The position numbers and the translations under genes were made by a program. A stretch of 40,567 nucleotides of DNA. It comes from a candidate division WOR-3 bacterium (lineage in GTDB: Bacteria; Hydrothermota; Tepidihabitantia; Tepidihabitantales; Tepidihabitantaceae). The notes below the pieces were generated by a model. The model was not told the origin of the DNA. It ran no database searches and saw nothing but the letters and a program-made list of their open reading frames with translations. The DNA lies in NCBI GenBank assembly GCA_016867815.1, contig VGIR01000018.1:1-40567 (forward strand), read 5' to 3'. Below, piece after piece: positions 1 through 40,567 of this stretch; positions within the stretch are counted from its first letter, which is position 1, and each line of letters begins with the position of its first letter.

Positions 1-718
1 CACGGCGTAAGTTTCCTCTCTGCCGGCCGTCACCGGCGGTTGGTTTGACTAACGACATTGGAGCTTACGCCTTCTTCCTTTCCGGTCAAAATCAGCCCCG
101 AATTTACAGGGATTATAGGACATCACCGACAATTCAGGGGGCAATCCCCCGGGCGAGGGAGGGGACTTTCGTGGAAGTGACCTAGCGTTCGATTCCTCAG
201 ACAGTTAGGTGGATTGGCGGCTCCCCAGGCTTGTATCCAAAGACTAAACTTCCGGCGTTGGCTCCGGAGCGAAGCTGACCTGCTCTGATGCCTTATGCTT
301 TCCGTTCGTCTCCGCCAATCTGCATTCTGCACTCTCCCTTCTGAATTCTGACTTCGGCTTGACTTGCAGCAGAGAGCATCTATTCTCTTGCCGCAATGGG
401 CGCGTCTGCTTCCGACTCCCTCGAAGGCCAGGTTGACCGCTTCGACCAGGACCGCAAGGTCTTCCTCTCCGGCGACCATCAGGCAGGGACTTCCTGTGTC
501 GAAATCGGCAGGAACGAGGACAGGATTCTTGACACTTCTCTGAGCAGGAATTGTGAAAGCGCCCCTCTTTTCCCTCACAGTTCAGAGCGATGTCAAGGCG
601 AGGCATGACAAGATGGTCGAGTTCGAGCGGAGTGATGTTTCGGAGTATCTGCGATTCTCACGCGATTTGACGACGACGAGACGGCCGCGCAGGCATCCGG
701 GGGCGAAGGGAGCCTGAT
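1..718. other. Left-edge region without a confident gene
   Basis: No ORF here has convincing family features. One minus-strand frame (listed separately) looks protein-like over about 65 codons. Around 318-356 there is a phrase-like repeat (ctgcattctgcactctccc followed by ttctgaattctgacttc), related to the one at 12330-12365. The rest, including 1-120, shows nothing I can assign. Confidence 0.5.
123..578 (-). CDS. Possible small hypothetical protein, 3' end uncertain
   Basis: This minus-strand frame starts with GTG at 578. Its first 65 or so codons read like real protein, for example PADFDTGSPCLMVAGEEDL then a hydrophobic helix-like VLVEAVNLAF. After about residue 70 the frame runs into the phrase-like repeat at 318-356 and becomes arginine- and serine-rich with no protein-like pattern. 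The true gene may therefore be shorter, or its 3' end may have been replaced by repeat DNA. I see no recognisable domain and no clear Shine-Dalgarno. The opposite strand is also open here (396-608), so this is only a candidate. Confidence 0.25.
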   Translation of the reverse strand: MREKRGAFTIPAQRSVKNPVLVPADFDTGSPCLMVAGEEDLAVLVEAVNLAFEGVGSRRAHCGKRIDALCCKSSRSQNSEGRVQNADWRRRTESIRHQSRSASLRSQRRKFSLWIQAWGAANPPNCLRNRTLGHFHESPLPRPGDCPLNCR

Positions 719-1246
719 TTGCGGGAAGTAGAGGCGAAGGTCCTCGACATCGACCGAACGGCGGTGGAACTGAAGCTGGCCGAACTGGGGGTGATTGTAG
801 GGCCGGAGCAAAGCTTCTCTGCGGTCTTCTTCGATTTCCCTGACGGACGACTCGGTACTGCCGGGCTGTTGCTGCGGCTACGCCGGGAGGGCGATCGGAG
901 CTTTGTGACGTCCAAGCGGCGGGTGCCCGAAGAGGAAATGAAGGTGCGGGAAGAAACGGAGGTCGAGGTCGCAGGCTTTGAGGAATGCCGCAGTCTGCTC
1001 ACCTCGCTCGGTTTCGTGGAAACCACGCGTGTCGACAAGTTCCGGGCAAGCTGCCGGCTGGGCAACGCCTCTGTCGTTATCGACCGCCACGCCGGCGAGC
1101 TTTCCTTCATACCGGAACTGCTGGAGATCGAGGCCGGCAGTGCTGAGGAGGTCCGATCGGTCGCGGCCCGGCTCGGTTTCAGTCCCAATCAACTGCGGCC
1201 GTGGGGTTTGGCGCAGCTAGTCGACCACTACCGCCGACGCGGCTAG
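719..1246 (+). CDS. CYTH-domain protein (class IV adenylate cyclase / thiamine-triphosphatase-like)
   Basis: The 175-residue product begins with the CYTH signature ExExK (residues 3-7, EVEAK) and keeps the family's alternating charged strands: LLLRLRREGD around residue 50, then a KxR segment, EEMKVREETEVEV, and a late glutamate-rich strand LLEIEAG. CYTH enzymes bind triphosphates and two metal ions inside an acidic/basic beta tunnel; members are CyaB-type adenylate cyclases, thiamine triphosphatases and inorganic triphosphatases. Sequence alone does not fix the substrate. The start is TTG at 719, with a purine-rich ribosome site (gcgaaggga) about 10 bases upstream; no in-frame ATG would keep the ExExK motif. 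Length is typical for a single-domain CYTH protein. It stands alone on the plus strand and its link to the next lipoprotein gene is unclear. Confidence 0.85.
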   Translation: MREVEAKVLDIDRTAVELKLAELGVIVGPEQSFSAVFFDFPDGRLGTAGLLLRLRREGDRSFVTSKRRVPEEEMKVREETEVEVAGFEECRSLLTSLGFVETTRVDKFRASCRLGNASVVIDRHAGELSFIPELLEIEAGSAEEVRSVAARLGFSPNQLRPWGLAQLVDHYRRRG

Positions 1247-1260
1247 TCCGGCGCCGCGTT

Positions 1261-1274
1261 CCTGTCACCACAGG
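1261..1274 (+). promoter_or_regulatory. Short dyad upstream of the sigma54 promoter
   Basis: CCTGT-CACC-ACAGG is a perfect 5-bp inverted repeat, about 120 bases upstream of the -24 element at 1393. That is a usual distance for an NtrC-type upstream activating site. The dyad is short and could be chance. Confidence 0.2.
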
Positions 1275-1390
1275 TCTGTCCAGGCGGCGCAAACCGCGCC
1301 GGCAGCCCATGTGGTCCAGTTGGGCCAATAGCGTACCGGGCTGAACACCCCGCCAAAGGCCGAACCCCACGGCAGTAGCGAACCTGGCCG

Positions 1391-1410
1391 TTGGCACACT
1401 CCGTGCATTG
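1391..1410 (+). promoter_or_regulatory. Sigma54-type promoter
   Basis: TTGGCACACTCCGTGCATTG matches the -24/-12 consensus TTGGCACGNNNNTTGCA. GG is at 1393-1394 and GC at 1405-1406, with exactly 10 bases between. The only clear departures are A for G after GGCAC and GTGCA for TTGCA. The same GTGCA variant recurs at 5321 and 7791. Transcription would start near 1417, giving a leader of about 100 bases to the lipoprotein at 1520. Confidence 0.65.
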
Positions 1411-1421
1411 GACGGGACAAG

Positions 1422-1523
1422 ATGAAGTACACCACGTGCAGGCCGCAACCGGCTGAGCCCAAAGTCGAGGTCCGGCCGGCGGTCTGCCCGCAAGTCAAAA
1501 CAGAAGCAAGGAGAAGGAGATGA
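1422..1523 (+). CDS. Possible leader peptide ORF overlapping the lipoprotein start
   Basis: This 33-codon ORF begins just after the predicted sigma54 start site. Its TGA overlaps the ATG of the lipoprotein gene (ATGA at 1520-1523), an arrangement that would allow coupled translation. The peptide starts MKYTTCRPQPAEPKVEV and ends in a run of arginines made by the downstream gene's purine-rich ribosome site. There is no strong ribosome site of its own (cgggacaag) and no known family. It may be an accident of the leader sequence. Confidence 0.2.
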   Translation: MKYTTCRPQPAEPKVEVRPAVCPQVKTEARRRR

Positions 1524-2455
1524 AGAGAACGACAACGCTGGTCGTCGTGGCGCTGCTCGTCGCAGTGGTCGCGATCGTCGGTTGTCAGCGCCGGGACCGC
1601 GACCAGCAGGCCATCGAGTCGCTGCTGGCCGGATCAGGGTATACGAACGACCCGAACGCGCAGAGCTACGGTCAGAACGACACGACCCCGGAGTCCGGGG
1701 GCGACGGTACGTTCGGGGCCGAGAGCTACGAGGAGATACCGTTCGTCCGCTTCCGCCGCTACATCCCGCCGCAGGGGTTCTCCCGTACCCTGAACATCCA
1801 GATTCCCGCGTTCCCGGGCGGGCCGGACACGACCGCGCTCGTGACGATAACGTGGGATGTCATAGGGGAGTTGCGCACGATGTTCGACACCACGTCCAAC
1901 CCGATTCCCGTCTGGCGCAAGCCGTTCCACGACGTCTCCGTCCGCAAGGTCTATCTTGAGAAGTACTCCGGACGCTGGCATATCGTCAAGGTGTCGCCGC
2001 TGGTCGTAGCCACGCAGAACGCAGCGTACGAACTGCAGGTCACCAGCCTGCACGCGGTGGGCCGCGTATCAGGCGAGGATTTCGACCTGACGACATCGGA
2101 CACGATGCTGACCAAGGAACAGCTACCGTGCTTCGTGCCGAACGATACCGTCGATGTCACCATTACCGTGACGAGCAGCGACGACTCCTGCTGGGCATTC
2201 CTGTATCACGGCCGGCCGGCGCGACCGCGCGTGTGGCGCAGTCCGTACTGGCGTGCCGGCACCTGGACGTTCGAGAGGACGTGGGTCATCGGCGACGAGG
2301 CAGAGTATGACCGGCCGCACGTCCGGCCGAGCATACACGACGCCATCGGCTGGGGTACGCTATGGGCCGATTCCTCCAAGCCGTACGTCTCCGCAGCCTG
2401 GGGTGTTCCGTATATCGTCAAGTACCCGTCCGAGGAGATCCCCGCCGACGAGTAG
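1520..2455 (+). CDS. Hypothetical lipoprotein
   Basis: The 311-residue product has a signal peptide (MKRTT followed by about 14 hydrophobic residues) ending in a lipobox, IVGC, with the lipidated Cys at about residue 22. It is therefore expected to be membrane-anchored. After a Gly/Asn-rich linker (to about 65) the mature part is mostly beta-like, with many aromatic and Thr/Val stretches, and ends in YIVKYPSEEIPADE. I recognise no domain. The start is ATG 1520 behind an excellent ribosome site (aaggagaaggag). A sigma54-type promoter about 127 bases upstream and the sigma54 activator encoded 2.3 kb downstream suggest shared control. A 12-bp stem-loop follows the stop codon. Confidence 0.8.
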   Translation: MKRTTTLVVVALLVAVVAIVGCQRRDRDQQAIESLLAGSGYTNDPNAQSYGQNDTTPESGGDGTFGAESYEEIPFVRFRRYIPPQGFSRTLNIQIPAFPGGPDTTALVTITWDVIGELRTMFDTTSNPIPVWRKPFHDVSVRKVYLEKYSGRWHIVKVSPLVVATQNAAYELQVTSLHAVGRVSGEDFDLTTSDTMLTKEQLPCFVPNDTVDVTITVTSSDDSCWAFLYHGRPARPRVWRSPYWRAGTWTFERTWVIGDEAEYDRPHVRPSIHDAIGWGTLWADSSKPYVSAAWGVPYIVKYPSEEIPADE

Positions 2456-2476
2456 CGCCTCCTTCAGTCGTAGGGA

Positions 2477-2503
2477 AGTGCCGGGCCAGAGTGGCCCGGC
2501 ACT
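2477..2503 (+). terminator. Stem-loop after the lipoprotein gene
   Basis: Perfect 12-bp stem, AGTGCCGGGCCA (2477-2488) pairing with TGGCCCGGCACT (2492-2503), with a 3-base loop. No T-run follows, so this is a terminator-like or mRNA-stabilising hairpin rather than a classical intrinsic terminator. Confidence 0.5.
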
Positions 2504-2585
2504 GCGTCGGGCCCGGCGCGTGCTGAGGCTGAGCGACAGGTTGAGCGGTCGTTGTAGTCATAGGGTTTTCCTGTAGAATCCGGCG

Positions 2586-3860
2586 ATGCGGCGGTTCACC
2601 TTCTGGGCCGTTGTGCTCGCTGTGGTCGCGATCATCGCGTTCAACGTTCAGGGATGGCTGGTGCTGACGCGGACCAGCCGGGTGCTGGAGAAGGAGCTGG
2701 GCGACCGGCTCCAGGCGGTCGCAACTACGCTCGCCGCCGTGCTCGGCGGCCGCTACGATTCGCCCGGCACCGCTTCGCTGCTCTCCGACGTGATGCGGTC
2801 GAACAATCTCTTCAACTTGTTTGTCGTCGACGAGAGCCTCGCCTATGTCGCCAACGCCCGCGACCCGAAACTCGCCGGCGAGAAGGCCGCGGTCGAGGTC
2901 GACGCCGCCGAGGTTCTCGCCGCCTTTGCCGGCGCGCCGAGCCAGACCCGGCTCTACGCGGCCGGGCCGTACTACCTGAAGAGCGCGTTCGCGCCGCTCG
3001 CTGATTCTTCCGGCGTGGTTGCGGCCGTGCTCGGCGTCGAGGCCGACGCCCGGTTCTTTTCGACCCTGACCGGGTTCCGCACGTCGCTGCTGCTCATCAA
3101 TGCTCTTAGCCTCGTCGCCATTGTCACCGTCGTGCTGGTGTCGGCGAGCCTGGCCCGCCGGGCCCTGGTGCTCGAAAAGGCCGCAGGCCGGGCTGCGACC
3201 ATGGCGCTCCTCGGTCAGATGTCGGCGGCGATGGCGCACGATATCCGCAACCCGCTGGGCATCATCCGCGCATCGGCCGAGCGGCTGAAGAAGCGCTACG
3301 GCGGGGAAGGTGACGCCACTTTCGACTACATCCCCGAGGAGGTGGACCGGCTGGACCGGGTGGTTGCGAGCTACCTGAGCCTGGGCGCTTCCCGGCCCGG
3401 CGCTTCGGCGCCGATCGACGTGGCCGAGGTCGTTGCCGGAGTGCTGAAGGACGTGGAGCACGAAACCGCCCGCAGCGGCATCGCCGTGGAGACCGAGCTG
3501 GCAGGGCTGCCTACAGTCCATGCCAACCCGGTCGAGCTGCGGCAGGTCTTTCTGAATCTCGTCCTCAATGCAGTTCAGGCCCAGCCGCAAGGCGGGGCAA
3601 TCCGCATCGCCGGTCGGCGCGACAGGGACTGGCTGGTCGTGGGGGTGAGCGACAAGGGACCGGGCATCAGGCGCGAGGACCTGGCTCGGGTGTTTGAACC
3701 TTTCTACACGACCAAGGAGAAGGGCTCGGGCCTCGGCCTTTTCTCGGTGAAGCGGATCGTTGAGGCGCACCGTGGCCGGGTTACGATCGAGGCAGCTCCC
3801 GGTTCGGGCACAACTGTGGAAGTCCGGCTGCCATTCGAGAAGGGAAGGGGTTCACGATGA
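2586..3860 (+). CDS. Sensor histidine kinase (NtrB/ZraS-like)
   Basis: This is a 424-residue inner-membrane kinase. It has two membrane segments (about 5-27 and 166-189) flanking an extracytoplasmic sensor region of about 135 residues. The HisKA helix follows, MSAAMAHDIRNPLG, with the phospho-accepting His at 218. The ATPase domain shows the N box (NLVLNAVQA), G1 (DKGPGI), F box (FEPFYTTK) and G2 (GSGLGL). The partner is the response regulator encoded immediately downstream; the two genes overlap by 4 bases (ATGA at 3857-3860), implying coupled translation. A kinase of this layout paired with a sigma54 activator is typical of envelope or metal/nutrient sensing systems such as ZraSR and AtoSC; the signal here is unknown. 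A weak purine-rich site precedes the ATG. Confidence 0.93.
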   Translation: MRRFTFWAVVLAVVAIIAFNVQGWLVLTRTSRVLEKELGDRLQAVATTLAAVLGGRYDSPGTASLLSDVMRSNNLFNLFVVDESLAYVANARDPKLAGEKAAVEVDAAEVLAAFAGAPSQTRLYAAGPYYLKSAFAPLADSSGVVAAVLGVEADARFFSTLTGFRTSLLLINALSLVAIVTVVLVSASLARRALVLEKAAGRAATMALLGQMSAAMAHDIRNPLGIIRASAERLKKRYGGEGDATFDYIPEEVDRLDRVVASYLSLGASRPGASAPIDVAEVVAGVLKDVEHETARSGIAVETELAGLPTVHANPVELRQVFLNLVLNAVQAQPQGGAIRIAGRRDRDWLVVGVSDKGPGIRREDLARVFEPFYTTKEKGSGLGLFSVKRIVEAHRGRVTIEAAPGSGTTVEVRLPFEKGRGSR

Positions 3861-5218
3861 AGGTACTTGTCATTGACGACGAGGAGCGTTTTGCCCGGCT
3901 GGTGGCCGAAGAGCTGAAGGACGCGGGACACGAAACCACCGTGCGTACTGGCGGGGCTGAGGCCGCAAGGGAGGCCGGCGCCGGGTACGACGTAGTTATC
4001 ACCGACCTGAAGATGACGCCGGTCGACGGCATCGCCGTGCTGGAGAGCGTGAAGGCGGCCAGCCCGGAGACCGAGGTTATTGTGATGACTGCGTTCGGAG
4101 CAGTAGATACCGCGGTCGAGGCGATGAAGAAGGGCGCGGCCGACTTCATCACCAAGCCGTTCGCGATGGACCAGCTCCGGCTGCGCCTGGAGCGGATTGC
4201 CGAGAAGCTGGCGCTCAGACGTGAGAACCGGGCGCTCAGATCTGAGGCCGACCGGCTCGGTGAGATGGTCGGAGCCAGCGCCGCGATGAAGAAGGTCCGC
4301 GACCTGGTGGAAAAGGTCGCGCCGAGCGATACGTCGGTGCTGATACTCGGGGAGAGCGGGGTCGGCAAGGAGCTGGTTGCACGGCTCATCCACCGGCAGA
4401 GCGGGCGTGCGGGCCGGCCCCTGGTAGTCGTCCACGCCGCAGCCCTGCCCGAAACTCTGCTCGAGAGCGAGCTCTTCGGCTATGAGAAGGGTGCTTTCAC
4501 CGGCGCCAATGCGCGAAAGCCGGGTCGGGTCGAGGCGGCGGACGGCGGAACGCTTTTTCTTGACGAGATCGGTGAGATCTCGCCCGCGTTCCAGGTGAAA
4601 CTGCTCAGGTTTGTGCAGGAGAAGACCTTTGTCCGGCTCGGCGGCAACCAGACGCTGAAGGTCGATACCCGAGTCGTGGCAGCGACTAACCGTGATCTCG
4701 GAACCGAGGTGCGCGATGGCCGGTTCCGCGAGGACCTGTATTACCGGTTGGCCGTTTTCCCGATTACTGTGCCTCCATTGCGAGAGCGGAAAACCGACCT
4801 GCCTGCGCTCTGTGGCCATATCCTGACCCGGCTCGGCGCAGCGCCCGACCTGGGTGCCAGCGTAATGGAGCTCGTTTCCGACCACGACTGGCCGGGCAAC
4901 GTTCGCGAACTGGAGAACGTGCTCGAGCGGGCACTGATTCTGTCCGGCGGCGGGACTATCGCGCCGCAGCACATCCAGTTGCCGGAACCGGTCCTTGTCC
5001 GCGCCAGTCCGGGAACTGCAAAGCCAGGGGGACTGTCCTCGGTTTCGCAAGCCGGCCCTCTGCACGAGATGGAGAGGCAGATGCTCGAGGACGCGCTGCG
5101 CAAGTCCGGCGGTAACAAGTCCAAGGCAGCGAAGCTGCTGGGCATCACCCGCCGGATGTTGTACACGAAGCTCGAACGGCACGGGCTGGCCAGAGATGAG
5201 GCCGCAGATGCAGAGTGA
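3857..5218 (+). CDS. Sigma54-dependent response regulator (NtrC family)
   Basis: The 453-residue product has the full three-domain layout. The receiver domain (1-120) has acidic DD at 7-8, phospho-acceptor Asp50 (VVITDLKM) and the KP pair at 100-101. The AAA+ domain has Walker A GESGVGKE (165-172), the sigma54-contacting GAFTGA loop (212-217), Walker B TLFLDEIG (232-239) and an arginine-finger region [10 protein letters not shown] Fis-type helix-turn-helix lies at the C-terminus ([20 protein letters not shown]). Once phosphorylated by the upstream kinase it should remodel sigma54 polymerase. Three sigma54-type promoters in the flanking 6.5 kb (1391, 5310, 7779) are its obvious candidate targets. 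Confidence 0.95.
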
Positions 5219-5251
5219 ACGCGTGCTTCGGCCGTGCCTCAGGGTACAGGT

Positions 5252-5267
5252 TGTGCGATTCTGCACA
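5252..5267 (+). promoter_or_regulatory. Candidate activator-binding dyad
   Basis: TGTGC-GATTCT-GCACA is a perfect 5-bp inverted repeat centred about 77 bases upstream of the start site predicted from the sigma54 promoter at 5310. That matches the usual placement of an NtrC-family upstream activating sequence. It lies directly behind the regulator gene itself. Confidence 0.4.
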
Positions 5268-5309
5268 GGATCCCGCCAAGCTAACTCGCCGGCAATAGAG
5301 GATTTAGCT

Positions 5310-5328
5310 CAGGCACGCCTTGTGCAAT
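5310..5328 (+). promoter_or_regulatory. Sigma54-type promoter
   Basis: CAGGCACGCCTTGTGCAAT has GG at 5312-5313 and GC at 5324-5325, spaced by exactly 10 bases, with the strong GGCACG block. The -12 element is GTGCA, as at 1391 and 7779. The predicted start (about 5336) leaves only about 5 bases before the ATG at 5342, so the mRNA would be nearly leaderless. Confidence 0.65.
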
Positions 5329-5341
5329 TGTTCCATACGAC

Positions 5342-6364
5342 ATGAAAAGGCTGATTGTCGTTTGTCTGCTGTTGTTGGTCGGTGTTGCCGCTGCCCAGAC
5401 GGAGCGCGAGCGTGTTCGCACGGAACTGGTGAAGACCGATGAACTGCTAGCCGAAGTCAAGCCGATTGTGGACGGCACGCGCGTCGAGGAAGCCAAGCAG
5501 TTGTTCAGGTGGGCTGTCAGCCTCCAGCAGTCAGCGTGGTCTTCATTCCAGCTCAGGCTGCATGGCCGGGCCAGGGATCTGACTTTGCGCGCACGGGAGC
5601 GCGCGAGGCAGGCCAAGGTCGCGGCCGAAATTGACCCGGAACGGGTGCGCGAAGAGGTCCGCCGGACCCGCGACGCGATGGCCGAGTTCGGACCGGCGAT
5701 TGTCAGGGCCAACATCCCACGCGCCAATCAGCTCTGGAAGATGGCGCAGACCGAGCAGGCGGCGGCCGAGAATCACCTGGCAGCGTCGCGCTACGGGTAC
5801 GCGCTCAAGTTCACCCTGGCCGCGCGCGAGCACGGCCGGGCCGCGTTCGCGGCAATCCGTGGTCGGGTCGGCGTAGAGCGCGTGGAACGCGAGCTCGACC
5901 GCACCGACGGTCTGATTGAGAAGGCAAGAGACCGGCTTGGCCAGACTACCGCGAGACGTGCGACCGAGGTCTTGAACAAGGCGGTCGAACTCCAGCGCCA
6001 GGCGCGGCAGGCATTCTCGGAGAACCGTCCCCTGGCCGCGCTGCGACAGACCCTGGCTGCCCGCGACCTGCTGCTGCGGGCGTGGGAGGCGGGCCGGGCC
6101 GGGGTCACCCTTGAGCTGGTCGAGCAGGCGATGGCCGGGAATGACGCGCTCGTCAGCGACTGGGCCGAGTCAATCCGCGCTGGCGCGGACTCGCCGGCTG
6201 CGAAGCTGCTCGAACAGGGCATCCGGCATCAGGAGAACGCGCGCGGGATGCTCGCTCAGGGGCAGCTCAGGCTGGCTTTGGCCGAATGTCACAAGGCCCG
6301 GCGGCTGCTCCAGCGCGCCGTGGAATTGGTCCAGACCGAGGATGCGCCGTACGGGCCGCGCTAG
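5342..6364 (+). CDS. Exported four-repeat alpha-helical protein, unknown function
   Basis: A signal peptide (MKRLIVVCLLLLVGVAAAQ) is followed by four tandem helical repeats of about 72 residues at roughly 24-95, 101-173, 180-250 and 258-330 of 340. Each opens with a charged helix (RVRTELVKTDELL, RVREEVRRTRDAM, RVERELDRTDGLI, LVEQAMAGNDALV), has a middle helix with an A..Q..A pattern and ends with an LALxxxxxAR-type helix. I do not recognise the family; the repeats are reminiscent of TPR-like or coiled helical hairpins. It is probably periplasmic. It sits under a sigma54-type promoter right behind the kinase/regulator pair and precedes the barrel-like gene by 63 bases, probably as one operon. 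Confidence 0.8.
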   Translation: MKRLIVVCLLLLVGVAAAQTERERVRTELVKTDELLAEVKPIVDGTRVEEAKQLFRWAVSLQQSAWSSFQLRLHGRARDLTLRARERARQAKVAAEIDPERVREEVRRTRDAMAEFGPAIVRANIPRANQLWKMAQTEQAAAENHLAASRYGYALKFTLAAREHGRAAFAAIRGRVGVERVERELDRTDGLIEKARDRLGQTTARRATEVLNKAVELQRQARQAFSENRPLAALRQTLAARDLLLRAWEAGRAGVTLELVEQAMAGNDALVSDWAESIRAGADSPAAKLLEQGIRHQENARGMLAQGQLRLALAECHKARRLLQRAVELVQTEDAPYGPR

Positions 6365-6427
6365 CCTGCCTGCGCGCAGCGCGGAAGCAGGCCAGGCCCG
6401 GACTCGGCGGACTCCACCCGACGGCCG

Positions 6428-7678
6428 GTGACAATCCTGCTGCTTGCCGCTGTTACCGGCCTGAGCATCAGGCATGAGGTCGGCATGGCTGGGGACTACA
6501 CCAACCAGACCTACGGCATCATCGACTACGATACACTCCGCGACCCGGATGAGTGGGACACGCTGGACATCGAGACCGAGGCAAGGACGTTCTGGAACCT
6601 GGATCTCGAGGCCGGGAAGGGCAGCACGCGCTTCACGGTCGCGAATGACTTCGACATCTCGACCCGGTCGCTGCGTGAGGGCCTTTCGCTCACACTCGGT
6701 CAGAAGCTCGCCGAGAACCTCGGCCTTGAGCTGCGCAACGATGCCGAGGGGAGGTGGTACCACGACGCGCTGCCCAGCCTGGCCGACACCGGATTTCAGA
6801 GAGACTACCTGACCAATACCAGCGATCTCGAACTCGACTTCGCAGCCCGGCCCGGGCTGGACCTTTCTGCCTCAGGACAGGTGCAGATTTTTCACTACCC
6901 GGAGCCGGATTCGTTCAACTACGACTACCTGCTGGGACGGGCCGGGGTTGGCGTGGATCAGGAATTGGGCGGGATGTCGTCGCTAAGCCTGGACTACGAG
7001 TGGTCGCGCCGCTGGGCCACGGCGGCAGACAGCCAGGATTTCCTGGAGCACGGTCTTGATGCGGAACTCGAGCTGTACCTCGACGACGGCCCCCATCTGA
7101 ATCTGACCAATGCCGCAGCCCGGCGTCAATACCCGGCGCGCAGCCGCAGCTCCTGGGAGGAAGCACCCGGCCTGCGCCTCGGCTTCAACCTGTCGCCGGT
7201 CGTGGAATTGAATCTCGAAGACGAGGCGCGCTGGACATGGTATGACACGCCGACCGCGGTTTATACCGACCTCTTCGAGAACAGCCTGAAGCTAGCGGTC
7301 CAATGGCAGGCGACCGGGGGACTGAGCTTGCGCGCCGGGCCCCAACTCGACGCCGGTCGCAGTCTGCCCCAGCCGACGGCTGACGACTATCGAGAAAGCT
7401 CGGTCGCCGCCGGAATCGACTACATGAAGCTGGACCGGCTCTGGTTCTCGCTCGAAGACCGGCTCGGCGTTCGGCGCTATCCGCTCGACGACTCCTCGTT
7501 CCAGTCGAACTACGTCTTCAACGAGTTTAACCTGATGGTCAACTGGACGGTATTCAAGGCCGGTCGCAGCGGGCTGTCGCTCAACGGCATGGCGGTTATC
7601 TCGCCCGAGTGGCACGGGGACAAGTCGAGTGACCTTTCAACGCGTATCTTCACCCTTGAACTCAGATACGGGCTGTAG
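6428..7678 (+). CDS. Probable outer-membrane beta-barrel protein
   Basis: The 416-residue protein alternates polar and hydrophobic or aromatic residues throughout (for example LDLEAGKGSTRFTVANDFD, LSLDYEWSRRW and FNLMVNWTVF). It ends in a strand-like IFTLELRYGL, a pattern typical of outer-membrane barrels although the final residue is Leu rather than Phe. The start is GTG 6428 and the N-terminus (MTILLLAAVTGLSI) serves as a short signal-like segment. No ligand domain is visible. It lies 63 bases after the helical-repeat gene and is probably co-transcribed from the 5310 promoter, so the two products may act together at the outer membrane. Function is unknown. Confidence 0.72.
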   Translation: MTILLLAAVTGLSIRHEVGMAGDYTNQTYGIIDYDTLRDPDEWDTLDIETEARTFWNLDLEAGKGSTRFTVANDFDISTRSLREGLSLTLGQKLAENLGLELRNDAEGRWYHDALPSLADTGFQRDYLTNTSDLELDFAARPGLDLSASGQVQIFHYPEPDSFNYDYLLGRAGVGVDQELGGMSSLSLDYEWSRRWATAADSQDFLEHGLDAELELYLDDGPHLNLTNAAARRQYPARSRSSWEEAPGLRLGFNLSPVVELNLEDEARWTWYDTPTAVYTDLFENSLKLAVQWQATGGLSLRAGPQLDAGRSLPQPTADDYRESSVAAGIDYMKLDRLWFSLEDRLGVRRYPLDDSSFQSNYVFNEFNLMVNWTVFKAGRSGLSLNGMAVISPEWHGDKSSDLSTRIFTLELRYGL

Positions 7679-7778
7679 CGCCCGCGTCGCTGTCCGGTCC
7701 CGTTCACCTTTGGACGTTCGCGCACGCCTGCGCATCCGTCCTCGGGGATCAGTTGCCTGTAACAGAGAGTCTGAAGGT

Positions 7779-7798
7779 CTGGCATGCCGGGTGCAATG
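7779..7798 (+). promoter_or_regulatory. Sigma54-type promoter
   Basis: CTGGCATGCCGGGTGCAATG has GG at 7781-7782 and GC at 7793-7794, 10 bases apart. The -24 element is GGCATG and the -12 element is again GTGCA. The predicted start near 7805 gives a 42-base leader containing the GGAGG ribosome site of the gene at 7847. Confidence 0.6.
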
Positions 7799-7846
7799 CT
7801 CCAGTGCGATGACCGCCAAGAATCTGTCAACAAACGGAGGACTGCT

Positions 7847-8710
7847 ATGAAGAGACTGCTGCTAGCCCTGATCCTGACCGCTGCCGCCGCCTTTGCCGGC
7901 GGCATCACAGGCCAGGTCGTAGATGCTGAGACCGGCGACCCGATTGCCGGGGCAGTCGTCGTCGCCAGGTCAGCGAGCGACGCCGGCCGGGCGCAGACGA
8001 ATGAACGCGGTGTCTACCGCATCACCGACCTCGAGCCGGGCAAGTACAGCGTTGCTGCCAAGGCTCGCGGGTATCTGCTTTCCCGCTACCCACGCCCGGT
8101 CCCGGTTCGCGCGACCGAGATGACCGATGGCATTGACTTCCGACTGGCGGGGAAGCGGGCCGGTGATGGCGCCATCTCCGGACGGGTTGTAGACCGACGG
8201 ACCGACGAGCCAATCCGTGGCGCGACAATTGTCGCGGTTGGCGGCGGCGCCAGGTACAAGGCAAGAACCGACGGTCGGGGTAGATACCTGCTCCGAGGAC
8301 TCAAGCCGGGCCGGTACAGCGTCACCGCCGGCGCCCGCGGCTATGTCAAGGAGTCGTACCCGCGGCCGGTGCCGGTCGTTGCCGGACGCGTGACCAAGGA
8401 CATCGATTTCGCGCTCGCTTCCCGGCAAAGGTCGGGCGCAATCACCGGCCGGGTAGTAGACGCCCGTACCCGTGAGCCGATTGCCGGCGCGGTCGTAGTC
8501 GCCCGGGGCGAGCACGGAAACGGACGCGCCCTGACCGACCGCCGCGGCCACTACGTTCTCAAGCTCAAGCCGGGCTCCTACCAGGTCGCTGCCCGCGCCC
8601 GCGGCTACGTGCCCGAGGCCTATCCGCGCCCGGTACCTGTCAAGCCCGGACGCGTGACCAAAGACATAGACTTCGCGCTGCGTCACAGTCAGGCCGGCCT
8701 GGCCGACTGA
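7847..8710 (+). CDS. Three carboxypeptidase-regulatory-like (CarboxypepD_reg) repeats, exported
   Basis: The start is ATG 7847 behind GGAGG (aaacggaggactgct); an upstream ATG at 7784 lies inside the promoter and is rejected. A signal peptide (MKRLLLALILTAAAAFAGG) precedes three tandem beta-sandwich repeats of about 90 residues. Each has the family pattern G.I.G.VVD..T.EPI.GA.V.A......T..RG.Y....LKPG.Y.V.A.ARGY. Each repeat then continues with an added YPRPVPV segment and a DIDFAL/DIDFRL strand that are conserved among the three copies. Such domains usually serve as surface or periplasmic binding or structural modules. There is no catalytic domain. The sigma54-type promoter at 7779 links it to the kinase/regulator system at 2.6-5.2 kb. 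Confidence 0.85.
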   Translation: MKRLLLALILTAAAAFAGGITGQVVDAETGDPIAGAVVVARSASDAGRAQTNERGVYRITDLEPGKYSVAAKARGYLLSRYPRPVPVRATEMTDGIDFRLAGKRAGDGAISGRVVDRRTDEPIRGATIVAVGGGARYKARTDGRGRYLLRGLKPGRYSVTAGARGYVKESYPRPVPVVAGRVTKDIDFALASRQRSGAITGRVVDARTREPIAGAVVVARGEHGNGRALTDRRGHYVLKLKPGSYQVAARARGYVPEAYPRPVPVKPGRVTKDIDFALRHSQAGLAD

Positions 8711-8725
8711 CAGAACGGTTTCGCA

Positions 8726-8756
8726 ACTGCCCGCTGCCGTCCCGGCGGCGGGCAGT
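8726..8756. terminator. Stem-loop between convergent genes
   Basis: ACTGCCCGCTGCCG (8726-8739) pairs with CGGCGGCGGGCAGT (8743-8756) with one non-Watson-Crick position and a 3-base loop. It lies between the convergent genes ending at 8710 and 8805 and could serve both strands. No T-run is present. Confidence 0.55.
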
Positions 8757-8804
8757 CGCTTTCAGGCGAGACCAGAGGCCCTGCGACCGTCAGGCGGCCA
8801 GCGG

Positions 8805-9647
8805 CTATCCGAAGCGGCCGGAGATGTAGTTCTCGGTGTCGGTTTGTTTGGGGGTGGTGAAGATCTGCTTGGTCGCGCCGAATTCCTTGAGCACGCCCAG
8901 CAGCATGAAGCCGGTATAGTCGGAGACCCGGGCCGCCTGCTGCATGTTGTGGGTCACGATGACGATGCAGTACTTCTCTTTCAGGCCCCGCATTAGGTCC
9001 TCGACGTGCAGCGTGGCAATCGGGTCGAGCGCCGAGCAGGGCTCATCCATCAGCAGCACCTCGGGTTCGACCGCGAGCATCCGGGCGATGCAGAGCCGCT
9101 GACGTTGCTCGTCGGTGAGCCGCAGCGCACTCTCGTTCAGCTTGTCTTTGACCTCGTCCCACATGTGCACCGAGCGGAGGCAGCGTTCGACAATGGCCTG
9201 AAGCTCGGAGCCGTTGTTGGTGCCGTGGACGCGCGGGCCATAGGCTACATTATCGAACACCGAGAGTGGAAAGACGTTGGGGCGCTGAAAGACCATGCCG
9301 ACGCGCTTCCGGAGTCCGAGCACACTGAGCCGGTAGATGTCGTGTCCGTCGAGTAGAATTTCGCCCTTGATGCGGGCTCCGTCCACGAGTTCGTTCATCC
9401 GGTTCAGGCTGCGCAGGAGTGTGGACTTCCCGCAACCGGAAGGGCCGATAATGGCGGTTATCGCACGGGCGGGGAAGGCGATGGACACGGACTTGACTGC
9501 CTGGAAGCTGCCGTAGAAGACGTCGAGGTTGCGGGTGGAGAGTTTGACAGAAGAGGGATCGGGGGAGCGAGGGATCAAGGGATCAAGTGCAGAACCCGGA
9601 CTTTCCACCACTGTATCCCTTTGGCCCTTCATCCCTCTATCCCTCAT
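8805..9647 (-). CDS. Phosphate ABC transporter ATPase, second copy (degenerate signature motif)
   Basis: This PstB-type ATPase has Walker [10 protein letters not shown] (68-76), Q-loop glutamine (VFQRP, Q121), Walker B LLMDE (198-202) and switch histidine (VTHN, H233). The ABC signature, however, reads LTDEQ (177-181) instead of LSGGQ. The adjacent paralogue has the opposite set of defects, suggesting an asymmetric heterodimer driving phosphate import through PstC/PstA. The start ATG (9647) overlaps the stop of pstB1 in ATGA, supporting coupled translation. The first 34 or so residues ([18 protein letters not shown]...) lie before the usual family N-terminus and are encoded by an imperfect palindromic repeat (9553-9645). 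It is the last gene of pstSCAB1B2. Confidence 0.92.
9553..9645. repeat. Imperfect inverted repeat inside the pstB2 5' end
   Basis: Arm 9553-9589 (starts gagggatcgggggagcgagg) and arm 9609-9645 (ends catccctctatccctc) are complementary at 27 of 37 positions around a 19-base loop. The unit resembles GGGATCAAG or GAGGGAT, repeated loosely. It is translated as the N-terminal extension of the second PstB. A single-arm relative occurs at 25355-25395. Confidence 0.7.
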
Positions 9648-10465
9648 CCGATGCGGCCCGAGACGTAGTCGTCGGTGCGCTTGTCCCTGGGGGTAGTGAA
9701 CATCTGCGCCGCCTCGCCCTCTTCGACGAGCTCGCCGGAGAGGAAGAAGGCGACGCGGTCCGAGACCCGGGCCGCCTGCTTGACGTTGTTAGTTACCAGC
9801 ACCCAGGTGAAACGGCTCTTCAGTTCACGCATCGCGTTCTCTATCTGGGCAGTTGATATCGGATCGAGCCCGGAGGTCGGCTCGTCCATCATGATCACCT
9901 CGGGGTTGACCGCAATGGTGCGGGCGATACAGAGACGCTGTTGCTGGCCGCCCGACAGACGAAGCGCAGAGGTCTGAAGTCGGTCCTTGACTTCGTCCCA
10001 GAGAGCGGCGGCGCGCAGGCTCTGTTCGACCAGGTCGGCGAGTTGCGACTTGTGCGGTCGGGCCTTGAGGCGCGGGCCATAGGCGATGTTGTCATAGATG
10101 GTGCCGGGCAGTGGGACCGGGGTCGCGAAAATTAGCCCGACCCGGCGGCGCAGAGCGTCGATGTTAATCCGGCGCACTTCCTCGCCGTCGAGCAGGACGT
10201 CGCCGGAACGGAGGAACTCGCGCTGGGTTTCAATCATGCGGTTGATGACGCGCAGGAGAGTGGTCTTGCCACTGTGGGCCGGCCCGATGACCGAGACGAT
10301 GGAGTTCGCCGCGATGGTAAGGTCTACTCCTTTGAGTATCAGGCGCTTGTTCACCGCCACCGCGAGGTTGTTTATGGAGACTTTGGAGGCAGGCTGAGGT
10401 CGAGGTTCAAGTTGAGACGCGGAGCTCTCAGGAGCAGGTTGAGGTCGAGGTTGAGTTTGAGGCAT
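9644..10465 (-). CDS. pstB: Phosphate ABC transporter ATPase PstB, first copy (Q-loop and switch-His replaced)
   Basis: This 273-residue PstB has Walker [10 protein letters not shown] (61-69), a canonical signature LSGGQ (170-174) followed by QQRLCIAR, and Walker B VIMMDE (190-195). Two catalytic positions differ from the family. The Q-loop reads IFATP, with Ala114 in place of Gln. The switch reads VTNN, with Asn226 in place of His. Its own nucleotide site is therefore probably poorly hydrolytic, while its signature can complete the site of the paralogue. The first 27 residues, PRPQPAPE-rich, come from a CCTCAACCTCGA-type repeat; an AAGGA site sits 4 bases before the ATG, so this extension is probably translated. 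The gene follows pstA by 24 bases. Confidence 0.93.
10385..10465. repeat. Direct phrase-like repeat encoding the PstB1 N-terminus
   Basis: Two related copies on the plus strand, caggctgaggtcgaggttca (near 10391) and caggttgaggtcgaggttga (near 10436), are separated by about 25 bases. On the coding strand this is a CAACCTCGACCTCAGCCTG-type unit, read as QPRPQPA and EPRPQPA in the protein. Confidence 0.6.
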
Positions 10466-10489
10466 GGAGTCCTTGACCCTAACCTCTCC

Positions 10490-11326
10490 CTACCGCATCT
10501 TCCGGGTCAGGCGGAACATCAGCGAGTAGGCGACGACGTTGATAAGGAGAATCGCGGCGATGAGCAGGAACGCGGTGCCGTAGGCCCGCTCCATCGAGAG
10601 GCCCTCGCGGGCCAGTATGTAGAAGTGGACCGCCATGGTGCGGGCCGGGTCGAAGAGCGACTTCGGGATGAGCAAAGACGAACCGGCAGTGAAGATGGTG
10701 GCCGCGGTTTCAGCGACACTGCGGCCCATGCCGAGGATGACACCGGTGAGAATACCGGGCAGGGCGTTGGGCAGGACCACTCGCATGATGGTCTGAGACT
10801 TGGCCCCGCCGAGCGAATAGCTGACCTCCCGCAGGTTGTAGGGCACGGCGCGGATGGCCTCTTCGCTGGTGCGGATGATGGTCGGCAGAATCATGAAGGC
10901 GAGCGTGAGGCCGCCGGCAGCAAGCGACCAGCCCATGCGCAGTCGGATGACGAAGAGGATGAAGCCGAACAGGCCGAAGATTATCGAGGGGACGCCGGCG
11001 AGCGCGTCCGCCCCGAAGCGAATGACCCGCGTGATTACCGACTCGCGCGTGTACTCGCACAGGTAGACGGCGCTGCCGACGCCGATGGGAGTGGCGATGG
11101 CGATCGCGAGCAGGCTGATGTAGATGGTGGCGATGATGGTCGGCAGGATGCCGCCTTCTTTGCCCATCCGCTCTGGCATGCCGAACAGGAACTCGGGGGT
11201 GATGACGCGCGCGCCCTTGCTGGTGATGAACCCGATGATGAAGAAGAGAACTATCAGCGTGAACAATGTCATCGCCGCGAGCAGGACCCAGGCGATGCGC
11301 TGCCAGGCGAGAGGGCGAATCACCAT
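10490..11326 (-). CDS. pstA: Phosphate ABC transporter permease PstA
   Basis: This 278-residue inner-membrane permease has about six hydrophobic segments. The cytoplasmic EAA-type coupling loop REVSYSLGGAKSQTIMRVVL is followed by LPNALPGILTGVILGMGRSVAETA, as in PstA. It pairs with PstC to form the phosphate channel. The start ATG (11326) lies directly beside the palindromic repeat at 11335-11422, and no clear Shine-Dalgarno is seen; a GTG codon follows immediately. The gap to pstC is 100 bases and is mostly occupied by the repeat, yet gene order and strand indicate one operon. Confidence 0.93.
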   Translation of the reverse strand: MVIRPLAWQRIAWVLLAAMTLFTLIVLFFIIGFITSKGARVITPEFLFGMPERMGKEGGILPTIIATIYISLLAIAIATPIGVGSAVYLCEYTRESVITRVIRFGADALAGVPSIIFGLFGFILFVIRLRMGWSLAAGGLTLAFMILPTIIRTSEEAIRAVPYNLREVSYSLGGAKSQTIMRVVLPNALPGILTGVILGMGRSVAETAATIFTAGSSLLIPKSLFDPARTMAVHFYILAREGLSMERAYGTAFLLIAAILLINVVAYSLMFRLTRKMR

Positions 11327-11334
11327 GGTAGTCT

Positions 11335-11422
11335 AGTGGTCAAGTGGCCCAGTGGTCGAGTGGCGGAGTCGGAATCCGGCGTTCTACACTGGGCCACTGG
11401 ATCACTGGGACACTTGGTCACT
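11335..11422. repeat. Imperfect inverted repeat between pstC and pstA
   Basis: Arm 11335-11363 (begins agtggtcaagtggcccagtg) and arm 11394-11422 (begins ccactggatcactgggacac) are complementary at 24 of 29 positions. Three of the five mismatches would be G-U wobbles in plus-strand RNA. A relative of the left arm (gtggtcaagtggtccagtcg) occurs at 12272. Confidence 0.75.
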
Positions 11423-11426
11423 CTTC

Positions 11427-12266
11427 TCACGTTCTCGGCCTCGTGACCGCCAGCGCGATGGTGTTCAGGATGGCGATGATGATGAAGAGGACCATGCCGG
11501 TGGCGAAGAGCGCGGCCTGGTGGTCCCCGGAGGCGTAGCCCATCTCGAGCGCGATGTTGGCGGTAAGCGTGCGGACCGGCTGGAGCAGAGACGTGGGCAG
11601 GGTCAAGGCGTTGCCCGCGACCATGATGACGGCCATGGTCTCGCCGATGGCGCGGCCCATTCCAAGGATGAACGCGGCGATGATGCCGGACCTGGCTGCG
11701 GGCAATTGCACGCGGTAGAGTGTCTGCCACCGAGTGGCGCCCAGCGCGAGCGAGCCTTCTTTGTACAGCGGCGGTACCGCATGGAGCGCATCGAGCGAGA
11801 TGGCGATTACGGTCGGCAGGGTCATGATGCCGAGGATGATGGCTGAGGCGAGCACGCTGAACCCGGGACCGCCGAATGCCCGGCGGATCATCGGGACGAG
11901 CACGACTACGCCGATGAAGCCGTAGACGACGGAAGGGATGCCTGCCAGCAGTTCGATCATCGGCTTCAGGACGCGTACGCTCCAGCGCGGGGCAAACTCC
12001 GCGAGGAACATGGCGCAGGAGAGGCCGAGGGTAGCGCCGATGATGACCGCCAGGACAGTGACCTCGAGCGAGCCGACAATCATCGGCAGGATGCCGAACC
12101 GTCCCTTGCCTGGAGCCCATTGCGCCGAGGCTATGAAGTCCCAGACCCCGACCTTCGCGACCAGTGGAACGCCCTCGCGGAAGATGAAGTAGGCGATGAT
12201 GAATATCGTCGCCACGGCCGACAGGGCGACGAGGAGCAGTCCCCTCTCGATCAGCTTCTCGCGCAT
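11427..12266 (-). CDS. pstC: Phosphate ABC transporter permease PstC
   Basis: This is a 279-residue permease with an N-terminal anchor helix (LLLVALSAVATIFIIAYFIF) and further membrane segments. It carries the family features LAGIPSVVYGFIG and the coupling loop KEGSLALGATRWQTLYRVQL followed by LPAARSGI and GMGRAIGETMA. I chose ATG 12266 (MREKLIERG). A longer frame from 12335 only adds residues encoded by the repeat that fills the pstS-pstC gap. It forms the transmembrane heterodimer with PstA. Confidence 0.92.
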   Translation of the reverse strand: MREKLIERGLLLVALSAVATIFIIAYFIFREGVPLVAKVGVWDFIASAQWAPGKGRFGILPMIVGSLEVTVLAVIIGATLGLSCAMFLAEFAPRWSVRVLKPMIELLAGIPSVVYGFIGVVVLVPMIRRAFGGPGFSVLASAIILGIMTLPTVIAISLDALHAVPPLYKEGSLALGATRWQTLYRVQLPAARSGIIAAFILGMGRAIGETMAVIMVAGNALTLPTSLLQPVRTLTANIALEMGYASGDHQAALFATGMVLFIIIAILNTIALAVTRPRT

Positions 12267-12271
12267 CAGAG

Positions 12272-12368
12272 CGTGGTCAAGTGGTCCAGTCGTCCAGTGG
12301 TTCAGTGCCGGATACCGGACTCCGGCGATCTGCATTTTGACATCTGCATCTTGCAGTTTGACTTCTCA
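12272..12368. repeat. Phrase-like repeats in the pstS-pstC gap
   Basis: Two repeat families sit side by side. The first is gtggtcaagtggtccagtcg (from 12272), related to the arm at 11335. The second is tctgcattttgacatctgca with continuation ttgcagtttgacttctc (12330-12366), related to 318-356. Between them, ggataccggactccggcgat resembles the loop of the 11335-11422 palindrome. Confidence 0.55.
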
Positions 12369-13202
12369 TCGTACTCTCGTGAGTCCTTCTTCAGCCAGTG
12401 CCTTCTGGCCCGAGTCGCTGAGTACGTAGTTGATGAACTCCCTTGCCGCGCCGGTGGCCTCGCCGTTGGTGAGGAAGAGGAACCGGCGGACCACCGGGTA
12501 CTTGCCGCTGCGGATTGCCGTCTCGGTCGGAGCGACGCCGTCCAGTACCACCGCGGCCACGCGTTCGTCGACGAGGCCGGAAGAGATATAGCTGATTGCG
12601 GCCGGGTCCGAAGCGACGATTTCGCGAACCGAGCCATTGGAGTTCTGCACGAGCGCGTCGGGCGCGAGCGCGGCCGGCTCCGCCTTGCCGTCCCTGCCCC
12701 TTGGCATACCCGCGACCATCACCTTCTCGTCGAAGCTCGCGCGCGTGCCCGAGCCTTCCTCGCGCGTGATGGGGGTGATGCGCTGGTCCGGTCCGCCGAG
12801 TTCCTGCCAGTTCCGGATGCGACCCGCAAAAACGTCCCGCGCCTGCACCAGTGTCAGTTTACGCACCGGGTTCCTCGCGTTGACGATGAGCGCGATGGCG
12901 TCCAGGGCGATGGGGATTTCCACCAGGCTTGTCTCGGCATCATGCAGTTCCCGGGAGGACATGCCGATGGCGCAGATCCTATTCTGGCATGCCCGGATGC
13001 CGGCGCTCGACCCGCCACCCTGGACGCTGATTTCGCTGCCGGGGTGTATGGCCATGTAGTGCTCGGCCAGCAGTTCGGCAAAAGGCTCCACCGAGGTGGA
13101 ACCGGCAACGGTCAGCGCGTTCTTGGAGCCGCGGCTGCACCCGAGCAGCGAAAGGAGCGCCGCGCACGCGAGGGCCACGAAGTACCGCAATGGTGTCGGC
13201 AT
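12366..13202 (-). CDS. pstS: Phosphate-binding lipoprotein PstS
   Basis: This 278-residue substrate-binding protein has a signal peptide ending in a lipobox (LLSLLGC), so it is membrane-tethered. The mature part opens with the PstS signature LTVAGSTSVEPFAELLAEHY. It has GGGSSAGI (ligand loop) and the phosphate-contacting EGSGTR segment in ITREEGSGTRASFDE. It delivers phosphate to PstC/PstA and is the first gene of the operon. A TATATT hexamer lies 12 bases upstream of the ATG. No phoU, phoB or phoR is visible in the window. Confidence 0.94.
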   Translation of the reverse strand: MPTPLRYFVALACAALLSLLGCSRGSKNALTVAGSTSVEPFAELLAEHYMAIHPGSEISVQGGGSSAGIRACQNRICAIGMSSRELHDAETSLVEIPIALDAIALIVNARNPVRKLTLVQARDVFAGRIRNWQELGGPDQRITPITREEGSGTRASFDEKVMVAGMPRGRDGKAEPAALAPDALVQNSNGSVREIVASDPAAISYISSGLVDERVAAVVLDGVAPTETAIRSGKYPVVRRFLFLTNGEATGAAREFINYVLSDSGQKALAEEGLTRVR

Positions 13203-13214
13203 GCGACTGACACT

Positions 13215-13220
13215 AATATA
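13215..13220 (-). promoter_or_regulatory. Possible -10 element of the pst operon
   Basis: On the minus strand TATATT ends 12 bases before the pstS ATG. The -35 position has no good match, so this is a weak promoter call; an activator-dependent promoter would fit a phosphate-starvation operon. Confidence 0.35.
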
Positions 13221-13275
13221 CTGAGTAGAGTCAAGTGCGTATCAGTTTTGTGTTAGGACTGCGCTAAGGCGAAGT

Positions 13276-13605
13276 TCACCACTTCTTGAAGATGAAGAAG
13301 ACCGCCGCGACAATCAGGCCGAAACCAACCAGGTAGTTCCAGCGAAGCTGCTCCTTGAGGTAGACGACCGAGAAGACCGAGAACACCACCAGTGTGATGA
13401 CTTCCTGAATGGTCTTCAGTTGCGCCCCGCTGAACCGGCCGTAGCCGATGCGGTTGGCTGGGACCTGGAAACAGTACTCGGCGAGCGCGATTCCCCAACT
13501 GGCGAGGATGGCCAGCAAGAGAGGGGAATTCCGATACTTAAGATGCCCGTACCACGCGAAAGTCATGAAGATGTTGGAGACAATCAGCAGGCCGATAGTT
13601 GCCAT
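13276..13605 (-). CDS. DUF486 / DMT-superfamily small membrane protein
   Basis: This 109-residue protein has four hydrophobic helices and the strongly conserved DUF486 pattern: FMTFAWYGHLKY near the N-terminus, EYCFQVPANRIGYGRFSGAQ in the centre and LKTIQEVITLVVFSVFSVVY after it. It is a predicted half-size member of the drug/metabolite transporter superfamily, probably acting as a dimer in the inner membrane; its substrate is unknown. It lies just upstream of pstS on the same strand but is separated from it by its own stop and the TATATT element, so a functional link to phosphate uptake is not implied. Confidence 0.88.
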   Translation of the reverse strand: MATIGLLIVSNIFMTFAWYGHLKYRNSPLLLAILASWGIALAEYCFQVPANRIGYGRFSGAQLKTIQEVITLVVFSVFSVVYLKEQLRWNYLVGFGLIVAAVFFIFKKW

Positions 13606-13701
13606 GGTGTTGCCAGTATGCCAGGCGCGAGCCGATTTGTCAAAGACGGCTAAGTTGCTGTGCCTGCAAGCGTAAGATGACCGTCAATGCCCAAGAAGTG
13701 C

Positions 13702-13729
13702 TTGACAGCGGGTGGCGCGTTTCTATAAT
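13702..13729 (+). promoter_or_regulatory. Consensus sigma70 promoter at a GTG start
   Basis: TTGACA (13702-13707), a 16-base spacer, and TATAAT (13724-13729) are both perfect hexamers. Transcription would start at about 13736, at the GTG codon at 13735, implying a leaderless mRNA. Confidence 0.75.
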
Positions 13730-13734
13730 CGCAC

Positions 13735-14577
13735 GTGCATCCGTCCGAACCGGTCCGGCAGCGGCTGGGCCTACAGATTCTCTTTGATTTCTCAAGCATA
13801 ATCGACGCCATCGGCTTCTGCTCCGACAACGGGCTCCGTGTGCTTGAGCTCAACCTCGGCAATATCGAGTTCCAGCGCCAACTGGCCCACGCCCGCGAGC
13901 GGCGGCGGATACGCGCCGCCGCGCTCCGACAGGAGGTGGCCCTGGCAATCCACGCGATTGACGGGCCATCTTTCTTTATACCCAGTGTCAGTGTACGCGC
14001 GGCCGGAATCCGCCAGCTCAAACAGGAACTCGACTGGGCGCACGGAGTCGGCGCGAAAAACGTCGTGATGCACCTCGGGTTCGACATGAACTTCGGAATG
14101 GATGGGGGCGCGCGCTACACTCACCGGGAATTCCCGGAGTACTACACGCGAGCGCTGACCGAGTCGCTCGCCGAGCTGAAGGCCTACGCGCGCGGAGAGT
14201 CGCGGCTCTGCGTCGAGAACGTCGGTGGGTTCCGGTACGACCTTACGCCGCCGATTCTCGACCGGCTCATCGGCGGCAACCTCGGCCTCTGCCTTGACGT
14301 CGGGCACATCAACACACTGAAGCCGGATGTGCGGGCGAAGGAGCTTGCGTTCTTCCGCAAGCACCGGGCGCACATCTTCCACAGCCATGTCCACGACAAC
14401 TCCGGGTTGCGCGACGAGCACTCGGCGCTCGGCCGCGGCCGGATCGACTTCGTGCCGTTCTTCAAGCTGCTTGAGAAGACCGATGCGCTCGTGGTTTTCG
14501 AAGTCCGGCCGAAAGAGTCGGCGCTTGAGAGCCTCCGCTACTTTGAGAAGGAGATCGAACCGAGGCTGGGAAGATGA
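13735..14577 (+). CDS. Sugar phosphate isomerase/epimerase-like TIM-barrel protein
   Basis: This 280-residue protein is of the xylose-isomerase-like / AP-endonuclease-2 fold. Likely metal ligands are spread along the barrel strands as usual: HAIDGP, VMHLGF, CVENVGG (Glu), CLDVGHIN (Asp, His), HSHVHDN (His) and VVFEVRP (Glu) near the end. These enzymes bind divalent metals and act on sugars or sugar phosphates, or nick DNA at abasic sites. The lack of the full nine-ligand endonuclease set makes an isomerase/epimerase more likely. GTG 13735 is taken as the start because a perfect sigma70 promoter ends 5 bases before it. Confidence 0.82.
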   Translation: MHPSEPVRQRLGLQILFDFSSIIDAIGFCSDNGLRVLELNLGNIEFQRQLAHARERRRIRAAALRQEVALAIHAIDGPSFFIPSVSVRAAGIRQLKQELDWAHGVGAKNVVMHLGFDMNFGMDGGARYTHREFPEYYTRALTESLAELKAYARGESRLCVENVGGFRYDLTPPILDRLIGGNLGLCLDVGHINTLKPDVRAKELAFFRKHRAHIFHSHVHDNSGLRDEHSALGRGRIDFVPFFKLLEKTDALVVFEVRPKESALESLRYFEKEIEPRLGR

Positions 14578-14603
14578 CCAGCGCAATCGGAACCCGAAGT
14601 ATT

Positions 14604-14682
14604 GCCACGAAAGCACGAAACACACGAAATGAGCCAGCCGACTCCAAGCTCTTCCGTTTCGTGGCCTTCGTGTCTTCGTGGC
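14604..14682. repeat. Imperfect inverted repeat (TTCGTG family)
   Basis: Arm 14604-14629 (gccacgaaagcacgaaacac...) and arm 14657-14682 (tttcgtggccttcgtgtctt...) are complementary at 21 of 26 positions with a 27-base loop. It fills the gap between two plus-strand genes. Related single arms (ctttgtgtcttggtgtcttt) lie at 35060-35085 and near 34488. Confidence 0.7.
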
Positions 14683-14746
14683 ATCCTTGTCCGAATCCGA
14701 TCCGGAAGTCCGAAGCAGTGAAGTGGTACGAAGAGCGGAGTTGGTT

Positions 14747-15082
14747 ATGAGCAAAGCAAAGCAGCTCGAACAGCTCGAGCAGGAGTGCCACACGCGAGGC
14801 GTTAAGCTCATCTACGACGACCTGCGCAGCGAGGGCGGGCTGTGCCGGTTGCGCGGGTCTTTCTACCTGATTCTCAACCGGCGGCTGGCATCCGAAACCA
14901 AGACCCGCATCATCGTGGATGCGCTGGCGCGGGTCCCGGAGCGGATTCCTCAGCCGGAGCCGGCAGTTCAGGTTTCCCCGGCGGAAACCACGCTGGTCGT
15001 CGTTGACTATCCGGAGCCGGTGTACGAAGAACCCGGAATCGGCATTCCCGTTGCCGCCGGCGTTCCGAACAGCCAGAGCTAG
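14747..15082 (+). CDS. Small hypothetical protein
   Basis: The start is ATG 14747 with a GCGGAG site 6 bases upstream; a longer frame from 14678 would begin inside the palindromic repeat and is rejected. The 111-residue product has a compact N-terminal part (residues 1-62). A charged helix (KAKQLEQLEQE) is followed by VKLIYDDLRSEGGLCRLRGS and FYLILNRRLASETKTRIIVD, which looks like a small alpha/beta domain. A Pro/Val-rich, probably flexible tail follows. I recognise no family. It follows the isomerase-like gene by 169 bases and may share its transcript. Confidence 0.65.
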   Translation: MSKAKQLEQLEQECHTRGVKLIYDDLRSEGGLCRLRGSFYLILNRRLASETKTRIIVDALARVPERIPQPEPAVQVSPAETTLVVVDYPEPVYEEPGIGIPVAAGVPNSQS

Positions 15083-15097
15083 TCCCGGATTGGAGAC

Positions 15098-15125
15098 ACA
15101 GCGGCGGGCGCAAGCCCGCCGCTGT
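15098..15125. terminator. Strong stem-loop between convergent genes
   Basis: Perfect 12-bp stem ACAGCGGCGGGC / GCCCGCCGCTGT with a GCAA tetraloop, between the genes ending at 15082 (+) and 15144 (-). It can serve both directions; no long T-run. Confidence 0.6.
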
Positions 15126-15143
15126 CTGTAGGCGCTTCCGCGT

Positions 15144-15644
15144 CTAGATCTTGATGAAGGTGCTGCCTTTCGCTTTGCAGATGGGGCATGCGTCCGGCAC
15201 GGAGTCGTACACGGTGTTGCCGCAGACCGGGCAGACGTAGACCTCGCGCTTCGGCAGGTCCTTGCCTGATTCAAGTGCGGCAAGGGCCGCGGTGTAGAGT
15301 TCGTGGTGGATCTTCTCGACCGCATTGGCGTAGCGGAACGAGGTCAGGGCCGCCGCGTGTTTGTCCGCTTCAGCATCTTTGATGAACTCGGGGTACATCG
15401 AGATGAACTCGTGGTGCTCGCCGGCAATCGCCGCCCTGACGTTTTCCTTCGTGTCTTTCACGCCGCCCATCGCGCGCAGGTGTGCGTGGGCGTGAACCGT
15501 CTCGGCTTCGGCGGCGGCGCGGAAGAGCCGGGCGATCTCGGGGAATCCGTCCTGGTCCGCTCTCTTCGCGAATGCCAGGTACTTGCGGTTTGCCTGGCTC
15601 TCGCCGGCAAAGGCCGCGGCCAGGTTGTCGAGTGATTTGGGCAT
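15144..15644 (-). CDS. Rubrerythrin
   Basis: This 166-residue protein has an N-terminal four-helix di-iron domain. Helix 1 has FAGESQANRKY, helix 2 has EAETVHAHAHL, helix 3 has IAGEHHEFI and helix 4 has IHHELY. A C-terminal rubredoxin-like Fe(Cys)4 domain (CPVCGNTVYDSVPDACPICK) follows. It reduces hydrogen peroxide in the cytoplasm of anaerobes and microaerophiles, taking electrons from rubredoxin or NADH reductases. The start is ATG 15644 with a GAGAGG site. It follows the TPR-like gene on the same strand across a palindromic repeat. Confidence 0.96.
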   Translation of the reverse strand: MPKSLDNLAAAFAGESQANRKYLAFAKRADQDGFPEIARLFRAAAEAETVHAHAHLRAMGGVKDTKENVRAAIAGEHHEFISMYPEFIKDAEADKHAAALTSFRYANAVEKIHHELYTAALAALESGKDLPKREVYVCPVCGNTVYDSVPDACPICKAKGSTFIKI

Positions 15645-15659
15645 GGAGATCCTCTCAGG

Positions 15660-15750
15660 GAGGGGTCAAGGGGTCGAAGATTCCAGGATTCGAGTGCTCG
15701 GATCGATCCGGTTCACTTGAATCCTCGAGTCCTTGATTCCTTGAATCCTC
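15660..15750. repeat. Imperfect inverted repeat (GAATCCTTGA family)
   Basis: Arm 15660-15696 (gaggggtcaaggggtcgaag...) and arm 15714-15750 (cacttgaatcctcgagtcct...) are complementary at 28 of 37 positions around a 17-base loop. Six of the nine mismatches would be G-U wobbles in plus-strand RNA. It fills the gap upstream of rubrerythrin. Confidence 0.7.
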
Positions 15751-16468
15751 ATTCTTTGTTTCCTATCTGTTTGAGCAGTTCCCGCGCTTCGGGTTTGTCG
15801 TCGAGTTCGGCGTCGGCCGGGTAGAGCGGGTCAGCGGTGGCGAGCAGGGCATTGAGCTGGGTCCGGGTGGCAAGCCAGCGCTTCTGTTTGACGTAGACCT
15901 TGGCGAGGTCGAGCCGGATGAGGCAGTAGTTCGGGGCGCTCTCGATTCCGCGTTTGTAGTACTGCTCCGACTTGTACAGGTCGCCGCCGGCAAACCCGGG
16001 CAGTTCGTAGTAGAGCACACCGAGCGCGTCGAGCGCGGTCGGGTGTTTTGGGTTGATCTCAAGAGCGCGGCTGAACGCCTTCTTGAGTCCCGGCACCATG
16101 AAGAGCGAGTTGAGGACGCCGCGGGTCTGGCCGATGCGGCCCTGGGCTACGCCCCACCAGCAGTGGCCTTCGTCACTCTTGTCATTGGCTGCAATCAGGG
16201 TTTCGGCTATGGCCTTGGCCCGACCGAAATAGCTCAGTTTGTCGCCCTTGGTCGCGGCGTCGTCACCCTTCTGGATGTGGATGCGCGACCAGAGGTAGAG
16301 GAGATGCTCGTCCTTCGGTTCGGCTGCGTGGGCCTTCGCCAGCATGTTGTAGGCCGAGTCGAGCCAGGTGCGGTTGAGGTGGCGGTTGAAGAACATGTAC
16401 TCGGCCCGGTCCGTAGTCGCGGCACCTGCCAGAGTCACTATCGCTGCGAGTAGAAGCAGCCGTTTCAT
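15749..16468 (-). CDS. Exported TPR-like protein
   Basis: This 239-residue protein has a signal peptide (MKRLLLLAAIVTLAGAA). The mature protein is almost all helical, with TPR-like pairs. One is ALEINPKHPTALDALGVLYYELPG followed by a GGDLYKSEQYYKRGIESAPN repeat; another is LDLAKVYVKQKRWLATRTQL. The PGFAGGDLYKS stretch resembles the periplasmic TatT-type TPR proteins that partner TRAP transporters, but no TRAP genes are nearby. The ribosome site is strong (aaggaggg 4 bases before ATG). It lies 51 bases after the acyl-CoA ligase gene; that gap holds another phrase-like repeat (cgtcctttgtcctttgaact). Confidence 0.75.
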   Translation of the reverse strand: MKRLLLLAAIVTLAGAATTDRAEYMFFNRHLNRTWLDSAYNMLAKAHAAEPKDEHLLYLWSRIHIQKGDDAATKGDKLSYFGRAKAIAETLIAANDKSDEGHCWWGVAQGRIGQTRGVLNSLFMVPGLKKAFSRALEINPKHPTALDALGVLYYELPGFAGGDLYKSEQYYKRGIESAPNYCLIRLDLAKVYVKQKRWLATRTQLNALLATADPLYPADAELDDKPEARELLKQIGNKE

Positions 16469-16519
16469 TTTCCCTCCTTACTTCGTCCTTTGTCCTTTGA
16501 ACTTTCCACTTTCCCGGTT

Positions 16520-18316
16520 CTAGTGCCCTTCATACATCTTCTCGATTTGGCCGCGGAAGGCGGCGACAACCTGGGGGCGCCGCATCTTCAGGCTTGGGGT
16601 CAGGAGTCCGTTCTCGACTGTGAGCGGGTCCGGGACGAGCCAGAACCGGTGGACCTGCTCATACTGGGCAAAGCCCGCCAGCGCCTCCTTGATTTCTTTG
16701 TCGTATAGCTTGAGTACTTCAGGATGGTCGAGCACGTCGGTGTAGCGCTTGCAGGCGATGCCTCGCTCCCGGGCGAATCCTTCCAGTGCCAGCGGGCTCG
16801 GCACGACCAGCGCGGTGAGGAACGGTCTCTTGTCGCCGTAGACCATTACTTGTTCGACGTACTTGGACTGGGCGATGGCTTGCTCGATGGCGATCGGCGC
16901 GATGTTCTTGCCGTAGGAGCTGACTATCAGTTCCTTGATGCGGCCGGTGATGATGAGGTTGCCTTCCGCGTCGAACTTGCCCTGGTCGCCGGTATGGAAC
17001 CAGCCTTCGGTGTCGATGACCTCAGCGGTTTCTTTGGGCTTGTTCAGGTATCCCTTCATCACGTTGGGGCCGCGAATGAGGATCTCGTCGTTGGGCCCGA
17101 TGCGAACCTCGACGCCCTTGAGCGGCTTGCCGACCGTGCCGACTCGTTCCTGGCCGGGGACCGCGATACTGGCTGCGGGAGAGGTTTCGGTCAGGCCATA
17201 GCCCTCGAGCAGGTTGAACCCGAGGTTGCGGACGATGCGGGCCAGCCTCCGGTCGAGCGGCGCGCTGCCTGAGACCAGCAGCCTGAGCCGGCCCCCGCCC
17301 AGCGCCGTCAGCTTTCTGACGACCAGCCGGCCAAGGAGCCAGTGTCTGAACCTGAGCCAGAGGGAGAGCGGGTGGCCGCCGGCACGGAGCCGGGCGTAGC
17401 GGCTGTACGTGCGGAGGGTCGAGACCATCAGTGCCCGGCGGAGTGCCGAGCCGGATTCGACCTTTTCCCGAACCGCGTTGTAGACCTTTTCCAGCACCCG
17501 CGGCACGACTATCATCACGGTCGGACGAGCGAGCTGGACATCTTCGCGGATGGTCTGGACCGATTCGGCATAGGCAATCGAGCCGCCCGCCATCAGTACG
17601 CAGTAGTAACCGCCGGTGCGCTCGAACATGTGGCACAGGGGCAGGAAGGAAACCAGCACGTCGTTCTCGTTGATGCCGAACAGCGGAATCAGGGCCTGGA
17701 CGTTGGAGAGGATGTTGCGGTGGGTGAGCATCGCGCCCTTTGGCTCGCCGGTCGTTCCCGAGGTGTAGCAGACCGTGAACAGGTCGTCCGGTTCGGGCTT
17801 GTGCGGATCGGCAAGCTTCGGGTTCTGCTTCAACGCCTCGGCGCCGGACTTGCGCAACTCGTCGAAGTTGAGCAGTTGCTTGCCCGCCTGGCTCTTGGAT
17901 TTTTGGCCGTAGACCGTGACCACATCCTGCAGCGGGGCGACCTCGGGCAGAATCCGCGTGATGTTGGCCAGAAGTTCCGGGCTCTCGACGATCAGGTGCG
18001 TCACCCCAGCGTCGTTCAGGATGTAGCGAATCGCATCCGCGCCGAGCGTGTGGTAGACCGGAATCAGTATGGCCCCGAGCTTGGCGACGGCGAGATCGGT
18101 TGCGACCCATTCCGGCCGGTTGTAGGAATAGATGCCCACCATGGAACCGGGCCTGACTCCGCGTTCGGCCAGACCCGCGGCCAGTTCGTCGACAGTCCGC
18201 GAGAGATCCGCATAGCCGATCCCCTGGTACTTCCCTTCGACCTTCCGCATCAGGGCGGTGCGGTCCGCGAACTTCTTCGCTACTTCAGCGAAACAGGCGT
18301 AGACGGTGTCAGGCAT
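16520..18316 (-). CDS. Long-chain acyl-CoA synthetase (AMP-forming)
   Basis: This 598-residue ANL-superfamily enzyme activates fatty acids as acyl-AMP and then acyl-CoA. It shows the P-loop YTSGTTGEPKG, the PLCHMFERTGG substrate-tunnel region, GYGLTE, the GWFHTGD hinge region and GRIKELIVSSYGKNIAP. Length and the ERTGGYY segment fit the FadD15/Faa-like long-chain branch. The start ATG 18316 has an AAGGGAG site 6 bases upstream. It lies downstream of an alpha-oxoamine synthase gene on the same strand, which suggests that its acyl-CoA product could feed that enzyme. A palindromic repeat (18337-18436) lies between them. Confidence 0.93.
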   Translation of the reverse strand: MPDTVYACFAEVAKKFADRTALMRKVEGKYQGIGYADLSRTVDELAAGLAERGVRPGSMVGIYSYNRPEWVATDLAVAKLGAILIPVYHTLGADAIRYILNDAGVTHLIVESPELLANITRILPEVAPLQDVVTVYGQKSKSQAGKQLLNFDELRKSGAEALKQNPKLADPHKPEPDDLFTVCYTSGTTGEPKGAMLTHRNILSNVQALIPLFGINENDVLVSFLPLCHMFERTGGYYCVLMAGGSIAYAESVQTIREDVQLARPTVMIVVPRVLEKVYNAVREKVESGSALRRALMVSTLRTYSRYARLRAGGHPLSLWLRFRHWLLGRLVVRKLTALGGGRLRLLVSGSAPLDRRLARIVRNLGFNLLEGYGLTETSPAASIAVPGQERVGTVGKPLKGVEVRIGPNDEILIRGPNVMKGYLNKPKETAEVIDTEGWFHTGDQGKFDAEGNLIITGRIKELIVSSYGKNIAPIAIEQAIAQSKYVEQVMVYGDKRPFLTALVVPSPLALEGFARERGIACKRYTDVLDHPEVLKLYDKEIKEALAGFAQYEQVHRFWLVPDPLTVENGLLTPSLKMRRPQVVAAFRGQIEKMYEGH

Positions 18317-18336
18317 AGCGCTCCCTTCGGGAAGTC

Positions 18337-18436
18337 CGAAGTTCGAAACCCGAATGACGATTGAAATCCGAACATTCCGAATTTGTCATTCTGTCTGCAT
18401 TCGAGTTTCAATCGGGTTTCGAGCTTCGTCATTCGG
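18337..18436. repeat. Imperfect inverted repeat (CGAA/TTTCGG family)
   Basis: cgaagttcgaaaccc (18337-18351) pairs with gggtttcgagcttcg (18414-18428) at 14 of 15 positions. cgattgaaa (18358-18366) pairs with tttcaatcg (18406-18414) perfectly, with a short bulge between. It sits between the oxoamine synthase and acyl-CoA ligase genes. Confidence 0.7.
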
Positions 18437-18441
18437 TATTC

Positions 18442-19626
18442 CTATATGATATGCAGCTCTTTACCGACAAGTACGAACTTCTGGAGAGCAGTCTGTAGCT
18501 GCTCCTCGGTGTGCGTGGCCATCAGGCTGATGCGGACTATCGCCTGGCCGGGTGGTACGGCCGGGAACACTACCGGGTTGGCAAACACCCCTTCCTGCTC
18601 CAGTCGTCCCGCGGCCTGGTAGGTCCGGTCGTCGTCGCCCACCGCGATGGGCAGAATAGGCGTGCCGTGGTCGTGGACCGAGAACCCGGCTTTCTTCAGT
18701 TCGCTGCTCATGAACCGGGCGTTCGCGCGCAGCCGCTCGACCCGCTCGGGTTCGGATTTGAGAATGCCGAGAGCGGCAATCACCGTTGCGGCCACCGAAG
18801 GCGGCAGGCTGGCCGAGAAGACCGACTGCCGGGCGTTGTAGCGGAGGAACTCGGCGACCGCGTGCGGCCCGCCGCTGAAACCGCCGAGAGCGGCCAGTGA
18901 CTTGGAGAGCGTGCCGGAGGTGACGTCAACGCTGCCTTCCATGTTGTAGTGTTCGGCCGTGCCGCGTCCGGTCCGGCCGAGGACGCCCGTGGCATGAGCA
19001 TCGTCAACCATCAACTTGCAGTTGTGGGAAACGGCCAGCCGGCGCAGGCCGGGCAAATCGCAGATGTCGCCCTCCATGGAGAAGACGCCGTCAGTGACTA
19101 TCAACTTGGCTGTCTCCGCCGGTACCGCCTTGAGCTGCGCCTCAAGATCGGCCAGGTCGTTGTGGCGGTAGACGACCGTCTTGGCCTGGGAGCGGCGGCA
19201 GCCGTCGATGATGGAGGCGTGGTTCAGTTCGTCTGAGAAGATGAAGTCACCCTCTCCGGCCAGGGCGCTGACAGTCGCGGAGAGTGCCATGAAGCCGGTG
19301 GAGAAAGTGACGACTGCCTCGACGTTCTTGAAAGCCGCCAGCGTACGTTCCATTTCGAGGTGCAGGGGCGTGGTTCCGGTGAGCAGTCGGGAACCGGCGC
19401 TGCCGGTGCCGTATTCCGCGACGGCCGCGACCGCGGAGGCCTGGACCTTGGGGTGTTCGGTAAGCCCGAGGTAGTTGTTGGAGCCGAGGTTGATGAGTTC
19501 CCGTCCGTCGCGGGTGGCGAGCGGGGCCGCAGCCGGCGTTATGGCGCGCGAGTAGAAGAAACGGTTGCGCGCCCGGGCCGACTGCAGTGCGAAGTCGAGC
19601 TGACGGCACTTGTCAAAAAGGTCCAG
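18442..19626 (-). CDS. Alpha-oxoamine synthase (KBL/BioF/SPT-like), apparent CTG start
   Basis: This 394-residue PLP enzyme condenses an amino acid with an acyl-CoA. Family features include LINLGSNNYLGLTEHP, GTGSAGSRLLTGTTPLH, DELNHASIIDGCR, VDDAHATGVLG and the PLP-lysine segment GTLSKSLAALGG. Which acyl-CoA is used (glycine C-acetyltransferase, 8-amino-7-oxononanoate synthase or serine palmitoyltransferase type) cannot be fixed here. The neighbouring long-chain acyl-CoA ligase favours a long-chain substrate. Start choice: a TATAAT promoter predicts transcription from about 19651. AAAAGGAGG (19639-19631) is followed 4 bases later by CTG (19626), and no ATG, GTG or TTG lies between the ribosome site and the conserved DLFDKC start. 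An ATG at 19851 would be upstream of the promoter. Confidence 0.88.
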   Translation of the reverse strand: MDLFDKCRQLDFALQSARARNRFFYSRAITPAAAPLATRDGRELINLGSNNYLGLTEHPKVQASAVAAVAEYGTGSAGSRLLTGTTPLHLEMERTLAAFKNVEAVVTFSTGFMALSATVSALAGEGDFIFSDELNHASIIDGCRRSQAKTVVYRHNDLADLEAQLKAVPAETAKLIVTDGVFSMEGDICDLPGLRRLAVSHNCKLMVDDAHATGVLGRTGRGTAEHYNMEGSVDVTSGTLSKSLAALGGFSGGPHAVAEFLRYNARQSVFSASLPPSVAATVIAALGILKSEPERVERLRANARFMSSELKKAGFSVHDHGTPILPIAVGDDDRTYQAAGRLEQEGVFANPVVFPAVPPGQAIVRISLMATHTEEQLQTALQKFVLVGKELHII

Positions 19627-19657
19627 CTTGCCTCCTTTTGCGGCCGGTGGTGGGTCG

Positions 19658-19685
19658 ATTATAGCCCTGCACCGGAACAAGGCAA
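19658..19685 (-). promoter_or_regulatory. Sigma70-like promoter of the oxoamine synthase gene
   Basis: On the minus strand TTGCCT (19685-19680), a 16-base spacer and a perfect TATAAT (19663-19658) predict a start near 19651. This leaves a 25-base leader containing AAAAGGAGG. Confidence 0.65.
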
Positions 19686-19744
19686 GGAATGGAATGCGGC
19701 GCGTTTGCGGGGAGTATGTAGCCGCGAACCCGCTCTGAAAGGTC

Positions 19745-19772
19745 TTGACAGTCAGACTGTCATGCCTACAAT
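19745..19772 (+). promoter_or_regulatory. Sigma70-like promoter for the lipoprotein genes
   Basis: TTGACA (19745-19750), a 16-base spacer and TACAAT (19767-19772). The predicted start near 19779 gives a leader of about 125 bases before GTG 19905. It is divergent to the oxoamine synthase promoter. Confidence 0.6.
19746..19762. promoter_or_regulatory. Perfect 17-bp palindrome over the -35 element (candidate operator)
   Basis: TGACAGTC-A-GACTGTCA is a perfect 8-bp inverted repeat around one base. It overlaps the -35 hexamer and most of the spacer of the 19745 promoter. A dimeric repressor bound here would block polymerase. No regulator gene is adjacent. Confidence 0.55.
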
Positions 19773-19904
19773 TACGCGGCAGAAGAAGTTGTGCCCGCGC
19801 GGGCAAGCAGGAATCGTTGCGGAGCCGCAAGGCGATTGGCTGCCGCAACATGAAGCCGGAAAGACAAGTCCGTGGCCAGAAGCCACGAACACAAGGAGGA
19901 AGAT

Positions 19905-20192
19905 GTGAGGAAGCTGATCGCTGCCGCGGCCATACTGGCTGTGGTATTCGTCCTTGGATGCCAGGACACCAAGAAGGTGACCGAACTCCAGGGGCAGGTC
20001 GACAAGATGACGCAGCAGATAACCGACATGACCGCCCAGGTGACCACGCTGACCGCCGAGCGCGACTCGCTCAATAAGGTAGTGGTCGACCTTATGGCCA
20101 AGCTGCCCCCGGTCAAGGGTGGCACGATGACCAAGCCGCCGGTAAGCAAGGCCCCGGGCGCCGGCACTCTGAAGCCGCCGACCAAGAAGTAA
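19905..20192 (+). CDS. Small coiled-coil lipoprotein
   Basis: The start is GTG 19905 behind AAGGAGG; an upstream ATG at 19872 would place 11 polar residues before the signal peptide and is rejected. The 95-residue product has a lipobox (VFVLGC). A heptad-rich helix follows (VTELQGQVDKMTQQITDMTA, continuing TLTAERDSLNKVVVDLM), then a Pro/Lys/Gly-rich tail (KPPVSKAPGAGTLKPPTKK). This resembles Lpp-like or spacer lipoproteins that sit in the periplasm; the Lys-rich tail could touch peptidoglycan or the outer membrane. It shares a transcript with the lipoprotein 34 bases downstream. Confidence 0.78.
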   Translation: MRKLIAAAAILAVVFVLGCQDTKKVTELQGQVDKMTQQITDMTAQVTTLTAERDSLNKVVVDLMAKLPPVKGGTMTKPPVSKAPGAGTLKPPTKK

Positions 20193-20226
20193 GCCTGGCC
20201 AACAGCCAGACAGGAGCAAGAGTAAA

Positions 20227-20991
20227 ATGAGAAAGAACGCACTGCTGGTCGTATTCGCTGCCGCGTTGCTCTTCATCGGCACGGGATGCGACACCATCGT
20301 TACGCTGGACCCGCCGACCGTGACGGCCACTGCCATCAATGACGGCGGCGGGCTACGCCTGACGTGGACCGCGGTCACCGACGCCGCTTCCTACGAGATC
20401 ACCACCGACGATTCGGTTTACACGACGACATCCACGAGCTTCGACGTCACCACACCGAGCGTGACAATCGAGGTCAGAGCGGTCAATGGCAGCGACAAGA
20501 GCGACGCGGATGAGATCGACTGCGAGGTCGTCGAGACCGCCTCAATCGACGTCTACGGCATCAGCGATACTGATACCACGCACCACACCGGGTTCGCCTT
20601 CAGTTCAGCCGGCAACATAATCACCTACTCGCTGGCGTATGTCAACCTGGCCGGACTCGATTTCTATGCTGACGATGTTGCCTACCCCGGCTCGATGTAC
20701 ATTATCAACCCGGGCGACAAGGGCTGGAATACGAAAGGCAACGCGGTCAAGGATGCGGGCACGACGGTCTACGATGACGCCGTACTGGCCGATGCGCCGG
20801 GCAGCGGATACATTACGCAGCTGGCGATCGTGACCGGCGGCGTCTACTACCTGTGGCTGGACCGCACCAATGACGGCTGGAGCGCGGAAGACAACTTCGC
20901 CAAGGCGAAGATCATCTCCATCGCCGGCCCGAAGGTGACCATGCAGGTTGGCTTCCAGAAGGTCGACGGACTTCGCTGGCTGGCCAACTAG
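20227..20991 (+). CDS. Fibronectin-III-like lipoprotein
   Basis: The 254-residue product has a signal peptide and lipobox (LLFIGTGC). An FN3-like beta-sandwich spans about 30-100 (VTATAINDGGGLRLTWTAVT followed by DAASYEI, typical of FN3 strands B-C). A second, mostly beta domain follows (SYITQLAIVTGGVYYLWLDR-like strands) and resembles pre-peptidase-type carbohydrate- or protein-binding modules. It is paralogous in layout to the next gene. The function is unknown; it is probably an envelope-anchored binding protein. An intrinsic terminator follows. Confidence 0.75.
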   Translation: MRKNALLVVFAAALLFIGTGCDTIVTLDPPTVTATAINDGGGLRLTWTAVTDAASYEITTDDSVYTTTSTSFDVTTPSVTIEVRAVNGSDKSDADEIDCEVVETASIDVYGISDTDTTHHTGFAFSSAGNIITYSLAYVNLAGLDFYADDVAYPGSMYIINPGDKGWNTKGNAVKDAGTTVYDDAVLADAPGSGYITQLAIVTGGVYYLWLDRTNDGWSAEDNFAKAKIISIAGPKVTMQVGFQKVDGLRWLAN

Positions 20992-21013
20992 CACGAGCGG
21001 AAGAGCTTGAGCA

Positions 21014-21043
21014 ACCGGGGGCTTCGGCCCCCGGTCCTTTTGT
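21014..21043 (+). terminator. Rho-independent terminator
   Basis: ACCGGGGGC-TTCG-GCCCCCGGT (21014-21035), a 9-bp stem with a UUCG tetraloop, is followed by CCTTTTGTT. It ends the 19905-20991 transcript. Confidence 0.85.
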
Positions 21044-21087
21044 TCGCCCGGTGTGAACGCTGCCTCGCGCCGCGCCCCGCGTGCGGC

Positions 21088-21115
21088 TTGAACCGCAGCC
21101 GGACGGGCGTATATT
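21088..21115 (+). promoter_or_regulatory. Sigma70-like promoter at a GTG start
   Basis: TTGAAC (21088-21093), a 16-base spacer and TATATT (21110-21115). The expected start site coincides with the GTG codon at 21122. Confidence 0.6.
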
Positions 21116-21121
21116 TGAAGC

Positions 21122-22045
21122 GTGAAGACGAAGGGCCGCTTCCGAATTCAAGTCGGCGTGCTGTTCACCGGTGTGCTGGTACTGGCAGCCGGGTGCGGGG
21201 ACCTGAGTCAGGGACCGCCGACCGGGCTTCTGCTTACCGCGGCTTCCGACACGACCGTCAGAATCAACTGGACCCCGCCGGCCGGGAGCGTGCCGGACAG
21301 CTACTTGATTGCCTTCATGGAGACCGGCACCTCGACGTGGCTCGATGTCGGCAGCGCCGGCGACAGTGCCACCCATGCCGACCACAATCCGCTGGGCCGG
21401 ACGGGACGCTATCGCGTCAGTTCGGTGTTCGGCAGTGGATCCTATCCCGCGACCCAGACCCCGACTTCAGCCCCGGTACACACCGGTGCCACAATGGTCG
21501 GCGAACTCAACGGCACTATCTACTCAGGCTTTGGCTGGGACCGGGACAGCGGCGCCGGGTCGATCTTCACTATGGGCTATGCCAGCAACGCGGACCGCGT
21601 TGACTTCTACGTGACCGACTGGTCGGCGGGTTTTGCCGGGCCGGACTACTACGCGGCCAGCCCGGACTGGGGGCCGCACGAGCCCGGCAGTGCCGGCTTC
21701 GTTCCGGTTGGTCCGTGGCGCCCGAACGGATTCATCTCCTTGTCCGACGGCGGGCAGTTGCCGCTGCCCCTGTTCGAGTCGACCCGGTACGCGAACCACC
21801 TCAAGCTGAGTCGAGACTCGACTCTTGCGGCCGTGGTGTGCACCGATACGGCCATCGCTTTCGATACTATTCTCGTCATCGATACCAGTTCCACCATCGA
21901 TACCACCATCACGGTTGACACGATCGCCAGTGTCATCCGCCGTTACGCCCTGGTGAGGTTTGGCAGTCCCGACACCGTCAGGGGGACGGTGCAGGTCGAG
22001 ACTTGGTTCCAGGCCATCCTCGACCTGCGTCTCATCCAGCACTAG
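21122..22045 (+). CDS. Fibronectin-III-like lipoprotein with Asp-Thr-rich tail region
   Basis: This 307-residue protein has a signal peptide and lipobox (VLAAGC). An FN3-like domain (TGLLLTAASDTTVRINWTPP) is followed by a beta-rich second domain (YSGFGWDRDSGAGSIFTMGY). Near residues 235-265 there is a repeated DT element (FDTILVIDTSSTIDTTITVD) before a final strand pair. The layout mirrors the lipoprotein at 20227, so the two are likely distant paralogues. GTG 21122 is taken as the start because the -10 element ends 6 bases before it; no Shine-Dalgarno is present. It is probably surface or periplasmic; ligand unknown. Confidence 0.75.
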   Translation: MKTKGRFRIQVGVLFTGVLVLAAGCGDLSQGPPTGLLLTAASDTTVRINWTPPAGSVPDSYLIAFMETGTSTWLDVGSAGDSATHADHNPLGRTGRYRVSSVFGSGSYPATQTPTSAPVHTGATMVGELNGTIYSGFGWDRDSGAGSIFTMGYASNADRVDFYVTDWSAGFAGPDYYAASPDWGPHEPGSAGFVPVGPWRPNGFISLSDGGQLPLPLFESTRYANHLKLSRDSTLAAVVCTDTAIAFDTILVIDTSSTIDTTITVDTIASVIRRYALVRFGSPDTVRGTVQVETWFQAILDLRLIQH

Positions 22046-22067
22046 CCAGTCGGGTCGAGCGTCCGGC

Positions 22068-22096
22068 TTGCAGCAGCGAGGTGCGCTCGGTATAGT
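22068..22096 (+). promoter_or_regulatory. Sigma70-like promoter at the hutI GTG start
   Basis: TTGCAG (22068-22073), a 17-base spacer and TATAGT (22091-22096). The predicted start site falls on the GTG at 22103. Confidence 0.5.
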
Positions 22097-22102
22097 TGTG
22101 CC

Positions 22103-23317
22103 GTGAATGAGACCCGGTTCATTCTGAACAACTGCTCACAGGTGCTGACGATGACCGGCGGCGGGCTGGGTGTAGTCGAGTGCGGCGTGGTCAGAGTCAG
22201 GGACGGCAGGATCCACGAGGTTGCCGACCACCCGCTCACCCCGGTTGAGGGAGAAACCGAGATCGACTGCCAGGGCAAAGTAGTGATGCCGGGCTTTGTC
22301 GATCCGCACACCCATCTCGTGTTCGGTGGCTGGCGGCAGAACGAGTTTGAGATGCGGCTCGCCGGCCGGACCTACCGGGAGATAGCGGAAGCGGGCGGCG
22401 GCATCATATCCAGCGTTATCCAGACCCGGCTCGCGACCGAGGACGAGCTGTACAACCGGGCGCTCGAGCGGATGCACGAGATGCTGCTCTGGGGCACGAC
22501 CACGGTTGAGGTGAAGTCAGGCTACGGGCTCGACACCGAGGCGGAACTGCGGATGCTGCGCGTGGCGCGGCGGCTGGGCGAGCTGGAGTTCTGCCGTGTG
22601 GTGCCGACGTTCATGGGCGCGCACAGCGTGCCCAAGCGCACGCCCAAGGCGGATTACATCGAGCGCCTCGAGCTCGAGATGATTCCGGCGGTGGCGGCGG
22701 CCGGACTTGCGCGGTTCTGCGACGTCTTCTGCGAGGACTTCGTCTTTGACGCGGCCGAGAGCTTTCGCATCCTGGAAGCGGGCAAGAAGCACGGTCTTGT
22801 CCCCACCATCCACGCCGATGAGATCGAATCCTCCGGCGGAGCCGAGGTTGCCGCCCGCGTCGGCGCCGCCTCAGCCAGCCACCTCCTGCAGCCCTCGGAC
22901 TCAGGCCTGCGGGCGATGGCACAGGCCGGCGTCGTGGCCGTGCTCCTGCCCGGGACCTGTTTCTTCCTGCGCGAGGTCCACAAGTCGCCGGTCGCGAAGA
23001 TGCGCCAGCTCGGCATCGTGATGGCGCTCGGCAGCGACTTCAACCCGGGGTCCTGCCCGATGTTGGCCCAGCCTCTGACCGCGCAGTTCGGCTGCCTCCA
23101 TTACGGGATGACGATCGAGGAGGCGTTGCGCGGTATCACCGTCAGCGCCGCCAAAGCGCTGGGAATCGATTCAGAAGTCGGGACGCTGGAGCCGGGCAAG
23201 GCCGCGGACGTCGTCGTTACCGACGTGCCGGACTACCGGCACATCGTCTATCGCCTGGGTCACAACCCGGTCTGGATGACGATCTACGGTGGACAGGTGG
23301 TCCACCGCCAGTTCTAG
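22103..23317 (+). CDS. hutI: Imidazolonepropionase
   Basis: This is a 404-residue amidohydrolase-superfamily enzyme of histidine breakdown that hydrolyses imidazolone-5-propanoate to formiminoglutamate. Family marks are the metal-binding HTHLVFGGWRQNEFEMRLAG, GGGIISSV, the TTTVEVKSGYGLD segment, PTFMGAHSVP, FCEDFVFD, HADEIESSGGAE, GSDFNPGSCP, and the C-terminal VGTLEPGKAADVVV common to amidohydrolases. The start is GTG 22103 at a predicted leaderless promoter. No other hut genes (hutH, hutU, hutG) are in the window. Its TAG overlaps the stop of the convergent gene in a shared CTAG. Confidence 0.95.
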   Translation: MNETRFILNNCSQVLTMTGGGLGVVECGVVRVRDGRIHEVADHPLTPVEGETEIDCQGKVVMPGFVDPHTHLVFGGWRQNEFEMRLAGRTYREIAEAGGGIISSVIQTRLATEDELYNRALERMHEMLLWGTTTVEVKSGYGLDTEAELRMLRVARRLGELEFCRVVPTFMGAHSVPKRTPKADYIERLELEMIPAVAAAGLARFCDVFCEDFVFDAAESFRILEAGKKHGLVPTIHADEIESSGGAEVAARVGAASASHLLQPSDSGLRAMAQAGVVAVLLPGTCFFLREVHKSPVAKMRQLGIVMALGSDFNPGSCPMLAQPLTAQFGCLHYGMTIEEALRGITVSAAKALGIDSEVGTLEPGKAADVVVTDVPDYRHIVYRLGHNPVWMTIYGGQVVHRQF

Positions 23318-24321
23318 CGGCTCAGTGTCTGCCGCGTCGCCGCTATCTTCTCTGCGTTCTGGCGGTCGATGATGCGTCCGATGTAGTAGCCGATGGTCGT
23401 CACCTCAACTGCTATGCACATGCCCGTCAGCGCCATCGGTAGCATGGTCAGGACCGAACCGTCGTCCGGCATGTCGTTCAGCGGCCCGGTCCTACCGTAG
23501 TGAAGCGGTCCTGCAAGCAGAAAGAAGCCCGCGCCCGCAGCGAGTGCGGGTATCACCGCGCCGATGGCGCAACTCGTCCGCCACTCCTTGCCTTCTTCCG
23601 GCAGCGGCAACGCGGGTGGTCGCGTGCGGTCGAGCTTGTCGCCGGCTATGTAGCCGGCGGTCGTGCCGACCGCGGTCAGGCAGCAGGCCGTGGTCCAGAA
23701 AATCGGGTGGTTGACCGAGTAGACGGGTACGGTGATGTTCTGGTCGAGGCAGTTGGCCGCAGATCCCTGGCCTACGCCCTTCTTGATGCCGGCCCACGAA
23801 CCGATGCAGCCGCCGAGAGCCGACCCGGCAGTCGCACCTGCCATGGTCATGTGGTACCGGTTCTCGGTCATCAGCGACGGAGTGGTAGGGGAATCCTCGG
23901 CACCGGACTCGGCGTTCCCGCTCGGCTCATCCCGCAGCGGCCGCGATTCCACCTCGCGCCAGAATGCCCTCAGGCTGGGTGCGACGGTCGTATCGGTCTT
24001 CTGCTGCTCGGCGACGAAATCACGATAGTCGATGAGAAAGCGGATCCTCTCCAACTGACCGGGCAGGATGCGGTAGTAGACCGGCACCAGCGTATCGCCG
24101 TCAGCCTGTGCCACTTTGGCGTAGACCTGAGACCCGGGCAGGCCGAGAATCACGGCGTACCGGAAGTTCACCGAGTTCGGGAACAGGTGGAAGCTGTCGC
24201 GTTGGGCACGACGAATGGTGTCTCCGAACGCAGTCTTGATGCGGACGACCGTCGGCTCCGAGGCCGCGGCAAAGGTAGCAACGGCCGCAAGCAGAACCAG
24301 CGCGGTTCCTTTGTGGCTCAT
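23314..24321 (-). CDS. Exported protein of unknown function, paralogue A
   Basis: This 335-residue protein has a signal peptide (MSHKGTALVLLAAVATFAAA). An N-terminal beta-like domain contains IKTAFGDTIRRAQRDSFHLF followed by PNSVNFRYAVI, and an LERIRFLIDYRDFVAE helix-strand element. After a variable linker the C-terminal half has several Gly/Ala-rich hydrophobic segments (AGSALGGCIGSWAG; AVGTTAGYIAGDKLDR) that look like membrane helices. It is clearly paralogous to the upstream gene, which shares the DTFHLFPNSV and LERIRFLVDNRDFVA blocks. The ATGA overlap with that gene (24318-24321) indicates translational coupling. I do not recognise the family. Confidence 0.75.
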   Translation of the reverse strand: MSHKGTALVLLAAVATFAAASEPTVVRIKTAFGDTIRRAQRDSFHLFPNSVNFRYAVILGLPGSQVYAKVAQADGDTLVPVYYRILPGQLERIRFLIDYRDFVAEQQKTDTTVAPSLRAFWREVESRPLRDEPSGNAESGAEDSPTTPSLMTENRYHMTMAGATAGSALGGCIGSWAGIKKGVGQGSAANCLDQNITVPVYSVNHPIFWTTACCLTAVGTTAGYIAGDKLDRTRPPALPLPEEGKEWRTSCAIGAVIPALAAGAGFFLLAGPLHYGRTGPLNDMPDDGSVLTMLPMALTGMCIAVEVTTIGYYIGRIIDRQNAEKIAATRQTLSR

Positions 24322-25298
24322 GGCTGCGCCTGTCGGCCGAGCGCCCGGCGTCGCATCTCGGCATCCTCTGCTTTCCTGCGGTCCATGGCGCGGCCGATGC
24401 GGTACCCGATGGTCGCAGCCTCAACGGTTATGCAGAGTCCGGTGAAAGCCATCGGCAGCGCCGTCCAATTGTCTGGGTCGTTGTCGATTTGGGCAAACCA
24501 GTCTGCTAGCACGCCGTACCGGGAGGAAGCGGTGAGCCAGAACACCGTGAACCCGAGAACCACACCTGGGACGAGAGCGCCGAGGGCAAGGCCCGTGCGC
24601 CAGTTGGTGCTTTCCTTCAGTTCAGACATCGTGACGGTCTGCTTGCGGTCGAGTCTATCGCCCAGCGCGTAACCCGCTGCGGTCCCGATGGCCGTGATGC
24701 CGCACGATGCTCCCCAGAACACGGCCGAATTGACTCTGTAATGCGCGACTGCCGGCAGGCAGCACTCTTTGGGCTCATCGGTGTACGAATATGTGATCCC
24801 GGCGTGTGACCCGAGGCAGCCGCCTGCGACCGAGCCCAGGGTGGCTCCGTGCAGCGCATAGTCATACCGGTTCTCAGTCGTCCCAGGAACAGCCGGTTCG
24901 CCGGGCGGCTGCTCCTCGATCGAACGCCAGAAGGCGGCCAGCGATTGTGCCGCGCCGGCGTCGGACGCGACTTCCTTGGCTACAAAGTCACGATTGTCAA
25001 CGAGGAAGCGGATTCTCTCCAGCTGGGTGGGCGCGAGACGGAAGTCGACCTCCCAGACGGTATCGTTTCCTGCCAGTGTAACCTCGGCGCGTATCTCCGG
25101 GCCGCGCCGCTCGACGATGACGGCGTGCTGGAACCCGACCGAATTGGGGAACAGATGAAAGGTGTCGCGCTCAGACCGGTCAATCGTATCGCCGACCGCA
25201 TCACTCACCCGGATGACCGTCGGCTCCTGGTCGGCGGCGAGTGCCACTGCCGCCAGCAGCAGAACGGCGAGAAGAACGGCCCGTCGGGCAGAATCCAC
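24318..25298 (-). CDS. Exported protein of unknown function, paralogue B
   Basis: This 326-residue protein has the same layout as its downstream neighbour. A signal peptide (LLAVLLLAAVALAADQ) precedes the domain with SDAVGDTIDRSERDTFHLFP, then LERIRFLVDNRDFVAK. Gly-rich hydrophobic segments follow (GSVAGGCLGSHAG; AIGTAAGYALGDRLDRK; LALGALVPGVVLGFTVFWL). The shared G-D-R motif after each Gly-rich helix (GDKLDR / GDRLDR) is conserved between the two copies. GTG 25298 is taken as the start, since a promoter with perfect TTGACA ends 7 bases before it. The pair arose by tandem duplication; function is unknown. Confidence 0.75.
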   Translation of the reverse strand: MDSARRAVLLAVLLLAAVALAADQEPTVIRVSDAVGDTIDRSERDTFHLFPNSVGFQHAVIVERRGPEIRAEVTLAGNDTVWEVDFRLAPTQLERIRFLVDNRDFVAKEVASDAGAAQSLAAFWRSIEEQPPGEPAVPGTTENRYDYALHGATLGSVAGGCLGSHAGITYSYTDEPKECCLPAVAHYRVNSAVFWGASCGITAIGTAAGYALGDRLDRKQTVTMSELKESTNWRTGLALGALVPGVVLGFTVFWLTASSRYGVLADWFAQIDNDPDNWTALPMAFTGLCITVEAATIGYRIGRAMDRRKAEDAEMRRRALGRQAQP

Positions 25299-25305
25299 TG
25301 CCGAG

Positions 25306-25334
25306 ATGCTATTGACTCGGGGTTACATTGTCAA
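25306..25334 (-). promoter_or_regulatory. Sigma70-like promoter at a GTG start
   Basis: On the minus strand TTGACA (25334-25329), a 17-base spacer and TAGCAT (25311-25306). The expected start site is at or within two bases of the GTG at 25298. Confidence 0.55.
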
Positions 25335-25349
25335 GCGTCCGCGAGCACC

Positions 25350-25462
25350 GAGAAGGGATGGAGGGATCAAGGGAGCCGGGGATCGAGTGAGAGGAGGAGT
25401 CACGAACTCCGGTCATGATGGTTGGTTCTTGTCTTCATCTGCGTCCATCTGTGGTTGTCGGA
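25350..25462. repeat. Phrase-like repeat fragments
   Basis: gggatggagggatcaaggga (from 25356) followed by gccggggatcgagtgagagg resembles the pstB2 repeat at 9553. cttcatctgcgtccatctgt (from 25433) is a second short-unit phrase. Neither forms a long palindrome here. Confidence 0.45.
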
Positions 25463-25476
25463 TGCTTCCCGCCAGG

Positions 25477-25509
25477 TCAAAAGGAAGCCGCCCGCAAAGA
25501 GCGGGCGGC
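25477..25509 (-). terminator. Rho-independent terminator of the C25 peptidase gene
   Basis: Read on the minus strand, GCCGCCCGC-TCTTT-GCGGGCGGC is followed by TTCCTTTTGACC, a 9-bp stem with a downstream T-rich tract, 20 bases after the stop codon. Confidence 0.85.
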
Positions 25510-25529
25510 CCGGGAGTTGGATCGCAGTC

Positions 25530-28500
25530 CTAGCGGACGATGGCCACGCGCCGGGACAGGGTCTGGTCGCCGGACGTCATCCGCAGATAGTAGACACCGG
25601 CCGGCATTGACCGCAGGTCGAGCCGGAACGGCGAAGGTCTCTGTTCGAATGTCGAATGGACCAGACGACCCTGAGCATCGTAGACGCGCAGAGACGAGGG
25701 CCCGGAAAGGGGAGTGGAGAACCGGATATTGACTGCGTTCGTTGCCGGGTTGGGGTAGGCTTCCAGTCTGTAGCTTGAGGCCTGCGGCTTGGGGTCGGGT
25801 TCGGCTACGCCCACGTTCGCGTCATACCAGTCCTGGGCGCGCTGGCAGGCGTCGAGGTAGGTCGCCGAATCACCGGCCGCCACGAACGCGAGGGCGACGC
25901 GCCGGTCCCCGCCCTGCGGCAGGCCCAGCGGGCCGGTGGAAACCGCGATCGACCAGTTGTAGGGGCGGTCAGAGCCTTGTGTGCCGAGCGAGCCGGTCAT
26001 GATGCGGTACTTCATGTCGTTGCTCAAACCGGAGTCGGAGTCAACGTAGCGGCCGTGGTCGATGCAGGCGAGCCTGGCGGCTGCTTCATGGGTCAGGAGT
26101 TTCACTCCGCACCAGCGGTTCCGGGATAGGACGTTGCGCATGAAGGCGGTGGCCTGGCCGGCGTCGGTGAAGGCGACGTCATGCAGCCGGTCCGTGGCAA
26201 CGACGTCGAAGTCGGCAAGGATGCCGGCGTGGGCGGTGACCGCCTCGCCGCCCCCGTTGTGCACGTCATAGACCATGATTACCCAGTCATTGTTCCCGGG
26301 GTCATCTACTCCCAGAGCGTGCTGCTGGACCGTGACGTTGTGGGCGTTGGAGTGACCGGCGTCGTTGAAGGCGGACGTCATGTACTCGTCGGCGTTCCAC
26401 ATCGGGGCGCGGGAGCGGACGCTGTCCACCAGCCGCCAGTCGCTGTCATACCCGCTATCCAGGTTGTAGAAACGGTCGGCGACGTACTCCGGGCACCCAA
26501 CAAGACAGAAGCTCGCGGCTCTCAGACTCGACGTATCGTTCTGCGGGAAGCGGAATCCCCGGCCCCTGCAACCACCCTCGCGGTCGTAGCCGGCGGTGCC
26601 GCGGGCAGTGATGGTCAGCGCGACCTGACCGGTGTCGATGTCGGCGCAGGTCCGGCCCGGATAGCCAAGCACGACTTCGAATTCGAAGTCCCAATTCGAA
26701 CCGCCGCCGGCGACACGGGCGAGAAATCGCAGGCCTGAGCCGGGTTCGGCGTCCGGCGCGGCCGCGATGCTGAGGCTGGGCGTTGTCGCGGAGTCCCCGG
26801 CAGCAATGTTGCCATAGTCCGCGGTCGAATCCAGCACCGAGCCCCGCCCGCCCGTGATCTGCAGCACCACGCTCGCGTCGTCGGCATCGCCGCTGCCCGT
26901 GTTGGCAACGGTGAGAACCAGGTTCGCGGTCTCTCCCGGTTCGAGGATGCCGTTGGGATTGGACTGGTTTGCGTCGTCTATCCGGCTGCGGCGGTACGTC
27001 ACGTACGGTTCCGGCACGCCGGCCTTGACGACTACGTCCCTGGTCCCGGCCAGCTGGTTGTGACCGGTGGCGGTCAGCTTCAGTGTGCCGACCGTGACCG
27101 GGTGGATTGCCAGCGAGACCTGGCCCGAGCCATCGGTCTGTCCGGTGGCGAATACCTCGCCGCCTTTCCAGGCGCACACGCGCGCGCCCGCGAATCCCGG
27201 CGTCACTGTGACCGAGAGATTCTGCCCGCCGGTTGATATCGTGTCGGCAGCCGAGACCGCAAGCTGGCCCGGCGCTTCAGTCCAGATGTCGATGGCCGGG
27301 TCGCCGAGCAGGTTGAACTCGGTCATACACCAGCGCCAGAGGGAGTTGTTCTGGGCCGGGCCCGCGTACTCCTCGCGCGACCGGCTGTGGGCCGTGCCGA
27401 TGACGTACTCCTGCGAATGGAAAAGGTGGTCGTAGAACCGGATGCAGAGCTTTTCCGACGGGCCCATCGAAGGCGGCGTGCCCCAGCCGTAGCGCGAGTT
27501 CATCATCACGGCGATGCAGCCCGCCGAGTCACAGTTGAGCGCGATTTCGGCGAGGCAGTCCTCGGCTTCGAAGTTGCCCGGCGTGCAGGCCAGAGAAGTC
27601 ATGATGCTGTAGCGCCGGCGATTGCGCTGCTGCGAGGCGCTGCTGCTCAGGTAGATGGGCGTGCCATTCTCGTCATAGACACCGCCCTCGTTGCCGTGGC
27701 CGGCCGGGTCGAACAAAGCGAAACCGTTATCGAACGAATCCCGCACGACGCCGGCGCCGGGCGGGTTCTCCAGCTTGACGTCGGTCCAGCCGGACGGGGT
27801 GAGGTTGGCGATGGAGTCGTTCACGAACTTGCCGTGGTAGCCGATGTTGTACCAGAGCCAGCCGGAAGGCAGCAAGTTCCGCTTGATGTAGTCGGTGGCC
27901 GGGTTCCCCTCATAAGTCTTCACCTTGGCGATGAAGTTCCGGACCTGGGAGGCGCGGTCGACCGGGGCCCGGCCGGTTATGACATCGGCATAGAAGTCGA
28001 CCGAGTCGGACATCTCGCCGAACAGGTCATTGTCGTTTGAGTCCCACGAATAGTCGAGGTCGCCGAAGTAGAGGTCGGTCGGGATGTCGCCGGTTTCATC
28101 ACCGACGCTGACGCGGATGCGGCGCGACGGCACTTGCGCGTTGTCTCCGGCCAGCAGCACGTACGACAGACCGCGGTGCTCGAAGAAGTTACGGATGCAA
28201 TTGCGGGTCTTTTCTTGCAGGTCCCGGCCTTCGTAGTTGCGGCCGATCCACTCCTTGGTGCGGATCTCTGCCCGCAGGCCGCGGCTGCTCCGGTAGTCGG
28301 CAAACGGCACGAACTCGGGAGCGAGGGCGTCGTTCGTGATGATGAGGTAGTTGATCTCCGGCAGACCGGCCTTGGCCGCCAGCGGCGAGAACCGCTCCAG
28401 GTCTTCGGGGTTCTGCACCAGCGAGCGCAACCCGGCAAGGGCCCGGTCGTGCTGCGACGGCGTCAGGGTCGTTCTGTCCGCACCTTCCACATAGTCCACC

Positions 28501-28994
28501 TTCACCATTAGCTGCGTGTGCAGCGAGAGCAATCCCGACCGGGGCCGCAACGAGAACGGCGACACCCGGACCGCGACCACCCGGAACCCGGCGGCGGAGC
28601 CGGAGTGATACCCAAGCAGGATGCCGGCCGGGAAGGGTGTGTTGGAAGCATAGACTTGCGCGTCCGGAGGAACCCAGGCCGCGGCCTGCTTCGAAAGGGG
28701 ATAGGGAGGCTGGGCCGGCACGACGTTGTAGACGCCCAGTTCGGTCACGGCCAGCGGCGTGACGGAAACGCCGGTCACCTGCGCGTTCGCGGGAATGGCG
28801 AGCGTAACCGCTACCTCGGGCAGCGACGGCTTGCCCGGGTCGGGCGACAGGGCTCCCTGGGGGAGTTCGACCACATCGAACCCGTTGAGCGACGAGAACC
28901 GGACAGCGCCCGGGCTCGTGTTCAGCGTATGAATCACGGTTTCGGCAAGCAAAAGGGCCGGCACAAAGGCGAATAGAATCAGAGCTCTCTTCAA
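25530..28994 (-). CDS. C25-family (gingipain-like) cysteine peptidase with C-terminal sorting-like domain
   Basis: The start is TTG 28994 with GGAGG 4 bases upstream; the longer ATG frame from 29090 lacks a signal peptide at its N-terminus. The 1154-residue protein has a signal peptide (LKRALILFAFVPALLLAE) and a propeptide-like domain (to about 185). The C25 caspase-like domain (about 210-590) has catalytic His433 (DPAGHGNEGG) and Cys470 (MTSLACTPGNFE). Ig-like domains follow (LSVTVTPGFAGARVCAWKGG; ILEPGETANLVLTVANTGSG), then a long beta-rich region. The C-terminus is a sorting-like domain (LEAYPNPATNAVNIRFSTPL to SRRVAIVR). Such proteins are secreted, and the tail matches the type A sorting / FlgD-like fold used by type IX secretion. 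Confidence 0.9.
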   Translation of the reverse strand: MKRALILFAFVPALLLAETVIHTLNTSPGAVRFSSLNGFDVVELPQGALSPDPGKPSLPEVAVTLAIPANAQVTGVSVTPLAVTELGVYNVVPAQPPYPLSKQAAAWVPPDAQVYASNTPFPAGILLGYHSGSAAGFRVVAVRVSPFSLRPRSGLLSLHTQLMVKVDYVEGADRTTLTPSQHDRALAGLRSLVQNPEDLERFSPLAAKAGLPEINYLIITNDALAPEFVPFADYRSSRGLRAEIRTKEWIGRNYEGRDLQEKTRNCIRNFFEHRGLSYVLLAGDNAQVPSRRIRVSVGDETGDIPTDLYFGDLDYSWDSNDNDLFGEMSDSVDFYADVITGRAPVDRASQVRNFIAKVKTYEGNPATDYIKRNLLPSGWLWYNIGYHGKFVNDSIANLTPSGWTDVKLENPPGAGVVRDSFDNGFALFDPAGHGNEGGVYDENGTPIYLSSSASQQRNRRRYSIMTSLACTPGNFEAEDCLAEIALNCDSAGCIAVMMNSRYGWGTPPSMGPSEKLCIRFYDHLFHSQEYVIGTAHSRSREEYAGPAQNNSLWRWCMTEFNLLGDPAIDIWTEAPGQLAVSAADTISTGGQNLSVTVTPGFAGARVCAWKGGEVFATGQTDGSGQVSLAIHPVTVGTLKLTATGHNQLAGTRDVVVKAGVPEPYVTYRRSRIDDANQSNPNGILEPGETANLVLTVANTGSGDADDASVVLQITGGRGSVLDSTADYGNIAAGDSATTPSLSIAAAPDAEPGSGLRFLARVAGGGSNWDFEFEVVLGYPGRTCADIDTGQVALTITARGTAGYDREGGCRGRGFRFPQNDTSSLRAASFCLVGCPEYVADRFYNLDSGYDSDWRLVDSVRSRAPMWNADEYMTSAFNDAGHSNAHNVTVQQHALGVDDPGNNDWVIMVYDVHNGGGEAVTAHAGILADFDVVATDRLHDVAFTDAGQATAFMRNVLSRNRWCGVKLLTHEAAARLACIDHGRYVDSDSGLSNDMKYRIMTGSLGTQGSDRPYNWSIAVSTGPLGLPQGGDRRVALAFVAAGDSATYLDACQRAQDWYDANVGVAEPDPKPQASSYRLEAYPNPATNAVNIRFSTPLSGPSSLRVYDAQGRLVHSTFEQRPSPFRLDLRSMPAGVYYLRMTSGDQTLSRRVAIVR

Positions 28995-29000
28995 GAATCC

Positions 29001-29060
29001 TCCGAAGTCAGTTGTTTCCAGGTCAATTGTAGATTGTATATATCCCGGCCAACGAGCGCA
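29001..29060 (-). promoter_or_regulatory. AT-rich promoter-like segment upstream of the peptidase
   Basis: On the minus strand the stretch TATATACAATCTACAATTGA lies upstream of the GGAGG site, in otherwise GC-rich DNA. It offers two TACAAT-like -10 hexamers but no convincing -35. Confidence 0.3.
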
Positions 29061-29188
29061 AGAAGAAAACCGGCTCACCGACTCGTGCACGCTACGCTCA
29101 GCGCTCCGCCACGCGTCCCGGTCGGATTCTCACGGAGACAGGCTGCAGGCCCGGAAAGCGGCCGGGGAGAACGGTCCCGGGCCCGGAG

Positions 29189-30544
29189 CTAGCGTGCCTG
29201 CGGCGACCGGTGAGCGTTGGTCAGCCGCCCCAACCTATGCCAGTAGCGGTGGCAGGAGTAGAAGAGCGCGGACGCGCTCATGTTAAGATGGCCGTAGATG
29301 TAGGTGAGGGGGTTGAGGCCGTGGACCCCAAGAGCAGGGGCGTGTCCGGGCCTGGTCAGCGGGCTGAATTCGGCGACCAGGGTCTCATATGCGGCCGCTG
29401 TCGCATCCACCACCCGGGTCCAGTCCATCTGTGCAACGCGATCCGTTGCCTGGCGGCAAAGCCGGTCATACCGGGCCTGGGGCAAGCTGCAGACCCGCTC
29501 GACACAGCGGGCGAACTCGGCAGGCGGCGTCTCTCTGGGCAGTCTTCGGCCCACAGCGTCGTCAACCAGTTCGTCAACTGTCTCGTTGGCGAGACCGATA
29601 ACCGGCGTTCCCGAGGCAAGCGCCTCGATTACGGTCAGGGACTGGACTTCCAGCCGGGAGGCCGAGACGAAGGCGTGGGTATCAGCCAGGCACGCCGGTA
29701 TCGCAGACTGGTCCAGCTGGCCGAGGAACTCGACGTTGTTCAGACCGTGCTCGGAGGCGAAGCGGCGCAGTCTTCTCTCGTAGCCCGGGACAAGCGTCTT
29801 GCCGACCAACCGCAAGCGGTAGTCCGGCGGCAGGTGCGCAAGCATCTCCAGCAGGTACATCTGGTTCTTGCGTTCGGAGAGGAAGCCGATGAAGCAGAGA
29901 TTGCGTGCCCTGCCGTCCATGTCGGCAAAGCGGCCGGTGCGGAAACGCGCCAGGTCGCGGCCGTTCGAGATAGGGAAGACCCGGGCCCGGAGCGGGTACT
30001 CGCGCAGCGCCCGGATTACCGAGTCGTTGATGGCTACGATGCCGTCGCAGTCAGCGAGGAAGCGGCTGATGTAGGAGTGAACTACGGGCTGCACCAGCCG
30101 GCGGGCTCGGAACCCCGGCAGCTCACAGGCGCCGAACTCGAGGATCCGGTTGGGAAGACCGTGAAGGGTTATGACAAACGGGATCGAGTGGCCAAGCGCG
30201 TAGTACTGGGCTATCGCCCCTAGCATTATCGGGTCGTGGCTGTGGACTATTTCCGGTCGGAACTCGTCCAGCCAGGCGATGGTCCTGTTGCAGGTGGAGC
30301 GGTCGAGCGACGGGTAGTAGACCTGGTCGGGCCCGGCGCTGGCCACGGTCAGTACCTTCACGCCGCGGCTATTCGTCGCCAGCGCGGTTCTCTCACCCGG
30401 GCAGAGCAGGAGGACCTCGCAACGCTCGGCCAGATGCCGCGTCAGTTCGTGCGCCACAATACCTCCGCCTCCGCCGGAGTTCTCCGGGAAAATCGAAGCA
30501 ACTGCGACGCGCCTACCGCAACTGCGCAAGGCGCTATCTTCCAT
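29189..30544 (-). CDS. GT4-family glycosyltransferase
   Basis: This 451-residue GT-B enzyme has an N-terminal Rossmann half with the glycine-rich acceptor loop FPENSGGGGGIVAHELTRHL and HSHDPIMLGAIAQYY. The C-terminal donor-binding half has FIGFLSERKNQMYLLEMLAH, RLVGKTLVPGYERRL and the EX7E motif in RLEVQSLTVIEALASGTPVI. It is likely cytoplasmic and builds an exopolysaccharide, lipopolysaccharide or glycolipid; donor and acceptor are unknown. The C-terminal extension after residue 400 is unusual and ends RLTNAHRSPQAR. The ATG at 30544 has no obvious Shine-Dalgarno, and it lies 12 bases after the short chimeric ORF at 30557. Confidence 0.88.
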   Translation of the reverse strand: MEDSALRSCGRRVAVASIFPENSGGGGGIVAHELTRHLAERCEVLLLCPGERTALATNSRGVKVLTVASAGPDQVYYPSLDRSTCNRTIAWLDEFRPEIVHSHDPIMLGAIAQYYALGHSIPFVITLHGLPNRILEFGACELPGFRARRLVQPVVHSYISRFLADCDGIVAINDSVIRALREYPLRARVFPISNGRDLARFRTGRFADMDGRARNLCFIGFLSERKNQMYLLEMLAHLPPDYRLRLVGKTLVPGYERRLRRFASEHGLNNVEFLGQLDQSAIPACLADTHAFVSASRLEVQSLTVIEALASGTPVIGLANETVDELVDDAVGRRLPRETPPAEFARCVERVCSLPQARYDRLCRQATDRVAQMDWTRVVDATAAAYETLVAEFSPLTRPGHAPALGVHGLNPLTYIYGHLNMSASALFYSCHRYWHRLGRLTNAHRSPQAR

Positions 30545-30556
30545 CTGGTGGTGTCG

Positions 30557-30796
30557 TCACCAGGGAGTGTTCCCGGCTTTCGTTCCGTGCGGCCAGTACT
30601 GCAGCGACACACCGAAGCCGAACTCGGGGCCGCGGTATTCGTCGACATTGTCGAATCGGCTCAGGTGCAGTTCCGGCACTACGCGGAGCTTGTCGCCCAC
30701 CGACGCGCCGACGAAGATCTCGGTCTCAAGCCACTGGGCAGTGGCGGAGACACACAGCAGGCTGCGTATGGCCGGTAGTACGAACTTGAGTTTCAC
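30557..30796 (-). pseudogene. Chimeric short ORF: duplicated signal peptide plus barrel-like tail
   Basis: The start is GTG 30796 behind GGAGG. The first 27 or so residues (VKLKFVLPAIRSLLCVSATA followed by QWLETEI) are nearly identical to the start of the 788-residue propeller protein at 39725, because the DNA belongs to a 237-bp duplication. At residue 28 the two diverge completely. This ORF continues for only 52 residues (VGDKLRVVPELHLSRFDNVD then GPEFGFGVSLQYWP), which look like the last strands of an outer-membrane barrel. It is likely the remnant of a recombination between two genes that shared a 5' cassette. It could still be a small exported protein. Confidence 0.6.
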
Positions 30797-30951
30797 GCAA
30801 CCTCCTATTATTGCATGACCTAGCTGCGCCAATCTTGCCGCAAGCCGGGCCGCTTGTCAAGCCCATCCGGCTGGCCACTTCTCAGCCTCGCGCCATGGTG
30901 TCGACGCCTTCCGGGCACAAGTGCCGGGCAGTGCCGCTGACCGCCTGCGGT
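30715..30951. repeat. 237-bp direct duplication, copy 1
   Basis: This segment matches 39644-39880 with 7 mismatches and no gaps, same orientation, offset 8929. On the minus strand it holds the region upstream of a gene, its GGAGG ribosome site, GTG start and signal-peptide codons. The right edge of the match falls in a perfect hairpin (CTGACCGC-CT-GCGGTCAG, 30937-30954). Confidence 0.9.
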
Positions 30952-31488
30952 CAGCAGGATACTGGCAGCCATAGCGCTCTGCACAAGTGCGCATCTCATT
31001 TTTCCGGTCCTCACGGCTATTCAGGCCGGCCAGTGGACGCCATGCCCGGCGTTCGCCCTGTCCTCGCGTTCGATGTGGCTGAGGTCGATTGTCGGCATGC
31101 ACGGCTTCTCTCCCCGCCGGAGATGTTACGGTCTGCGTCTGGAACGGTCGTCATCGTTTCCGCCACCCCCGGCATTTCGGGCCTCCCGCTCCCGTCCGTC
31201 AACCGCGCGGTCGGTCGTTCCGCGCCGCGATCTTCTTCGAAACAGTCCAGATTCGTTCTCCTTCCCACTTCTTCCCAGGCGAGCCTACGTCACTGCCAGT
31301 TGTATCAGGTGGCTGGCGCGTGACACGCAGCGCCTGCCTTGGTCCGGTCGGGGCGAATCGCGCCGGGACGGCTGCGAGGTTCCCAGAGATGGCAATCTAC
31401 CGACCTGCAGCACAACCATGGTCTGCATGGTACGCCGGCTTCGTGGTTCGAGTTCACAACAGGTCGTCTGCCCTCAGGCCCATGGCTG
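30952..31488. other. Gene-poor stretch
   Basis: No ORF has a ribosome site, domain or consistent codon pattern here. Overlapping plus-strand frames at 31073-31705 are Arg/Ser/Pro-rich shadows that run into the opposite strand of the PQQ-type gene. It may be decayed sequence. Confidence 0.5.
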
Positions 31489-32637
31489 CTACTTCCCGGC
31501 CCGTCCGGTGTGCGCGCGGTCGTGCTGGTACATCGGCCACTGGCCGCCGCCGCCCGTGCTCGAAACGGAGAATGCGGAGACGCCCCGGTTATGGCGCGAG
31601 ACTAGCAGGGCGTTGTTCGGGCCAAGGCAGGGGTCGCTCTCGGCTCCTCCTTCTTCCGAGTACTCCCAGAGCTTCCTGCCTTCCGGACTGAACGCCACGA
31701 TGTGATACTCTTGTTCAGTCCACCAGCCGCCCGTGTTTCCGGCAAAGTACACGTTGCCGTCTGCCCCGATGACGCACGAACCGGCGGGTGCGGGGTAGTT
31801 GTGGCGCTGCCAGTGGAGGGTGCCGTCTTGATTCAGGCAAAAGAGCGTATCCAGTCCGTCACCGAGGTATATCATCCCGGATCCATCAATCACCGGCGGA
31901 TTGTCAAGGCTGATGCTCACCGGGCTCACCCACCTCTCCGTTCCGTCCGGGTTGAGCGCTACGACCGGCCCGCTGAAGCAATGCATGTAGATGACCCCGT
32001 CTTCGCCGATCGCCATCGGGCCGGATTCTCTGACACCTGGGACCGAGTAGCGCCAGCGCACCGATCCATCCGGGCCGATCGCCAGGCAACCTACGACCGT
32101 TGTCACGTAGATAGTACCGTCGGCTCCCAGCACGGGAGGCTCGCGCAATTCACTTCCCGTCGGGCAACGCCACCGGATGCCACCATCCGGATTGACCGCG
32201 ACCATCGAACTGCACCCCGGCACGTACACCGTGCCGTCACCTCCCAGCGCCGGAGCGAGATCCTGAAACCGCCACGGCTGGCCAGTGTCGACGACACACT
32301 CCCATACCTTCTGGCCGCTCAACGGGTCGAGCGCTGCCAGTCGAACGAGCTCCTCGTACTTGACCTCGTAGATGCGACTGCTCGAGGCGATCGCCAGCGC
32401 GCCACTATTGCCGCTCCCCGGAATGCTGCACTTGATTGCGCCGGTCGAGTCCAACCCCCAGATGCCGTCACCCGTGGAGACGTATATCATGCCGTCCGGC
32501 GCTACAGCAGGCGTGTGCATGTTTCTGGACCCTATCTCCGTCTGCCAGCGAAGGTGGGCCCGCCCCGGATCGAACAGAGCGCACCCAGAAAGCAGGACAC
32601 CGGCTATGGCGAGCGGTACGATTGCGGCATTCCTCAT
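31489..32637 (-). CDS. PQQ-like beta-propeller lipoprotein
   Basis: The start is ATG 32637 with GGAGG just upstream; a longer frame from 32826 adds only Arg/Gly-rich residues. The 382-residue product has a signal peptide and lipobox (VLLSGC). It then has at least seven repeats of the PQQ/quinoprotein type, with the core pattern PVLGADGTIYV...G...A..PDG..RWRY (for example APALGGDGTVYVPGCSSMVA; PMAIGEDGVIYMHCFSGPVV; PVIDGSGMIYLGDGLDTLFC). It ends with MYQHDRAHTGRAGK, a common tail of outer-membrane PQQ-repeat proteins. No PQQ-binding catalytic residues are evident, so it is probably a structural or binding propeller like BamB rather than a dehydrogenase. Confidence 0.85.
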   Translation of the reverse strand: MRNAAIVPLAIAGVLLSGCALFDPGRAHLRWQTEIGSRNMHTPAVAPDGMIYVSTGDGIWGLDSTGAIKCSIPGSGNSGALAIASSSRIYEVKYEELVRLAALDPLSGQKVWECVVDTGQPWRFQDLAPALGGDGTVYVPGCSSMVAVNPDGGIRWRCPTGSELREPPVLGADGTIYVTTVVGCLAIGPDGSVRWRYSVPGVRESGPMAIGEDGVIYMHCFSGPVVALNPDGTERWVSPVSISLDNPPVIDGSGMIYLGDGLDTLFCLNQDGTLHWQRHNYPAPAGSCVIGADGNVYFAGNTGGWWTEQEYHIVAFSPEGRKLWEYSEEGGAESDPCLGPNNALLVSRHNRGVSAFSVSSTGGGGQWPMYQHDRAHTGRAGK

Positions 32638-32992
32638 CCGACCTCCACTCTCCTTGGCCTGATCAGCGGCGAGCTGGCGAGCCACTGCGTCGGGTTCCAC
32701 TCGAGCGGCCCTTCGGCCTTCGACGGCCGTGTCCGGGAGCACCCGACCTTGCCCGGGCATCTGTCCAGGCCTGCCGGCTCCGCCCGGCCGCTCCGCTCCT
32801 CTCTGTCGTTTCGCGTTCCCTCGCACCCGGTTCCCGTTTCCTGTTTCATCATTGCTCCTTCATCTCCTCGTACTTCTCTTCTGTAACCGGACTCTCCATT
32901 CCGACATCTCATCCGTCTCTTCTCCCCGCATCCGGAGCCGCACCACCCGCTGCATCGCGTCCCTGGTGTCCAACTTCTTCATGGTTCTGTTC
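32638..32992. other. Intergenic region with pyrimidine-rich phrase repeat
   Basis: The plus strand is strongly C/T-rich from about 32800 to 32940 (for example cccggttcccgtttcctgtt). Loosely repeated TTCC/GTTTC units resemble the other phrase-like intergenic repeats. No gene is seen. Confidence 0.45.
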
Positions 32993-34270
32993 CTACCGTC
33001 TCAGCCTGTGGTACGCATATCCAATTGCGGTCAGGCCTACGTCCAGGAACCAGAAGACCAGGGCCGCAGTCCGCAAGCCGGGAGCCGGCCGCAGGGCCCG
33101 GTTCGGTCCGCTCTCGCCCGCGGCCTCGATGGTCCTGCCCTTCCAGGTCGCGTGCCCGGTGGAGAGCATGACGACCGAGCGCACGGCAACAAACAGTGCG
33201 AGGCTGACCGTCGCCGGGTAGAGGAAGGCGAGGTAGGACGGCACGCCGAAGCGCCGGCCGGACAGCAGCAAGAAGCAGAGCGGCACCGCGATGCCGGCCA
33301 GTGCCAGGGGCAGCTGGGAAGGCGCGAGCGCGATACCGAGCCCGGCGAGCACGAGCACTGCAGGCGGCAGGAAGAACAGCAGCACGATCCCGGCCCACGC
33401 CAGGGCAAAAGGCGCCAGCGCGCGGTCGAACGCGGCGAATACGCCCTTGGTGAATCCTTCGACGACGCCGGCCCAGTTCTTGTACATCCGGCAGGTTACG
33501 AATCGGTGGGCGTCGCAGAAGCACCAGTTCAGGCCGTGCGCCACCACCCGGGCCGCGAAGGCGCGGTCGTCGAGTACCTCGCCCCGAACCGAGGCGTACC
33601 CGCCTATCCAGTCATAGGCCTGCCGGCGGAAGAGCATGAACTGCCCGTTGGCGGCGGATATCGGGAGGTGCAGCCGGCGGCAGAGTTCGAAAGGAATGGT
33701 GCAGAACACGTGGTGGATGCTGTAGAAAGGCACGACCAGGCGTTCGCCCCAGGTGCGTATCTCCTGGCCGACGATTGCGGACACGAATTCGAGCCGGCCG
33801 GGCAAAGCTGCGTCCATGGCGGCCCGCAGCGCGCCCGGCGCGTGTACCGTATCGGCGTCGGTGAAGAGGATCCAGTCACCGGACGTCTCCTCGGACAGCT
33901 GCTGACACGCCCAGTTCTTGCCTACCCATCCGGGCGGGCGCGGCAGCCCGGAAAGCACGCGGACGCGGGAGTCGCGGCGGGCGAATTGGGCCAGGATCTG
34001 CGCGGTCCGGTCGGTCGAATTGTCGTCCAGCACGACGACTTCGAAGTCGGGATAGTCCTGAGCCAGGAGCGACGGGATGAGGCGCGGCAAGTTCTCCTCC
34101 TCATTGCGGGCCGGGACGAGGATAGAGACGCGCGGATAGTGCGGTTGAGACGGGTACCTGCCCAGACGCGGCATGGTCAGCAGGTTGCCGAGGCAGACGG
34201 CGAGCACATAGAAGGCCAGCGCCAGCGCCACCCACTGGAGCACGGCGAGGTGTGTCATCAACTCCATCAT
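32993..34270 (-). CDS. GT2-family membrane glycosyltransferase (HpnB/CrtQ-like)
   Basis: This 425-residue protein has an N-terminal membrane helix. The GT-A catalytic domain has VSILVPARNEEENL, the VVLDDNSTDRT and FTDADTVHAPGALRA (metal-binding DAD) motifs, and LDDRAFAARVVAHG as the later acidic motif. Four to five C-terminal membrane helices follow. The arrangement matches hopene-associated HpnB and carotenoid CrtQ-like glycosyltransferases, which modify membrane lipids; the acceptor here is not known and no hopanoid or carotenoid genes are adjacent. A second ATG codon follows the first. There is no clear ribosome site. Confidence 0.85.
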   Translation of the reverse strand: MMELMTHLAVLQWVALALAFYVLAVCLGNLLTMPRLGRYPSQPHYPRVSILVPARNEEENLPRLIPSLLAQDYPDFEVVVLDDNSTDRTAQILAQFARRDSRVRVLSGLPRPPGWVGKNWACQQLSEETSGDWILFTDADTVHAPGALRAAMDAALPGRLEFVSAIVGQEIRTWGERLVVPFYSIHHVFCTIPFELCRRLHLPISAANGQFMLFRRQAYDWIGGYASVRGEVLDDRAFAARVVAHGLNWCFCDAHRFVTCRMYKNWAGVVEGFTKGVFAAFDRALAPFALAWAGIVLLFFLPPAVLVLAGLGIALAPSQLPLALAGIAVPLCFLLLSGRRFGVPSYLAFLYPATVSLALFVAVRSVVMLSTGHATWKGRTIEAAGESGPNRALRPAPGLRTAALVFWFLDVGLTAIGYAYHRLRR

Positions 34271-35480
34271 GGCTGACCATATGCACTGATGGTGCCATCA
34301 AGTGACATGGCGCAGATGCGAGACTTAGTGGCAGGCCGGGGCAATGAAGCGTCTCTCCTTGGTCACAGGGCGTCACCGGGCGGATACAGATGTCTGTGTC
34401 GTCGGAGAGTCCCTCGTCCATCTTCGATCCTCGGCCGCAGCAGCCCCTGCGGGACGATACTCCCGCCGTCCTGTCCTTCCTGATTCTTGTGTCCTTGTGG
34501 TTGGACTTCGCGTCCTCGCAGCTTCCCTGACGCCCTGGGTAGTATCGGTCAGGGCAGCTCATCGAGTAGCTCGACCGGTTGCGGTGCGAGTGAAACGGCG
34601 GGCAGTATGGGCGGCAACCCGGCAATCTCCGGTCCGAACGACCGGGTAAGATCCGGACAGGGTTCCTCAACGAATTGCGGCCGGGACTGTCCGCAGGATG
34701 AAGGACCAGGGACTCCCCGAGACGATTCGGCGGACCGCAATCCAACGTATCCCTGGATCTATCTCGGGGGCTACCCCCCGAGCAGTCCCGGGGGCGGCGG
34801 GGGGCAGGCCCTCCAGAAAGAGGCTTCGAGATTGAGGATACGGGAGTTGTGGCGGTTTTGCGCGGACTTGGCCTAAACTGCAGAGATGCAGCACTGCCGC
34901 CGACGGGCCGCAAGTGATGGATGCAAGCACGCCGCTTTTCTGGTCGCCACTCGCCAACCTCTCGCTTCTGCCTTCGGTTCCTCCGCCACGCGATCCCCAG
35001 ATCGCCTGATTTCTTTGCGCCGCACTTCTGCATTCCGATCTCTGAACCGACCGACACCTGGACCTTTGTGTCTTGGTGTCTTTGTGGTGAGAATCCCCTC
35101 CGCGCCTGCCTTCCTTGTCTTCTCTCCGTTTTCTGGCAGACTGTGTCGTGGATACCAGGGGGGACACCGAGCTTGTCCAATGGCTCGAATTTCGCATCCG
35201 CGAGCTACCACAGATTGGACTCGTGCCAGACAACAGGTACAACTGACTGTGGCGCATCTATGCTACTGGCCAGTCCTGAGACAAGCTCTACCTCTCCGTA
35301 TGGACTAAGAAGCGCTTCAAGGTGTCTCGGGACTTGCCCCAATCCCGACCACCTAGGGCATTTCGGACTCTAGATCCCAGATCCAAGATCCGCCTTCGGC
35401 ATCCGGCCATCCAGTTTGACACGCAGCGGCTAGGGTCAGATTGGGCTCAAGGTGGAGACGCCGTGCAGGCGCGAGCCGGG
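34271..35480. other. 1.2-kb gene-poor region with repeat fragments
   Basis: No confident gene. It contains phrase-like repeats (gattcttgtgtccttgtggt near 34481; ctttgtgtcttggtgtcttt near 35060; ctagatcccagatccaagat near 35370) and an 8-bp GC hairpin at 34763-34782. One short plus-strand reading, 35148-35246 (GTG start, TELVQWLEFRIRELPQIGLV in the middle), looks protein-like over 32 codons but has no start signals. It may be a relic of a lost gene. Confidence 0.5.
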
Positions 35481-36152
35481 CTAGGCAGGCTGGTCCGGTA
35501 GGGGCTGGATGCAGCGGTCCGTGTCGTAGTTGGGGTTGTTGACCCAGCGGTCGACGCGGTAGGCTTCCATCAGGTCCGGCTTGAACTGGCGGAGGAGGGC
35601 GCCGTAGTCTTTGTTCTCCGGGTCGAGCCAGGCATCCCAGTCGTCGCGGGCGATGATGACCGGCATCCGTCCGTTGATGTGCTCGAGCAGTTTGTTGGCC
35701 GAGGTCGTGAGGACGACGCCGGTGGCAAGGCTGCGGCCATCGTGCTCCCACATCTCGTGCATGCCCGCGATGGCGAACGGCGACGCGTCTTTCATGCGGA
35801 TGAACCACGGCTGTTTGAGGTGGTCTGTGGGCTGCCAATCGTAGTATCCGTCCGCGGGCACGAGCATCCGGTTGTGCGCGATGGCGTGGCGGAACGCGGG
35901 TTTGGTCGCGGCGGTTTCAGCCCGGGCGTTGACCAGCTTCTTGCCGATGGTCTCGTCTTTGGCCCACGAGGGCACGAGTCCCCAGCGCAGGCGCAGGACG
36001 GTACGGCTGCGGCTCGCCCGGTCGAGCGCGACGGCCTCGACCTCGGTCTGGGGGGCGATGTTGTAGCGGCGTTTGAACCCGATGCCCATGGAGACGCCGA
36101 AGAGGTCGGAGAGTTTGTCCGGCGGGGAGAAGAGGGCTATGCGTCCGCACAC
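35481..36152 (-). CDS. SRAP-domain protein (YedK/HMCES family) with Asp at the catalytic Glu position
   Basis: This 223-residue protein captures abasic sites in single-stranded DNA by a covalent thiazolidine link through Cys2, which is exposed after Met removal. It starts MCGRIALF, and has LRWGLVPSWAKD, NARAET with Asn75, RMLVPADGYYDW, and EHINGRMPVII with His158. At residue 105, where YedK has the catalytic Glu in its ADGWFEW-type motif, this protein has Asp (ADGYYDW). The rest of the active site is intact. It is a single gene without SOS-box or partner genes that I can see. Confidence 0.93.
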   Translation of the reverse strand: MCGRIALFSPPDKLSDLFGVSMGIGFKRRYNIAPQTEVEAVALDRASRSRTVLRLRWGLVPSWAKDETIGKKLVNARAETAATKPAFRHAIAHNRMLVPADGYYDWQPTDHLKQPWFIRMKDASPFAIAGMHEMWEHDGRSLATGVVLTTSANKLLEHINGRMPVIIARDDWDAWLDPENKDYGALLRQFKPDLMEAYRVDRWVNNPNYDTDRCIQPLPDQPA

Positions 36153-36272
36153 GGCTCAGCGCCCCATGCGGAACCGCAGTCCGGACCGGCCATTCACGCA
36201 GCCAGTATAGCGCCGGAACCGCGCGAAGTCATCCGACTCACGCCGGCCGTCTTACACGCCTGCACGTTTCGG

Positions 36273-36301
36273 ATTGAACCGAGCCGTGGTCATGATAGAC
36301 T
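36273..36301 (+). promoter_or_regulatory. Possible sigma70-like promoter
   Basis: TTGAAC (36274-36279), a 16-base spacer and TAGACT (36296-36301), about 80 bases before the ATG at 36381. The -10 match is weak. Confidence 0.3.
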
Positions 36302-36380
36302 CCAGCCTGATAGAGTATGCGTGTAGCAGTATCGCTTTCGATGGTCGCGGATGCTCCACGTCCGCCGTCAATGATGGAGA

Positions 36381-37229
36381 ATGCAGATAGTGACTCGCAC
36401 GGACCCCGGAATGCCTGACGACATTGCCCTCGCGGCCACCTGGCACCCAAGGGGTGAGACGCAGCGCCTCGCCCGAGCGTGGAGGAGAATCAGCGAGACA
36501 TTTCGCGCCGTGTCGATAGTCGTGCCTTCGGATGTGCACAGCGCTCAACTCGCCGATCAGGTCGGGGCGGTTCGGCAGCAGATCTCTTCCGCACCGAATT
36601 GGAGCAGGGGGCGCTACGAGGCTCTGCGCCTGGCTGTCGCCAGCGGCGCCTCGGCCATCGAGTATGTTGATATGGACCATCTGCTCAGGTGGATAGAGAC
36701 AAGACCGGACGAGTTGCATAGGGTGACCGAGACGGCGGCTCATACTCCTTTCGTTGTGATCGGTAGATCAGAGCAAGCGTACTCGACGTACCCGCTCGCG
36801 ATAAGGGAGACCGAGCGACCGATCAACAGCCTCTTCTCTCACATTTTCGGACAGGAGATGGACCTTTGTGCCGCGACGCGCCGCATGAGCCGGGACATTG
36901 CCGGCATGTTGCTGCGGGAAAGCAGTAGCGATGCTACCTTCGGCGTTGATACCGAGTGGCCGGCCATCGCGTTCCGGCGCGGAGTCAAACTCGAGTACGT
37001 CGAAGTCGATGGTCTGGACTGGGAATCTGCCGATCAGTATCAAGATACCGCGGCTGACGCTGCCCGGCAGTCGCGACTGGCGGCGCTGTACGATCGCGAC
37101 CCAGAGAAGTGGTCGTTCCGGGTCAGGGCGGCGGAGGGCATGATTCGGGCGGGCCTCACCGCACTCGGGAGATGTCGCTGCGACGAGCCAAATCCGCAAT
37201 GTCACCCCGACGCAGCGGGCGGCTACTAG
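36381..37229 (+). CDS. Uncharacterised protein with a DxD motif (possible GT-A-like)
   Basis: This 282-residue cytoplasmic-type protein has no signal peptide. It opens MQIVTRTDPGMPDDIALAAT, and has alternating strand/helix segments (FRAVSIVVPSD; SAIEYVDMDHLLRWIE; TPFVVIGRS; GVDTEWPAIAFRRG; VKLEYVEVDGLDW). The DMD triad at the end of a strand, followed later by an acidic DTEWP segment, is the layout expected for GT-A nucleotide-sugar enzymes. However, I do not recognise the family and no nucleotide-binding signature is certain. The start is ATG 36381 with GGAG 5 bases upstream. It stands alone; neighbours on both sides are on the other strand. Confidence 0.6.
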   Translation: MQIVTRTDPGMPDDIALAATWHPRGETQRLARAWRRISETFRAVSIVVPSDVHSAQLADQVGAVRQQISSAPNWSRGRYEALRLAVASGASAIEYVDMDHLLRWIETRPDELHRVTETAAHTPFVVIGRSEQAYSTYPLAIRETERPINSLFSHIFGQEMDLCAATRRMSRDIAGMLLRESSSDATFGVDTEWPAIAFRRGVKLEYVEVDGLDWESADQYQDTAADAARQSRLAALYDRDPEKWSFRVRAAEGMIRAGLTALGRCRCDEPNPQCHPDAAGGY

Positions 37230-37358
37230 CACCAGGCTGCGAGCCAGCTGCCCGTCGGTAGCGTCGTTTTGTAGGTCGGCAGTAGTCCTGAACGCCGTCC
37301 CGCAAAGAGAAGGCTGCCGGCAGCGACGCGGGCAGCTCTTTCCCGACGAACACCGATT

Positions 37359-39725
37359 CTAGTCGGCTCGGACGATCTTGGTCACGGTCCCGGTCCGGCC
37401 ACCAGTGCGGGGCCGCACTTCGCAGACGAAGTACACGCCCGGCGCGAGGCGCGACACGTCGTTCGCGCCCGGACGTAGGTCGAGGACGCTGCGTCCGGTG
37501 ATGTCTAGCAGGAAGCTTGACGTCTCACGCTCGACGCCTGAAGCCAAAGGCAAGCGCAGCACGCCGCGGACGATGGTGGTGCCAAGGGGCGCGGGTCCCG
37601 TTCCCGACTGCGGCGCGCCTTCGATCCCGACCGGCACGCTGTCGCGGATGACCACAACGCTGCTTGAATAGAGGCCGGCGACGTAGATTCGGTTCTCGGC
37701 TGGGTTCCAGACCAGGTCGCTGGGTTCGGCGCCGACAGTGATGGTCGTGTCGATGGCGTTGGTCGCACCGTCGATGACCGTTACCGTCGTACCGCCACCG
37801 TTGGCGCAGTAGATCCGGTTGTTGATCGAGTCGTAGCAGAGAGACTGGGGCAGATAGCCGACAGTCAGGGTCGTGTCTGTCTGCTTGGTCGCGCAGTCAA
37901 TGACCGTGACTTTGCTGTCGGCCCGGTTGGCGCTGTAGATCTTGTTGTCCTGCGGATTGTAGCACAGGCACCAGGGCTCGGCGCCGAGCGCAATCGTCGT
38001 CTCCACGGCATTGGTAGCCCCATCGATGACGGTTATGCTGTTGCCGTATTGGTTGGCGCAGTAGACGTCTCTCGAGCCGGTGCTGTAGCAGACCGCGACC
38101 GGGCTGCTGCCGACCGCGACGACCGTGTCGACGTGATTCGTCGCGCCGTTGATCACGACCACGTTGTTGCCGTAGGTAGAGGCGTAGATCTTGTTGTGCT
38201 CGGGGTTGTAGCAGAGGCTGTTCGGCACGACGCCGGCCGGCACGACCGTGTCCACGGTGTTGGTCGCGCCGTCGATGATCGCCACCGTCGAGGCTGCCAT
38301 GTTGGCGATGTAGACCTTGTTTTCCGCCGGGTTGACACAGGAAGCGTGCGGGGCGTTGCCGGTGGACAGTTTGGCGATGACCGTATTGGTCACGCCGCTG
38401 ATGACCGCCACCGAGTCCGAGTACTCGTTGGAGCAATAGACGTTGTCGTTCGCCGGGTTCCAGCAGAGCGCGCGCGGGCCGTAGCCGGGATTGATGTTGG
38501 CGACGACGCGGTTGGTCGCCGCGTCGATCACGGCCACGGTGCTCCAGTTCTCGTCCGCGGCGTAGACCTTGTCACGCTGGGCGTTGTAGCAGAGCGCCTG
38601 CGGATAGGCCTGGACTACTGCCCTGGCAACCACCGCATTCGACGCGCCGTCGACAACCGCCACCGCTCCCTCGCCGTAGTTGGCGCTGAACACGCGGTTG
38701 CACTCCGGGCTGTAGCAGACGGCCTGGGGCATGCTGCCGACGTCCACAGTCGCCACCACGCCATTGGTCGTACCGTCGATTACCGTCAGCGTCGCGGTCG
38801 TGCTGTTCGCGCAGTAGACCTTGTTGTTCTTGGAGTTGTAGCAGAGCGCGGCAGCGCCGTTGCCGGCAGCCACCGTGGTGATCCGCTGGTTGGTGGCGCC
38901 GTCGATGATGGTGACGTTGGCGCTCGAGAAGTTGGCGCAGTAGACCTTGTTGTCGTTGGGGTTGTAGCCGAGCGCCCAGGGATTGGTCCCCGCGCTCACG
39001 GTCGCGATCACCGCGTTCGTTCCGCCGTCGATGACCGTCACGTTGCTACTGCCCTGGTTCGCGGAGTAGAGCTTGTGGTCCTGCGAGTTGTAACAGAGGG
39101 CAAACGGCTTGTCGCCCACCGGGACGCTGGCGACGACCGTGTTGCTCGTTCCGCTGATGACCGAGATGGTGTCGCGCCCGAAGTTGGCGCAGTACACCGT
39201 GTTGCCGTAAGGGTTGTAGCAGAGTGCGTAGGGCATGTCTTTGACCGCGACCGTGGCCAGCACCGAGTCGGTGGCGCCGTCGATGACGGTCACGTTGTCG
39301 CTCGAGGCGTTGGCGCAGTAGACCTTATTGTCGGTTGGGTTGTAGCAGAGCGCAAACGGTTCGTTGCCGACGGCGATCGTGGCGACCGGCTGGTTGGTGG
39401 AACCGTTGATGACCGTCACGCTGTCGCTGGTCTGGTTCGCGGCGTAGATCTTGTGGTTCTGCGTGTTGACGCAGAGCGCCTGCACGTCGATTCCGGCGGG
39501 GATGCGGGCGATCCGTTGGCTGGTCGAGCAGTCGACTGCGATTACGCACCTTCCGGCTACGCCGCCTACGTAGCAGGCGTCCGACACCGAGTCGTAGACG
39601 ATCGACTGCGGGTAGACCATGCCTCCGAGCGAATCGGGCAGCCAGATCTCTGTCTCAAGCCACTGGGCAGTGGCGGAGACACACAGCAGGCTGCAGATGG
39701 CCAGTAGTACGAACTTGAGTTTCAC
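37359..39725 (-). CDS. YncE/YVTN-type beta-propeller protein, 16 repeats, sorting-like C-terminus
   Basis: The start is GTG 39725 behind GGAGG; the ATG frame from 39761 adds 12 residues from the duplicated 5' segment. The 788-residue product has a signal peptide (VKLKFVLLAICSLLCVSATA). It then has 16 tandem repeats of about 42 residues with the pattern ALCYNP..NKVYCAN..S..VTVIDGATN.V..T..VG.EP. The first and last are degenerate, which fits two propellers of 7-8 blades. A C-terminal domain (FLLDITGRSVLDLRPGANDV, then RLAPGVYFVCEV) looks like a type A sorting / FlgD-like tail, as on the C25 peptidase. It is likely secreted or surface-bound; ligand unknown. Confidence 0.9.
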   Translation of the reverse strand: MKLKFVLLAICSLLCVSATAQWLETEIWLPDSLGGMVYPQSIVYDSVSDACYVGGVAGRCVIAVDCSTSQRIARIPAGIDVQALCVNTQNHKIYAANQTSDSVTVINGSTNQPVATIAVGNEPFALCYNPTDNKVYCANASSDNVTVIDGATDSVLATVAVKDMPYALCYNPYGNTVYCANFGRDTISVISGTSNTVVASVPVGDKPFALCYNSQDHKLYSANQGSSNVTVIDGGTNAVIATVSAGTNPWALGYNPNDNKVYCANFSSANVTIIDGATNQRITTVAAGNGAAALCYNSKNNKVYCANSTTATLTVIDGTTNGVVATVDVGSMPQAVCYSPECNRVFSANYGEGAVAVVDGASNAVVARAVVQAYPQALCYNAQRDKVYAADENWSTVAVIDAATNRVVANINPGYGPRALCWNPANDNVYCSNEYSDSVAVISGVTNTVIAKLSTGNAPHASCVNPAENKVYIANMAASTVAIIDGATNTVDTVVPAGVVPNSLCYNPEHNKIYASTYGNNVVVINGATNHVDTVVAVGSSPVAVCYSTGSRDVYCANQYGNSITVIDGATNAVETTIALGAEPWCLCYNPQDNKIYSANRADSKVTVIDCATKQTDTTLTVGYLPQSLCYDSINNRIYCANGGGTTVTVIDGATNAIDTTITVGAEPSDLVWNPAENRIYVAGLYSSSVVVIRDSVPVGIEGAPQSGTGPAPLGTTIVRGVLRLPLASGVERETSSFLLDITGRSVLDLRPGANDVSRLAPGVYFVCEVRPRTGGRTGTVTKIVRAD
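37680..39640. repeat. About 126-bp tandem coding repeats of the propeller gene
   Basis: The 42-codon repeat is visible in DNA as recurring segments such as gttggcgcagtagaccttgt and gccgtcgatgac on the plus strand. Copies have drifted and are not identical, so this is protein-level repetition rather than a CRISPR array. Confidence 0.8.
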
Positions 39726-39880
39726 GCAACCTCCTATTATTGCATGACCTAGCTGCGCCAATCTTGCCGCAAGCCGGGCCGCTTGTCAAGCCCATCCGGC
39801 TGGCCGCTTCTCAGCCTCGCGTCATGGTGTCGACGCCTTCCGGGCACTAGTGCCGGGCAGTGCCGCTGACCGCCTGCGGT
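39644..39880. repeat. 237-bp direct duplication, copy 2
   Basis: This matches 30715-30951 (7 mismatches, no gaps). It contains the start, ribosome site and signal-peptide codons of the propeller gene. At the right edge the hairpin that is intact in copy 1 is cut after GCGGT; the following sequence leads into the transposase-bearing element. Confidence 0.9.
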
Positions 39881-40017
39881 TGAGGCGTTTGGAGCGCTGT
39901 CGGAGCGTTTGGTGGGCAACAATCCTAGCTCGAGTTCCTGTATGTCTCACTCGTCTATGTCACTTGGTTGGGGCTACTGCCCGGCGGTTATGTCAAACTG
40001 CAGCGATTCCGTCATAC
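39881..40017. mobile_element. Probable left end of the insertion sequence
   Basis: This lies between the broken duplication and the transposase stop. It contains a short direct repeat, ggcgtttgg / agcgtttggt (39885-39912), that could be a subterminal transposase site. The matching right end is outside the window, so terminal inverted repeats cannot be checked. Confidence 0.4.
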
Positions 40018-40567
40018 CTAAACCGCAGCGAAAACGTCATAGGGGGTCCTCTTCGGCGGACGCTGTGGCCGAGACCGGTCAATGGCGCGGGTGACGGGAA
40101 TGGTGCCGGCCTTTTCATGTCGGACGTGGATCGAGCCGTCAAACCACTCCTGCACGCTGACTTGGGATCCGGCGATAGGGAAACTGCGAGTATTGGGCTT
40201 GAGCTGGTAGATGATTCCGCGATAGCTGATGGTGTTGTCGTTTTGGACCTCGCGGGTGGACTTGGCGCAGAGGACGGTGCGCAGGTCTTGTCCCTCGGGA
40301 ATCGATCGGAAGGCCTGTTTGGGATCTCGTGGTTTGACTCCGAAGCGTTTGGCGTACTTGGGTATGAATACCCGATTGAGGTAGTCGGTGGCTTTTTCGG
40401 GGTCGGTGATGTGGTGATGGTCGAGTTCTGCGACCAGCCGGTCTTGTAACGAGCCGTTGATCCGCTCGCCCCGGCCGCGGGCCTGCGGGGTGTGGGCAAA
40501 GAGAAGCTGAATGGCGAGTGATTTCATGGCGATCTCGAAATGGGTGGGTTTATCGTCTCGCTGGAAT
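40018..40567 (-). CDS. ISNCY-type DDE transposase, 5' part beyond the window
   Basis: The frame is open to the right edge; the visible 182 residues are the C-terminal part. They include the last catalytic Glu region (HTPQARGRGERINGSLQDRL) followed by VAELDHHHITDPEKATDYLN, FIPKYAKRF and PRDPKQAF. A C-terminal domain follows (STREVQNDNTISYRGIIYQL), as in ISNCY (integrase-core, rve-like) transposases. An internal ATG at 40527 is not the true start. The element's left end should lie between 39881 and 40017. Confidence 0.88.
   Translation of the reverse strand, partial: FQRDDKPTHFEIAMKSLAIQLLFAHTPQARGRGERINGSLQDRLVAELDHHHITDPEKATDYLNRVFIPKYAKRFGVKPRDPKQAFRSIPEGQDLRTVLCAKSTREVQNDNTISYRGIIYQLKPNTRSFPIAGSQVSVQEWFDGSIHVRHEKAGTIPVTRAIDRSRPQRPPKRTPYDVFAAV

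Follow-up and report, generated by a model that had tools for sequence, protein, structure and literature searches.

The window, that is the whole stretch of DNA that was analysed, is the complete contig C18 (40,567 bp) of an assembly of 215 contigs, which amounts to 3.37 Mb and is about 95% complete. It carries two copies of a 237-bp segment, denoted A and B, on the same strand and offset by 8929 bp (Table 1). The copies align without gaps and have the same base at 230 of the 237 positions (97.0%); the BLASTN E-value of A against B is 2.5e-111 with one genome searched, so the likeness is not due to chance. Both edges are abrupt, with the match falling to the background level within 10 bp in a per-10-bp identity profile. 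Common to the two copies are upstream DNA with a TTGACA motif, a GGAGG, a GTG start and 27 codons, which encode a signal peptide and the first mature residues, QWLETEI. The -10 match beside the putative -35 TTGACA is weak (CAAGAT). In copy A the segment forms the start of a gene for a 788-aa propeller protein, while in copy B, 8.9 kb away, it is joined in frame to a 52-residue tail. An earlier note on this DNA had described an ungapped, approximately 97% identical segment of 237 bp with GGAGG, GTG and signal peptide, which proved exact to the base; the sharp edges and the two fusions that it reported were likewise borne out.

Table 1. Features of the duplicated segment and its surroundings (positions in the window).
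Feature	Position	Strand	Basis
Copy A: upstream region, RBS, GTG, signal peptide, first mature propeller codons	39644..39880	-	230/237 match to B
Copy B of the 237-bp segment	30715..30951	-	match to A
GTG start	copy B 30794..30796; copy A 39723-39725	-	sequence
GGAGG ribosome-binding site	copy B 30801..30805; copy A 39730-39734	-	sequence
Putative -35 TTGACA, same in both copies	copy B 30855..30860; copy A 39784-39789	-	
788-aa YVTN/YncE-like beta-propeller with sorting-domain-like C-terminus (...SRLAPGVYFV...)	37359..39725	-	Pfam, NCBIfam
79-aa chimeric ORF: 27 residues of propeller start and 52-residue tail	30557..30796	-	in-frame translation
C-terminal remnant of barrel-like lipoprotein gene	30557..30714	-	39-40% identity to G003:C46 protein
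Glycosyltransferase gene, starting 12 bp past the stop of the chimeric ORF	29189..30544	-	
Perfect 9-bp inverted repeat GCTGACCGC-AG-GCGGTCAGC holding the upstream edge of B	30936..30955	-	
IS fragment with transposase-like ORF, cut off by the contig end	39990..40567	-	93% identical copy G000:C6:59086-59662

Counted from the GTG, the seven differences between the copies lie at +75, +31, +30, +23, -81, -97 and -123. Four of them are coding, two synonymous and two not, which is too few for a selection test. The promoter/RBS stretch (30775-30876) is identical in A and B, and this may mean that some expression of copy B has been preserved; at ~102 bp it is the longest run free of differences, an unremarkable length given that, by our own estimate, the largest gap expected for seven differences in 237 bp is ~80 bp.

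The gene headed by copy A is an ordinary member of the YVTN/YncE propellers, a many-copy family in this genus. Its product matches PF21783 (1e-34) in Pfam and TIGR02276 (2.5e-122, 14 repeats) in NCBIfam, and shows the repeated blades of ~42 residues characteristic of such propellers. The likeness of its C-terminus to a sorting domain was assigned by eye and from the DNA match of 37428-37498 to the ends of other genes. At the N-terminus, members of the family have a short signal peptide and, after it, a conserved mature motif, QWLETTIYLPDS. YVTN propellers are greatly expanded in the genus, with 85 matched stretches in this genome (G000) and 65-172 per genome in the five congeners G001-G005; their genes often stand in tandem arrays. 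Of such a protein, copy B has no propeller, just the signal peptide with the first few residues of the mature chain. The 5' part of B is, as read from its codons, derived from a propeller gene and not from the gene of its tail, because the copied codons include QWLETEI, the motif that marks the mature N-terminus of propellers.

The tail itself belongs to another family. With the C-terminal ~45 residues of a 218-aa protein encoded on G003:C46 it shares 39-40% identity, and in a comparison with the family of barrel-like lipoproteins to which that protein belongs, 42 aligned residues are 40% identical (E 2e-7, small set; E 3e-4 in the genome search). Full-length members are found in the congeners G003 and G004, and weaker ones are scattered through the class; in this genome the tail of B is the sole homologue recovered by the genome search. 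The family matches no Pfam or NCBIfam model, and its assignment as a barrel rests on the sequence pattern, with strand-like segments. In particular, the C-terminal strands of the ~215-aa proteins (L005, L023, L026, L027) align with the tail, whereas the full length of ~205-220 aa, the N-terminal lipobox of the lipoprotein signal and ~160 N-terminal residues are missing from B. A single-sequence AlphaFold prediction of the 79-aa chimera was of low confidence (pLDDT 55), with three strands predicted in the tail. The missing front of the barrel gene was found neither in six-frame translations of 30952-31500 nor in the genome search. Alignment of the tail is confined to residues 159-205 of the 218-aa protein, and no other member or upstream remnant is present in the genome; on this evidence the tail is the final quarter of a gene that has lost its front.

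Residues of the signal peptide also differ between the two copies. In B, as compared with A, a leucine is replaced by proline and a cysteine by arginine in the hydrophobic core (h-region), and the maximum hydropathy is 3.10 for A but 1.97 for B. Charged residues are absent from the core in all 28 propeller signal peptides compared, that of A among them. The uninterrupted hydrophobic core that marks a working Sec signal peptide is, judged by hydropathy, absent from B (MKLKFVLPAIRSLLCVSATAQ). Because of the two core substitutions, the drop in hydropathy and the lack of charged cores among the 28 peptides, export of B is unlikely, and the 79-aa ORF probably does not yield a functional secreted protein.

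The edges of the segment are of a kind that suggests a junction of microhomology size. The downstream junction lies at AGATCT, a word common to both copies. At the upstream edge of B, the left arm of the 9-bp inverted repeat is not kept in A, and the small palindrome is complete in B only. Short palindromes so close to the edge would suit a small mobile element of the MITE or REP type with a promoter in it, an explanation that is barely credible here. The segment exists in two copies only, with none related in the class; inspection of its edges by eye revealed no terminal inverted repeats or target-site duplication, so that the marks of a mobile insertion element (MITE/IS), namely TIR, TSD and multiple copies, are lacking; and its RNA folding is no better than that of shuffled sequences. 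An Rfam search of the segment returned no RNA family. The IS fragment at the contig end, whose transposase type was assigned by eye and which has no Pfam match, has a second related copy (79%) in C150. It was considered as the cause of the upstream break of A and set aside, since the IS begins at ~39990 and 110 bp of unrelated sequence lie between.

The earlier note had also proposed that the segment may serve to swap secreted proteins behind one expression and secretion cassette, and had called for a search of the whole genome for more copies. The search of the 3.37-Mb genome gave none beyond A and B, and there are no further copies in 60 relatives or in the other 64 of the 65 genomes of the class, with the exception of a 23-bp match (L003, G035:C4:449-471) to a propeller gene in another family of the class; these 23 identical bases lie at the AQWLE codons, the site of signal-peptide cleavage. 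It is possible that a near-identical third copy was collapsed in, or is absent from, the draft assembly. The fusion in frame, the copying of start signals and signal peptide as a single block, and the near-identical 3' ends that secreted genes elsewhere in the genome have in common would all agree with a functional cassette taking different secreted tails. However, the several copies with different intact cargo that such a cassette implies were not found: there are only two copies, the tail is a gene fragment rather than a complete cargo, the signal-peptide core of B is damaged, and 5' DNA is not generally shared within the family. This last point comes from codon identity (the same codon for the same amino acid, in a sample of longer propeller genes), which hardly differs along the gene: within genomes it is 0.60 at the N-terminus and 0.56 in the body, and between genomes 0.49 and 0.48. 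The 5' ends of propeller genes are therefore not generally exchanged. A few pairs have an N-terminal excess, such as G003_L039_-11851 and G002_L043_+4597, with 17/20 codons the same compared with 0.56 in the body. General sharing of 5' DNA by propeller paralogues was considered and rejected: the likeness of the DNA ahead of their start codons appears to stem largely from the gene before, whose 3' end in these tandem arrays encodes a sorting domain. We thus regard the proposed cassette as highly improbable.

The best explanation, to which we give a probability of roughly 0.7, is a single recent duplicative recombination that produced a chimeric ORF, most likely non-functional and becoming a pseudogene. 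One illegitimate recombination would have taken the start of the propeller gene (upstream DNA, RBS, GTG, signal-peptide codons and the first few codons of the mature protein) and copied it 8.9 kb away. There it is joined, across the short word AGATCT, to what is left of a gene for a barrel-like outer-membrane lipoprotein, namely its final 52 codons. The first three quarters of that gene are gone, and the reading frame happens to be intact, for which the odds are one in three. Of this account, the duplication with its edges, the truncation and the amino-acid differences are directly observed. That the duplication is recent and not old paralogy, as the earlier note had held, is supported by the 3% divergence, the sharp edges and the presence in B of a propeller N-terminus (AQWLETEI) before an unrelated barrel C-terminus. 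We infer that copying went from A to B, because B has the propeller-type mature N-terminus, and a single illegitimate recombination of microhomology size would be the simplest account of the segment. As to the order of events, a direct copy fits, and so does duplication of a longer part or the whole of the propeller gene followed by deletion; the locus as it was before the insertion was not found. The ORF is most likely non-functional because arginine and proline stand in the signal core and a tail of this length could not close a barrel, although the tail does keep an open frame.

Illegitimate recombination is known to duplicate promoters together with gene starts, with a chimeric gene or the capture of a promoter as the outcome. 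Here, likewise, a 5' region and coding start have been placed before another coding sequence, apparently in a single event with a microhomology-sized junction; in contrast with the known cases, what lies downstream is part of a gene, its front having been truncated, and any benefit is putative.

The main alternative to a non-functional chimera concerns the gene behind it and agrees with the preferred explanation as to origin. Under promoter capture, the gain from the duplication would be that the glycosyltransferase gene and those following it now have the propeller promoter ~250 bp ahead of them, with the 79-aa ORF as no more than a leader. The chimeric ORF ends 12 bp ahead of the glycosyltransferase start, the downstream genes are on the same strand, the region from the RBS to TTGACA is the same in A and B, and the G003 homologue of the glycosyltransferase, 69% identical, has a quite different upstream sequence; the copied promoter may therefore lie upstream of this gene. 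On the other hand, consensus scans found no full promoter in the copied upstream region, and the lack of differences in the promoter stretch is not significant. Our search of the literature on promoter capture and regulatory transfer turned up no directly relevant work. On balance promoter capture is unlikely, at about one chance in five by our judgement of these signals. Far less likely still is an artefact in which the assembler joined two loci through a repeat. The draft state of the assembly, with its 215 contigs, and the IS copy in which the window ends would allow for such an error, but seven sites distinguish the copies, the outermost of them within 8 bp and 33 bp of the two edges, so that B does not consist of re-used reads of A; moreover, a typical short read would exceed the longest stretch free of differences, ~102 bp.

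The locus is of interest mainly as a compact and clear illustration of the way in which chimeric genes, and new settings for promoters, originate in a genome rich in secreted propeller paralogues. The wider consequence would be little, unless the glycosyltransferase proves to be under the copied promoter or the sharing of 3' ends proves to be part of the same process. These 3' ends are a better place than the 237-bp segment for the study of end-sharing in the lineage. Secreted genes of G000 have in common 3' patches of DNA that are 88-97% identical, with sharp edges and, in several cases, unrelated bodies; the patches encode the C-terminal sorting-domain-like end, and one such end has 42 matched places genome-wide. 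In the tandem array L037 (G000:C6:23000-42000), patches are found at 2035-2250, 4651-4800, 8299-8365, 9890-10147 and 17897-18154, which looks like patchy recombination or conversion among the sorting domains. A broader scheme, in which the ends of secreted genes would be exchangeable both at 5', as here, and at 3', with the bodies reshuffled by recombination between common start and end modules, is very improbable.

Beside the duplicated segment there are two long stretches without convincing genes, at 30952-31488 and 34270-35480; only 38 bp of the first are matched elsewhere in the genus. Further along the window, positions 25530-29090 (reverse strand) encode a 1186-aa peptidase C25 (gingipain-type) protein with a Por secretion-tail sorting domain, which suggests a type IX-like secretion route in the lineage.
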